Below, piece by piece: positions 1 to 47,589 of a stretch of 47,589 bases of DNA (the first letter of the stretch is position 1; each line of letters begins with the position of its first letter). The translations under genes were made by a program, and so were the position numbers. Source of the DNA: an uncultured bacterium (GTDB lineage: Bacteria > UBP6 > UBA1177). The notes under the pieces were generated by a model, which searched no databases, was not told the DNA's origin, and worked only from the letters and a program-made list of their open reading frames with translations. Location: the NCBI GenBank assembly GCA_905233945.1, contig CAJOFY010000009.1, positions 1 through 47,589 of the forward strand, in the 5' to 3' direction.

Positions 1-172
1 ATACTTCTACGATTTTCAGCTTCTTCCAGAAATAAAAAGCTCAGACTATGAAGGAATGCCTTCTCCAGCCGCTGCAAAGCGTATCACCGACAAAATCGAG
101 GAAGAAATCCTCGCCGCCGATGCCGAATACAGAAAAACCAACACCGAGTGCAGAACCTTCAATAATGTGTAA
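1..172 (+). CDS. 3' end of an unknown protein (partial, cut by window edge)
   Basis: An open frame enters from the left edge (codons in phase with base 2) and ends at TAA 170-172, giving the last 56 residues. The tail is polar and helix-prone, with a MPSPAAAKRITDKIEEEI stretch near the middle and a C-terminus of ECRTFNNV. I do not recognise the family from this tail, and no start is in the window. The frame is free of stops and its composition matches the neighbouring genes, so it is likely genuine. Nothing can be said about function. Confidence 0.55.
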   Translation, partial: YFYDFQLLPEIKSSDYEGMPSPAAAKRITDKIEEEILAADAEYRKTNTECRTFNNV

Positions 173-200
173 GCCGGGTTTTAATTGAAGACGCGAAAAT

Positions 201-227
201 TTGTCAATAAAATCCGCTGTTTATAAA
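201..227 (+). promoter_or_regulatory. Possible sigma70-type promoter upstream of the frameshifted lipoprotein
   Basis: TTGTCA at 201-206 and TATAAA at 222-227 are separated by 15 bases, slightly short of the optimum. The AT-rich region from 173 to 320 holds no gene and this is the best promoter-like pair in it. The lipoprotein start lies about 94 bases downstream. Seen by motif only. Confidence 0.3.
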
Positions 228-320
228 ACTTTTCGGGGGGTGATTTTTTCTCAATAAAAATCGGATTTTGTGGTACTAAATATAAGACGAGTTTGTTTTT
301 TTAACTTTATGGAGGGTATC

Positions 321-799
321 ATGAAAAAATCACTTTTTTTGGTTGCTGTTTCGGCGGTTTTCATGCTTTTGGGCTGCGGCGGTGCGGATTTTGATCCGGT
401 AGATGTCGGAAAATGTATCTATGAAGATCCGACAGTGTTGCAAAAGACAAAATCTATCGTGAAGAACAGCTGGATTATGAAAAAGAGGGCGGATATTATC
501 CTTGTCACGACTATCTTGAAGTTACTAAAAAAGATGGAAAAGTTCTCGATTTCGAGTGGTACGGCAATTTTCCGTGCGGTGACGACTGGGAATTCGGCTA
601 TGAAATCAACGGTGTGAAAGACAATATTCTTGGCGTTACAATAAAAGAGCACGACAAAGACACAAATATAACTGCTGAGTGTGCCGGATGCTGCCACATT
701 ATGCCGATGGTTTATGAAGGAAAATCCGAAGAAGAAATCACTGCAATCAAAGGCGTAAAAGTTTCTTACAAAAGTTACGAAGCGATATTTGAGTTTTAG
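321..799 (+). pseudogene. Small lipoprotein gene with a frameshift
   Basis: ATG 321 follows a good ribosome binding site (ggagg at 311-315) and encodes a classic lipoprotein signal, MKKSLFLVAVSAVFMLLGCGG, with the lipidated Cys after LLG. This frame then loses protein-like character. From about base 425 the reading frame one base back is open to TAA 797-799 and encodes a sensible acidic, Cys-containing protein (REEQLDYEKEGGYYPCHDYL... to ...SYKSYEAIFEF). Joining the two frames between about 423 and 460 gives one lipoprotein of about 159 residues. The crossover contains A-runs (caaaagacaaaa, 441-452), where loss of one A explains the shift. It could be a true inactivating mutation or a sequencing or assembly error. 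The mature domain is not recognised; it carries a CxGCC motif. Confidence 0.7.
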
Positions 800-892
800 C
801 GCACATCCGACGGCTGCTCGATGCTGTTCATCTAAAATCAAACTTTCTGATTGATTTTCACAAAAATCTGTCGTAATTTTCTAAATTTTGAG

Positions 893-898
893 TATAAT
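893..898 (+). promoter_or_regulatory. Possible -10 element for the toxin relic / YgiT-type pair
   Basis: A perfect TATAAT lies 37 bases before the GTG of the toxin relic, in a very AT-rich stretch. I see no good -35 element at the right distance (CTGTCG is 19 bases away). It is plausible as the promoter of the two-gene toxin-antitoxin unit. Confidence 0.35.
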
Positions 899-935
899 TA
901 TCGCGTTTTTGTTTTTTTTAACGAAGAGTTGAACT

Positions 936-1065
936 GTGATCAAGATTGAAAAATTAAGATTTTATTACGAAAACGATAAGGTTTTTGTTACTGAACACGC
1001 CGCGGAACTATTACCCCGATAAAAAACTTTGGAGCGAAGATTTTAGGCAAAGATTGGAGAAATAG
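936..1065 (+). pseudogene. Relic of a DUF4258-type toxin gene (internal deletion)
   Basis: GTG 936 opens a frame of 28 codons reading VIKIEKLRFYYENDKVFV then TEHAAELLPR before TAA 1020. This resembles the N-terminus of DUF4258 proteins, where a 'SrHA.eR' motif follows the first strand. In another frame, bases 1006-1065 read NYYPDKKLWSEDFRQRLEK and stop one base before the next gene's ATG. That resembles the DUF4258 C-terminus, which commonly ends in a 'Y.PD...W..DFR.RR'-like motif. About 40-50 central codons typical of the family are missing and the two ends are out of frame, so the gene looks like a deletion relic. The family match is from memory of the motif, not a search. The intact downstream YgiT-type zinc-finger protein is the usual partner of DUF4258 toxins, which supports the reading. 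Confidence 0.6.
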
Positions 1066-1066
1066 G

Positions 1067-1297
1067 ATGAAATGTTTGGTATGCAAAGCGGAAGAAATGA
1101 GTGAGAGCACCAGCACTTATTTTACTCAGATCGATAACTGCTATGTTATTATTGAAAATGTTCCATGTTTTAAGTGTAAGCAGTGCGGAGCGGTCGTTTA
1201 CCCGATGTCCGTTCAGGAAACGATAGATGACATTTTGGAAAAAGTCAGAAACATCGCAAGTAAAATCTTTATCATGGACTATTCCAAAGTGGCATAA
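1067..1297 (+). CDS. YgiT-type zinc-finger protein (antitoxin-like)
   Basis: A 76-residue protein with CxxC at residues 3-6 and a second CxxCG at 37-41, spaced as in YgiT/MqsA-type N-terminal zinc fingers. These act as antitoxins, or are paired with DUF4258-family toxins. The family normally binds one zinc ion through the four cysteines and may repress its own promoter. ATG 1067 starts one base after the stop of the toxin relic, with ggag (1055-1058) as ribosome site, the arrangement of a coupled toxin-antitoxin operon. There is no C-terminal HTH of the MqsA kind; the tail (VQETIDDILEKVRNIASKI) is a short helix. With its toxin apparently destroyed it would be an orphan. Confidence 0.75.
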   Translation: MKCLVCKAEEMSESTSTYFTQIDNCYVIIENVPCFKCKQCGAVVYPMSVQETIDDILEKVRNIASKIFIMDYSKVA

Positions 1298-1349
1298 TTT
1301 TCTTGTAAAAATTCGTAAATAAAATCAAATTGTTATCTTTGAGGGGTCT

Positions 1350-2435
1350 TTGTCGGCAATGTTTGATAATGCAAAAGAATATCGCGATTTTCTGAAATCG
1401 GTCCAGTTTGATTTTTCAGCTTTCGAGGTTGTCAGAGAAAAACCACGCAAAATCGTAATAAGCGTAGGAAAATCGGCTGGTTATATGTATGAAAAGTTTG
1501 TTTTAAGCTATCCGGAAACTGCTGCTTTGCCTGCATTTGCCGTGCTTCCTGAAGGGATAGATTGGAGTGTTCCCGAAAATGTTGAGACTTTCTTTTCAAG
1601 TCATCCGCACCTTACTGAAAAGAGTTTTGAGGCGGCAGAAAAACTCATAAATTTCATAAAAAAGCATGAACCTGAAAATGTCATTGTACTTCTCAGCGGC
1701 GGAAGTTCGGCGCTAATTGAAAAAAGCCTGAACGAAAAAGAGGCAGTGGAACTTAACGAAAAACTGCTTAAAAGCGGCCTTCCGATAACTGAAATCAATA
1801 AAAAAAGAAGTGAATATTCGCTCATTAAGAACGGAAAACTTGCCGAAATGTTTCCCAAAACCGGTTTTTATGTTTTTGTCGCAAGCGATATTCCGTTTGA
1901 GGGCGGTGAAAAGTTTGTCGGAAGCATGCCTTTTTTCAGGGAAGATCTTGAAAACACTCATCTTTTTAAGTGTGCCGACTCCGACTTGCTGCACGACGCG
2001 CTTTTGAAAAATCTGCCGGAAAACACCGAGTCATTCAGGCGTTTCACCGGAAGCACAGATGAATTGAAAGACCTTCTTTTAAGCAGGATCGAAGCTGGTG
2101 CGAAAGCTGTTCTCGTTACTGGTGAGCCTCTTTTGAAAATCGGTTCAAAAAATTCGGGAAGAGGCGGCAGAATGAGCCATTTCGCCTTAATGATGTTTCC
2201 GTTTCTGCAGAAAGGGATGAAACTTTGCGCCCTTTCTTCTGACGGGATCGACGGAAACTCGCCGTTTGCAGGAGCGGTAGTCGAAGGCGGTTTGAAAACT
2301 ATACCAGGAAACGAAATTTCATCTGCGCTTGAAAGCTATAACTCAGCAGAACTGCTTGATAAATACAGTTTTATGATAAAAAGCGGCTACACTGGGCTCA
2401 ATCTCAACGATTTCGTGATATTTTCAAGGAGTTAA
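1350..2435 (+). CDS. Glycerate kinase type II (MOFRL / DUF4147 family), divergent
   Basis: Likely phosphorylates D-glycerate to 2-phosphoglycerate with ATP in the cytosol. Family signatures in order: an N-terminal GKSAGYM segment (about residue 41), the glycine loop LLSGGSSAL (about 113-121, where the family has SGGGSAL), INKKRSEYSLIKNGKLAE (about 150-167, the 'N.vrkhlS.ikGG.la' motif), SDIPFE, TGEPLL, SGRGGRMSH (about 269-277, family GkGGRnqe), and SSDGIDGNSPFAGAVV (about 295-310, family GTDGiDG), the MOFRL region. At 361 residues it is shorter than the common form (about 420), lacking some N-terminal helices. The start is TTG 1350 just after gagggg, or ATG 1359; the nearer spacing favours TTG. 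It stands alone, converging on the next gene with 7 bases between stops. Confidence 0.78.
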   Translation: MSAMFDNAKEYRDFLKSVQFDFSAFEVVREKPRKIVISVGKSAGYMYEKFVLSYPETAALPAFAVLPEGIDWSVPENVETFFSSHPHLTEKSFEAAEKLINFIKKHEPENVIVLLSGGSSALIEKSLNEKEAVELNEKLLKSGLPITEINKKRSEYSLIKNGKLAEMFPKTGFYVFVASDIPFEGGEKFVGSMPFFREDLENTHLFKCADSDLLHDALLKNLPENTESFRRFTGSTDELKDLLLSRIEAGAKAVLVTGEPLLKIGSKNSGRGGRMSHFALMMFPFLQKGMKLCALSSDGIDGNSPFAGAVVEGGLKTIPGNEISSALESYNSAELLDKYSFMIKSGYTGLNLNDFVIFSRS

Positions 2436-2442
2436 GGTTTTT

Positions 2443-3132
2443 TCAGCCTTTGATTTTTTTCAGATACTTTGTTTCGCTTATCAGAAAGGGAAGCGGCACA
2501 TAGTTTTTCGACAATTTTGCTTTTAAAGCAGAATAGATACCCGGAAAGATAAAAATATAAGGTATCGACGAAAAGAGGAATATGATCATAAGCTCTTTCA
2601 TTTTATTTTTCACGCTTTTGTCCTGCAATGTGAAAAGTGCGCTGTTGTAAATGACTGATGAAATCGGGGTCAATCCTGACAAGAGCGGGACGATAAACCA
2701 TACGACAAATGAAAGTGCAAGGAAAACCGATGCGAAAAGCTGGCATATCATTTCGATTTCGTTGGCTCCGGCTATGTATCCGGCCATTGTGATCGTTGCC
2801 GAAATCATGTATATGGAGACAATTTCGCCGATAAAGCATGAGCACTGCTGTTTGGGGGTGTTTTCCTTCCACTGTTCGCCGTCGATAAAGAGGATTCCCT
2901 CTTCCTTTGAAATTTCGCCTAAATCAATTTTTTTGGTATTTGTCCGGGTTCTTATTGTCATGCCGGAAGAAGTGAAGTTTTTTTCAATAATATCAATGGC
3001 TTCTTCTATAAAGTCCGGAGAGTCGGCTTTGGGGACGCTAACAGGTTTTGATATGCCGGTCAGCCTTTTGCCGCAGCCTTTGCAGTAGTAAAAATTATTG
3101 TTGCTGCTTTTGCAGTGAGGGCATACTGTCAT
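2443..3132 (-). CDS. Zinc-ribbon membrane protein of unknown function
   Basis: A 229-residue protein. Cysteines 4, 7, 17 and 20 form an N-terminal CxxC-9-CxxC zinc ribbon. A soluble stretch follows (about 35-95), then roughly three to four hydrophobic segments between about 100 and 205 (IVSIYMISATITMAGYIAG, FASVFLALSFVVWFIVPLL, LMIIFLFSSIPYIFIFPGI). The zinc ribbon should face the cytosol. Its ATG lies behind an AAGGAG site and overlaps the stop of the upstream secreted-protein gene by 3 bases, so translation of the two is probably coupled. I do not recognise a specific family beyond 'zinc-ribbon domain-containing membrane protein'. The stop converges on the glycerate kinase gene. Confidence 0.75.
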   Translation of the reverse strand: MTVCPHCKSSNNNFYYCKGCGKRLTGISKPVSVPKADSPDFIEEAIDIIEKNFTSSGMTIRTRTNTKKIDLGEISKEEGILFIDGEQWKENTPKQQCSCFIGEIVSIYMISATITMAGYIAGANEIEMICQLFASVFLALSFVVWFIVPLLSGLTPISSVIYNSALFTLQDKSVKNKMKELMIIFLFSSIPYIFIFPGIYSALKAKLSKNYVPLPFLISETKYLKKIKG

Positions 3133-4052
3133 TTTGTCTCCTTTTCGCTTCCTGAAATTTTTACAGGTTCATGTTTAAGCGCCTTTTCGATGATTTTTGC
3201 GGCTTCCTCCCTGTTCATTCCCGTTTTTTGCGGCAGAAACCAGAGATCTATCGAAATTTTGTCGTTTTTTACCCCTTTTATGTATCTTCCGTCGAAAGAG
3301 AGAAGGGGATCCTTGTCTATTTTTTTCTCGGCGTTCTTTATCGCATCATGGATGAAAAGAGCCTCTTTTATCTGTTTGCCGATCACGTTCTCGTAGAGCT
3401 CGCCGGTGTATGCGATTTCGTAGGCGATATTCGGAATGCGGACGAAGTAAAGCATCGTGCTGTCTGCGAATTTTGTACGGTAGAATTTCTCGGCCTGATT
3501 GAACACCGGCTTGAAATCTTTAATGTTTTCAAGAGAATTCAAAACCATGTTGGTGAGTTTGTTCATGTTGATGAAGAATGTGAGCGAAATCGAAAGATCG
3601 AATTTGTCGGCGCCCAAAACGAGATTGTCGACGACGCGCCTTTTGAAAGGAAGTCCCATCATCCTCATTTCGGTGAAATCGAGGCTCATGAACTGCGAAT
3701 TTTCCGAAGCTGAGATTTTTCCGGAGTGGAGAATCTTCATCAAATCCTCGCCGAGTCTTTCCTCTCCGTTTTCATCTGCGTAGGCGAAATTCGGAACGAC
3801 CTGCAAAAATATGAAATCATTGAGTTTTTCAATAACAACGTGACTGGTTTTGATAGCTTTTCCGATAATTTCGTCAATCTTTTTTTCCTGCTGGTTTCCC
3901 TTCGAATTTTTTATAAGTTCGTCGTAGTTCGCGGGAAGTTCAACCATCGGCGGAACGGGAAGCTGCCTCATTTCGAGGTTTTCAGGAAGCGGTTCCTGAG
4001 CTGAAATAAATCCGAAAAAGAGAATTAAGAATATAAAAGAGATTTTTTTCAC
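3129..4052 (-). CDS. Secreted protein of unknown function with signal peptide
   Basis: The start is taken as GTG at 4052-4050, because a perfect GGAGG (4062-4058) sits 5 bases before it and the protein then begins with a clean signal peptide, VKKISFIFLILFFGFISAQ. An upstream ATG at 4067 in the same frame would add five residues but lies before the ribosome site. The mature part (about 290 residues) begins with a proline-rich segment (LPVPPMVELPAN), then mixed alpha/beta sequence without Cys clusters or membrane spans; it ends KISGSEKETK. No family recognised. It is first of a two-gene unit with the zinc-ribbon membrane protein (overlapping stop/start), which suggests a shared envelope role. 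Confidence 0.75.
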   Translation of the reverse strand: MKKISFIFLILFFGFISAQEPLPENLEMRQLPVPPMVELPANYDELIKNSKGNQQEKKIDEIIGKAIKTSHVVIEKLNDFIFLQVVPNFAYADENGEERLGEDLMKILHSGKISASENSQFMSLDFTEMRMMGLPFKRRVVDNLVLGADKFDLSISLTFFINMNKLTNMVLNSLENIKDFKPVFNQAEKFYRTKFADSTMLYFVRIPNIAYEIAYTGELYENVIGKQIKEALFIHDAIKNAEKKIDKDPLLSFDGRYIKGVKNDKISIDLWFLPQKTGMNREEAAKIIEKALKHEPVKISGSEKETK

Positions 4053-4076
4053 GTCGACCTCCATCAAAAGCGGAAG

Positions 4077-4104
4077 ATTTTATTTTTCCGGCTTAAAGAG
4101 TCAA
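4077..4104 (-). promoter_or_regulatory. Probable sigma70-type promoter for the secreted protein / zinc-ribbon operon
   Basis: Read on the minus strand, TTGACT (4104-4099) and TAAAAT (4082-4077) are separated by 16 bases. The GTG start at 4052 lies about 25 bases downstream of the -10 element, leaving a short leader that contains the GGAGG site. The element lies in the divergent gap between this operon and the LtaS-like gene. Confidence 0.45.
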
Positions 4105-4226
4105 TAAAGTTTTTACAGTTTGCAAAACTTACCGTAATTCGGAAATCGGCTGGAGAATCTGTTTTTTTTAGTGCTTTTTCTTGCGGATTTATTATAAATA
4201 GCCGCTTTTTGTTTTGGAGTTGCCAG

Positions 4227-6119
4227 GTGAACAGGATGAAAATTGTCGGATATTTGAAAAAATTTCTTCCGCGTTTTGATGCGTTTCAGATTTCAGCCGT
4301 TGTATTTTTTACGGTTCTGAATATTGTTTTTCTTGCTATCGCCTCACAGAAAAACGGTTTTTCGATAACCGATTCCGACGTTTTTTTCTATTTTACGGTG
4401 AAAATTCTGTTTGATGCTGCGTTTCTGCTGTTTTCAATCCTTATTTTGAAGGCGGTTTTCAGAATAGCCTTTTTTTCGGCACTTTTTGTCACGGCAAACG
4501 CGACTCTGGCTATTTCCGATATCCTGCTTTACTACTTCGGCAATACTCTTGTCGAGCGCAGCCACTTCGCCCTCATCACGCCGTACAGCGTTACATCGTT
4601 TGTTCCATGGTACGGATTTGCTGCGATTTTCACTTTTCTTGCCGCGATTTTCGTTGTCTCTTTCATTTTTATAAGAAAAATTCCGAAAGAGGATCTGTTT
4701 AAGAAATCTGTATTTTGGCTTGTGATATGTATCTTGTTGAATTTATTGAATGTTTCTGGGGTGTTCAACAAAAAAGATGAACGCTTTGACAAAGTTATCA
4801 CCGGTTTCCGCAACGCTCAGATATACTATGTCAGCCAGAACCAGTGGCTTGATTTCATGACGGACGTAATTTTTCCCTCTTTGGGCGACAGATTCAGGAT
4901 TCTTTCTCCTGTAACCGAAAAATTTGTCGGTGACTACCGCCTTTTTTCGTATGATTTCACTGTCACGAACGATTTGACGCCCTATGAAAAAACGATAAAG
5001 CAGCTCGGCCTCAACATCGGGGAAAATGATGCCGAGCCTCATACTGGCGGCGGATATTCAAGAATCATCTACATCTTCACGGAGTCGCTTTCCCTTGCCG
5101 CGCTGCCTTGTTACAACGATAAAATCAACGGTTCTTATGCCGGACGTTTTTTCTGCCGTGACGATATAAAGGCGAGAACTTTTACAAACCTGACTACGAG
5201 CGGAACGCCCACGCTACAAGGCCTTACGGTGATTTTCAATTCGCATCCGAATTACAATATCCAGGAACCTACGGGACACAGAAATTCGCTGCCCAAAATA
5301 TTGAAAAAGCACGGTTACAAGCCGGTTTTTATAAGAAGCGCGTCGAAATTTTTCGCCAACGAAAACCTTGTTTTTCAGAACATGGGATTTTCGGAGATTA
5401 TCGGGCGCGAAGACTTTTTTGCTGATGAAGGGTTGAAAAAATATATATACGGCTGGGGGCTGGAAGACAGGATACTTTATGATCAAGTTGTCGATTATAT
5501 TAAGAAAAACAAAAATGAAAAACTGTTTGTCTCGATTCTGGGAACAGATACCCACCCGCCTGCAGGCCAGATGAAGTACCGCTATCTGGACTATCCGAAA
5601 CCGCCGGAAATCAGGAATATCAGTGACAAGGCGGCAAAACTATGGCTTACTTCTGTGGACAGAATGGATTTCGACATCGCCGCCTTCATTGAAAAACTTG
5701 ATGAAGAAGGGCTTTTCGACGATTCGACGCTCATTGTTGTTTCTGCCGACCACTCGTGTCCGCTCAACAACGTTACAGCGAAAATTCCTGGGCATCCTAG
5801 GAATAATTTAGCGAAAATTCCGCTGATTTTTCTTTCAAAACGGCCTCTTCCCAAAACCGATTTTTCGATTCCGGCAAGCCAGCCTGACATTGCACCGACG
5901 ATTATTCACCTTGCCGGCATAGGTAAGCCTGCCGGGTGGTGGGGTGAAAGCCTTTTTGCGAAGGAAAAAAAGAAGATCACGGTCGGATACGACAAAAAAT
6001 TTCTCTATTTTTATGACGGAAAAACGACAAAAACCGTAAATACCGAAAATCCTGCCGATGCTTCGGAAGAAGCGCTTTTGGAAGTGTTCAATACAGTTTT
6101 TACAGAAAGAAAACCTTAG
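4227..6119 (+). CDS. LtaS-like membrane sulfatase-fold transferase
   Basis: About 630 residues: five predicted N-terminal membrane spans (about residues 13-190) followed by an extracytoplasmic sulfatase-fold domain. Family hallmarks: IIYIFTESLS (metal-ligand Glu), TFTNLTTSGTPTLQG (candidate catalytic Thr), HGYKPVFIRSASKFFANEN, a WGLEDRILYDQVVDYI segment, LFVSILGTDTHPPAG and VVSADHSCPL (the Asp-His metal pair). Such enzymes move phosphoglycerol, phosphoethanolamine or related groups from phospholipids onto envelope glycans; the substrate cannot be told from sequence. The start is taken at GTG 4227, seven bases after ggag (4216-4219); TTG 4209 and ATG 4236 are alternatives. Its stop overlaps the convergent radical SAM gene's stop by 4 bases, so no separate terminator fits between them. 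Confidence 0.8.
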   Translation: MNRMKIVGYLKKFLPRFDAFQISAVVFFTVLNIVFLAIASQKNGFSITDSDVFFYFTVKILFDAAFLLFSILILKAVFRIAFFSALFVTANATLAISDILLYYFGNTLVERSHFALITPYSVTSFVPWYGFAAIFTFLAAIFVVSFIFIRKIPKEDLFKKSVFWLVICILLNLLNVSGVFNKKDERFDKVITGFRNAQIYYVSQNQWLDFMTDVIFPSLGDRFRILSPVTEKFVGDYRLFSYDFTVTNDLTPYEKTIKQLGLNIGENDAEPHTGGGYSRIIYIFTESLSLAALPCYNDKINGSYAGRFFCRDDIKARTFTNLTTSGTPTLQGLTVIFNSHPNYNIQEPTGHRNSLPKILKKHGYKPVFIRSASKFFANENLVFQNMGFSEIIGREDFFADEGLKKYIYGWGLEDRILYDQVVDYIKKNKNEKLFVSILGTDTHPPAGQMKYRYLDYPKPPEIRNISDKAAKLWLTSVDRMDFDIAAFIEKLDEEGLFDDSTLIVVSADHSCPLNNVTAKIPGHPRNNLAKIPLIFLSKRPLPKTDFSIPASQPDIAPTIIHLAGIGKPAGWWGESLFAKEKKKITVGYDKKFLYFYDGKTTKTVNTENPADASEEALLEVFNTVFTERKP

Positions 6120-7984
6120 ACGATAAACAGAACGCCGTCTTCGCACCATGTGCAGACGATATTCAGAACATCGGTTTTCTTGAATTTTTTCTTGAGTTCG
6201 CCCAGAGTTGCGCGGTCTTTCGAGCGGATATAGTTGAAAACCGCGAATTCGTCGTCTGCGATAACTTTTGTGAAAACCGAGCCGTCAATGCGGTAAACCA
6301 CGCCGCAGAGCTCCTCTTTATCGACTTCTGCGGCATATTTTTTGAGATCAATGTATCCGGTATCGATCAGATCTTCGATGTTGTATGAAAACTTGTCGAA
6401 AAATGCCGAGTCGTTTATGCCCAAAACAGTCGAGTCGTTAATCGAGTCAATCTGGTAGGGCATTGTCACAGTGTCTTCTTTTTCAACCATCAGCGAAGTC
6501 GTGTAGAAGTGGTTGTGTTTCAGAAGATCCGATGCGACAGGCCACAGTTTTTTCTTCTGGAAACGGTCGAAAATGTAGGAGAAAAACTCGTGGATATATC
6601 CGAACAGGCGGGAATATTCGATAGAATCAATATCTGTGCTGACTATATCTGGTGCCTGCTTTTTTATCCATTTGTTCCATCTCGATACGATTTCGTGGCA
6701 CGGCATTTCGAGTCCTTTTGCGAGCATCGTGATTATCGAAACCATCCGTCCTTTGTTGTAAAGAAGATCTATGCCGTCGGAAAGTTCTTCTGCCTTTTCC
6801 ATGTCTTTTCTGCTGAACTGGGCGCTTTCCAAGGCAAGGTAGGGATAGGAACTTTCGACAGTGTATCCGAATTCCCTCATTCTGTTGTAGATTTTCGTGC
6901 CCGGGTACATTGAAAGACGCATGAGATTTATCGAAATCGGCCACAGATTGAATACTACCTCAAGGTCGTTGAGAAAATCCTCGTAGCTCATTCTCGGGAG
7001 ACCGGCAATAACGTCAATCCCGAACATGAGCGAGGGATAGTTTGCCATATACCTGATGTTTGTGAGAGCTTTTTCTACATTGAATGACGTGAGAAGATTC
7101 TCGTGGACTTTCTGGTTCGCGGTCTGAAGCCCGATGTTGAGGAAAACATTCATGTCGGAAAGAGTTTCTATATCGCTTTTCGACAGAAGGTCGGCTCTGA
7201 CCTGAATCTCAAAAATCGCATTCGGCAGATACTCGTTTATCATTGAGATTATCTTGCTGAAATGCTGGTGGCTCAGGTTTGCGATCGGACAGCCTAAAGT
7301 TACCTGCGAAACCCCTTTTTCGGCGAAGAATTTCAGCTCTTCCTCCAAATATTTGAAACTGTGGTAACGCAGATTTCCGCTGTGTGAGAACTCAACGCAG
7401 AAATCGCATTTAAACAGGCAGCCTCTTGAAATTTCCCAATAAACGGAAGTCGTTTCGCTGACCGGTATCATTCCGTTGAGATATGGTGATGGAATCGTGT
7501 CAAGGTCTGAAATAACGCGGTTTTCACCGTAGACGAAAGTTTTGCCTTCCCTGTCCTTGAAAACGATGCCAGCTGCTTTGCCGATGCTGTCCCCGCTGCG
7601 TTTCAGCATCGCCATTTCATAAAGCGAAAGCTCCGGCTCGTCCTGGATTATGAAATCGAAATCCTTTTTGAGGTAGATCTCGGGATTCGCGAAAGTGTCA
7701 TATCCCCAGAGTCCTTTGAGAGCCTTTGCACTGTGACACGATTTTGCCAGTTTTTTTATGTAATCCGCATTCCAGTAAAGTACTCTGAAGAGGATTATGT
7801 CGGCCTGCTGGTTGTCTATTGTTCCGGCTGAAGTCGACATATCGTCTGTCATGTAGACATTGACTATTTCAACGCTTACTTCGTTCCACGATCTCGTTTC
7901 GACAAAAGTTTTTGCTGTAAAAACATGATATTCTATGTTTTTTTGAACTCGTGACTTGTTGACATTGACAAGGGCTATTTTCAT
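6116..7984 (-). CDS. B12-binding-type radical SAM protein
   Basis: A 622-residue protein. Residues 1 to about 140 look like the Rossmann-type cobalamin-binding domain that precedes many radical SAM domains (MKIALVNVNKS start, ADIILFRVLYWNADYIKKL, FDFIIQDEPELSLYEM), though the DxHxxG cobalamin motif is absent. The radical SAM core carries CxxxCxxC at C189, C193 and C196 (ISRGCLFKCDFC), which would hold the [4Fe-4S] cluster. It is followed by TLGCPIANLS, a QVRADLLSKSDI strand and LNIGLQTAN, typical of the BchE/Elp3-like branch. The last 60 residues (DDEFAVFNYIRSKDRATLGEL onward) look like a small winged helix. Substrate unknown. ATG 7984 has gagg eight bases upstream. The HEAT lipoprotein gene lies 52 bases upstream on the same strand and may share its transcript. 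Confidence 0.8.
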   Translation of the reverse strand: MKIALVNVNKSRVQKNIEYHVFTAKTFVETRSWNEVSVEIVNVYMTDDMSTSAGTIDNQQADIILFRVLYWNADYIKKLAKSCHSAKALKGLWGYDTFANPEIYLKKDFDFIIQDEPELSLYEMAMLKRSGDSIGKAAGIVFKDREGKTFVYGENRVISDLDTIPSPYLNGMIPVSETTSVYWEISRGCLFKCDFCVEFSHSGNLRYHSFKYLEEELKFFAEKGVSQVTLGCPIANLSHQHFSKIISMINEYLPNAIFEIQVRADLLSKSDIETLSDMNVFLNIGLQTANQKVHENLLTSFNVEKALTNIRYMANYPSLMFGIDVIAGLPRMSYEDFLNDLEVVFNLWPISINLMRLSMYPGTKIYNRMREFGYTVESSYPYLALESAQFSRKDMEKAEELSDGIDLLYNKGRMVSIITMLAKGLEMPCHEIVSRWNKWIKKQAPDIVSTDIDSIEYSRLFGYIHEFFSYIFDRFQKKKLWPVASDLLKHNHFYTTSLMVEKEDTVTMPYQIDSINDSTVLGINDSAFFDKFSYNIEDLIDTGYIDLKKYAAEVDKEELCGVVYRIDGSVFTKVIADDEFAVFNYIRSKDRATLGELKKKFKKTDVLNIVCTWCEDGVLFIV

Positions 7985-8036
7985 TTGAAAACCTCAAATG
8001 TGAAAGAATGAACGGATTCGGGGAACAGAAAAATAC

Positions 8037-9956
8037 TTATTTTACAGAGCTGAGATAGCTTGAAATTGCCTTGAACTCTTTCATAGCGGCAGCATATTCA
8101 ACTTTGTCGCCTTCAGCCTTGAGAACTTCGTCAAGAATAGGAGCAAATCCTTTGTCCTCGGTTTTGAGAAGAGCGATCGACATAGCTTCGCGGACATAAG
8201 GCTCAGCATGTCTGAGAACAGGTTTAAGCTGTTCTTTGTAGTCACCGAGTTTGCCGGAGTAGCCGAGCATGTAAACAGCTTTTTCAACAACTGCCGGATT
8301 TTTGTCTGCAAGTTTCGCAACGTAGCATGCGTTGTCAGCTTTGCATTCTTTTGCAACATTTGCTCTGTCGACGAATCTTTTGAACATTTCAACTGTCTTG
8401 TTGGTCGAATCGTAGTTTACGTCAAGTCTGGATTCGGTCTTGACTTTTTTGTCCATATCTTCAGCCGAAATTTCCTGGCCTACAGGAAGTTCCTTTTTAA
8501 CTTTTTCCGTTGCTTTCTTTTCAACGTTAGCAACGTATTTTTCGCCTTCTTCGATGACGCCTTTTGCGATTCCGATGAATCTGTCGGCCATTTCGGGATC
8601 GTAAACCATTCTTGTAAGAGCGTCAGCTGCCCATACAGTAGCTTCGTAGAAAATGATCTTCTCGTTCATTTCGTTGTATTCCGAAACCGGTTTCTGTTTG
8701 ATGACTTCCTCAAGGTAAGGAAGAGCTTTCGGGTCGCCGAGGATTGCAAGAGCTTCAGCGCCTTTCATCATGATCGAAATTTCCTGGCCTCTGTCTGCAA
8801 GCTTAGCCTGAGCTTTTTCCTCTTTGGAAAGCTGACCTTTGGATTTCTTGTCGTTGGTCGTGTCTTTCGTGAACTTCTTGCTGACCATTTTGAGAAGTGT
8901 GTCTGTAGCTCTGAAGTCACCGAATTTTGCAAGCTGAACTGCAAGGTGCTCAGCAAGGAAAGGCTGTTTCTTGTCGGTTGCGAGCTGTGTTTCGAGCTCT
9001 TTGATAACCATGTCAACTGCCTGTTTCGAACGGATGTCGGCAAGAACGATCGAAGTTTTGAGTTTTGTCGTGGTTTCGATCGAAGCGATAGTTGCCATAT
9101 ATTCGTCGTCTTTCGGGCATTCGCCTTTCTTCTTAGCTTCTTCGTTGCCGATGTATTCGGGGCAGAACTGTTTTGTTGCTCTCTCTTTGTTTGCGTTCTG
9201 GATCTCGTTTACTTTCGGGTTTTCGCCGTTGTAAGCCTTGATGAGCTCGTCTTCAGCCATTTTGCCGAGTTTGATGAGCGATTTTCTTGCTTCCGGGAAA
9301 AGGCTGAATCCCTGTTCCTCGTAGAAAAGAGCGGTTACGAGCGGGCGGACGGTCGAAGGATCACGCCATTCGCCGAGAAGACCTGCTGTCGTGTATTTTG
9401 TACCGAAATCTTCAACTTTCGAGTCGAAAACTTTAAGGATTTCAGGAACAAGATGTTTGCTGTCGTTTGGCATCTTTGCAAGAGCTTCGATTGCAGCGCG
9501 TTTTGCAACAGACTCAGCTTTTTCACGCATACCGGGTGCAAGAACTTCCGGAGTCTGAAGCGTGAAATACTTCGCAAGCGTCGGAACTGACGACGGCTGT
9601 TCGAGAAGGCCGAAAGCCATTGCGGCACTTTCAAGTGTTTTAAGGTTTCTTACGTTTGTCGTAGCCAGACATTCGTTTACGATTTCGCTGATTCTGTCAA
9701 CTGACTGTGTGCAGCCGATTTCACCTGCGGTAAGAACTGCGAGACCAGCTTCGGGAGTCTTGTCGAGCTTGAGGAGCTTCGAGCAGGCTTTGTCCATATT
9801 GACGATCTCGCCTTTCATCTTTTTAAGACCCTGGATAGCGTAGTTTCTCGTGTCTTTCGAGTAGAGTTTTCCAAGGTACTCGTCTTCCGGGTTACACGAA
9901 ACAAGCATCATTGCAACCGGAATCAAAACCAAAAGCATCAAACTTTTCAATTTCAT
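8037..9956 (-). CDS. HEAT-repeat lipoprotein
   Basis: A 639-residue protein with a lipoprotein signal, MKLKSLMLLVLIPVAMMLVSC, lipidated at Cys21. The mature part is made of HEAT-like helical pairs, visible as repeated AxxALxxLGDPxAxPxL units, for example EALAILGDPKALPYLEEVI, EALAKMPNDSKHLVPEIL, GLLGEWRDPSTVRPLVTAL and a terminal EAMSIALLKTEDKGFAPILDEVL. Repeats occupy most of residues 30-620, interrupted by a Lys/Glu-rich segment (about 480-530). Such solenoids are protein-binding scaffolds; attachment to the outer membrane is inferred from the lipobox. Codon use is restricted and regular, suggesting high expression. ATG 9956 has an agagg site. It lies upstream of the radical SAM gene on the same strand. 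Confidence 0.85.
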   Translation of the reverse strand: MKLKSLMLLVLIPVAMMLVSCNPEDEYLGKLYSKDTRNYAIQGLKKMKGEIVNMDKACSKLLKLDKTPEAGLAVLTAGEIGCTQSVDRISEIVNECLATTNVRNLKTLESAAMAFGLLEQPSSVPTLAKYFTLQTPEVLAPGMREKAESVAKRAAIEALAKMPNDSKHLVPEILKVFDSKVEDFGTKYTTAGLLGEWRDPSTVRPLVTALFYEEQGFSLFPEARKSLIKLGKMAEDELIKAYNGENPKVNEIQNANKERATKQFCPEYIGNEEAKKKGECPKDDEYMATIASIETTTKLKTSIVLADIRSKQAVDMVIKELETQLATDKKQPFLAEHLAVQLAKFGDFRATDTLLKMVSKKFTKDTTNDKKSKGQLSKEEKAQAKLADRGQEISIMMKGAEALAILGDPKALPYLEEVIKQKPVSEYNEMNEKIIFYEATVWAADALTRMVYDPEMADRFIGIAKGVIEEGEKYVANVEKKATEKVKKELPVGQEISAEDMDKKVKTESRLDVNYDSTNKTVEMFKRFVDRANVAKECKADNACYVAKLADKNPAVVEKAVYMLGYSGKLGDYKEQLKPVLRHAEPYVREAMSIALLKTEDKGFAPILDEVLKAEGDKVEYAAAMKEFKAISSYLSSVK

Positions 9957-10078
9957 AACAACCTCTTAAAAAAAATAATGGAATTTAAAGCAACAAAAAA
10001 ACATCGGCAAAGAGATTAGCAAAAAAAAATAAAATATCAAAAAATTTTACCCTATTTTCTAGAATCAGTTTTTTTTTA

Positions 10079-11533
10079 TTATTCCTCATTCTTTTTTCTC
10101 ACGCAACGGACACGATATCCGAAGTTCTTTCCGTAACTTTCCATGTTTAATGAAATCCATCCTGATTCGAAGTCAATCTCCCATACCACTTTTTCTCCAT
10201 AGTATTCATAAGCAACATCGGAAGCCCACAGTGAACCCAAGGAATCTCCAATTCTGCTGTATTTGCCGCTGTATGTGTAGTCATGTTCGCATGACCGGCA
10301 TGAATCGTCCAGATTGTAATCACCGATTCCTTCTGTTATGCAGGTTCCTCCCGGCTCTGTAGCGGGACAGTTCTTGAGCAAAGTCCGCAGTTCTTCAATT
10401 GACGGCAGTCTCCAGTCATCGTGACCGTCCTCCTCTAAGCGTTCGCAGTAATTCACGGCGTTCTGCCATATTGTGATTACAGGATCCTGAAAGTAAACCG
10501 ATTCCTTGGCGATGGAAGACCAGAAAAGATCTGAGTCTTTGTCATAGAATCTGTCGGTATCCTGGTAACCGCACAAGGAATCTTTTGTTTTCCCGCACAA
10601 TCCCATACATATTCCGCTTTTATTACCATAGGCTTGTATCCAGAAGTAATCGTCAAAACATTTGAAATAACAGTTTTCGGTTGAAGATTCTTCGCTGAAA
10701 GTCCCTTTTGCGTCAGGTGCCCAGTATACGCCGTTCCATGATTGTGTTATGCTTGAGACACTGTTCCATTTGGCATTTTCGGGAAGTTCGGTGCATTCCG
10801 CTCTCTGGCTTTGTACTTCTTCAGCTTCACCGCTTGAATGGACATTTCTTGCGCAACGGACACTTAATTCAGCATTTTTATTCTCATAAGAGATCGAAGG
10901 AATATTGAAATTTATTGTCCAGAAATAGTCTTCATATTGGGAAGTTTCCTCCGATTTTGACCAGAGCGGTCTGGTATCCCACAATTTGCTGAATATTTCG
11001 TCTTTTTTATCGGAACACGCTTCCGTACAGTTTTTGCTGCTATGGCAGTCTTCTGAAGAAAGGCAGTTTGTTTTTTCACTCACTCTGCATGCGCCTTTAG
11101 GTTCAAGTTCGGGACATTTTCTGACAAGCGTTCTTAGTTCATCGATATCAGGCAGATACCAGTCCTTAAATCCCCCTTCTTCAAGAGTGTAGCAGTAGAT
11201 AATCGCGTCTTCGTATTTCACCGGAGCTGACAAAGACGACCAGACCAAATCAGTTGCAGGGTCATAGCACGGAGCTTTTCCCTGAAGGCTGCATTTCGGA
11301 AGTCCTGATGCATAGGAATAGTCGTCGTCGGCAATTGTAAAATCGTTATCGTTTGCTGATTCTGCTTCATCGTCTGTTGTTTCATCTGTCTCTTCTTCTT
11401 CCGAGTCCTCTGTTTCCACGGCATCTTCATCGCGGTTTTCCGAAGCATCTGCGTCGTTTTCCGTTTTTTTCGAGTTGCCGCATGAAACAGCAAAAAATAT
11501 TGAGACAATCAGAAAAACAATAAATTTTTTCAT
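10079..11533 (-). CDS. Lipoprotein with two DUF1566 (Lcl C-terminal) domains
   Basis: A 484-residue protein. Signal and lipobox: MKKFIVFLIVSIFFAVSC. A low-complexity Asp/Glu/Thr/Ser linker (about 20-72) follows, then two DUF1566 units. Unit one has DLVWSSLSAPVKYEDAIIYC, DWYLPDIDELRTLVRKCP and a final SVRCARNV; unit two has DLFWSSIAKESVYF, DWRLPSIEELRTLLKNCP and YRVRCVRKKNEE. Each shows the family pattern: 'WS(S)', an 'AxxYC' helix, 'WRLP...ELRTL', then 'VRCVR'. Each contains extra Cys pairs likely to form disulfides. In Legionella Lcl this domain binds sulfated glycosaminoglycans, so a surface adhesive or carbohydrate-binding role is inferred. The start lies 9 bases after the stop of the upstream paralogue, with AAGGAGG overlapping that stop: one operon. 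Confidence 0.85.
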   Translation of the reverse strand: MKKFIVFLIVSIFFAVSCGNSKKTENDADASENRDEDAVETEDSEEEETDETTDDEAESANDNDFTIADDDYSYASGLPKCSLQGKAPCYDPATDLVWSSLSAPVKYEDAIIYCYTLEEGGFKDWYLPDIDELRTLVRKCPELEPKGACRVSEKTNCLSSEDCHSSKNCTEACSDKKDEIFSKLWDTRPLWSKSEETSQYEDYFWTINFNIPSISYENKNAELSVRCARNVHSSGEAEEVQSQRAECTELPENAKWNSVSSITQSWNGVYWAPDAKGTFSEESSTENCYFKCFDDYFWIQAYGNKSGICMGLCGKTKDSLCGYQDTDRFYDKDSDLFWSSIAKESVYFQDPVITIWQNAVNYCERLEEDGHDDWRLPSIEELRTLLKNCPATEPGGTCITEGIGDYNLDDSCRSCEHDYTYSGKYSRIGDSLGSLWASDVAYEYYGEKVVWEIDFESGWISLNMESYGKNFGYRVRCVRKKNEE

Positions 11534-11542
11534 GATTCCTCC

Positions 11543-12883
11543 TTATCTGCGGACACAACGCGCCGAGACATAAGTTTCTTCTTCTCCGGTTTCATATTCC
11601 CGTATTTCCGCAGAATAATCGTACGACATTATCCATACCGATTTGTTTCCGTCAGTTTCTACTATGGAAGAAGACCAGTAGGTACTGCCGTTCTTTTCGT
11701 GGCCGAATTTTAAGAAAACAGTAGAGGAATTGCTGTTAGAGAAGCATTTGCAAACATCTTCATCGTAACAACTTGGCGAAAGGCAAGCCGGTTCCTCACT
11801 GATTTTACACGCACCTCCGCTTTCCAGTCCAGGGCAGTTTATAATCAGAGTTCTAAGTTCATCAATTGTAGGAAGTCTCCAGTCGCTGAAACCGCCTTCT
11901 TTCATGTTTTTGCAGTAGTCTTCAGCTTCTTTAAAAGTGATGCGTTCTTCAAGTCCATGCTGTTTGCCGTTGTTTGAACGTGACGACCAGATAATGCCGC
12001 TCTCGTAATCTTTGCACAAGCCTGTGTTTTCGGGACTGCACTGAGGCATTTCCTGAAGGCATTCCTCAGTCTCTTCCGACCAGAAGAAACCCTCGCTGCA
12101 CCGGCAGGAATAGTGGTCTTTATCGATTGTGTAGCATGTTTCAGTTGAATTTGTTCTTTCTTTGCATATGTTCGGATCACACGGACTTAAACAAAGTTTT
12201 TTCTCATAATCGAAGAGATAATTTTCGTTGCAGACACAAGAGTAAATGTTTTTGCTTTCGGATACGCAGACACCTGTGGAATTGGCCAAACCTTCACACT
12301 GGTTTGTCTCACACGGATTGTAACAGCCTCTTTGCCACAAAAAATAGTTTTCATCGCATATACATTCGCCGTATCCTGCTCTCCAGGGCTTGCAAACGGA
12401 ATGATCCGGACAAGGATCCTCCTCACATGGATTAACACATCTTTCACCGTCCCAGAAATAATTCGTCTCGCAGGAACATTCAAAAACTTCCTTTTCATCT
12501 GCACGGCATCCCGTCGCATGTGCTACATTTTCACACGGATTAGTGGCACACGGGCTTATACACTTGTAATCTTCCCAGAAATAGTTCTTTTCGCAGTGAC
12601 AGATAAAACTCTTGTCGCCGTCAAATTCGCATCTTCCTGTGGAATTGGGTATCTCTTCGCACGGATTCGGGTTGCATACAAGGTCTTCAGGAGTCAAATC
12701 CTTGTCAGAAACAGACGCTTCACTCTCATCTTCAAGTTCTTCATCATCCGGTTCTTCTTCTGCTAAATCCTCATTAACCGCATCTTCATCCGGCATAATA
12801 TCAGTATCGTTTTCCGTTTTTTTCGAACTGCCGCACGAAACGACCAAAAATATGAGTACGGTAAGTAAAAGAATTTTTTTCAT
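11543..12883 (-). CDS. Lipoprotein with EGF-like repeats and a DUF1566 domain
   Basis: The start is ATG 12883 (preceded by agga and a spacer), giving MKKILLLTVLIFLVVSC as signal and lipobox; a GTG at 12901 in frame would spoil the signal. After an Asp/Glu-rich linker come five cysteine-rich EGF-like modules of about 40-45 residues, each of the form NPCE...C...C.C...YFW......C (for example NPCENVAHATGCRADEKEVF and NQCEGLANSTGVCVSE). A single DUF1566 domain follows (IIWSSRSN, DWRLPTIDELRTLIINCP, SARCVRR at the end). EGF-like modules usually act as disulfide-stabilised spacers or binding units outside the cell. The gene follows the M18 peptidase by 26 bases and precedes a DUF1566 paralogue by 9 bases, so the three are probably co-transcribed. 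Confidence 0.82.
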   Translation of the reverse strand: MKKILLLTVLIFLVVSCGSSKKTENDTDIMPDEDAVNEDLAEEEPDDEELEDESEASVSDKDLTPEDLVCNPNPCEEIPNSTGRCEFDGDKSFICHCEKNYFWEDYKCISPCATNPCENVAHATGCRADEKEVFECSCETNYFWDGERCVNPCEEDPCPDHSVCKPWRAGYGECICDENYFLWQRGCYNPCETNQCEGLANSTGVCVSESKNIYSCVCNENYLFDYEKKLCLSPCDPNICKERTNSTETCYTIDKDHYSCRCSEGFFWSEETEECLQEMPQCSPENTGLCKDYESGIIWSSRSNNGKQHGLEERITFKEAEDYCKNMKEGGFSDWRLPTIDELRTLIINCPGLESGGACKISEEPACLSPSCYDEDVCKCFSNSNSSTVFLKFGHEKNGSTYWSSSIVETDGNKSVWIMSYDYSAEIREYETGEEETYVSARCVRR

Positions 12884-12909
12884 TGAAAATCCTATACACA
12901 CGGAAAAAC

Positions 12910-14196
12910 TTATTTTCCAAAGAAATACTCAATCGCCTTTGTCATGTAGTAATGATCGGCGGTTCCGGCGGTTTCGCGGATCGAGTGCATAGCCCACATC
13001 GCGTTGCCGACATCGACCGCTTTGATGCCGAGAGCGGCTGATGACATCGGGCCTATTGTGCTGCCTGACGGAACGTCTGAGCGGTTAGCGATTTTCTGGC
13101 ACGGAACACCGGCACCTGCGCAGAGCTGCTCGAAATACGAGCTCGTCTCGGCAGTCGTAGCGTATCTGAAACTTGAGCTGAACTTGATGACCGGGCCTTT
13201 GTTCATCTTAGGAGCGTAAGCCGGATCGTGTTTTTCGGGGAAGTTCGGATGCTGCGTGTGAGCGCCGTCGGCACTGATGAGGAAACTCTTCGAAAATGCA
13301 ACAAAGCGGTCGTCACGGCCTTCGGAAGTGAGTGCGACTATTCTTTCGAGAATTGTTCTCGTGAATGATGAATCGGCACCCATCGGAGTTCTCGAACCGA
13401 TTTCCTCGTTGTCGTAGAACGCGGCAACTGTCGTGGTTTTTCCGGGTTTCGCCGCAAGGAAAGCAGTAAGGATCGAATGGCACATCTGCAGATTGTCAAG
13501 TCTGCCTGACGAAATGAATTCGTCGTCGATTCCGCCGAAGCAGCCTTTCTGAAGGTCATAGACGAAAAGATCTGTCTGACCGATATTTTCAGGTTTTTCG
13601 CCGATTTCCTTCGCAACGAGAGTCTTCAGAACGTTTTTTGCCTCGCCGTCGGCAGTGAGAACTGCCTGGAGATGATTCTGCGGATTGAACTCAAATCCTT
13701 TGTTTGCCTCGCGGTTCATATGGATTGCAAGCGAAGGCACTATCGCAACCGGCCTGTCGATGTTGACGAGCTTTTCGGTTTCGCCTTTTTTGGTTCTGAC
13801 CATGACGCGGCCTGCAATTCCGAGATTTCTGTCAAGCCATGTGTAGACAAGCGGTCCGCCGTAGATTTCGGTCGTGACTCTGACGCATCCCGCCGAAACG
13901 TTTTCCGCGTTTTCCTTTAATTTAAGAAGCGGGCTGTCGGTGTGGGCGCCGGCGATTCTGAAGCCGGTGCTGACGGGGTTGTCGGTTCCCAGCCTGAAAG
14001 CGATGAGCGAAGAGCTGTTTCTTCTTACGAAATAGCCTTTTCCTTTTTCAAGTTTCCACGGTTTTGCCTCGTCGAGTTCGGTAAAGCCGTTTTTTGCCAA
14101 AGTGTCGGCAATGTTCTGGGCCGCATGGAAAGCAGTCGGAGATTTGTCAATAAAATCGATGAGTTCCTGGCCGAGTTTTTTGATTTCCTTTTTCAT
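12910..14196 (-). CDS. apeB: M18-family aminopeptidase
   Basis: A 428-residue protein, the standard length for bacterial M18 aminopeptidases, cytosolic di-zinc enzymes that remove N-terminal (often acidic) residues from peptides. Key motifs: AGAHTDSPLLKLK (His85 first metal ligand, Asp87), GGIDDEFISSGRLDN (bridging Asp), YDNEEIGSRTPMGADSSF (catalytic Glu and metal Glu), ISADGAHTQHPNF, NRSDVPSGSTIGP and the C-terminal MHSIRETAGTADHYYM (His ligand). The start is ATG 14196, preceded by AAGGGGG; an ATG further upstream (14289) would add an unrelated hydrophobic stretch without a ribosome site. It heads the minus-strand operon with the two DUF1566 lipoproteins, whose functional link is unclear. 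Confidence 0.92.
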   Translation of the reverse strand: MKKEIKKLGQELIDFIDKSPTAFHAAQNIADTLAKNGFTELDEAKPWKLEKGKGYFVRRNSSSLIAFRLGTDNPVSTGFRIAGAHTDSPLLKLKENAENVSAGCVRVTTEIYGGPLVYTWLDRNLGIAGRVMVRTKKGETEKLVNIDRPVAIVPSLAIHMNREANKGFEFNPQNHLQAVLTADGEAKNVLKTLVAKEIGEKPENIGQTDLFVYDLQKGCFGGIDDEFISSGRLDNLQMCHSILTAFLAAKPGKTTTVAAFYDNEEIGSRTPMGADSSFTRTILERIVALTSEGRDDRFVAFSKSFLISADGAHTQHPNFPEKHDPAYAPKMNKGPVIKFSSSFRYATTAETSSYFEQLCAGAGVPCQKIANRSDVPSGSTIGPMSSAALGIKAVDVGNAMWAMHSIRETAGTADHYYMTKAIEYFFGK

Positions 14197-14291
14197 TTTT
14201 TCCCCCTTTGATATAGTTGTGAACAACAAAAAACCCGTTATTTTAAGAAAAACCGCTTTTTTTGCAACCTCGATGCAGCCGTCAGACAATT

Positions 14292-14319
14292 TTGCAAAAA
14301 AAATCCGATATGCTATAAA
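14292..14319 (+). promoter_or_regulatory. Probable sigma70-type promoter of the FHA / CpaE-like operon
   Basis: TTGCAA at 14292-14297 and TATAAA at 14314-14319 with a 16-base spacer, 23 bases upstream of ATG 14343. A strong ribosome site (gaggagg) lies between. It sits in the divergent region between the aminopeptidase and the plus-strand operon. A short inverted repeat, GTTGT-GA-ACAAC, occurs about 70 bases upstream but is too short to call an operator. Confidence 0.5.
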
Positions 14320-14342
14320 ACACAGTTTTTGAGGAGGCCGCT

Positions 14343-15410
14343 ATGATTCTTCCTTTTTCTGATTTAAAATTTTACATTTCGGATTTTGAAGGGCGTTTTA
14401 TTCCTTCTTTTGTCAACGACATTGCCCGTTTCGGCGATTTTGAGACCGGGATTCTTTTTATCGAGGCGGAAAACAAAACCGGTTATGTTCTGATTTCGGG
14501 CGGCAGTGCGGTTCTGAGCCGTGTTATGGCGTTTTCGGACGACGGCCAGCTTGCCTCGGGGATTCCGATTGAAGCCCTTTTTACTGAAAAATCGGTCGAT
14601 TTGTATCTCGCTGAAGTAAAAAGCGACAAAGTTTTCAAGTGGCTTTCCGATTTTTTTGTCTATCCGCTTTCTGTTTACGCGCCGTACCGCTTTGTCGATG
14701 TTCCGGGGATTATTTCATCTTTTGCTGCTGAGAAGGAAAGCGCGCTTTTATGTTTTAAACACGGCGGAGTGATGAATTTCGCCGCTTTCGGAAACGGGAA
14801 TTTCGACGGGTTTGCCTGTTTCGAACCGTCGGAAAAAAGGTATATTTTCGAGCGTGACGCCGTAAAATTTGGTTCGTATCTGAGTTCGCTCGACATTTCA
14901 AAGCCCGTTGTTTTCTGCAAACATCTTTCGGAAAAAGCGCTGGCGTCCTCTTTTTTCAGCAGCGGCCTCGGTTTTCTCGAAAAAGATCCGCTTCAGGCTG
15001 AGTGCGAGCTTTATTTCAGCGTTTTCAACATCATTTTCAGTGCTTTTGCCGGGGTTATGACGGCAGAGAAGATAAAAGAACTGTCAGAAAAACTTTTTGC
15101 CTATCTCCGCGGAAAGTATCCGCAGCTTTATTCGGAACTTGCTTTTTCACCGGAAACTGGCGCGGTTAACTGGGAAACTGTCATCGACGGAAGAAAATCT
15201 GTTGCGTTTGAGTGCCGTTTCGGCGAGTTTTACAGATATCTGGATGAAATTCTCTATCTTCTGTTGAAAACTGCTTCATCGCTTTTGAAACCGCGGAAAA
15301 TGAAGGCGCTCGGTCTTGATATCCGCGCTTCAGTTCAGAGTTCTGCTGAAAAAAATGAAGATTTTGCAAGAATTTTTGACAGATTCGATAAATTGTTGAA
15401 AATCCTCTGA
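14343..15410 (+). CDS. Unknown cytosolic protein, first gene of the FHA/CpaE-like operon
   Basis: A 355-residue protein without signal peptide or membrane span. The N-terminal part (about 1-75) is beta-rich, with a segment FETGILFIEAENKTGYVLIS followed by GGSAVLSRVMAFSDDGQLAS, faintly like the DUF4388-type 'TGiL.i......g.i.f..G.iv.a' pattern; this resemblance is weak. The C-terminal third (about 230-355) is predicted mostly helical. ATG 14343 follows a strong gaggagg site. The operon continues with FHA, ankyrin, CpaE-like ATPase and Lgt-family genes (22-base gap to the next). No function can be assigned; the company suggests envelope or regulatory organisation. Confidence 0.75.
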   Translation: MILPFSDLKFYISDFEGRFIPSFVNDIARFGDFETGILFIEAENKTGYVLISGGSAVLSRVMAFSDDGQLASGIPIEALFTEKSVDLYLAEVKSDKVFKWLSDFFVYPLSVYAPYRFVDVPGIISSFAAEKESALLCFKHGGVMNFAAFGNGNFDGFACFEPSEKRYIFERDAVKFGSYLSSLDISKPVVFCKHLSEKALASSFFSSGLGFLEKDPLQAECELYFSVFNIIFSAFAGVMTAEKIKELSEKLFAYLRGKYPQLYSELAFSPETGAVNWETVIDGRKSVAFECRFGEFYRYLDEILYLLLKTASSLLKPRKMKALGLDIRASVQSSAEKNEDFARIFDRFDKLLKIL

Positions 15411-15432
15411 CACTGTTTTTTTAGAGGTTTAG

Positions 15433-16323
15433 ATGGCGGTGCTGAAACTCATAGTCGAAAACGACAGAAACGAACTCAATATTTATGAATTTTCCGGAAA
15501 TCTCATTACGGTAGGCCGAAGCGAGAAAAACGACCTCGTCCTCGATGAAAGGAACGTCTCTCGTTACCATTTCCAGCTTGAGATTGTTGACGGAAGAATA
15601 ATCATCTGCGACCGCGGAAGCTACAACCACACTTTTGTGGACGAACGCGAGCTGGTGAACGAAAAACTCGAAATTTTTGTCGGAAACGTAATAACTGTCG
15701 GCGACTACAATATTTATCTTGAGCAGGACGACGAGTCGATGCTGAAGACAGTGCAGCCTGTCCTCGAAACCGACGGCAGAAAAATCGCGCAGGACAACCT
15801 GCTTCTTGCCAAAAACGGCTATCTGGGCGGCAAAGTTTTCCCGCTTGCCGGTCTTGAAACGGTCATCGGTTCGCACGCAAGCGCAGATGTCTACCTTTCG
15901 TCCGACGATATTCCTCCGATCCACTCAAAAATCGTGTTCGACGGCAACATATATCTTCTCGTCAAAGGCGATTACGACGCCGATTATCCGCTCATCGTGA
16001 ACGACACCGAGGTTCCTTCGGTCGATATGAGAAACGGCGACGAAATCAGAGTCGGCGACTTCATTCTGGAATTTATCGAGAAAGGGGCGGAATACGACCC
16101 GCAGCCTTACCAGCTCGAAGCAGAAAAATCGAGAAAGGAAAAGCTCAGGAAGGATATAAGCGGCAAAAAAATCAGGAGCATAAACGACGAGGAGCAGGAA
16201 GAAAAAACAGAAATCACGCGCGTTGACAAAGCGGGCGGCGGTATGAAAACCCTCATCATCGTTATTGCGGCTGCGGCGGTTGTTATTGCGGCGGCCTGTG
16301 CAGTGTTCTTTTTTGTCCTTTAA
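15433..16323 (+). CDS. Double FHA-domain protein with C-terminal membrane anchor
   Basis: A 296-residue protein. FHA domain 1 spans about residues 5-97 and shows the phosphothreonine-binding motifs: ITVGRSEKNDLVL (Gly-Arg-Ser) and NVSRYHFQLEI (SxxH). FHA domain 2 (about 120-216) is degenerate: VIGSHASADVYLSS lacks the Arg and PPIHSKIVF replaces the SxxH loop, so it may not bind phosphopeptides. A Lys/Glu/Arg-rich linker (about 225-265) leads to a single terminal membrane span (about 271-296, Ala/Val/Ile-rich), making a tail-anchored protein with the FHA domains in the cytosol. FHA domains read Ser/Thr kinase signals; no kinase is in the window. It overlaps the next gene's alternative start. 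Confidence 0.85.
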   Translation: MAVLKLIVENDRNELNIYEFSGNLITVGRSEKNDLVLDERNVSRYHFQLEIVDGRIIICDRGSYNHTFVDERELVNEKLEIFVGNVITVGDYNIYLEQDDESMLKTVQPVLETDGRKIAQDNLLLAKNGYLGGKVFPLAGLETVIGSHASADVYLSSDDIPPIHSKIVFDGNIYLLVKGDYDADYPLIVNDTEVPSVDMRNGDEIRVGDFILEFIEKGAEYDPQPYQLEAEKSRKEKLRKDISGKKIRSINDEEQEEKTEITRVDKAGGGMKTLIIVIAAAAVVIAAACAVFFFVL

Positions 16324-16346
16324 TGCATCCTAGTGAAGTCTTGCAA

Positions 16347-17060
16347 ATGAAATTACTGGTTTTATTCAATATTTTTTTTATTTTTTTTCTCAGTTCATGT
16401 TCGCAGGACAAAGCCTCGCTTCTTCGCGGAATGGGTTACGAGGCCGATGGTCAGGGGCTTCTTGAAGCTGTGAAAAACAGCGATGAAAAAGCTCTCGATA
16501 TTTTTCTGGGAATGCCGGAACTTCTCAATTTTGCCGACAAATCAGGAAAAACAGCGGTTATGCTCGCAGCTGAAAAACAGGATTCCGCATTTCTTGCAAA
16601 GCTGGTCGCCGCCGGTGCGAACCTTAAAATTATGGATAACTCAGAAAAAACTCCGCTTCACTATGCTGCAGCGGGAAATTCGCTTAAAAACGTAAAATTT
16701 TTGCTTGAAAAAGGGGCGGACGCAAACTGGCAGGACAATTTCGGGCGTGATGCGGCTAACACTCTTTTAAGTCTTGGTAAATCTGAAAATGTCGAATTGT
16801 TTCAAGTGCTTATGAAAAAAACAACAGATCTTGAAAGGCGCGATAAGGACAAAAAAACGCTTTTTATAATCGCAGCCGAAAAAGGTTTTGCGAATTATGC
16901 TAAAATTCTGATTTCTTCCGGAGTTTCCCCGCTTGCCAAGGATTTCAGCGGAAAAACGGCGCTTGACTATGCTGCGGAATCGTTTGATGCCGGGCGTCTT
17001 GACGGCGTGACTTTCGGCGAAATCGAGGCTTACACGCAGAAAATAAAGGAAAAACTGTAA
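16347..17060 (+). CDS. Ankyrin-repeat lipoprotein
   Basis: About 237 residues from ATG 16347, which gives the lipoprotein signal MKLLVLFNIFFIFFLSSC. An in-frame ATG at 16323 (overlapping the FHA stop as TAATG) would add eight residues before the signal and could allow translational coupling; neither start has a strong ribosome site. The mature protein holds about four to five ankyrin repeats: DKSGKTAVMLAAEKQDSAFL, NSEKTPLHYAAAGNSLKNVK, DNFGRDAANTLLSLGKSENV, DKKTLFIIAAEKGFANYAKI and FSGKTALDYAAESFDAGRL. These stack as a protein-binding solenoid, here probably in the periplasm on a lipid anchor. It is third in the operon, 15 bases before the ATPase gene. Confidence 0.82.
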   Translation: MKLLVLFNIFFIFFLSSCSQDKASLLRGMGYEADGQGLLEAVKNSDEKALDIFLGMPELLNFADKSGKTAVMLAAEKQDSAFLAKLVAAGANLKIMDNSEKTPLHYAAAGNSLKNVKFLLEKGADANWQDNFGRDAANTLLSLGKSENVELFQVLMKKTTDLERRDKDKKTLFIIAAEKGFANYAKILISSGVSPLAKDFSGKTALDYAAESFDAGRLDGVTFGEIEAYTQKIKEKL

Positions 17061-17075
17061 ATAGAGGTGAATGAG

Positions 17076-18689
17076 ATGGTAAAACTGATTGCGGCGTTTT
17101 CACCCAAAGGCGGTGCCGGAACTTCGATGATAATCGCTAATCTGTCGATTTATCTTGCACAGAAAGGGAAAAAAGTCCTTCTGCTTGACGCGGCTCCGAA
17201 CGGCGGAACGCTCCACACCTATCTGAACCTTCCGACGATAGCTGTTTCCAATGAGGTTGCGGAACATTTTTCGGTTCTGCCGCTCATTTCGACTGATTAC
17301 CAGAACCTCAGTTTTTTCAGCAACCTGCGCAATCAGGATTCCAAAGTCAGCGAGCTTCTTGTGCGCTGGCAGGGAGAAATAGGGCAGGGGCAGTTCGATT
17401 TCGTTTTCATCGATATGGGTTCGGTCATAAATTCCGATCTCATGGATGTCATCGGGATCGCCGATTATTCCCTCATGTTCATTTCGCCCGATTTCATTTC
17501 GTTTGAAAAAAGCAATTTCTTTTTCAGGGAGCTTGTCAACTACAGGCTGCGCAACCTTGAGTTAAAATACGATCTTCAGCTTGAAACGCAGAATATCAGA
17601 AGGGCGAAAAAGGACTATCTTTTCACTTTCAGAAATCTTCTTGTCCTCCTTTCTCAGGCGCTTCCGAAACATTCGAACCAGATAGCGAACATTGAGACAG
17701 ACCTCAAGATCGGCATTGTTTACGACGGTGTGCGCAACTCTGCCGACAAGGAGCTTGCCCAGCTTTACAGCTTCATAATCAGCAGCAGTTTCGGTGTTGA
17801 GACCGACTGTGTTTCGGAAATAGCCTATTCCGATCTCGTTCCGACTTCGATCGCGGCGATGAAACCGGTTGTGACTCTTGAGAAAAATTCAGAATTTATT
17901 GATACTCTGGACAGCCTTGCAAGCACGCTTTCGGCATATCTTTTCAGGCAGAGTCCTGCAAAGAAAAAGCTGAAGATCACGCCGTTCAACTACTACGAGT
18001 GGTTCGGTCTTGACCGCGGCTGCTCGGTTTCAGACGTCAACGTGCAGTATGAAAAGCTGAAAAAACTTTATGTCGGAGAGAATCCGATGCTGCGCGATAT
18101 TTACAGCGACAGCGATCTTTTTATTCTGAACACTCTTCTCGACACCATTTTCAAAGAGCTGAACGACCCCGAAATCAGGCGTGAATACGACATGGACATC
18201 GATTCCCACCTTCTTTCGCTTGAAACTTCGTTTCCCGATATTTTTATTCTGAGCGAGGTCATCAAAAAGTATAACCGCGGCAAGAAAAGGGAGGTCCTTG
18301 TCAAAAAGGACGTCTTCGGGCGCAGCGCGGAAAAGGAAGTTGCGGTTTCCTCCGAGAGCGATTTTGCTGACGTGAATGAAATATTCAATAAATATAAAGA
18401 TTTGCCTGTAAACGGCGAATTCTTGAGAAAGATCCGCGAAGAAATCGGGATTTCATTCGAGCTGATCATTTCGCGCACAAAAATATCGAATACAGTGCTC
18501 GGCGCGATAGAAAACGACAAATATGCTCAGCTTCCGGCAGATCTTTACGTAAAGAATTTTGTCCGGCAGTACTGCAGGACGCTCAAGCTGAACGCCGACA
18601 ATACCGAATTTATAGTTTCAGGCTACATAAAATCCAAAAACGCTTCCACGGCAGCGCCGGAACCAGTGACTCCTGCGGAAAAATCATAG
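17076..18689 (+). CDS. CpaE/MinD-like ATPase fused to a J-like segment and a RodZ-type HTH
   Basis: A 537-residue protein. The start is ATG 17076, eight bases after agagg; a GTG nine bases earlier overlaps the ribosome site. Residues 1 to about 290 form a ParA/MinD-type domain: FSPKGGAGTSMIIANLSIYL is a deviant Walker A keeping the signature Lys but with Thr where the second Lys normally sits, as in CpaE/TadZ relatives; FVFIDMGSVINSDL is Walker B-like. Around 304-375 comes a J-domain-like stretch (YYEWFGLDRGCSVSDVNVQY ... NDPEIRREYD) without the HPD tripeptide. Residues about 446-515 form a RodZ-type HTH (FLRKIREEIGISFELIISRT ... LYVKNFVRQYCRTLKL). It likely positions a polar or envelope structure, or acts as a DNA-binding regulator; inference from architecture only. 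Confidence 0.82.
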   Translation: MVKLIAAFSPKGGAGTSMIIANLSIYLAQKGKKVLLLDAAPNGGTLHTYLNLPTIAVSNEVAEHFSVLPLISTDYQNLSFFSNLRNQDSKVSELLVRWQGEIGQGQFDFVFIDMGSVINSDLMDVIGIADYSLMFISPDFISFEKSNFFFRELVNYRLRNLELKYDLQLETQNIRRAKKDYLFTFRNLLVLLSQALPKHSNQIANIETDLKIGIVYDGVRNSADKELAQLYSFIISSSFGVETDCVSEIAYSDLVPTSIAAMKPVVTLEKNSEFIDTLDSLASTLSAYLFRQSPAKKKLKITPFNYYEWFGLDRGCSVSDVNVQYEKLKKLYVGENPMLRDIYSDSDLFILNTLLDTIFKELNDPEIRREYDMDIDSHLLSLETSFPDIFILSEVIKKYNRGKKREVLVKKDVFGRSAEKEVAVSSESDFADVNEIFNKYKDLPVNGEFLRKIREEIGISFELIISRTKISNTVLGAIENDKYAQLPADLYVKNFVRQYCRTLKLNADNTEFIVSGYIKSKNASTAAPEPVTPAEKS

Positions 18690-18698
18690 GAGAACGCT

Positions 18699-19568
18699 AT
18701 GAATCCTGACTTTTTTAAGCCGCTTTTTGATTTTTTCGGCGCATACTATCCCGGTTCGTACATGACAATCCTCTTTTTTTCGTTCTTTATGACCGTTCCG
18801 ATAATGATCATGGCATCAAAACGCTTCGGTTTGAGCCTTAAAAAGATGATTTTCATGCCGCTCGTGATAGTTCCCAGCGCTCTTGTTTTCTCGAAAATCT
18901 TTCACATTCTGTTTGAAGGGCAGCTTCCGAATTATATTGAAGGTTTGAAAGAGAACGGAATAAGCTATCTTTTCACTAAAATGCTCAATCCTTTTGTCGC
19001 AGGGCATGTTTTTTACGGCGGGCTTCTCGGCGGTTTCATTGCCGGAGCTGTTTTCACGATGATTGCACATCCGCACGATGAAAAATCGTTTCTCAGAACC
19101 GCAGATACAGCTTCAATCTGTGTTGCGAACGGGCTCTGGCTTACGAGAATAGGCTGCTTCCTCGAAGGATGCTGTTTCGGAAGACCGTCGGAAATTTTCG
19201 GAATCCGTTTCCCGCAGGGATCAAAGACGATGTTCGTGCTTTTTCATATCGATCCGGAGCACACGAATCTTTTTACGGATACTCCGCCGCTGATTCCGAC
19301 ACAGCTGATACACTCGTTCAGCAACTTTGTGATTTTTGTCGTTCTTCTGAAGCTTGCATTTTCCGGAAAACAGAAAAATCCAGGCCGTATTTCGGCGGTT
19401 TTTCTTCTTTCATATTCGGTGACGCGCTTTCTGATCGAGTTTCTGCGCTACGACATCCGCGGCAGTTTCCTGATTTTTTCGACAAGCCAGTGGATTTCGA
19501 TTTTCCTTTTTATCGGCGGTTTTTTACTTTGGAAAAAGACTGGAACAGCTGAAAATCTTAAAAAATAG
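18699..19568 (+). CDS. lgt: Lgt-family prolipoprotein diacylglyceryl transferase (divergent)
   Basis: A 289-residue multi-span inner-membrane protein. Lgt moves diacylglycerol from phosphatidylglycerol to the lipobox Cys of prelipoproteins. Family segments: HVFYGGLLGGFIAG (about 104-117), LTRIGCFLEGCCFGRP (about 147-162, matching the R-(I/V)-G-(N/C)-F signature with the Arg), IPTQLIHSFSN (about 205-215), and RFLIEFLRYDIRG followed by FSTSQWISI (about 243-268, the C-terminal Arg/Glu motif). The usual 'FHGGL' His is Tyr here, and EGCCFG is the form seen in Lgt-like paralogues, so it may be a second copy with altered substrate. It closes the operon, 9 bases after the ATPase gene. The many lipoproteins in the window are potential substrates. 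Confidence 0.8.
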   Translation: MNPDFFKPLFDFFGAYYPGSYMTILFFSFFMTVPIMIMASKRFGLSLKKMIFMPLVIVPSALVFSKIFHILFEGQLPNYIEGLKENGISYLFTKMLNPFVAGHVFYGGLLGGFIAGAVFTMIAHPHDEKSFLRTADTASICVANGLWLTRIGCFLEGCCFGRPSEIFGIRFPQGSKTMFVLFHIDPEHTNLFTDTPPLIPTQLIHSFSNFVIFVVLLKLAFSGKQKNPGRISAVFLLSYSVTRFLIEFLRYDIRGSFLIFSTSQWISIFLFIGGFLLWKKTGTAENLKK

Positions 19569-19572
19569 CCTG

Positions 19573-20988
19573 CTACTGGATGCAGAGAACTTTGTTCGCC
19601 TGGGTTTTGCCGGCTGTCTGGATTTCGCCGGTTTCAGAGTTTATTTTCCATGCTTTGTTGGGAGATGTTCCCGGATAAGTTGTCGATGACCAGAAGTGAT
19701 CATTTATCAGGCCCGGGAATCCTGATGCCGGTTTGTCCCTGGAGTAATCGATAATCGATGCAAGTTCATTGATGGTCGGAAGACGCCATCCGGTTTTGCC
19801 GCCGTAGTTGAGTTCCTGGCAGAAATCCAGTGCTCTTACCCAGGTGTATGCGTCGCTGCTCTCGTTTTTTGTCCAGAGCAGATAGTGAGTGGAATCTTCG
19901 ACGATTTCTTCATCTGCTCCTTCGTTTTTAATGTTGAAGACAGCCTTTTCAATCCCGCCTTCGCGGACGCAGCGGACATATTTGCCTTCGTCTTCGCCCA
20001 GTTTGGTTTCGCCTGCCTTTAAGTTTATGTACCAGATTTTCGAGCCTGACGACGCATAAAGAGTCTGTGTCCAGAACTCGATAATTGAGGTTTGAAGTGT
20101 CGGGAAGATTTCTGAATCGACAGCCGGATTGATTTTTCCGAAATTTATGATCGTTCCGAACTCTTCGGGTGTCGGGAGGCGCCAGTCGCTGTAGCCTGCA
20201 TAGTTCAGGCCATCGCAGTAAGCTGCAGCCTCGTTGAAGAGACACAGAGCGCCGGGGTTGCTGCTTCCGCTCGAAACGGAACATCCGCTGTAAATCGAAG
20301 GCAGGGTGCGCTGCCACATCAGACCTGTGATGTTTTCTTTGACAACATCATCGCCGTTCACGGTTTGGGTGCTGAAACTTTGCTTCAGACAGTAGCCTTT
20401 GTCGGCGGTGTACTGCGCATCCTGACCGAAACAGTTAAGATTTTCGTGATCCTGCGAAGCGGGGCAGGTTATTTCCTTGACGGCGCTGTAACATTTGGTC
20501 AGGCCTGTGCAGAAAACGGAGGTGTCTTCCTTTTCGTCGATGTCGGGTTCTTCTGAACCTGTGTCGGTGTCCTGATCGTTGTCATCATCGCCGGAACCGG
20601 TATCTGTGTCTGTATCTGTATCTGTATCTGTATCCTTATCGGGATTTTCTTCACCGGAATCCTCGTCGTTGTTTCCGGAATCCTCGTCTCTTTCCGGAGT
20701 CGTATCTCCGTCTGTCGTGTCGGTGTCGTCCGCCGGTTCATTGTCTGTGTCGTCTGAATCGGGCGAAGGTGTCGTGTCGGTATCGTCTGTGCTGTCTGAA
20801 TCGGCATCGTCGGTTTCAGCATCACCGCTGTCGTTCGTGCTGTCTGAATCTGTGTCTGTTACGTCCGAGTCATCTTCCTGAATGTCGTAGTCGATATCGT
20901 ATTTGCCACCACCCTTGCCGCCGCAGCCTGCGCAGAAAGTGAGAGCCGCGAAAAGAAGCAGAAAAGATAAGCCTTTCAAATGTTTCAT
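19573..20988 (-). CDS. Lipoprotein with Asp/Thr/Ser linker and two DUF1566 domains
   Basis: A 471-residue protein. Signal and lipobox: MKHLKGLSFLLLFAALTFCAGC. Residues about 30-155 are a disordered Asp/Ser/Thr/Glu linker including six DT dipeptides in tandem. DUF1566 unit one starts with the shared CFGQDAQY motif and contains GLMWQRTLPSIYSGC, AAAYCDGLNYAGYSDWRLPT, PEEFGTIINFG and KYVRCVREGG. Unit two has HYLLWTKNES, ALDFCQELNYGGKTGWRLPT, INELASIIDYS, FWSSTTY and KVLCIQ at the C-terminus. It resembles the C-terminal part of the giant protein upstream (same GQDAQ, KEN/DN..GLMWQ and WRLPT blocks), so the two are paralogues in one operon; its ATG lies 9 bases after that gene's stop with AGGAG between. 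A surface-exposed binding protein is inferred. Confidence 0.85.
   Translation of the reverse strand: MKHLKGLSFLLLFAALTFCAGCGGKGGGKYDIDYDIQEDDSDVTDTDSDSTNDSGDAETDDADSDSTDDTDTTPSPDSDDTDNEPADDTDTTDGDTTPERDEDSGNNDEDSGEENPDKDTDTDTDTDTDTGSGDDDNDQDTDTGSEEPDIDEKEDTSVFCTGLTKCYSAVKEITCPASQDHENLNCFGQDAQYTADKGYCLKQSFSTQTVNGDDVVKENITGLMWQRTLPSIYSGCSVSSGSSNPGALCLFNEAAAYCDGLNYAGYSDWRLPTPEEFGTIINFGKINPAVDSEIFPTLQTSIIEFWTQTLYASSGSKIWYINLKAGETKLGEDEGKYVRCVREGGIEKAVFNIKNEGADEEIVEDSTHYLLWTKNESSDAYTWVRALDFCQELNYGGKTGWRLPTINELASIIDYSRDKPASGFPGLINDHFWSSTTYPGTSPNKAWKINSETGEIQTAGKTQANKVLCIQ
20601..20634 (+). repeat. Hexanucleotide tandem repeat (TATCTG)n in the linker of a DUF1566 lipoprotein
   Basis: Five consecutive TATCTG-type units (one reads TGTCTG) plus a partial copy. 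On the minus strand they encode alternating Asp-Thr. A six-base unit keeps frame, so slippage would only change linker length. Confidence 0.8.
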
Positions 20989-20997
20989 GTCAATCTC

Positions 20998-23900
20998 CTA
21001 TTCAATACAAATAACAATGTTGCTGCTGCTCTTAGGTGTATAAACGACGCTTCCGGTCGAGAAATCCACAGCGTAAGCATGGGAAGCGGGTTCTGCAGGA
21101 TCTGTCGGAGCGTTTTCAACAGTTGTGGAAGACCACGCGGTTCCTGTGAATCCCGGAATCATAGACGTGCTGTTTGTTCTGTTGAAAAGCCACATGAGCT
21201 CGCTTACAGTCGGAAGCCTCATTTTGCTGAGACCGTTCGGACTGGTTGAAGTTGTGCAGAAATTAAGTGCGTTTTCCCAGTTGTAACCGGTCGAAAGGTC
21301 GGCAAAATACCAGGATGTAAAAGCTACTGAATTCAAATCATAATAATACGTAATTATCATGTCAGGAGAGTCAAACAAGAACATAGAATCATAATTTATG
21401 TTCTGCTTACACTGGAATGACGTACAGCCCGACTGATTGTTTACAGAACTTACGCATTTTATCTGCCCTGTGTCGGTGTCTATATCCGTTGCAGGCGTCA
21501 GAGTTCCGTCGGCGCTTGAGAAAAGGAAGCCTTCTTGTGTCCAGTAGGAGCCTTTCGTGTTCGTGAATCCCGTATGGATGTGGGTGGCCGAAGCATAGTC
21601 CGCGATTGTCGAGAGTTCGGCTGCAGTCGGAAGTCTCCAGTTGCTGTTGTCACCGATAGAGAGGTATTTGCAGTAGAGAGATGCTTCATAGTGTTTGCAC
21701 GATTTGCCGGGATCAGGCAGTTCTTCAGTGCAGGTTTTGTAGCCCATGCCTTCGATTGTTGCGCCGTAGATATCTGGTGTAGCTGCCTGCCACATGAGTC
21801 CTGAAGCGTTGTCCTTTATGATTTCGCCGTTTTCCATGGTTTCGAAGCTGTGCGGAATATAGTTGAACTGCGCGTCCTGACCGTAGAAGGCAGCTCCGCC
21901 TGCCGGACACGGCGAGATTGCAGTGCCTGCACTGTTGTAGCAGAGAGTCTGACCTGTCGTTAAGAAAGGACTTATGTAGGTCGTATCGTATTCGCAGTTC
22001 GAGAAGATTGGCATGCAGGAGGAAGTGCATGAGTCAACTATTCCTGTTTCGCCTGTCGAGGCAAACTGTAATATTCCACTGCACAGGAATGGCTCTTCCA
22101 TAGTTCCAGGCTCGCATACTTCATCGTAGCCGATCTCGCCGTCACCGCATGAAGAAGTGCCGCTGCATGTCTTGTTGCAGTGACCGTGGAAACCGTTGTT
22201 TTCGCCTTCGTCGCAGGTTTCATTTATCTGCGGATCTCCGTCTCCGCATCTGCCGGTTTCAACCTGACAGTCGGCAGAACAGTAGTCTCCTTCAATAGTG
22301 TTTCCGTCATCACACGCCTCGCCTTTTTCGACTTCTCCGTTGCCGCATACCGATGTCGGGCCGGTGCATATGCTGTTGCAGTGTCCGGGGTGATCATTCA
22401 AAGAGCCTTCATCGCAGGTTTCGTCAACGTACGGGGATACAACGCAGTTATCCAGACCGTCACAGTTGTGTTTCTGAAGGATTCCGTCGCCGCACCAGCC
22501 TGAGCAGTCGGTGTAGCAGTAGTACTGACTGCCGTTGTTTTCTCCGTCGTCGCATCCTTCGTTCATTGTGAGGTCTACTATACAGCATCCTATCGTTGTT
22601 TCTTCGTCGCAGGTTTTCCATGTGTTGCATTCCGGACGCTGTACGATGTTGTCGCCGCAGTAGGGCTGCATTCCGTCACAGGTAGAATTGCAGTATCCGT
22701 TCTCACCGTTGTGTCCTCCGGTGCTCGGATCTCCGTCGTCGCAGACTTCGCCGGCAGTTACTTCGCCGTCGCCGCAGTAGGGCTGCATTCCGTTGCATGT
22801 CGAGCTGCAGAATCCGATGCTTCCGTTGTGCCCTCCGGTGCTCGGATCGCCGTCGTCACATTCCTCGTTAGCGCCTGGGGTGACGACGCAGTTGGTGTAT
22901 CCGGTACAGTTCTGGCGGTTGATGAAACCGTCGCCGCAGAATGAAGCGTTTCCGGGTTCAAGTCCGCACGTTCCGTTGCAGACTTCGCAGTTTACAATAC
23001 CGTAAGCGCAGTCGGTTACTTTGCCGTTTGAAGAACCCCAGTCGCACTGTTCGTCTGCATCCATAAGCTCATAGCAGCCTTGCGCGCCGCCGCATGTCCC
23101 TATTTCTTTCTCGAGACGTCCGTTGCCGCACCAGCCGGTTTTATTGATTATGCATCTGTCGCAGGAGTTGTAGTGACCGTTCATAACTCCGTCGTCGCAG
23201 ACTTCGCCGTGGCTTACTACTCCGTCTCCGCACATGACGGTTCCTGAGCAGTTCTGGTTACATTTGCCGTAATCTCCGTTTTCATCACCGTCGTCGCACT
23301 CCTCGTTTACGTGCAGCCCATCGATTACGACGCAGTTTGTGTATCCGGTGCAGTCTTCGCGGTTGATTTTTCCGTCGCCGCATTTCGGCTCGTAGCCGCT
23401 GCATGTCGCGTTGCAGTGGTTGTATTCGCCGTTGTGTCCTCCTGTTGCCGGATCACCGTCGTCACACTCCTCGTTAGCGCCTGGGGTGAAGACGCAGTTG
23501 TTGTATCCTGTGCAGTCTTCGCGGTGGATGATTCCGTCACCGCAGTATGCGGTCGCACCGTCGAAAGTGTGACATTCGCTGTCGCAGAGAGTGCATGACT
23601 CTTCGCCGTAAGCGCAATCGGTTATCGTGCCGTTTACATCCCTGCCTTCGTCACACTGCTCGTTTACAGGATCAGGAATTCCGTCGCCGCATTCGAGTAT
23701 TGCCGTGCAATCCGTGTTGCAGAAGCCGTAAGTTCCGTTCTTGCCGCCTTTTTCCGGATCTCTGTCGTCGCATTTTTCGTAGGGCTCGTTTGTTACACCG
23801 TCACCGCAGTAGCTTGTGTAGCCGTTGCAGTTTGCATTGCAGTTGCCGCCGTAAGTTCCGTTGATCGTTCTGCCCTGGTCGCAGACTTCGCCGTCAGTTA

Positions 23901-26775
23901 CTCTGTTGTCGCCGCAGTATCCGCCGCCGCCCGGTGTTGTGCAGTCAGCGCTGCAGTGACCCGGATAATACGGAGTGTAGACTCCGTTGAGTTCTTTGTC
24001 GTCGCACTCCTCGTTTACGTGCAGTCCTTCGATTACGACGCAGTTTGTGTATCCGGTGCAGTCTTCACGGAGGATTATTCCGTCGCCGCATTTCGGCGGT
24101 TTCCCGGTGCATGTCGAGTTGCATTCAGCGTTGTAGTCTTTGTTGTTACCGGCGCCGTCATCGCAGGTTTCACCGTGCGACTCGTCAGTCCAGTGGTCGC
24201 CGCAGTATGAAGGAACTCCGCTTCGTTTCCTGCAGTCTGAACCGCATCTTTCACAGCTTGTATCGCCGTATGTGCAGTAAATTTTTCCGTTGTCGGAGGC
24301 TTCGTCGCAGGTTTCGCCGTTTGCCGAATCTGTATTGCCGTCGCCGCAGAAACCGCCTGCACCGCTGCCTTTGCAGTCAGAGTTGCAGTATCCAGTTGTT
24401 CCGCTGTTGTATTTGCCGTTGTTTTCTCCGTCATCGCAGACTTCGCCCTGCGCTGTTTCGACTACTCCGTCGCCGCAGCGTCTTCCTTCGCTCTTGCAGT
24501 CTTCTGCGCAGTGGCCGTACTGACCGTTGAGTTCTTTGTCGTCGCAGACTTCGCCGGCAGTTACGATTCCGTCACCGCAGCGTTCACCCGCACCGGTACA
24601 GCTTGTGCTGCAGTGTCCGTATTCTCCGTTGTGGCCGCCTGAAGCCTGGCTGCCCTCGTCGCAGCTCTCGTTTGCACCAGGAGTAACGACGCAGTTGAGG
24701 AAGCCGGCGCAGTTTGCGCGCTGGAGTATTCCGTCGCCGCAGTAAGCCGTTGTCGTGCCGGGAGCCTTTTTGCAGAATTTTGTGCAGACTTCGCAGCTTT
24801 CCTTGCCGTAAGGACAGTTGAAGTTGCCGTTGAGCCCGCCTTTGTTCGGATCGCCGTCGTCGCACTGCTCGCTGCCGTTTTGCTCGAAGTCACCGCAGTA
24901 GGGGCCCATTCCGGAGCAGTCTTCTTTGCAGTATCCGTAATGTCCGTTGTTTGTTTTACCGCTGTCGCACGCTTCGAAGGGCTCGTCTGTTACTCCGTCG
25001 CCGCAGTATCTCGCATTTCCGGTGGTGTTTTTGCAGTCTATCGTGCAGGCTGTGCAGGCTTCATCGCTGCCGTAAGGACAGTCGGGGTTGCCGTTGAGTC
25101 CGCCGTTGGCCGGATCGCCTTTGTCGCACTGTTCGTTTCCGTTTACTTCGCCGTCGCCGCAGTTTCCGCTGATCTTTTTGCAGTTGTTGGTGCAGTAAGG
25201 AGAGTTCGGATCGCCCTCTTTTTTCGGATCGCAGACTTCGTTTTCCTGGATGGTTCCGTCGCCGCAGGATCCGATTACTTCGGTGCAGTCCGCCGAGCAG
25301 TAGTAAGGTCCGATTCCGGCGCCGTAGGTTGCCTTGTCACATCTTTCACCTGCGTCGGAAGAGATTACGCCGTCGCCGCAGTATCTCGGGATTCCGGGCT
25401 CTTTTTTACACTTTTTCGTGCAGCCCGAGCATGTGCTTGTTTCGGGGCCGTACGGGCACTCTTTCGGTATGCCGTTCAGTGATGCTCTGTCGCACTCCTC
25501 GCCCAATCCTGTGATTTCTACGCAGTTTCCTTCACCGGAGCAGTTTTCTCTCTGAATTACGCCGTCGCCGCATTTGCCGTAGTAAGTTTTGCAGTCGTAT
25601 GAGCAGTAAGGGCCGTTTCCTTCTCCGAAAGAGGCGTTGTCGCATTTCTCGAAATCCTGGATTATGCCGTCGCCGCATTCGCCGAATTTCTGCTTGCAGT
25701 TAGCCGAGCAGTAGTCGCCGTTTTTGTTGTTTCCGTCGTCGCATACTTCGTTTGTCTGTTTGATACCGTCGCCGCAGTACGGGCCTTTGTCTGTGCAATT
25801 CGAGTTGCAGTAGCCGGGAGCCGTTTCGGAGTAACGCCCGTTGTTGTTTTTATCGTCGCACGCTTCGTTGAGCTGGACTATACCGTCTCCGCAGCTTCCT
25901 GTTACTTCGGTGCAGTTTACGTTGCAGTAGTAAGGTCCGGTACCTTCGCCGGCACCGACATCAGGTTCGGCGTTGTCGCACTTTTCCGGGCCGTTGATTT
26001 TTCCGTCGCCGCAGAAACCGGTTACTTCGGAGCAGTTCTCGTTGCAGTATTTGTCGAGAGCTTTGTCGCAGACTTCGTTGTTCTGCTTGATACCGTCGCC
26101 GCAGTAGCCTGTGACAACGTGGCAGTCGGGGCTGCAGTAGTCGCCTGTCGAAGCGTTTCCGTCGTCGCAGATTTCGCCGTCGTCCACGATTCCGTCCTGG
26201 CAGCGCGCCCATGTGCAGTTTGTACGGCAGGTTTTGTTGTGGATTCCGGGTTCATTGCTGTTTTCAGCGCCGTTGTCGCACTCTTCGCCCGGATCTCTCA
26301 GGCCGTTTCCGCATTCCGGAGTGTAACCCTGATTGTCGCCGTCGTTTGTTCCGGAATCGGAGTCGTCCTTGTCGTTTCCCGAGTCGGCATCGTCCTTGTC
26401 GCCGTCGTTTGTTCCGGAATCGGAGTCATCCTTGTCGTCTTTGCCGGAATCGGCATCGTCCTTGTCGCCGTCGTTTGTTCCAGAGTCAGTATCGTCCTTT
26501 CCTGAGTCTGAATCGTCATCTCCCGGTTTGCCGTCGTCTTCATCCGGAGCCGAATCGTTGTCCTTGTCATCGGTTTCGGAAGATTTGCTGCATACGTTGT
26601 CGAGGCAGACGAGCCCATTTCTGCAGTCTTCGTTTTTTTCGCACGGATCGCCGAGCCAGCCTGAAGCTGAGGTGTTGTCTTCATCCGGATAGTCGTAAAT
26701 CGTTGTCTCCTTTTTGTGACATGCCGAAAGAGCCGAAATGAAAACCAGGCAAAGAAAAATCTTGAAAAATCTCAT
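20998..26775 (-). CDS. Giant cysteine-rich lipoprotein: about 33 CGDG (DUF4215-type) repeats and two DUF1566 domains
   Basis: A 1925-residue protein beginning with the lipoprotein signal MRFFKIFLCLVFISALSAC. A CEKNEDCRNGLVCLDNVC module (about 40-63) comes first, then an Asp/Ser/Gly linker of tandem repeats (about 70-150). From about 153 to 1600 run some 33 repeats of the form CGDGxxxxxEECDDGxxN...CNxxC, the DUF4215/Myxococcus cysteine-rich type. Several are a long variant with an extra disulfide loop (for example INREDCTGYTNCVV then NEECDDG). The last 300 residues hold two DUF1566 units (GQDAQF, SGLMWQAATPDIYG, NSNWRLPTAAEL; KMRLPTVSELMWLFN, TAWSSTTVENAP, IVICIE). The repeats probably form a long disulfide-rigid stalk on the outer membrane presenting the C-terminal domains. 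ATG 26775 has GGAG seven bases upstream. First gene of a two-gene operon. Confidence 0.88.
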   Translation of the reverse strand: MRFFKIFLCLVFISALSACHKKETTIYDYPDEDNTSASGWLGDPCEKNEDCRNGLVCLDNVCSKSSETDDKDNDSAPDEDDGKPGDDDSDSGKDDTDSGTNDGDKDDADSGKDDKDDSDSGTNDGDKDDADSGNDKDDSDSGTNDGDNQGYTPECGNGLRDPGEECDNGAENSNEPGIHNKTCRTNCTWARCQDGIVDDGEICDDGNASTGDYCSPDCHVVTGYCGDGIKQNNEVCDKALDKYCNENCSEVTGFCGDGKINGPEKCDNAEPDVGAGEGTGPYYCNVNCTEVTGSCGDGIVQLNEACDDKNNNGRYSETAPGYCNSNCTDKGPYCGDGIKQTNEVCDDGNNKNGDYCSANCKQKFGECGDGIIQDFEKCDNASFGEGNGPYCSYDCKTYYGKCGDGVIQRENCSGEGNCVEITGLGEECDRASLNGIPKECPYGPETSTCSGCTKKCKKEPGIPRYCGDGVISSDAGERCDKATYGAGIGPYYCSADCTEVIGSCGDGTIQENEVCDPKKEGDPNSPYCTNNCKKISGNCGDGEVNGNEQCDKGDPANGGLNGNPDCPYGSDEACTACTIDCKNTTGNARYCGDGVTDEPFEACDSGKTNNGHYGYCKEDCSGMGPYCGDFEQNGSEQCDDGDPNKGGLNGNFNCPYGKESCEVCTKFCKKAPGTTTAYCGDGILQRANCAGFLNCVVTPGANESCDEGSQASGGHNGEYGHCSTSCTGAGERCGDGIVTAGEVCDDKELNGQYGHCAEDCKSEGRRCGDGVVETAQGEVCDDGENNGKYNSGTTGYCNSDCKGSGAGGFCGDGNTDSANGETCDEASDNGKIYCTYGDTSCERCGSDCRKRSGVPSYCGDHWTDESHGETCDDGAGNNKDYNAECNSTCTGKPPKCGDGIILREDCTGYTNCVVIEGLHVNEECDDKELNGVYTPYYPGHCSADCTTPGGGGYCGDNRVTDGEVCDQGRTINGTYGGNCNANCNGYTSYCGDGVTNEPYEKCDDRDPEKGGKNGTYGFCNTDCTAILECGDGIPDPVNEQCDEGRDVNGTITDCAYGEESCTLCDSECHTFDGATAYCGDGIIHREDCTGYNNCVFTPGANEECDDGDPATGGHNGEYNHCNATCSGYEPKCGDGKINREDCTGYTNCVVIDGLHVNEECDDGDENGDYGKCNQNCSGTVMCGDGVVSHGEVCDDGVMNGHYNSCDRCIINKTGWCGNGRLEKEIGTCGGAQGCYELMDADEQCDWGSSNGKVTDCAYGIVNCEVCNGTCGLEPGNASFCGDGFINRQNCTGYTNCVVTPGANEECDDGDPSTGGHNGSIGFCSSTCNGMQPYCGDGEVTAGEVCDDGDPSTGGHNGENGYCNSTCDGMQPYCGDNIVQRPECNTWKTCDEETTIGCCIVDLTMNEGCDDGENNGSQYYCYTDCSGWCGDGILQKHNCDGLDNCVVSPYVDETCDEGSLNDHPGHCNSICTGPTSVCGNGEVEKGEACDDGNTIEGDYCSADCQVETGRCGDGDPQINETCDEGENNGFHGHCNKTCSGTSSCGDGEIGYDEVCEPGTMEEPFLCSGILQFASTGETGIVDSCTSSCMPIFSNCEYDTTYISPFLTTGQTLCYNSAGTAISPCPAGGAAFYGQDAQFNYIPHSFETMENGEIIKDNASGLMWQAATPDIYGATIEGMGYKTCTEELPDPGKSCKHYEASLYCKYLSIGDNSNWRLPTAAELSTIADYASATHIHTGFTNTKGSYWTQEGFLFSSADGTLTPATDIDTDTGQIKCVSSVNNQSGCTSFQCKQNINYDSMFLFDSPDMIITYYYDLNSVAFTSWYFADLSTGYNWENALNFCTTSTSPNGLSKMRLPTVSELMWLFNRTNSTSMIPGFTGTAWSSTTVENAPTDPAEPASHAYAVDFSTGSVVYTPKSSSNIVICIE
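26333..26500 (-). repeat. Minisatellite of 63-66 bp units encoding the Asp/Ser/Gly linker
   Basis: Three copies of a unit beginning (plus strand) ttgtcgccgtcgtttgtt start at 26333, 26396 and 26462, so the period is 63-66 bases, in frame. They encode GTNDGDKDDADSG-type repeats in the linker between lipid anchor and cysteine-rich stalk. In-frame units allow length variation between strains. Confidence 0.75.
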
Positions 26776-26797
26776 TGGAAACTCCTATTTCAAAACC

Positions 26798-26849
26798 ATT
26801 AAATTTAAAAAAACCAAATTTAATTTAGTCATAAAAAGAAAAAAGTCCA
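26798..26849 (-). promoter_or_regulatory. Possible promoter and 9-bp inverted repeat upstream of the giant lipoprotein
   Basis: On the minus strand TGGACT (26849-26844) and TAAATT (26827-26822) are 16 bases apart, about 47 bases upstream of ATG 26775. The -10 element overlaps a perfect AT-rich inverted repeat, ATTAAATTT (26798-26806) and AAATTTAAT (26816-26824), which could be an operator or simply AT-rich leader. Motif evidence only. Confidence 0.3.
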
Positions 26850-26878
26850 CTTTTTTGGTCGTTACGCAGTTACAGGTC

Positions 26879-26903
26879 GGCAAGAACGAAGCGAAAACTT
26901 GCC
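26879..26903. repeat. Inverted repeat GGCAAG-N13-CTTGCC in the divergent promoter region
   Basis: Perfect 6-base arms at 26879-26884 and 26898-26903, 30 bases before the start of the propeller-AraC gene. No T-run follows on either strand in the right place for a terminator. Its position between the divergent giant-lipoprotein and sensor genes makes a regulator site possible but unproven. Confidence 0.35.
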
Positions 26904-26932
26904 AAAAAAAATCCGGTTTTTAAAATCGCCGT

Positions 26933-29494
26933 ATGTTTGTGTTGTTTTTGTGTTTCATATTTCTCTTTTTAAGTCCGCCGGAAATTGCAGGGGATGAAAT
27001 TTCGTCCGCCGGTTTTTCCAGCTTTGTCTCCCGTTCCTGGTCCGCGCCGGCAGAGCTGCCCCACAACAGCGTAACCTCTTTTTACCGCGATGAAAACGGT
27101 CTGCTCTGGGTCGGAACGGTCGAAGGCCTTGCCAGAATCGGCTCGAAATCGTCGAAAATTTTTGCAACGAACACAAATGCAGCGATTCTAAGCAATAAGA
27201 TCAATGCTCTGACAGGCTGCGGAGGCAAAGTTTTCGTCGCTTCGGCAAAAGGGATCTCCGAAATCGGAAACTCCGGCGGAACAGTGTCGGGAATTTTTGA
27301 TTCGCGCGGGATTTCTGCTCTTGCCGCGGTTTCCGGCTGCGTTCTCTATGCCAGCGACGGCAAAGAAATTTTTGAGATAAAGTCCGGTAAAATCAATAAG
27401 TTGACAAATCTGAACGATTTATCCGGCAGCTCTGTTACGGCACTTTTTTCAGACGGCGGGAACCTTTACGCCGGTTTTGAAAGCGGAGCCGTGCATTCCT
27501 ATTCGGACGGTGTTTTTTCGGAAAACCTCTGTCCAGCCAATTCTGCTCCGGTGACGTCCGGAAAAGCGGCGGACGGCAGGGTTCTGGCCGGAACCGCAAA
27601 AGGGGAGATACTTGAAATCGGAAACGGAAAGTGCCTGAAAACCGCCGAGTCGGGGAGGCGTGAAGCTGTGACTTCGCTCGATTTCAGCGGCAGAACCGTT
27701 GTTTTCACTTCAGGCGGGGAGCTTTTTTTCGCGGAAAACGGCGCGGTCAAGGCCTGCGGCGCTTTTTGTGCCGGCAGCGGTTCGGTTTCCGGCGTAATGC
27801 TTGACAACGGCCTGGTATGGCTTTCGGGCAGCCGCGGAATGACTCTCTTTTACCCGGGAAAATTCATAACTTTGGGGCGGGAATCGGGGCTCCTGAATGA
27901 AAAAGTCTATGCTCTTGTCGAGGACGGAAAGGGGAGAGTCTGGGCCGGAACTCGCGGCGGCGGGCTTTTTGTCCACGAAAACGGAAAGTTCAGGTACGTA
28001 AAGGACAGAAAAGGCGACATCGGGCGTTTTGTCGGCGGAATGCTGCATGACGAAGACGGGAACATTCTTGTCGGAACGACGGACGGAATCGTAAGTTTCT
28101 CGCCGGAAAAACCCAGTGTTTTCCGCAGGATGAAAATGGAAAAGGGAACTTCGGCAAGTGCCGTGAGCGTAATTTTCCGCGACAGAAAATCGCGTCTCTG
28201 GGCAGGCGGCGGCGGCGGAGCGATATACATCGAAACCAAAAAGGGCTGGCATCTTCTGAGAAAGTTCGGCGACGATTCCGATTTTGTCTCCGCGATAGCC
28301 GAGGATGCTGCGGGAAACCTTTGGTTCGCTTCCTCGAAAGGACTCTGGCAGCTTAATGAAAACAATGAATTTCACGAAATAAATCAGGAACTTGCGCTTG
28401 ATGTTCCGGTTTCTCTCCTTGTCACGGACGGAGGAAGTGTCCTGGTCGGGACGATGAACCGCGGAATATATGTCATCACCAGGGATATGAAAATATCGCG
28501 CATAGATTCGCGGAAAGGGCTCTGCAGCGACACGGTTCTCGGAATCACGGGGGACGATCTCGGAAATCTCTGGTTTTCGAGCACAAAAGGGATTTTTGCC
28601 ATCCCCGAGGAGCGTCTTTTGGAAGCCGCTTCTGCTGAAAACGGTTCCGTGGAGTGCCTTCTTTTCGGTTCGGACGACGGGATCCGCCGCCCTGAATCGA
28701 CCGGCGGTGTCCAGCCTTCTGTTCTGAAGCGTAAAAACGGCGATTTGTGGTTCCCGACGCTTGAAGGAATCGCTGTTTTGGAGAAAAACGGAAGAAAAAC
28801 GGCGGGATTTTATGCCGAAGTGCCGGAAAGCGAGCCTGTTATTATTGATGAAAACGAAAAGAAATCAAGTTATTCCTTTATCTGGCTCGTTCTGGCGGCT
28901 CTTGGTGTGACCGCGTTTTTTGTGCTGAAGAAAACAAAAAAGGAAAACCTCACCCCGGAATCCATCTCTGTGGCGAGGGGAGAAAACCTCACCCCGGAAC
29001 CACAGACCTCACCCCCAGCCCCTCTCCAGAGTGGCGAGGGGAGAGATGCCGTGTCGGGGGAAGAAAATGATGAGATTTTCGACCCTGAAACCGATGCGGT
29101 TGATGTTAAGCCGAAATATGAGGGCTATCAGCTCGACGATGAGGTTGCGGCGGCGTACGCGGAGGAGGCGAAAGCTCTGATGGAGAAGGAAAAACTTTAC
29201 AGAAATCCGGATCTTACGCTTCCGGTGCTGGCAAAGAAGCTGAAACTTACACCGAATACCCTTTCTCAGGTTTTGAACGGCTACTGCGGGCAGAGTTTCT
29301 ACAATTTTGTCAACGGTTACAGGCTTGAAGAGGTCGTTTCGATGATGCGCGACCCTGAATTTGATGATAAAAGCGTCCTTGAGCTCCTTTACGAAGCGGG
29401 CTTCAAATCGAAGAGCACTTTCAATCCGATTTTCAAGAAATGGACAGGAAAAACTCCCAGCGAATACCGGAAGGAAATCCAGGAAAAAAGATAA
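26933..29494 (+). CDS. Transmembrane beta-propeller sensor with cytosolic AraC-type DNA-binding domain
   Basis: An 853-residue protein. N-terminal signal or anchor (MFVLFLCFIFLFLSPPEIAG), then two-component-regulator-type propeller repeats over about residues 35-630, each with a 'LWVGT..GL....' motif (LLWVGTVEGLARI, VWAGTRGGGLFVH, NILVGTTDGIVSF, NLWFASSKGLWQL, SVLVGTMNRGIYV, NLWFSSTKGIFAI, DLWFPTLEGIAVL). A single span follows at about 646-664 (FIWLVLAALGVTAFFVLKK), then a linker containing a repeat-derived insert (about 671-704), and an AraC/XylS HTH at about 743-853 (LTLPVLAKKLKLTPNTLSQV ... GFKSKSTFNPIFKKWTGKTP). It lacks the Y_Y_Y, histidine kinase and receiver domains of hybrid two-component systems, so it is a direct one-component membrane regulator. 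No ribosome site is visible at ATG 26933. Neighbours suggest control of the surface-protein or pilus genes (inference). Confidence 0.85.
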   Translation: MFVLFLCFIFLFLSPPEIAGDEISSAGFSSFVSRSWSAPAELPHNSVTSFYRDENGLLWVGTVEGLARIGSKSSKIFATNTNAAILSNKINALTGCGGKVFVASAKGISEIGNSGGTVSGIFDSRGISALAAVSGCVLYASDGKEIFEIKSGKINKLTNLNDLSGSSVTALFSDGGNLYAGFESGAVHSYSDGVFSENLCPANSAPVTSGKAADGRVLAGTAKGEILEIGNGKCLKTAESGRREAVTSLDFSGRTVVFTSGGELFFAENGAVKACGAFCAGSGSVSGVMLDNGLVWLSGSRGMTLFYPGKFITLGRESGLLNEKVYALVEDGKGRVWAGTRGGGLFVHENGKFRYVKDRKGDIGRFVGGMLHDEDGNILVGTTDGIVSFSPEKPSVFRRMKMEKGTSASAVSVIFRDRKSRLWAGGGGGAIYIETKKGWHLLRKFGDDSDFVSAIAEDAAGNLWFASSKGLWQLNENNEFHEINQELALDVPVSLLVTDGGSVLVGTMNRGIYVITRDMKISRIDSRKGLCSDTVLGITGDDLGNLWFSSTKGIFAIPEERLLEAASAENGSVECLLFGSDDGIRRPESTGGVQPSVLKRKNGDLWFPTLEGIAVLEKNGRKTAGFYAEVPESEPVIIDENEKKSSYSFIWLVLAALGVTAFFVLKKTKKENLTPESISVARGENLTPEPQTSPPAPLQSGEGRDAVSGEENDEIFDPETDAVDVKPKYEGYQLDDEVAAAYAEEAKALMEKEKLYRNPDLTLPVLAKKLKLTPNTLSQVLNGYCGQSFYNFVNGYRLEEVVSMMRDPEFDDKSVLELLYEAGFKSKSTFNPIFKKWTGKTPSEYRKEIQEKR
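28943..29043. repeat. GC-rich dispersed-type repeat inserted in frame in a coding linker
   Basis: Two copies of an 18-base direct repeat, gaaaacctcaccccggaa (28943-28960 and 28982-28999), and two of ggcgaggggag (about 28972 and 29033). The second half forms a hairpin, cccctctcc (29010-29018) against ggcgagggg (29033-29041), with 8 of 9 bases paired. The whole looks like the 'ctcacccccagcccctctcc...gaggggag' dispersed repeats found in many bacterial genomes. It encodes ENLTPE...SPPAPLQSGEG inside the sensor's cytosolic linker. Confidence 0.65.
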
Positions 29495-29721
29495 ACTGAC
29501 AGAAAATCAACAAAAAATTATAAAAAAAACCGCAAAAAAAAGCTGTTTTTAAGCAAAAAATAAAAAATCGCATAAATTCTTGATTTTATTTTGGAAATAT
29601 GGTACGAATCTACACAGCCGTACTTTTGGCGGCATTTTCTGATGTTCTTTTCTACACGGACGGACGAAATTATTTTGTATTTATTATAAAAAAATTCGTT
29701 GATTTGACGGAGGTTGACGAA

Positions 29722-30459
29722 ATGAGAAAACGTGGTTTTTCACTGATTGAGGTGCTGATTGCGATGGGGATTCTGACAATCATCGCAACCGTAGCCGTTC
29801 CGAAAGTCCAGGTCTGGAACGCCAGAAACCGCGGACTTCAGTCTGTAATGGAACTTATTTCCGATTTCTCGAAGGCAAAGTCTGTTGCCGGTTACACGGT
29901 TGCGGTCAGTTCCGACTCCGGAACAATTACCATTCCTGCAGGGGGAACCGACACCATGAATATCTACATGGGGATCCGCCGCCAGACAGCGATGGTTTTC
30001 GGAAAGTCGGAATATGCGATCTATCAGAAAGATTCGATGGATACCACAAGCTGGGATAATACGGCGCTTCTGCTGAAGAAAAATGTGCTTCTCGATACCG
30101 TAACTCTTGAATATGTCAACAAAAAAACTACGGCGGCAAGTGTCTCGAACTTCGACGGCTCTACCATTCTCAACTTCACTTCGACGGGAAAGATCAAGGA
30201 TATCAACGGCACGCTGATAGATTCCTCCCAGAGCGACGGAACCTGCGGCCCCGGTGTTCCGGCACGCTATCTCCAGAAGATTCTTTTTTCCGTTATTCTC
30301 AGGTCAAGGATTTCAAAAGGGGAAAACGATTCGATATGGTACCGTGTCGATATAGATCAGAGGGGTGAGTATTCCGTCTGCACCGTTTTCTCTTCTGAGG
30401 AACAGGCCAGTGCTGTGAAGGACAAGTTCGCAAGTGACGGCATCATGTTGGATATTTAG
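29722..30459 (+). CDS. Type IV minor prepilin (FimU/GspH-like)
   Basis: The start is ATG 29722, eight bases after acggagg; this places the class III prepilin signal at the N-terminus: MRKRGFSLIEVLIAMGILTI, cleaved after RG with Phe at +1 and Glu at +5. The hydrophobic helix (about 6-27) is followed by a 215-residue globular part containing two Cys (SDGTCGPG near 175 and YSVCTV near 220), matching the GspH/FimT-type minor pilins that help prime pilus assembly. It is the first gene of a run matching the order fimU-pilV-pilW-pilX-pilY1. The 227-base region upstream (29495-29721) is AT-rich; I could not pick a convincing promoter in it. Confidence 0.85.
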   Translation: MRKRGFSLIEVLIAMGILTIIATVAVPKVQVWNARNRGLQSVMELISDFSKAKSVAGYTVAVSSDSGTITIPAGGTDTMNIYMGIRRQTAMVFGKSEYAIYQKDSMDTTSWDNTALLLKKNVLLDTVTLEYVNKKTTAASVSNFDGSTILNFTSTGKIKDINGTLIDSSQSDGTCGPGVPARYLQKILFSVILRSRISKGENDSIWYRVDIDQRGEYSVCTVFSSEEQASAVKDKFASDGIMLDI

Positions 30460-30468
30460 GAGGAAAAC

Positions 30469-31032
30469 ATGAGAAAAATCAAGGCTTTCACTCTTATTGA
30501 AGTTATGGTTTCGATCTTCATTTTCACAACGGCGATGCTCGGTTTCATGTCTTTCCACGCACATTCGATGTCGGTTATTTTTGACAACGAGTCGGCTCAG
30601 TTCGCCCACGCGATCGCCTTCAACCTCGTCGAGGAAATAAACTCGATGTCATTCAAGGATTTCAAATCTCTTGCAGCTCAGACTTCGTCCAGAACGAAGG
30701 ATACGATTCTGAAGAGCGATAACTATATGGGGGCGACTTACGGCGTAAGTCCTTTTTATATGACAGGCGATTATTCGTCGGAGAGCAGCTACAGGTTCAA
30801 CCGTTACATCCAGACGCTGAAATATACCGATGAACTTGTCAGCGGAGCTTATGTCGCACCGGGATCGTTCATGGATACTCTTTATGTGGTCAGGGTCGAG
30901 GTTTTCTGGCCGAAACGCGGCTACGGAACCAAAGAATGCTACAAGGGTGTCTCTAATTTCGACAAAGAGTGCAACAGCATCTCTCTCCCGCTCGTAAGGT
31001 CGAACAAACAGACTTTCAAAGTCGCTAAATAA
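30469..31032 (+). CDS. pilV: Type IV minor prepilin (PilV-like)
   Basis: A 187-residue protein with prepilin signal MRKIKAFTLIEVMVSIFIFTTAML (key features: Lys-Ala at the cleavage site, Phe +1, Glu +5). The residue before cleavage is Ala, not the usual Gly. The mature protein has one N-terminal helix and a short globular head with a KECYKGVSNFDKECNS disulfide candidate near the C-terminus. PilV-type minor pilins form part of the tip complex with PilW, PilX and PilY1. The symbol rests on size, signal and gene order. It starts 9 bases after the previous stop with aggagg upstream, so it belongs to the same operon. Confidence 0.8.
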   Translation: MRKIKAFTLIEVMVSIFIFTTAMLGFMSFHAHSMSVIFDNESAQFAHAIAFNLVEEINSMSFKDFKSLAAQTSSRTKDTILKSDNYMGATYGVSPFYMTGDYSSESSYRFNRYIQTLKYTDELVSGAYVAPGSFMDTLYVVRVEVFWPKRGYGTKECYKGVSNFDKECNSISLPLVRSNKQTFKVAK

Positions 31033-31048
31033 CAGGAGGCAGGGTCAT

Positions 31049-32128
31049 ATGAAGAAATGTTGTTCTGCAAAGGCTTTTACCATTATAGAGCTTATGGTGA
31101 GCATTTTTATCACTGTAACGATCATTGCTTCCTTTTATAAACTGTACGATGCGTCGGTCAGAACCGAGCGCTCAGCTTCGATCCGTGTCGCCGTAAACCT
31201 TATGGGCGAGCAGATGATCGACACTATCGCCGAGTCTATACGTCTGATGGGGCTCAACAGCGTGAAGAGCGATTATCTGGAATCGACAGGCGCTGACGGC
31301 AATGTCGGAATCATCCGCCATGCCGGCGAGTATAAATTCGTCTATCTTTCCCCGTACGGTTCCCCGATCACGAAAGTCAAGACAGCCGAATCAAATTTTC
31401 CGTCATGCAAGTTCAAACTTTTCAATACTGCCGCTTTCTACAACGGTGTAAACAAACTCTATTTCCACAATGAGGACGGTTTCTTCAAGACGGTTTCCGT
31501 CGGAACGCCTACCTATCTTTCAGACGGTATACAGGTAAATGTTACTTTTTCAGAAAACGACAAGTACAATACAATCGGCTGCGAACAGGTTTTTCCGGAA
31601 GGCTCGCTTGTTACGGGCGAAGATTTTGTCTATACGCTGGAATATACATCGGGCGGCACCGGCTCAACCAACTCTCTGACACTTTCCTATGCGAAGGAAA
31701 GCAGCGCTGTCGGTGTAACCGACGGTACCCTGGTGGATTTCAGCTACAATCCGGAGAATAACAACAATTATTATAGTATGCCTAAATTCGTTCTGGAGTA
31801 TCTCGTTGAAAGTTGCACAGAAGAAAATGAAACAGTTGTCTGCCAGAGAAACTGGAAAACTCCGAAAAGCAGTGTTCTTGAGGCGGAAGATGTAAAGGGT
31901 ATGATCGCGGTCAGGTTCGGTTTCATCCTTCTTTCCAGAAAAGAGAGGGTTTACTCCGGCAGCGACACTCCCGGCAGTCTGCCGACATACTGTATATTCA
32001 AATCGGATAACGATCAGGATTACTACTGCGACACTCTGCCGAGCTTGAACTATACGGCTTCCGTTTTCCGCAAGGTTGTTTATCTTGCGAACTACCGTTT
32101 CCTTAAAGATCAGACACCAGTTGAATAG
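31049..32128 (+). CDS. pilW: Type IV minor prepilin (PilW-like)
   Basis: A 359-residue protein, the typical larger size of PilW/GspJ-type minor pilins. Prepilin signal: leader MKKCCSAKA followed by FTIIELMVSIFITVTIIASF; cleavage would be after KA, with Phe +1 and Glu +5. The leader carries two adjacent Cys. The head includes RVAVNLMGEQMIDTIAESIR (the amphipathic helix typical of PilW) and several Cys pairs (SCKFKL, GCEQVF, ESCTEENETVVCQ, TYCIF...YYCDTL). It lies 16 bases after pilV with aggagg upstream. It is expected in the PilY1-containing tip complex that primes fibre assembly. Confidence 0.8.
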   Translation: MKKCCSAKAFTIIELMVSIFITVTIIASFYKLYDASVRTERSASIRVAVNLMGEQMIDTIAESIRLMGLNSVKSDYLESTGADGNVGIIRHAGEYKFVYLSPYGSPITKVKTAESNFPSCKFKLFNTAAFYNGVNKLYFHNEDGFFKTVSVGTPTYLSDGIQVNVTFSENDKYNTIGCEQVFPEGSLVTGEDFVYTLEYTSGGTGSTNSLTLSYAKESSAVGVTDGTLVDFSYNPENNNNYYSMPKFVLEYLVESCTEENETVVCQRNWKTPKSSVLEAEDVKGMIAVRFGFILLSRKERVYSGSDTPGSLPTYCIFKSDNDQDYYCDTLPSLNYTASVFRKVVYLANYRFLKDQTPVE

Positions 32129-32140
32129 GTGAGGTGGCAA

Positions 32141-32779
32141 ATGTTCGATTTTATTGGTAAAAAACGACCGGGGGTCGCGCTTTTCATCAGCGTTCTGATG
32201 ACGTTGACCCTTTCGATTATCGCTCTCGCGACGATGGCAAGGCTTTCCGAAAGTGCCCACACGACAGGAAAAGAGCTTCAGGACAAGAGGCTTCTGGCTT
32301 ACGCTTATTCGGCTGTAAACATCGTGAACGGCGAGCTCAGAAACCTTATCGATTCGACTTTCCAGTTTGAGGAAGCCTACTCCCTTTCGGGCAACCTCGG
32401 CGGCAGTACGACCAGCAACGACGGTAAATTCAGATATTTTCCCAAGGATATCATGTCGGCCACGAATGCTTCCGACATGCCTGATTTCGCATACCGCGCC
32501 GTTGCGAGGAAAGTAACGAAAACGGATTATCCGAAACTTTACGGCCTGAATGAAGACAAGAAGACAAAATACGGTTCTGATTCAAACGCCTGCTACGATA
32601 TAACGGTCGATGTCAGGGAAGTCATGTATGTCGGAGCCAGCAGCTATGTCACTTTCAAGGACAACAGCAACGTAATCCAGGGCAAAAACGATTTCGCACT
32701 CGGCAAAATGAAAACCATCGGTTTGATAAGCTGTTTTTCAAGAGACGGCGAGAACGAATACGCAGAAGATGATGATTAA
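32141..32779 (+). CDS. pilX: Type IV minor prepilin (PilX/GspK-like)
   Basis: The start is ATG 32141, six bases after gagg (32131-32134); an upstream GTG (32129) overlaps that site. The leader MFDFIGKKRPG is followed by VALFISVLMTLTLSIIALAT, with no Glu at +5, as is usual for PilX/GspK proteins, which sit at the very tip. The 212-residue product continues with ARLSESAHTTGKELQDKRLLAYAYSAV (amphipathic helix), again PilX-like, and a small head with one Cys near the middle (SNACYDITVDVREV) and one near the end (GLISCFSRDG). It lies between the PilW-like and PilY1-like genes, the order in Pseudomonas. Confidence 0.8.
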   Translation: MFDFIGKKRPGVALFISVLMTLTLSIIALATMARLSESAHTTGKELQDKRLLAYAYSAVNIVNGELRNLIDSTFQFEEAYSLSGNLGGSTTSNDGKFRYFPKDIMSATNASDMPDFAYRAVARKVTKTDYPKLYGLNEDKKTKYGSDSNACYDITVDVREVMYVGASSYVTFKDNSNVIQGKNDFALGKMKTIGLISCFSRDGENEYAEDDD

Positions 32780-32803
32780 AACGGGGACTAAAGGGGTATA
32801 AAG

Positions 32804-35800
32804 ATGAGAAAAGACACATTTTTCAGCAAAATTTTTACTGTATTTCTGCTTGTCATCTCTTTCTCTTCCGGCGTTTATGCCGAGGCTACGACGATGTCAG
32901 ACAGTCTCAAGGACGATGTAACGGCGATGATCACCAATGCGAAGAAACTGCCGCATCAGATTTTTATCGTCGATTCGTCTGAAAGCATGAACACCTCCGC
33001 ATACAGCGATTATCTCGATACGTGCGCGGACGGCAAAACCAACCTCGAAAAGGCGCTGGCTCTTTGCAATAACGCTGTAAAGCAGTGTCATAACGTCGAA
33101 AGCAACGCGATGTGCGACGTCGATCTCGGGTGCGGTGACGTACAGTCAAAATGTACCGAGATCGAGAAACTGAAAACCAAGCTGAATGCACAGTGCCTCA
33201 AGGCTGAGACCATACTCGGCAAAGTCGGCATATACGAAACTGACGCGTATGACGGTTCCAAGGCTAAAAAATATGTAGGTCCCTGGGATCCGAGCAAATT
33301 TTATGACGACGACCTCTGTTTCTATGACTGGACTGCCGATACGAACTCCGATGTCATCGAAGGAACAAAGGCTTACGAAGACGAGATGGCAAGGGCTAAA
33401 CAGGCGGCTGCCGACGCAAACGAAGCAGCGGGCACAGACATTTATACCGCTGACAATTTCCTGAATCTCGGCAACCTCTATGGCGGCTCCGCGAACGAGT
33501 ACAACAAGCAGAAGCTCTGCCAGAAATGGGGCAAAACCGGTGAGGACTGCGACAAGGCTTTCAATAATTTAAAAGCGCAGAGCGGTGGCTACGTCACCGA
33601 CCGCCGCGACTGGGACTGCCTGACCGACGGTTCCGGAACTTTCCTTCATAAAAGCGCAGATCTGGACACCGATTCCTGGCAGCAGATGAAGGTTGACAAA
33701 GGCGGTGTCAGCGGACTCTGGCTCAACTGGAAGTACGCTACGTCGCTTGACGCCATCAAAATTATCCTTGCAAATATCCACGAATTTTCATTCCCGCCGA
33801 GAAAACGCGGCGACGACGAGTGTTACAGATCCGTTTATATCCCGTATCAGGAATATCAGGACGCCATTGTCTGCTCCGACGATGATGTTGCGGCAGGCAA
33901 TTTCGGCTGTCAGGAAGCCGGTGCTCCGGTAAACTGTTCCGAAGCCGATGTCGAGAATCATGAGACTGAAAACAGCAACTGTGACAGCGAAAGCGCGGTG
34001 GGAAACCCGAAATATGTCACCAGAAAGGCGTGTTTCGTCGCTTTCGAGCCTACGCTCGGCGAAAATGAGGAGAAGCTTAAATCTCTCAGGACGGCAATAG
34101 ATTCAATGTGGACTGTCCAGCAGAAAGTTCCGGATGTTGATGCTGAAGCTTCCGAAAACAACGCCTGCGATCCTACGAAATGCGACAGCTTTATGGGTGA
34201 CTTTGTCCACAAATTTCCGATACACAAAGCCAATGACTATGGAAATTACACTACAGATTCCTCCCAGTGCGACAAGTGCTACAAGTGGGAGCTCAACGCC
34301 GACAACACCGGCGTTTTTGTCGAGACCGACTGTCACAGCTTCTCGGGTACTACGGAAGGTGCCGGCGAGACAAAAACGCTCGGATCGGTCGATGAAACCC
34401 TTTCCAAGCAGTGCTGCAAGGCTTTCAACTGTACAAACCCGAAATGCAGGGACAACGATATCTGCTGCAAAGACAACGCAGGTGCTTATCCTGACGCTGC
34501 TCACGGCGGTGACGAGAATCTCGAAGGCTACAAGACATGCAGGAAAGTAGGCGAAGGCGGCGCGGATTATTCGTGTGTACTCGGCTTCTACAGTGAATAC
34601 GACCAGGATGCAAACCACTGCTGTGCCGAGTCTTCATGCGCCGAAGCCGGAACGTCATCGACTTATCACGATGATTTTCTTGATATGGATTGCGACAAAT
34701 GCGATACCGGCTCCGCTCTGGGAAGCGATACTTTTGAGACAACCACCGGAGTTGTCAAGATTCTTCCGCATGCTGTCGATGATGACGGAAATCCTCTGGC
34801 TTACTGCGGTGTAAACAGCACCGAGGACAACTGCCAGGACATCAAAGTGACTGTCGGCATCAAATCTGAAGCCACTGTCAATTACGACGAAATTTCGAGC
34901 ATAAAGTTCACTGTTTACTATGACTGCGAGGATTCGGGCAACGACCACCCCGACCATCTTCTCGGAACAGGAACCTGCTCTTCTGCTTCAACCTGCGAAG
35001 CCGTTGTCAGCGGCGATCTCAGCGGATGCAGCGAGGAAGGCTACCGCATGGAGGCTTTTGTCACGGTAACGCGCAAAAGCTGCCATTTCTCCGAGATGAA
35101 TGTCAAGTTCGACGTAGGTTATTCGTTCGGCGATTTCAAAGACGGTGCCTATGAAGGTTACGCGCACGGTACATATTCCAACAGAACGGTTTTCCAGACC
35201 GACGAGGCGTTCTACAATACTTATAGTTATCAGACGACATCCTCTGCCGACAAAGTTTACGAATACGAGTGCAAAGCTTCTTTCTACAACAGGGAAGTCG
35301 TTACCCTCGACGGCGGTTCCTGCCCGAGCGCATCGAATGCTCCGTCATACATCAACCAGGGCCGTGAGGGCGAAAAGGTCGAGTTCTGCGAGGCCAGAAC
35401 CTATGAAAGAGAGGTCCTTGCCAGAGACCAGTGGCTGCAGCCGACAAAAGTTGCGTGTTCGTGGCTCTGCAGAACGGCTGAAACATACGATGACCCGTGG
35501 AAATGCGCATCTTTCTTCTATATGATGGACGATATTCAGCGTAACGGCCCCGAGTCGTGCAAGAACGGTGAGTGCAAATCTGCAATGACTTCCAACAGCG
35601 CCCTGGAATCGTGCTGCAAGTGCGTAAGCCAGTCTCAGGGCCAGTATTACCACCATGAGACTCCGGGACAGGTACAAATGTCTAGCGGAACATACACATG
35701 TGCGGTCAGCGGCTATCAGTACGCGACGGGAAGCAACGGATTCACGACCACGGCAGGCGGCTTCCAGGCTGAAATCATCAACGGCCACACGAAGGAAGGC

Positions 35801-38800
35801 GGTACTGACGGATACTACAACCTTTCTCCTTACAGAATCCAGAATGAAGCCGGCGAGACCGTTCTCTGGTCTCCGTATCCGGAACAGAACGGATGGTATA
35901 CGCAGTTCAGCCTTATCCACTCGGTAAACGGCAGAAGATACCTCGGCGATTCACTTACAAGCCTTTTCACGACCAACGATCCGTCAGGCAGAATATCGGT
36001 CTGCATAAACGATCTTCTCTGGAACTGGGAGGGCGAAGACTGCAACAGCTGCGGAACCGGATGCTGCGCGATCGATTTGAGCCAGGACAGCAACAACTGC
36101 GATTATCCGCAGTTCTGGATGAAGATGCCGCACGGAAACGGCGGAAAACTTCTTCTCGGGGCTACCAACCTGCTGAGTGAAGGCGAAGCCGAGTTCAGAG
36201 CCCAGATCAAAGCTCTCAGGGCTGTAGGTCCTGCGACTCTCGGTGAAACGCTTTACGATTCATGGCGTTACCTCGGCGGAATGTACGCTCTTTATGACGC
36301 TGACTATAAATCGAAGCCCTACACTTCGCCGTACGAGGCCAATGACGCCGAGTGCTTTACAAACGAAGCTGTCGTCATTTCAGGCGGAAACCCGCAGTTC
36401 GACGACAACTACGAGCTTGAGAGAATCGGTGCCGCGACCTGTTCCGCAACATTCCAGGTTTACCAGACAGCTGCGCAGGTTCCGACGGATAAGCCGTGCA
36501 TAAAGAATTCCGGCTATGACGACGAGAGTCTTAAAAACTGGAGCGCTACCCAGCACAATCCTTATCTTACGGATCAGTGGGAGAAGAGTTCTCTCATGAA
36601 CGTCGCGAGATTTGTCAACAGAAACACTTTCTGGAGCAAGGATGAAAGCTGCCGTCATGCTTCGATTCAGGAGAACGGCGACGGTTACAGCACGGAATGC
36701 GGCGGAAACAACCCCAACGCTCAGGACATGGATGCAAATATTCCTCTTATTGACCGTGTCCACGCGATCGGAATAGGCGAATGGGGACTTACGGCGATGT
36801 ATCAGGTTCTTACCGGAAACAATCCTGACGCAACTTTCATTGACGCAAGCTTCATTCAGAATACCGCGACGATTACAGAACGTGACGGCGAGCAGGGAAG
36901 ATACTACACTCTGACGGCGACCGAGAATACAGGTTCCGGCAGCCAGACATGCAACGACGGTGCCGGCGGAAGTTTTAACGACCTCACATGTCTTTTCTCC
37001 TCTTTCGTAAACCAGCCCAGATCCACGGATGTCGTTGTCGGCAGGCCGCACTGGACTTCATCGCTTGTCCAGCCGTACGATGTCGAGGAAAAATACCGCG
37101 GTCCCGAGGCCTTTACTGCCGGAACGGTTCCTGTTGACGGAACTGTAAGCCGTTTCTGGTTCGGAAACCTCAAAAAATATGAAATTTCCAGTGAAAGCGG
37201 CGGTTCCTGCCCGATATACGACGACAACACCGCGAAGTGCGGCGAGTGGAAACGCCAGACTTTCGATGCGCTTGACTGTTTCGGAAAACAGGCGGGCGAT
37301 GTCGGCGGCGGTTTCTCTGTTCCGGAAGGCGGTTCGGAGGAGAATCTCAAGCAGTTCGAGAAGCTGATGATCGGCGGCGCTGCGGCACAGCTGAGGAAAA
37401 TGGCGGAAGAGTCGCCTGCGTGCGGCGAATTCCCGTGCTTCAAGTCTTCAGACAGAAAATTTTACTACGACCTTGACGGTTCGATGCATGATCTCAAGAG
37501 TACCGACGGCGGGGAACTGCTTTACAAGTTCAAACCTTTCAAAACCAACCTCACTGCTGATACGCTCAACAGAATTTTCGATTATATGGCCGGTTACGAC
37601 TCTTTCAAGACAACGGATGACGCAAGAAAGAAAATCAGATACAGCGAAGGCACCGGAGAAGAGACTTTCATGGTTGACGATCCGTTCAGCGTCGATTTCA
37701 ACCACACGACGAAACTTACGCTCCGTCCGCTTCTTCTCGGCGCGATAGTCCACTCGAAACCTGTTGCGGTTTACTATAACAATTCCTCTACGACAAGGAT
37801 CTATGCCGGAGCGAACGACGGTATGCTCCACGCGTTTGACGAGGAGGGCAAGGAGGTTTACGCCTATATGCCGACTCCTGCGTTCAAAAATATCACGAAT
37901 TTCGCTAACTCGAATTCGACCATATCCTTCAATGCCACGGTTGACGGTCCGATCACGCTGTTCCACATCGACCAGAGCCACGACGGAATCATCAACAACG
38001 GCGAGAAGGCATTCCTTATTTTCGGTTACAGACGAGGCGCTGCGGGCTACACCGTAATTGATGTCTCCAGTCCGGACAAACCGAAATTCGTACAGCATCT
38101 CAACACGGATGCCGGCTACAGTTTCGCCAAGGCGATGATTTTCAGAAAGTGTCTGGGCCAGTGCAGCTACGCGAACGATCTTGAGTACTATCTCGCAGTG
38201 CCCGGCGGTTACGACACTTGCCACGATCCTGCCGCTTTGACGACTGCCGACGAGGACAACTATACAACATGCGAGCAGAACGGACTCACCGGCAACAAGT
38301 TCAGACTCTACAAGTTCGACAAGACCGACAACAGGTTCTCGAGTTATGTCGAGTTCAGCACAGCCAATTCCTCGCCGCTCGGAGACTTCGAGAAATCGTG
38401 GCTTGTAACTTCGTTCACCGCAACTCCTTTTATCGTCAACACAAGCGGAAAAGCTGCGGTCAACACCGAATACGTCTACTTCACGGATCTTTCGGGAACC
38501 GTTTTCAGAGTCGATGTCACCTCAAATTCGATGTCTGACTGGACTGCAAAGGTCGTTTACGCAAAGAGAAACGGCGGAAGCGGCACGACGCTCAAGGAGG
38601 TCTCATGGGATGAAGTCGGCAGAACTTTCGTCGGCGCGACATTCTTCCCGCCGCTCGAAAGGTACAACCCGTCGAGAAAGTCGTCAGGCACAGCTGATAC
38701 CGAATGGAAGATTCCGTTCCCGGTAATCGCAGGAAACGCGGCCAACCCGAAGTTCATGAGACGTGAAGTCCTCACCACGTTCTACGACAACAAATCATCG

Positions 38801-39349
38801 GAATACGATTATGCTGATCTCTACGACAGCGACTTCTATCTCAACTCGGACGGTGAATCGCACACACCCAAGAACGAAATGATAGAAGAAAAGCACGGCT
38901 GGAGGGTAAGATTCGCCGACAACGGTGAAAAGGGTATTACCGAGCCGCTCATAGTCTACGATATCTACAACAGCGGAAGCGCAGACTCGTCGTTCAACAG
39001 CGCGAACAGCTATTCGATCGCGTGGAACACATACATTCCGATGAAGGCAACAAAGTGCAAGACTTTCGGAACGAGCAGCAACTACGAGAGATATATTCCT
39101 GACGGCTCGCAGGTATTCACCAACACCGAGATGACCGGCGAAAACGGCGAATGGACTCTTGCAGCCGACAACAGCGGTCAGTGCGTCTCCGAGGAGGCCA
39201 ACCTGAGTCTTGCTACGTCAGTCGGAATAGTCGCGACCGAAGACGGTTACGACCTCACTTTCGGTGCAGGTGCCGAGATCTTCAGAAAGCAGAAGCTCAC
39301 TGTCAAGAGGAACTCGACTTATATTATCAAATGGTATGAACTCTATTAG
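32804..39349 (+). CDS. pilY1: PilY1-like pilus tip protein, enlarged and cysteine-rich
   Basis: A 2181-residue protein, nearly twice the usual PilY1 length (about 1100-1200). It has a signal peptide (MRKDTFFSKIFTVFLLVISFSSGVYA), then a von Willebrand A-like segment starting near residue 50 with the metal-binding DxSxS motif in FIVDSSESMNTSAYSDYLD. A long cysteine-rich region (about 350-1130, with CCKAFNCTNPKC-type clusters) interrupts or extends this part. From about 1636 comes the PilY1 beta-propeller: RPLLLGAIVHSKPVAVYYNN, IYAGANDGMLHAFDEEGKEV, GAAGYTVIDVSSPDKPKF and a later EYVYFTDLSGTVFRVDV. Residues about 1723-1734, DQSHDGIINNGE, match an EF-hand-type calcium loop, the place where PilY1 binds calcium to regulate retraction. 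Same operon as the minor pilins (24-base gap, aagggg site). Confidence 0.9.
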   Translation: MRKDTFFSKIFTVFLLVISFSSGVYAEATTMSDSLKDDVTAMITNAKKLPHQIFIVDSSESMNTSAYSDYLDTCADGKTNLEKALALCNNAVKQCHNVESNAMCDVDLGCGDVQSKCTEIEKLKTKLNAQCLKAETILGKVGIYETDAYDGSKAKKYVGPWDPSKFYDDDLCFYDWTADTNSDVIEGTKAYEDEMARAKQAAADANEAAGTDIYTADNFLNLGNLYGGSANEYNKQKLCQKWGKTGEDCDKAFNNLKAQSGGYVTDRRDWDCLTDGSGTFLHKSADLDTDSWQQMKVDKGGVSGLWLNWKYATSLDAIKIILANIHEFSFPPRKRGDDECYRSVYIPYQEYQDAIVCSDDDVAAGNFGCQEAGAPVNCSEADVENHETENSNCDSESAVGNPKYVTRKACFVAFEPTLGENEEKLKSLRTAIDSMWTVQQKVPDVDAEASENNACDPTKCDSFMGDFVHKFPIHKANDYGNYTTDSSQCDKCYKWELNADNTGVFVETDCHSFSGTTEGAGETKTLGSVDETLSKQCCKAFNCTNPKCRDNDICCKDNAGAYPDAAHGGDENLEGYKTCRKVGEGGADYSCVLGFYSEYDQDANHCCAESSCAEAGTSSTYHDDFLDMDCDKCDTGSALGSDTFETTTGVVKILPHAVDDDGNPLAYCGVNSTEDNCQDIKVTVGIKSEATVNYDEISSIKFTVYYDCEDSGNDHPDHLLGTGTCSSASTCEAVVSGDLSGCSEEGYRMEAFVTVTRKSCHFSEMNVKFDVGYSFGDFKDGAYEGYAHGTYSNRTVFQTDEAFYNTYSYQTTSSADKVYEYECKASFYNREVVTLDGGSCPSASNAPSYINQGREGEKVEFCEARTYEREVLARDQWLQPTKVACSWLCRTAETYDDPWKCASFFYMMDDIQRNGPESCKNGECKSAMTSNSALESCCKCVSQSQGQYYHHETPGQVQMSSGTYTCAVSGYQYATGSNGFTTTAGGFQAEIINGHTKEGGTDGYYNLSPYRIQNEAGETVLWSPYPEQNGWYTQFSLIHSVNGRRYLGDSLTSLFTTNDPSGRISVCINDLLWNWEGEDCNSCGTGCCAIDLSQDSNNCDYPQFWMKMPHGNGGKLLLGATNLLSEGEAEFRAQIKALRAVGPATLGETLYDSWRYLGGMYALYDADYKSKPYTSPYEANDAECFTNEAVVISGGNPQFDDNYELERIGAATCSATFQVYQTAAQVPTDKPCIKNSGYDDESLKNWSATQHNPYLTDQWEKSSLMNVARFVNRNTFWSKDESCRHASIQENGDGYSTECGGNNPNAQDMDANIPLIDRVHAIGIGEWGLTAMYQVLTGNNPDATFIDASFIQNTATITERDGEQGRYYTLTATENTGSGSQTCNDGAGGSFNDLTCLFSSFVNQPRSTDVVVGRPHWTSSLVQPYDVEEKYRGPEAFTAGTVPVDGTVSRFWFGNLKKYEISSESGGSCPIYDDNTAKCGEWKRQTFDALDCFGKQAGDVGGGFSVPEGGSEENLKQFEKLMIGGAAAQLRKMAEESPACGEFPCFKSSDRKFYYDLDGSMHDLKSTDGGELLYKFKPFKTNLTADTLNRIFDYMAGYDSFKTTDDARKKIRYSEGTGEETFMVDDPFSVDFNHTTKLTLRPLLLGAIVHSKPVAVYYNNSSTTRIYAGANDGMLHAFDEEGKEVYAYMPTPAFKNITNFANSNSTISFNATVDGPITLFHIDQSHDGIINNGEKAFLIFGYRRGAAGYTVIDVSSPDKPKFVQHLNTDAGYSFAKAMIFRKCLGQCSYANDLEYYLAVPGGYDTCHDPAALTTADEDNYTTCEQNGLTGNKFRLYKFDKTDNRFSSYVEFSTANSSPLGDFEKSWLVTSFTATPFIVNTSGKAAVNTEYVYFTDLSGTVFRVDVTSNSMSDWTAKVVYAKRNGGSGTTLKEVSWDEVGRTFVGATFFPPLERYNPSRKSSGTADTEWKIPFPVIAGNAANPKFMRREVLTTFYDNKSSEYDYADLYDSDFYLNSDGESHTPKNEMIEEKHGWRVRFADNGEKGITEPLIVYDIYNSGSADSSFNSANSYSIAWNTYIPMKATKCKTFGTSSNYERYIPDGSQVFTNTEMTGENGEWTLAADNSGQCVSEEANLSLATSVGIVATEDGYDLTFGAGAEIFRKQKLTVKRNSTYIIKWYELY

Positions 39350-39361
39350 CAGGAGGGTGAT

Positions 39362-40150
39362 ATGAGAAAGGTTTTAGTTCTGTTTTTTGCCGTGATTTCG
39401 TTTCTTCCGCTTTTTGCGGATCTTAGAAATGTCGATCCGGGAAATTCCTACTCGGAGTTTTCCTACATCGTCATGGTCGGCCAGGTTGTCGAAGTCACCC
39501 CGTTTTCGGTAGTTTTTGAAAATACTGCTTACGGAACAAGGGCTACAAATGCAAGAATCATGCAGCTCAACATGCTTTACAACCGCGACAACGATTTCAG
39601 GTCGCACGGACTGGCGAACGCGCTGCGCGCCGCAAGCGTCAAGGACGGGAGAATGAGACTCAGTTTCTATCTCGACAACATCCTCAGCATTTTTGACGAC
39701 AACGTCTCGACCTACATGAAATACATTCCTCTCTATTATCTTTTCAAGAACAATATCAACGATCTGAAACTTCCGAAAGAGACGATGGAATCTTTGAAGA
39801 AGCAGTCGCTTGACTACTACATTTCGCTGCCGATGGCACAGGATCTTATGAAAAATTCGTGGCTTGCCGCAGTTTTCACGATAAATCCCGCCAACAACAA
39901 GCTCGTCTTCAAAACGGGACGTTTTTTTGAAAACCTCGATGAGCTGAACAGCAGCGAATGGGCTTCCGGATACAGGATCCAGGACATTGTCAGAGCCGGA
40001 ATGACCGTTTCGATGACGAAAGCCGTCTTTATCGGCCACGAGTCCGAGGAAGCGCCCGAAAAGAGTGACGACGGCAGCAAGACCAGGAATCCGAGAAAGG
40101 GCAACAACCTCAAGAACAAGGAGAACTCGAATTACGGTATGGAGAAATAG
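39362..40150 (+). CDS. Secreted protein of unknown function in the pilY2 position
   Basis: A 262-residue protein with signal peptide MRKVLVLFFAVISFLPLFA, predicted periplasmic. A beta-rich start (YSEFSYIVMVGQVVEVTPFS, VVFENTAYGTRATNARI) is followed by a helical middle and a charged, Asn/Lys-rich disordered tail (SKTRNPRKGNNLKNKENS). It has no Cys, in contrast to its neighbours. In Pseudomonas the gene between pilY1 and pilE is pilY2, but that protein is much shorter and I see no clear similarity, so only position links them. Start 12 bases after pilY1 with an aggaggg site; stop 1 base before the next pilin start, with the pilin's ribosome site inside this gene. Confidence 0.75.
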   Translation: MRKVLVLFFAVISFLPLFADLRNVDPGNSYSEFSYIVMVGQVVEVTPFSVVFENTAYGTRATNARIMQLNMLYNRDNDFRSHGLANALRAASVKDGRMRLSFYLDNILSIFDDNVSTYMKYIPLYYLFKNNINDLKLPKETMESLKKQSLDYYISLPMAQDLMKNSWLAAVFTINPANNKLVFKTGRFFENLDELNSSEWASGYRIQDIVRAGMTVSMTKAVFIGHESEEAPEKSDDGSKTRNPRKGNNLKNKENSNYGMEK

Positions 40151-40151
40151 A

Positions 40152-40616
40152 ATGAATATTTTTGCTGCAAAATCAAAAGGTTTTACCTTGATCGAGCTGG
40201 CGATAGTCGTCGCTATCATCGGGATTCTGGCAGCTGTAGCCGTTACGGTGTTCGATACGTTTTCGGACAACTCCAAAGTTGACGAAATGAAGTCCGAAAT
40301 TCTTATCGCAGCGGCTTCCCAGGAGAAATTTTACCTTTCTCAGGGCAGATACGCCACGACCGGAAACGACAAAGCCCAGCTTTTAGCCTACTATAGTTTT
40401 CCCAAGGATACCGACTATATGAAGCTGAAGACTGGCGTTGTCGTAAAAGACGGTGTCGGAATGGGCTACTGGGTAAGCGGAGTCCGCAAAATCCGCGGAG
40501 AACTGCACTGCTGGCTTTACACTTCCTCTTTTATGGACACGACGGAAGCGACCAATTTTCGCGAGTTCAAAGCGGGGGACAGCATAAATTACAACGGAGT
40601 TAGCTGTACTTGGTAA
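40152..40616 (+). CDS. pilE: Type IV pilin (PilE-like)
   Basis: A 154-residue protein from ATG 40152, seven bases after ggag (40141-40144). Prepilin signal: MNIFAAKSKGFTLIELAIVV then AIIGILAAVAVTVF, with cleavage after KG and Glu at +5, the canonical pilin helix. The head (about 120 residues) contains AASQEKFYLSQGRYATT, the 'E.y....g.Y' pattern common in PilE/major-pilin relatives, and a C-terminal disulfide-loop candidate (LHCWLYTSS...GVSCTW). The symbol is by size, signal and order after pilY1; it could instead be the major pilin. It is closely linked to the preceding gene. Confidence 0.82.
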   Translation: MNIFAAKSKGFTLIELAIVVAIIGILAAVAVTVFDTFSDNSKVDEMKSEILIAAASQEKFYLSQGRYATTGNDKAQLLAYYSFPKDTDYMKLKTGVVVKDGVGMGYWVSGVRKIRGELHCWLYTSSFMDTTEATNFREFKAGDSINYNGVSCTW

Positions 40617-40652
40617 GGTGAAAAACGGTGAAAAAAGAGGTTTTTAAAAACT

Positions 40653-40679
40653 TTGATTTTATTGTAAAAACAGTATAAT
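40653..40679 (+). promoter_or_regulatory. Probable promoter for the second pilin gene
   Basis: A perfect TATAAT (40674-40679) is preceded by TTGATT (40653-40658, spacer 15) or TTTGAT (40652-40657, spacer 16). It lies in the 90-base gap between two pilin genes, 28 bases before the ATG at 40707. This gap is the largest in the pilus run, which fits a separate transcript for a highly expressed pilin. Confidence 0.45.
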
Positions 40680-40706
40680 AGTAAGGTTTGTTTACAGGAG
40701 ATTGTG

Positions 40707-41138
40707 ATGAAAGAACGCGGTTTTACGTTGATTGAATTATCAATAGTTATTGCAATTATAGGTATTCTCGCAGCTGTTGCGATTCCTCTTTACACAAGCT
40801 ACACGAACAGAGCGAAAAGAGTCGAGGCTGAAGAACAGCTTATGACTCTCGCCGCGATCGAAGAGGATTATTTCAACACTTACCGCGCATATACCGGCGC
40901 AACCGACTCCGAAAAAGAAAACCTCAAGAAATATTACGGCGCTGATTTGGGCGGCGGTCAACACCAGAATTATAAAATAGAGATAGAACTTAAAAACAGC
41001 GGCGCAACATATGTTGCGACGGCTTACGTCTGCTACAAACTCAAAGGTTCGGCGTGCACTTCTACCACTTACGATGTCAAGTGCACGGTTTCGAACGGCA
41101 ATCAGGCTTCAGTATGCATAAGAAAAGAAGATGAATAA
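40707..41138 (+). CDS. Type IV pilin, possibly the major subunit
   Basis: A 143-residue protein from ATG 40707, six bases after aggag; a GTG directly before it is in frame but closer to the ribosome site. Prepilin signal MKERGFTLIELSIVIAIIGI then LAAVAIPLYTSYTNRAKRVEAEEQL, the archetypal major-pilin helix, with cleavage after RG and Glu at +5. The compact head has AAIEEDYFNTYRAYTGA and a C-terminal set of four Cys (YVCYKLKGSAC...VKCTVS...SVCIRKEDE), giving the D-loop disulfide. Its own promoter, small size and orthodox helix suggest an abundant subunit, whereas the preceding pilin looks like a minor one. This is an inference. Confidence 0.82.
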   Translation: MKERGFTLIELSIVIAIIGILAAVAIPLYTSYTNRAKRVEAEEQLMTLAAIEEDYFNTYRAYTGATDSEKENLKKYYGADLGGGQHQNYKIEIELKNSGATYVATAYVCYKLKGSACTSTTYDVKCTVSNGNQASVCIRKEDE

Positions 41139-41153
41139 ATGACGGAGGAAAAA

Positions 41154-41921
41154 ATGAGAAAATTATTCCTTTTTCTTGTAATTTCGGTTTTGGCGTTCTG
41201 CCTGGTTTCATGCGGAGATGAGACTTCGCAGAACATGTCGGAGAATTCCGGCAGACAGGCGAACGGTACGGTTCTGAACCGCAAACTTGTAAAACCCGGT
41301 AGCCACAGGGTGAACACGCCGGTTTTTAAGAAAAAAATCCAGCTTCCTCCGTTGAATACCCAGACCTGGGCGCCGGTGGCGACAGGCCAGTATCAGTGCT
41401 TCAACAACATGCAGGAAGTCGACTGCGACGAAGTTCCGAGCTCGTTCTCGACTCAGGACGGTAAAAAGCGTTACGGAACGCGTTCTCTCACAAGGGATTC
41501 CAACAACGAGACAGTCACCGATTCCGTAACCGGTCTTGTCTGGGTAAAGAAAGTCAACACGGGACTTTCGTGGTACGAAGCGAAAAACTACTGCGACAAC
41601 CTGAGGCTTGAAAACAAGACATGGCGCCTTCCGACAACCGCGGAACTCCGCTCGATTGTCAACTACGGAAAGACAAATCCCGCCATTGATCAGGTTTTTT
41701 ACGATGATGCGAGCGGCAATACAGGATCCGATGAGTCCAAGGAGATGAAAAAAGAGCTCCTTAACTGGTTCTGGGCTACGAAACACGTCCATTTCGATTC
41801 CGAAGGAAGCTCCGACAGGGATTATTCTTCTTCGTGGATCGTGAACTTCATGGACGGTTCAGTTGAATTTACCTCGCGCTACAATACTTACAATGTGCGC
41901 TGTGTATCGGCTGATTTTTAA
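41154..41921 (+). CDS. DUF1566 lipoprotein in the pilus cluster
   Basis: The start is ATG 41154, five bases after ggagg. A 255-residue protein with signal MRKLFLFLVISVLAFCLVSC (lipobox LVSC). After a polar linker (about 20-80) comes one DUF1566 domain (about 85-255): YQCFNNMQEVDCDEV, SVTGLVWVKKVNTGLSWYEA, KNYCDNLRLENKTWRLPTTA then ELRSIVNYGKTNP, WFWATKHVHFD and a terminal YNVRCVSADF. It lies 15 bases after the pilin stop and 14 bases before the giant cysteine-rich gene, so all three probably share a transcript. This gene places the DUF1566 family directly in the type IV pilus locus. Confidence 0.85.
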   Translation: MRKLFLFLVISVLAFCLVSCGDETSQNMSENSGRQANGTVLNRKLVKPGSHRVNTPVFKKKIQLPPLNTQTWAPVATGQYQCFNNMQEVDCDEVPSSFSTQDGKKRYGTRSLTRDSNNETVTDSVTGLVWVKKVNTGLSWYEAKNYCDNLRLENKTWRLPTTAELRSIVNYGKTNPAIDQVFYDDASGNTGSDESKEMKKELLNWFWATKHVHFDSEGSSDRDYSSSWIVNFMDGSVEFTSRYNTYNVRCVSADF

Positions 41922-41935
41922 GGTAGGAGGGAAAA

Positions 41936-44900
41936 ATGAAGCGTAATATGATGAATTTTGCGGCAAAAACAATCGCTTTTGCGTTGTTTTTCATTGTTTT
42001 TCTCTTTGCTGATTCACTTTCGGCGGCAGACGGCTGTCAGGCAAGCGGATGCGACACTTCGGCAGACGGTCAGTACAACGCCACTGCTTTCAGCAAGCCG
42101 ACATACGCACCTTCGTGGACTGAAGTCACCAAGAGCATGGGGCCTGTCCGCGGCGGCCAGTACTTGAAATTCTCCGTTGTCGAAGGCGAAATCTACACAT
42201 GGTCGACAGAAGGCAAGGAAGATGTTTTCGGCGGCAACTATTCGGCAACATGTTCCAGCGACGAAATCAGCGACAACTGCCGTACCGCTTCCGATACCGA
42301 GCTGCGCGGTCTCCGCTGTTTCGGCGGCTACTGCACTCTTCCTTTCGATACAGAGCTCACGCTTCTGAAAGGTGAAGTCTGCACGGCTACAGCCCAGCCG
42401 ATCGCATACAGCAACTCAGGCGGTTTCCGTAACCAGTCATCGCTTGAATGGAAAGCGGATTTCACAGGACCTGTCGTTCTTCTCGTCACAAACAACAAAT
42501 ATCAGGGCGGCGTCACTTCCGCATCGTCAGGCTCTTATATTCCGTGCCAGAAAACTTCCCAGAAAGAGGTAGGTCCGAGCGGCGCCGAGATGGAGATGAC
42601 AACGACCGTAAAATGGCAGAGATCCGCTTCGGAACCTTGCTCGACATGCGGCGAAAAAACGAAATACCGCACCGACAAAACCGCTCTTTCGCCTGAACAG
42701 GCACCTAAATGGAGAACGGTTCAGTCGAGACAGGCGGTAAATCTGCTCGATTTCCTTCCGACTCCTATCACGCCTGAGAATCTCACCGGAAACTATCCGA
42801 ACGACAAGTGGCTGAAACCGGGAAGCTACGTCGTTTTCAACGTCATTGAAAACCAGATTTACAGATGGTCGACATGTATCGCCGATTTCCAGGATACACA
42901 GCTCACCCTTTTCAAAGGCGACCAGGGCGGAACCGGTGATGACGGCAAAGCCTGCGGCCAGGTTCTCGCTTACGGCGACGATTCGAAAGTTTCATACACG
43001 AGCGCTAAAAGAATAGACGATGAGGGCCACGAGATCGATGACGAAGATCCGGCTCATTTCGCTACTTTCTGTCCTGCCGGAACAAAGCAGACAGTTCTCG
43101 AGTGGAAAGCCAATTTCACAGGCAAAGTCACCCTTCTTCTCAACGAATACAACTGCTACCAGTGCTATCCGCAGGAAGTCGCGCTTTCAGGCGGTATCAC
43201 ATACAACAACTGGCTCAACTGCTTCTATGAAGTTACAGGCAGTTTCCAGACAGACGGCGGCGAGTTTGTTTTCGAGAACGGCTGGCCGGTAGAGGTCGCT
43301 TCCGGAGATCCTTCTTCGATGCCGGGTTCTTTCATCTATCCGTTCCCGCTCGACTGGCAGAGATACGACTGCGACACATGCGAAGGTGCCCCGGTCAAGA
43401 CAATCGACGATTTCAGTGAGACGCCGGGAACAAACGCTTTCACGGACGGCGGCAGCCAGGTCGTTTATGCCGGACAGCCTCTGCTCTTCAATCTGAAAAG
43501 AGGTTCAAAATACCTTTTTGAAGCAGCTGATGAAAATACAATCATCACGATAAAAAGAGGCAACAGCTGCGACGGAGATCTTGTTGACCAGGCAAGCGGA
43601 AAACTGACTTACTTCGCCGAGGCTGAAGGCGATTACGACAGCGAAGGCCACTATATCGACGAGCCCGATGTCATCACAGTCTTTATTTCACCTCAGGACT
43701 GCCGCGAAGACGATGATTTCTCCGACACTCTGACATATTCTTATTACACTTCTGCCGGTAATTCAAAAACCAGATTCCTGGAAGCTCAGTACACCGGTTC
43801 AGACAATGTTGTTACCGACAGCTCCACGACCCTTCAGTTTGTCGATACCGGGGAATGGGCTCACACATGGCAGGAAGCTATCAACACATGCCAGAACAAA
43901 ACGGTCGGAAATTCCGGCAGCGGCAACACGATCCCCTGCGTTGATCCTGTATGTCCTGCAGGCAACTACACTTTCCAGAACGGCTATTTCTGTAAATACA
44001 ATTCAACGGGCGCCGATGCTTCGGGAAACTGCAAATCTCCTGTCTGTGCCACCAATTACTCCGAATTCCAGAAAACTTCGGCAAATGCGAATGATCCGGA
44101 ACTTCAGGATTTGTTCGGACTGTGCTACTACAGCGGCACTCAGTGTGATATAAACGAGTGGATAACTATCGGAGTGCCGGATGTATTCTATGTCCGTCCG
44201 CCTCGCGGCTGCTACGACGGCGACGAGTATATTGCGGCAAAAGCTCAGTGCGGTCACTGCAGTGACGGCATTTTGGAAAACATTGGAACTGCCTTAAAAC
44301 CCAACTGGGTGTGCAGGGATACTCAGTGTAAATCTTCTCAGCAGTGCATCACGATAGGCGGTTTTTGCTCCAGCATCGGTGCGGAACAATCATGCCCCGA
44401 AGGTTACACCTATGACAGCTATAACAAGAAATGCTTTGATCCTGATGAGGCTGTGCCTGTTTACGGCACTCCGACAAGTTCAACTTCCGCGCATAATGAC
44501 CTGTATTCGCTTTTCAATCTCGATTCCTATACGCCGGAGGGAAACATCGGCTGTCCGGCAGGAATGCACGATACCGGAACCGGAACCTGCGAGTATGACA
44601 CATGCGGAACATATACTCCGGAAACTCTTTTTACATCGTGGGGATCTTACAATGATAATGTCTGGGCAGATACCGAGAATAAGCCATCCGAGCCCTACTG
44701 CTATACGGCTAGACCTACAAAAGTAAACGGAAGCTATCAGTTTACTGGTGCTAAGGTTCCGTGCTGCTGCAACAAGACGATATATAGAATCAAAATGTCT
44801 ACAGGTATGGCTTCCACGGGATATAATACTCTAAATTACGCAACATCGTATAATCCTAACGGCTCGGTAGCTAGTGTCGGACAATGGACATGCCAGTCTG

Positions 44901-47589
44901 CCGGATCATGCGACGACGGGTATCAGTATGATTCAGTCAGAGGCAAATGCGTAAAATGCCAGAGTGGCGGTATCCTTTATCAGGCTCCCAGCGGCAAATG
45001 GAATTGCAGAAGAGATTGCGGTGGAGATTATATAATTGATACTGCAAACGACTATCAGATTTGTGTAGAGTGCAACAATAGCAGTGACACACTTTTTGTT
45101 GCAAACGATCATTCATTGGCGGCCTGTGTCGCATGCGGCGAAGAAAGAACCGTTGTCCCGGACGGCAGCGGAGGCTACATCTGCCTGCTTGATCAATGCG
45201 ATGACGGCAGTCATATCGTTGTAGAGTTGCCAGAAGGTATGTCATGTGCTCCGGCAGTTGCCAGTGAGCTCAAGTGTAAAGAGGGCTGGATCAAGGATCC
45301 TGCGGCTGGAACCAAGTGCAGGAAGCTGCAGTTGACAGGTGGGAACTACACAAGTGTCAAATGTACAAGCTCGGAATGCAGCTCCAATCCGGCGGCTTGT
45401 CTTGCGCCGAACCTGGACGACAGAACATGCGATCCCGACAATCCGAACTCTTACGACTGCCACTGCTATGTCGACCGCTGCGAGGATGCAGCACAGGAGC
45501 AGGACAAAAAAATCTGCCCGGATTGCAAATATGTATGTTCAAACGGCGGCACTCCGACGCTCAATCCGATAAACGGCAAATATTACTGCGGAGCTTTCGA
45601 GGCTACATGTCTGCACACTACACCGATAGAGACGACAACGATACTGAAGAACGGAACAACCATTATAGTTTACACGGAATGTAAGTACACCGACGCAAGC
45701 GGTCAGACCTGCGGCGAGGCAATGGGCGGATGGACACTTCCGAACATCAACCAGCTTTACTCGATCGTCGATTTCGACCTTTACGATCCTGCAACAGCTT
45801 ATCCTTTCCAGGAAGGTTATGTAAGGCTTGACCTTGACGATGAATGTACTCCGATCCCGCATCCTGCCGAGCCTGAAGACTGTGCTGCGGACGCGGACTG
45901 CAATACGGCCGAGACGGGTCTTAAATGCATCGGCGGCAAGTGTCTCTCGTCCGATCCTTACGGCGATCTCCAGTGCGGCGAAGACGGCAACTATATCTGT
46001 ATGGATAACCAATGTGTCAGAAACAACTGGTTCTGGTCGAGCACGACCGTCATCAGCGAAGGTGCCAACAACGGCAAGTTCATCTGGGCTGTCAACATGG
46101 AAGACGGACGTTCGTACCAGGCTGTAAAAGGCTGCACCGGTGCTGACTGTCTCTCTCAGATCGACCTCAACGCCAGACCGCACCACGTTCTGTGCGTAAA
46201 AGGTTCGACTGTTGCCGGTATTTTCGACAACGACGCTCCGACATACGACCAGACCTTCTCAGGCTGGGCATGCGACAAGGACTATCCGCAGATTGCGCTG
46301 AATATTTACTTTGAAATTAAGGATTCTAAAGGCAAGGATATGGTCCTTCTCCTTGGTTCAGAGGTAAATCCTGTCTATGCGGACGACATCCCGGGCCTCG
46401 GCTCGAGAGGTATCAAGTACGGTCCGTCGGACGACTCGATGATTACAGAAGCGAAAAAGAACGAAATCTACAACAACTGCGGTTTCGCGAATGCTGGAAA
46501 CAACCACGCTTTCGGCGTTATGTGGAGAACAGGCTCTGTAACTGACGGCAAGGAAGGAATCGCCGGCGTTCTTGCGCAGATTTACGAGAAAGAGTGTTCC
46601 GACGCGAGACTTGCCGATGCAGACGATACGAAGGACAACTGCGGTGTTCCGCCTTACTTTGTAACGGCTTACGGCGTAAACAATACATCCACGAGCGGAG
46701 CTACCGCTATTGCGATTTCTCCAACTGAAAGACCGTTTGTTTTCAAGAACAGATGCGGCGACGGTTACAAGACCAACGACGGAACTTACACCGAAAGCTG
46801 CGAATCCGAGAATTTGAACGAAGTCTGCCCGTACGGCGACGGCCCGTGCCAGATCTGCGCAAAGGAAAACATGACGGTTGACGGCACGGAAGTTAAAGCC
46901 TGCACATACTACAACGGTACACGTCCGCATTGTAACGACGGCACGCTCCAGAGCTACTACTGCGTTGACGGTGTCATCTCTGCAGGCCACACGGGCGCGG
47001 GACTTGACTGCGAATTTTATGATTTCATGACACACAACAACACAGTTGCTTTTTCAGAGGAGTGTGACTGCAGCGACGGCGGCTATACTTTCTACTATTA
47101 TGCTGATCCTGAAAACTTCGTCTGCGACGCCGGCTACGGACTTACCCAGAACGTCTGCCCGGAATACAACACTGTCAGCATCGATGATTACGATCCGAAC
47201 GATCAGGACGGTTACTGCTACATCTGCGCAGGCTGTAAGAGAACCAAAACTGCGAAACCGAGATGCGGTGACAAGACGATCCATCGTCCTAACTGCACGG
47301 GTTACACTAACTGCGAAGTCGTTCAGGGTGCTAACGAAGAGTGCGACGACGGAAACAATTCCAACACCGACAGCTGCACGAACGAATGTAAACTCGGCGC
47401 ATGCGGCGACGGCTTCATCCAGTACGATCTCGGCGAAATCTGCGACAGCGGAGCGAAGAACGGCTGGTATTCTGTAAACTGTGTCGGCACGGAATCATGC
47501 CCCGGCTGCGCAGGCTGGAAATGCGGTAAAGACGGTACCGAAGAACTCGGCCCGAGATGCGGTGACGGAAAAATCCAGAACAGAGACAT
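41936..47589 (+). CDS. Second giant cysteine-rich surface protein with DUF1566 domain (partial, runs off window)
   Basis: ATG 41936, preceded by aggagg, opens a frame that stays free of stops to the window edge: at least 1884 codons. Signal peptide: MKRNMMNFAAKTIAFALFFI then VFLFADSLSAADG, without a lipobox Cys. Residues about 60-200, 290-410 and 500-610 are three related beta-rich modules (FSVVEGEIYTWST, FNVIENQIYRWST, FNLKRGSKYLFEA, then LEWKADFTGPVVLLV / LEWKANFTGKVTLLL). A cysteine-rich region follows (about 640-1240), then a DUF1566 domain (GGWTLPNINQLYSIVDF about 1261, NWFWSSTTV about 1364, HHVLCVKG about 1410), a GWACD module, and from about 1606 CGDG-type repeats of the same kind as the 1925-residue lipoprotein (TGYTNCEVVQGANEECDDG). 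Probable secreted adhesin or stalk of the pilus cluster; the C-terminus is not in the window. Confidence 0.87.
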   Translation, partial: MKRNMMNFAAKTIAFALFFIVFLFADSLSAADGCQASGCDTSADGQYNATAFSKPTYAPSWTEVTKSMGPVRGGQYLKFSVVEGEIYTWSTEGKEDVFGGNYSATCSSDEISDNCRTASDTELRGLRCFGGYCTLPFDTELTLLKGEVCTATAQPIAYSNSGGFRNQSSLEWKADFTGPVVLLVTNNKYQGGVTSASSGSYIPCQKTSQKEVGPSGAEMEMTTTVKWQRSASEPCSTCGEKTKYRTDKTALSPEQAPKWRTVQSRQAVNLLDFLPTPITPENLTGNYPNDKWLKPGSYVVFNVIENQIYRWSTCIADFQDTQLTLFKGDQGGTGDDGKACGQVLAYGDDSKVSYTSAKRIDDEGHEIDDEDPAHFATFCPAGTKQTVLEWKANFTGKVTLLLNEYNCYQCYPQEVALSGGITYNNWLNCFYEVTGSFQTDGGEFVFENGWPVEVASGDPSSMPGSFIYPFPLDWQRYDCDTCEGAPVKTIDDFSETPGTNAFTDGGSQVVYAGQPLLFNLKRGSKYLFEAADENTIITIKRGNSCDGDLVDQASGKLTYFAEAEGDYDSEGHYIDEPDVITVFISPQDCREDDDFSDTLTYSYYTSAGNSKTRFLEAQYTGSDNVVTDSSTTLQFVDTGEWAHTWQEAINTCQNKTVGNSGSGNTIPCVDPVCPAGNYTFQNGYFCKYNSTGADASGNCKSPVCATNYSEFQKTSANANDPELQDLFGLCYYSGTQCDINEWITIGVPDVFYVRPPRGCYDGDEYIAAKAQCGHCSDGILENIGTALKPNWVCRDTQCKSSQQCITIGGFCSSIGAEQSCPEGYTYDSYNKKCFDPDEAVPVYGTPTSSTSAHNDLYSLFNLDSYTPEGNIGCPAGMHDTGTGTCEYDTCGTYTPETLFTSWGSYNDNVWADTENKPSEPYCYTARPTKVNGSYQFTGAKVPCCCNKTIYRIKMSTGMASTGYNTLNYATSYNPNGSVASVGQWTCQSAGSCDDGYQYDSVRGKCVKCQSGGILYQAPSGKWNCRRDCGGDYIIDTANDYQICVECNNSSDTLFVANDHSLAACVACGEERTVVPDGSGGYICLLDQCDDGSHIVVELPEGMSCAPAVASELKCKEGWIKDPAAGTKCRKLQLTGGNYTSVKCTSSECSSNPAACLAPNLDDRTCDPDNPNSYDCHCYVDRCEDAAQEQDKKICPDCKYVCSNGGTPTLNPINGKYYCGAFEATCLHTTPIETTTILKNGTTIIVYTECKYTDASGQTCGEAMGGWTLPNINQLYSIVDFDLYDPATAYPFQEGYVRLDLDDECTPIPHPAEPEDCAADADCNTAETGLKCIGGKCLSSDPYGDLQCGEDGNYICMDNQCVRNNWFWSSTTVISEGANNGKFIWAVNMEDGRSYQAVKGCTGADCLSQIDLNARPHHVLCVKGSTVAGIFDNDAPTYDQTFSGWACDKDYPQIALNIYFEIKDSKGKDMVLLLGSEVNPVYADDIPGLGSRGIKYGPSDDSMITEAKKNEIYNNCGFANAGNNHAFGVMWRTGSVTDGKEGIAGVLAQIYEKECSDARLADADDTKDNCGVPPYFVTAYGVNNTSTSGATAIAISPTERPFVFKNRCGDGYKTNDGTYTESCESENLNEVCPYGDGPCQICAKENMTVDGTEVKACTYYNGTRPHCNDGTLQSYYCVDGVISAGHTGAGLDCEFYDFMTHNNTVAFSEECDCSDGGYTFYYYADPENFVCDAGYGLTQNVCPEYNTVSIDDYDPNDQDGYCYICAGCKRTKTAKPRCGDKTIHRPNCTGYTNCEVVQGANEECDDGNNSNTDSCTNECKLGACGDGFIQYDLGEICDSGAKNGWYSVNCVGTESCPGCAGWKCGKDGTEELGPRCGDGKIQNRD

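Follow-up and report, generated by a model that had tools for sequence, protein, structure and literature searches.

How might a signal outside the inner membrane reach a promoter when the receptor carries no kinase? This question is raised by an open reading frame near the middle of the window (the whole stretch of 47,589 nucleotides analysed here). We found that its predicted product is a membrane protein coupling an outside sensor to an inside DNA-binding part without a kinase. From the sequence comparisons, we consider it likely that this regulator is tethered to the membrane and, as a one-component system, activates the pilus-tip (minor-pilin/PilY1) operon lying downstream. The reading is supported by the architecture of the protein, synteny, a repeat pair that is unique in the genome, and persistence of the repeats after the regulator moved. 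The parts of the regulator are listed below.

26933..29494, + strand: regulator with propeller, single transmembrane segment, linker and AraC domain (open reading frame, 853 aa, ATG start)
27017..28798, + strand: predicted extracytoplasmic double beta-propeller, residues 29-622 (Reg_prop 5.7e-25, AlphaFold2, match to PDB 4a2l)
28871..28927, + strand: lone transmembrane segment, residues 647-665, followed by KKTKK (hydropathy; AlphaFold2 helix 648-664)
28928..29131, + strand: predicted cytosolic linker, residues 666-733, disordered, variable in length and acidic/proline-rich (pLDDT <50 at 660-733, alignment)
29228..29473, + strand: AraC-type DNA-binding domain, HTH_18, residues 766-847 (Pfam 2.4e-17)

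The first-pass annotation had proposed this anatomy of propeller, single span and cytosolic AraC domain, and it was borne out by Pfam, hydropathy and AlphaFold2. Besides Reg_prop and HTH_18, Pfam returned HTH_AraC (4.5e-8). The eight families listed at E<=10 included neither a kinase nor a receiver nor Y_Y_Y. The HTH_18 match spans model positions 1-79 of 80, indicating the two-HTH C-terminal domain of the AraC/XylS family, and is the only HTH_18 match in the 2.65 Mb genome. Hydropathy revealed two hydrophobic segments only, at residues 1-19 (signal peptide) and 647-665. Structure prediction, the check proposed with the first-pass annotation, showed the propeller repeats: the AlphaFold2 model (mean pLDDT 76, 11 sequences) has 54 strands at 31-616 (13.5 x 4), or about two 7-bladed propellers, followed by the membrane helix, the disordered stretch and helices at 736-852. 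The annotation had also raised a kinase domain hidden in the linker. This does not hold, because about 70 disordered residues are far too short for a histidine kinase. Orthologues at 60-67% identity in genomes of the same genus indicate that the gene is real. By prediction, DNA-binding domain and span lie in one chain with the sensor outside and without a phosphorelay, as in a one-component transmembrane regulator.

In the PDB, the modelled propeller matched best the periplasmic parts of hybrid two-component system (HTCS) sensors from Bacteroides: 4a2l (Z 32.4; rmsd 5.2 for 584 aligned residues) and 3v9f (Z 31.4; rmsd 4.1 for 566). The regulator shares with HTCS such as BT4663 and BT3049 the double Reg_prop propeller outside (Z 31-32) and the AraC-type domain inside, but lacks Y_Y_Y, histidine kinase and receiver, and its predicted targets are pilins rather than polysaccharide genes. 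ToxR, TcpP and SusR differ in having a sensor of another type, and the DNA-binding domain of ToxR and TcpP is a winged helix. Like the regulator, they have an outside sensor and a DNA-binding domain held at the membrane (PMC10269533 for ToxR and TcpP). For SusR, PMC3878776 describes a DNA-binding domain that does not resemble those of other known factors.

The uniqueness implied by the first-pass annotation was overstated. A class of transmembrane transcription regulators has already been described, and Y_Y_Y is present in 7.7% of its members (PMC10269533). Furthermore, among 80 named loci, two (L060 and L067, from an Aminicenantes and an Acidobacteria assembly) encode propeller, Y_Y_Y, transmembrane segment and AraC domain in one chain. 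These proteins have the domain order of the regulator and no kinase, but retain Y_Y_Y; 17 further window genes were also searched for, and none matched near them. In the literature searched by title and abstract opening, we recognised no described propeller-AraC regulator of pilins, nor an Lgt fusion. What is new here, judged from sequence, is the form lacking Y_Y_Y, the putative pilus-tip target with its predicted operator and the Lgt-fused form, while the propeller-Y_Y_Y-TM-AraC order already occurs elsewhere.

The regulator does lie, as was first noted, between two surface blocks: Cys-rich Lcl_C lipoproteins upstream on the - strand, and prepilins with a PilY1-like protein downstream. The neighbouring genes are as follows, the PilV, PilW and PilX names being assigned by position and relatives.

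18699..19568, + strand: Lgt-family membrane protein (LGT 1.1e-35), in other families of the order immediately upstream of the regulator gene or fused with it
29722..30459, + strand: prepilin that heads the downstream operon, FimU/FimT-like by position (N_methyl 6.5e-8)
30469-31032, + strand: minor-pilin-like gene, PilV position (N_methyl 2e-6)
31049-32128, + strand: minor-pilin-like gene, PilW position (N_methyl 0.0022, below cut-off)
32129-32779, + strand: minor-pilin-like gene, PilX position (N_methyl absent)
32804..39349, + strand: PilY1-like pilus-tip protein, 2181 aa (T4P_PilY1 0.0018, below cut-off; same-position orthologues in relatives)

The prepilin frame was listed from 29599, and its true start is at 29722 (MRKRGFSLIEV). 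Near the N-terminus of the PilY1-like protein, DSSES resembles a MIDAS, a motif given as DxSxS (PMC13190605). The - strand at 19573-26775 holds two lipoprotein-like genes with Lcl_C, and the product of one of them (1925 aa) contains numerous Cys-rich repeats resembling DUF4215. This divergent gene pair sits between the Lgt gene and the regulator in the window's genus, where the two genes diverge fast (40-77% identity). The genome has six Lgt-family matches (C13, C4, C9, which is the window copy, C50, C23 and C3), which seems many, and the window copy shows an FYGG motif where E. coli Lgt has HGG. Scanning the window against Rfam and for tRNAs gave no matches.

With window genes as queries against 18 regions, we found one arrangement of genes (regulator, pilinA, pilV, pilW, pilX, PilY1) repeated in three families of the order, f1, f2 and f3, within the limits set by contig ends. 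An Lgt-family gene lies just upstream of the regulator, or is fused to it, in the syntenic families. Of the 28 genomes examined from the phylum, 19 have the regulator (match list read manually) and 18 have PilY1; both are present in 16 and neither in 7. Three genomes have the regulator without PilY1: G014 and G017, where the genes lie at contig ends, and G010, which is 72% complete and gave no pilin match. PilY1 without the regulator was found in G001, whose contig begins inside pilW, and in G024, which is 65% complete. In G004, the regulator has moved to contig C7, behind a transporter-like ORF, and the pilin operon lies on C8. The regulator start abuts the stop of the transporter-like ORF there (L196:9308-14254, junction 11545/11546), which suggests, from the sequence, a new operon partner.

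The candidate control elements of the regulator gene and the pilin operon are listed below.

26899..26926, + strand: putative promoter of the regulator gene, TTGCCA-16-TAAAAT (judged only by its match to the consensus, with 0.7 such matches expected in shuffled sequence)
29609..29623, + strand: distal operator-like repeat TCTACACAGCCGTAC (repeat comparison across relatives)
29651..29665, + strand: proximal operator-like repeat TCTACACGGACGGAC, covering the -35 position, 42 bp from the distal repeat
29682..29687, + strand: -10-like TATTAT, 16 nt past the proximal repeat (read from sequence)

The regulator's promoter-like element ends 6 nt before the ATG. Its hexamers, spacing and 6-nt gap (with TAAAAT or TACAAT) are kept in 8/8 genus members and nearly so in L020. 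The predicted transcript start falls at the ATG, and the regulator mRNA is probably leaderless.

Between the regulator stop and the prepilin start we identified two copies of TCTACACnGnCGnAC, at 29609 and 29651. Both copies are kept with a few substitutions in 8/8 aligned intergenic regions of the genus. In other clades both copies change together, reading CTATAG...GTAC in G004 and TATAA...CGAAC/CGCACGA in f3. Although the sequence drifts, the two copies upstream of the prepilin gene remain 40-43 bp apart in all clades for which the promoter was available. Eight clade representatives, taken from 17 extracted regions, gave a score of 120 at offset 41 (+-1) versus 77 for the best unrelated offset; 0/200 dinucleotide-shuffled sets reached 120, and the null maximum was 94.5. 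Tested region by region, only 3/14 regions had a 42-bp repeat scoring above all 30 shuffles, and a different repeat scored highest in 6/14, the window included. The G004 promoter keeps two diverged copies 42 bp apart although its regulator is on another contig, and the element therefore belongs to the pilin promoter.

The exact pattern TCTACACNGNCGNAC has exactly two mismatch-free occurrences in the 2.65 Mb genome, both at the pilin promoter, and the paired pattern occurs once without mismatch. Since the pattern was derived from these same two copies, the informative part is the absence of other copies. With up to 2 mismatches the single-site pattern gave 84+77 matches versus 87+79 for the reversed-pattern control, i.e., chance level; with up to 3, the paired pattern gave 3 matches (two at 3 mismatches) versus 1 for the control. 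A wider regulon beyond the pilin operon was rejected on this comparison with the control, and autoregulation because an exact repeat copy is absent upstream of the regulator. The first-pass annotation had proposed that the regulator may control both flanking blocks. This was supported for the downstream pilin block, with its conserved operator-like repeat and order-wide synteny, but not for the upstream lipoprotein block, where a repeat copy was not found.

No sigma-70 promoter was scored in 29400-29800 (0 found, 1.0 expected in shuffles), and there is no good -35. The lack of a recognisable -35/-10 pair fits an activator-dependent promoter with the activator covering the -35 position. A site over the -35 position could also block polymerase, but in view of the missing pair it is quite unlikely that the regulator represses the same pilin operon. 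Another reading is that the repeats serve a different factor or an RNA leader element, and that the regulator acts elsewhere. In its favour, the window has a terminator-like hairpin overlapping the distal repeat, and the evidence pairing the regulator with the repeats is all comparative. We assign this reading a low probability, as the genome has one HTH_18 domain and one repeat pair, and the spacing is fixed near four helical turns while the sequence drifts. We infer from these comparisons that the regulator binds the repeats, and that the pilin operon is activated rather than repressed.

Furthermore, we compared the AraC domain with the promoter over 8 genus members, and found that their identities track each other (r 0.84-0.86, Mantel p 0.0003-0.0004). 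The correlation of promoter identity with the propeller, the membrane-proximal part, pilinA and pilW was 0.32-0.44. G013 illustrates this: its HTH and promoter most resemble those of G012/G008, its propeller that of G006/G011/G003, and its PilY1 and most of its pilins those of G011. Third codon positions also correlate with the promoter (r 0.757 for the HTH stretch, 0.544 for pilinA). Because the HTH adjoins the promoter and third codon positions track alike, the correlation is explicable by linkage or gene conversion. The tracking thus fits co-adaptation without being proof of it, and a shared conversion tract is also possible.

Under the preferred reading of a membrane-tethered activator, a signal would reach the double propeller outside the inner membrane, and the change would cross one transmembrane helix, probably through signal-driven pairing of two receptors. 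Pairing would set two AraC domains, on their long flexible linkers, onto the two direct repeats, which are separated by 42 bp or four helical turns. The missing -35 would be replaced by the proximal repeat, and the AraC domain bound there would recruit RNA polymerase. Direct-repeat sites with a long spacer are also found for Bacteroides HTCS (PMC3878776). Two AraC domains placed side by side through fused dimerisation domains activate transcription, in work cited in PMC11253607. The same paper states that the HTCS receiver is needed to hold the AraC domain off, under the control of receiver phosphorylation. In the regulator, a monomer-to-dimer step could hold the AraC domain off and then release it without a receiver.

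Regulator orthologues were detected at genus, family and order level. The propeller-end motif and the transmembrane segment are separated by 56-60 residues in 9 genus members versus 143-150 in 8 members of other genera and families, a count leaving out L016, whose ORF is cut by the contig end and whose span is at 648-666. Pfam recognised Y_Y_Y in L017, L018 and L022, and none in L020 or L027, though both have the long spacing. The simplest reading of these sequences is that about 90 residues, at the Y_Y_Y position, were lost in the window's genus only. A kinase is absent from every relative ORF read, and descent from a full HTCS is therefore unproven. Of the first-pass description of a 'stripped' HTCS, the loss of Y_Y_Y stood, in this genus, but a loss of kinase and receiver gained no support, the relatives having propeller, Y_Y_Y, span and AraC domain without a kinase. 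That the regulator is a decayed, functionless HTCS is hardly credible: it does look like one minus Y_Y_Y, kinase and receiver, but its frame is open, syntenic and conserved across the genus, with 71-94% identity in the HTH.

Sister genera carry further ORFs matching both propeller and AraC, so that orthology there rests on synteny, and the regulator appears from sequence to be one member of a small propeller-AraC family. In the four ORFs read from family f3 (L018, L021, L022, L023), an N-terminal Lgt-like part runs into the propeller with no stop between. The order is Lgt-family domain, signal-peptide-like segment, propeller, span and AraC domain, and Pfam found Y_Y_Y and LGT in the two tested. 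These fusions are single ORFs of 1231-1252 aa (L018:541-4233, L021:496-4251, L022:586-4311, L023:484-4209). Other propeller combinations were also seen: the second Reg_prop protein of the genome, on C15 (L003), is a propeller ORF whose relatives (L029, L032, L034) continue into a GGDEF-like part, and in L024 a propeller is joined to a methyl-accepting-like part (sequence read by eye).

Two readings specify the signal within the preferred explanation. By analogy with the HTCS, the propeller may bind an oligosaccharide, so that a glycan or surface polymer would turn the adhesive pilus tip on. This is a tentative possibility, the nearest solved folds being HTCS periplasmic domains, of which BT4663 senses heparin/heparan sulphate. 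However, the regulator lacks Y_Y_Y, carbohydrate-use genes were not recognised among the scanned neighbours, and a common fold need not mean a common ligand.

Alternatively, the periplasmic ligand of the propeller may be a minor pilin or PilY1, and the regulator would then tune the operon to assembly state or surface contact, as FimS-AlgR does in Pseudomonas. The operon most likely controlled encodes those very proteins. FimS-AlgR of Pseudomonas aeruginosa is like the regulator in controlling a minor-pilin/PilY1 operon, a control we infer for the regulator, and unlike it in being a two-protein system. AlgR carries a LytTR domain, and a LytTR response regulator had 0 matches in the genome, a result consistent with such feedback sensing by another protein. 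It argues against placing the regulator itself in the FimS-AlgR type, but leaves the functional analogy untouched. Self-inhibition of the minor-pilin operon through FimS-AlgR provides a precedent (PMC5979040). We regard this feedback as somewhat doubtful, as sequence divergence within the genus is rapid in the pilins and in PilY1 (38-59% identity in most PilY1 pairs) versus 69-86% for the second propeller, and the structural relatives of the propeller are glycan sensors. According to PMC10269533, Rsp of Neisseria gonorrhoeae also joins a membrane receptor to a DNA-binding domain and targets a pilin gene, but has a PilS-type receptor and a PilR-type domain, and represses that gene.

Taken together, the propeller-AraC receptor gains a predicted target and a predicted operator, making a kinase-free route from propeller to promoter testable by DNA-binding assay. 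The regulator also raises the question of how an AraC domain is held off and released without a kinase or receiver, and may offer a one-component counterpart to FimS-AlgR control of minor pilins and PilY1. In its broadest form, which is speculative and rather unlikely, an order-wide kinase-free receptor would read the state of the pilus-tip complex or surface contact, set transcription of that same complex through one span, and be fused to Lgt in one family. If true, the fusion to an Lgt-like lipoprotein transferase would join envelope lipidation and pilus-tip expression in one polypeptide.

Follow-up and report, generated by a model that had tools for sequence, protein, structure and literature searches.

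The window analysed here, the whole stretch of 47,589 nucleotides, contains, as judged from sequence, a minor-pilin/PilY1 cluster of the type IVa pilus that is enlarged by further genes, and the last of these is a giant gene that runs out of the window. The predicted product is well supported as a secreted and non-lipidated protein linked to type IV pili. We further consider it probable, at roughly 60%, that the giant is an exported adhesin or stalk acting with the PilY1/minor-pilin tip complex of the type IVa pilus. The original prediction had already suggested a secreted giant linked to pili, and the gene context supports it: the gene belongs to a PilY1 cluster, it is present in every locus that could be judged, and the genome encodes PilB, PilT, PilC and PilQ as well as separate pilins. 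The features of the cluster and of the giant are listed in Table 1.

Table 1. Coordinates of the pilus-tip cluster and of the parts of the giant protein in the window
Position	Strand	Feature	Basis
26933..29494	+	Reg_prop sensor carrying an AraC-type HTH; possible regulator, conserved as upstream neighbour	
29599..30459	+	Pilin-like, in FimT/FimU position; translation probably begins further in, before residue 43	
30469..31032	+	Pilin-like, PilV position	
31049..32128	+	Pilin-like, PilW position	
32129..32779	+	PilX/GspK-like small protein, PilX position	GspK E 0.0044, position
32804..39349	+	PilY1, 2,181 aa; beta-propeller near C-terminus, MIDAS-like motif near N-terminus	
39362..40150	+	Exported 262-aa protein, conserved, unknown family, between PilY1 and extra pilins	
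40152..40616	+	Extra PilA/PilE-like pilin 1	
40704..41138	+	Extra PilA/PilE-like pilin 2	
41139..41921	+	DUF1566 (Lcl_C) lipoprotein, lipobox LVSC, likely start 41154	
41936..47589	+	Giant ORF (1,884 codons within the window), extending on the contig as far as 49,238-49,261	
41936..42025	+	Giant: Sec signal peptide ending in an SPase I-type site (SLSA/AD), lipobox absent	Sequence, orthologs
42095..42652	+	Giant: beta module 1	
42680..43312	+	Giant: beta module 2, homologous to module 1	
43379..43891	+	Giant: beta module 3, marginal likeness to modules 1 and 2	
44093..45640	+	Giant: Cys-rich region, less conserved	
45716..46210	+	Giant: degenerate DUF1566/Lcl_C domain, insertion-split, under curated cut-off	
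46250..46747	+	Giant: conserved beta-rich domain, no database match	
46754..47589	+	Giant: start of CGDG disulfide-repeat region, TIGR02232/DUF4215 type	

The pilus-tip gene cluster

The cluster is arranged in the order of four pilin-like genes, PilY1, the 262-residue protein, two pilins, the DUF1566 lipoprotein and the giant. The N_methyl model scored over its cut-off in three of the cluster pilins and the protein in PilX position had a weak GspK match, with order and sizes fitting such a series. The 2,181-residue protein is, on the evidence of its sequence, PilY1, which is known to serve type IVa pili as their tip adhesin; this identity was absent from the original prediction. It matched the PilY1 structure PDB 3hx6 with an E-value of 1.1e-9, and a profile of nine PilY1 orthologs reached 2.9e-18. 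PF05567 matched 8/9 of these orthologs, with the window's own copy under the curated cut-off, and no NCBIfam family was found for this protein. A MIDAS-like DSSES motif lies around residue 55 at the N-terminus in most orthologs, and the Pfam VWA_2 match to a putative N-terminal vWA domain is weak (E 0.35). PilY1 of this cluster is thus an example of a protein easily overlooked by standard domain cut-offs.

The PilY1 match, the surrounding pilins and the type IVa pilus machine of the genome together identify the locus as a minor-pilin/PilY1 cluster of the type IVa kind. PilB, PilT, PilQ, GspD and GspG all scored over curated cut-offs in the genome, which also encodes PilC, a separate PilA-like pilin, GspE and further T2SS genes, the T2SS genes being located away from the pilus-tip cluster. 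Candidates for the major pilin lie at the end of contig C22 of the same genome (L101:3951-5086, minus strand), where at least two PilA-like pilin genes stand side by side; one of them contains an N gap.

The giant was described originally as following pilins and a DUF1566 lipoprotein with tight spacing, and 14 bp separate the stop of the lipoprotein from the ATG of the giant. A TATAAT box is present in the 87-bp gap upstream of the last pilin gene, and an internal promoter at this place is a possibility; the promoter scan listed none in the gap. Two other neighbours are worth recording. The exported 262-aa protein has no database match and is kept between PilY1 and the extra pilins order-wide. 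The regulator with Reg_prop propeller repeats and an AraC-type HTH, in which the Pfam scan detected no kinase domain, precedes the minor pilins in the majority of congeners.

Domain organization of the giant protein

The original prediction had given the giant three repeated beta modules, a Cys-rich part, a DUF1566 domain and CGDG repeats matching those of another giant protein, but no lipobox. This layout holds, with reservations about the third module and the DUF1566 domain. A signal peptide with an SPase I-like site and without a usable lipobox was found in 12 genomes, and in the window's own sequence as well as in the orthologs there is no lipobox where the hydrophobic core of the signal peptide ends. 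The mature protein begins near a Cys pair, which is followed by the beta modules. Modules 1 and 2 clearly represent one repeated unit (HHalign E 2.8e-19), whereas the likeness of module 3 is marginal, with E-values of 7e-5 against module 1 and 1e-3 against module 2. Structure prediction, proposed earlier as a check, gave a beta-rich AlphaFold model of these N-terminal modules with modest confidence (pLDDT 60), and a second model of the giant was also of modest confidence (pLDDT 56). In the PDB fold search, the first model retrieved tandem CUB or collagen-binding-type beta sandwiches at low whole-model TM and the second retrieved nothing significant; with such matches and such pLDDT values we claim no fold family for the giant. 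Sequence searches of the PDB using profiles A1 and A2 gave no match.

The Cys-rich part contains 13-22 Cys per 200 residues across about residues 600-1400. Behind it, PF07603 scored 26.8 bits on the window part of the giant against a curated cut-off of 34.9, an insertion splitting the domain, and the family matched all 8 aligned giants (own and 7 orthologs) at E <= 0.01, the best being 1e-6. The analysis revealed no catalytic or binding site. The CGDG repeats form a long irregular stretch and do match the repeats of the other giant (E 7e-11). TIGR02232 scored over its cut-off in orthologs G004 and G005 and DUF4215 did so in G004, and the window part of the giant itself had no HMM match to either. 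In their C-terminal extensions, G005 has Laminin_G_3 and G004 has a glycine-rich ALK_LTK_GRD match. A hypervariable tail was considered when the last 720 residues seemed unrelated; this idea was dropped when a full alignment proved collinear through 4,037 residues of G003 and G005 (56%), with a C-terminal extension as the difference between the two. The giant has no PF05567 or VWA match and does not resemble the cluster's own PilY1 in sequence, and the idea that it is a PilY1 paralog was rejected.

Conservation of the cluster

We searched 29 genomes and found PilY1 followed by the giant, after the lipoprotein, in 13/13 informative loci, that is, PilY1 loci with enough downstream sequence (those of G001, G008, G019 and G023 end too early). 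In addition, G017 has a lipoprotein-giant fragment only. The gene order of the cluster is identical in 8 genomes of the genus and is also present in G016, G020, G021, G022 and G024, at the level of family or order. Orthologs of the giant occur in seven congeneric genomes; five of them are complete, with 3,790-5,359 residues, and in the other two the contig runs out after 3,361 and 3,739 residues. The complete giant of G021 has 3,648 residues. Neither PilY1 nor the giant was detected by profile search in the congeners G009 and G014, which are 96 and 98% complete. Because these two genomes retain PilT and PilQ, the cassette behaves as a unit that is absent from some genomes with a pilus machine; GspD-type matches are present in them as well. 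According to their records, close kin come from metagenomes of the rumen or abomasum, and two of these genomes are labelled UBP6.

Comparison with known systems

The corresponding operon of Pseudomonas has the order fimU-pilVWXY1Y2E. It resembles the present cluster in the order of minor pilins, PilY1, small protein and PilE-like pilin, but has no lipoprotein or giant following pilE. Minor pilin/PilY1 clusters 1-3 of Myxococcus xanthus, as outlined in the extracts of two papers, contain four minor pilins and one PilY1 each, sometimes with an extra gene (tfcP, mxan_1370) and with long Cys-rich PilY1 variants, and one pilus machine is encoded away from them (PMC7541494, PMC13190605). As far as those extracts go, the two systems share minor pilins with PilY1, an extra gene and a machine encoded elsewhere, while the two extra pilins, the 262-aa protein, the DUF1566 lipoprotein and the giant Cys-rich protein after pilY1 distinguish the cluster described here. 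The extras reported there are TfcP and MXAN_1370, and no such giant is described in these portions of the papers (PMC7541494, PMC13190605).

Lcl of Legionella is an adhesin with DUF1566/PF07603 that binds glycosaminoglycans (PMC11162425). Lcl and the giant are alike in export, in surface location, which for the giant is a proposal, and in a DUF1566 domain, which in the giant is a match below cut-off. Lcl, however, is small, trimeric and collagen-like (PMC11162425), while the domain here is degenerate and part of a giant that also has disulfide repeats. With the Myxococcus-type TIGR02232/DUF4215 proteins the giant appears to share export and repeats of the form CGDG...GExCDDGN...C...C, and it differs from them in its irregular repeats, its membership in a PilY1 cluster and the lack of an HMM match in the window part. 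In the open-access literature we found no paper linking DUF4215 with type IV pili, and a broader search of it, for giant or Cys-rich proteins in connection with PilY1, gave no account of this arrangement.

Proposed role of the giant and alternatives

We propose that the giant, as the last member of the tip cassette, would be exported by Sec without a lipid anchor and, on folding under the oxidising conditions of the envelope, would form a long chain stabilised by disulfides. Along this chain would follow the N-terminal beta modules, the DUF1566-like middle, the CGDG repeats and the lineage-specific C-terminal extensions. Together with the PilY1/minor-pilin complex it may grip a glycan-rich surface, such as plant fibre, mucus, protozoa or other cells, and the pilus would then pull on the surface gripped. 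LamG domains commonly bind glycans. Because of this property, and because a DUF1566 domain sits in the adhesin Lcl (PMC11162425), the domain types suggest by analogy that the giant may be an adhesin. The outer-membrane secretion route, the disulfides, adhesion and the physical attachment to the tip are thus parts of the model that we infer. The occurrence of the type IV pilus machine without the cassette counts against our reading, as do the DUF1566 score under its cut-off, the modest confidence of the structure models and a T2SS through which the giant could leave the cell independently.

Under the main rival, the T2SS would secrete the giant, which would belong to a surface matrix or serve as an attachment protein. 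It would be merely co-regulated and co-expressed with the pilus-tip genes, attachment being the purpose of both, and would never touch the pilus. The presence of GspD, GspE, GspG and further T2SS genes would make an independent export possible, a plain Sec signal peptide is what T2SS substrates have too, and many other exported DUF1566 proteins are encoded apart from pilus genes. We nevertheless regard this as rather unlikely, since the place of the giant behind PilY1 is fixed order-wide, with joint loss, and the T2SS genes lie elsewhere and are present even without the giant, as the GspD-type matches in G009 and G014 indicate. Linkage to PilY1 in 13/13 loci would also fit an assembly or stability partner of PilY1, serving to build the tip and not for adhesion, and an extra protein of this kind, TfcP for PilY1.1, is carried by Myxococcus clusters according to the extract of PMC13190605. 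However, a length of 3,600-5,400 residues, repeat arrays and lectin-like extensions are disproportionate for a chaperone, and the C-terminal extensions vary among species, which makes such a role improbable.

Returning to the giant as an adhesin or stalk acting with the tip complex, a stronger version can be formulated, which we offer as a tentative and doubtful one. In this uncultured order, the giant would be a second type IVa tip adhesin besides PilY1, a disulfide-rich protein of ~3,600-5,400 residues. It would dock on the minor-pilin/PilY1 complex, perhaps via the two extra pilins, and its exchangeable C-terminal domains would determine what the pilus grips. A conserved companion in the cluster, even larger than PilY1, would show that two giant proteins can belong to one pilus-tip cassette, and it offers a concrete handle on the attachment of an uncultured rumen lineage to its surroundings.

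The open frame and its 3' end

The frame starts with an ATG at 41936 and runs for 1,884 codons without a stop up to the window edge; with this base composition, the probability of this by chance is about 10^-38, and each of the remaining five frames has 24-98 stops over the same region. The contig has 49,438 bp and the window is its start, ending at 47,589 because a run of 16 N bases (47590-47605) begins there. Beyond this gap the frame continues in phase to a stop at contig position 49,261, giving 2,441 residues. The claim of an open frame of at least 1884 codons leaving the window is thus borne out, and the extension of the contig, recommended at that time for finding the stop, has led to one at 49,261.

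The window's giant is collinear with the 7 congeneric orthologs through the window part and past the gap, in frame, until the homology breaks off sharply at 49,238, 200 bp before the contig end; the orthologs extend 1,000-3,100 residues beyond this point. Since the homology ends so abruptly near the contig end, the stop may represent a true truncation or a mis-join. The 215-bp contig end has no second copy anywhere in the genome and no match to a nearby AAA-type gene of relatives, and a repeat-driven mis-join is therefore not demonstrated. Doubt about the frame is limited to the sequence after 49,238. That the window's copy is a broken gene or its frame an assembly artefact, as the N gap and the sharp cut might suggest, is very improbable in view of the in-frame collinearity on both sides of the gap and the unique contig end.

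The lipid-anchored giant and other observations

The other giant is a lipid-anchored protein of 1,925 aa with DUF1566 and DUF4215-type repeats, encoded at 20998-26775 on the minus strand. It is a conserved divergent neighbour in G003, G005, G011 and G012, and in G021 its homolog lies downstream of the giant of the pilus cluster. A partnership of the two giants was at first put forward as possible. Their neighbourhood in several genomes and their common repeat type are consistent with this, but the divergent orientation and the varying position relative to the operon weaken it, and PilY1, in the same cluster, is the more obvious partner.

The 2.65-Mb genome contains more than 150 DUF1566 (PF07603) matches, an extreme expansion, and any match at all was found in 1/14 control genomes. 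Its single reverse transcriptase is encoded among zinc-ribbon DUF1566 genes on contig C21 (L083:5660-6931, minus strand). As DUF1566 proteins occur in papers on diversity-generating retroelements, such an element was considered and rejected: no template/variable repeat pair was found between the C21 region and the compared stretches, and against group II and Drt3a models the reverse transcriptase scores under the cut-off. Finally, the loci of G003, G006 and G013 contain near the giant a membrane protein of 281-286 aa, an FAD-type oxidoreductase and a protein of ~1,730 aa that, judged by eye, resembles a polyketide-synthase-type enzyme.
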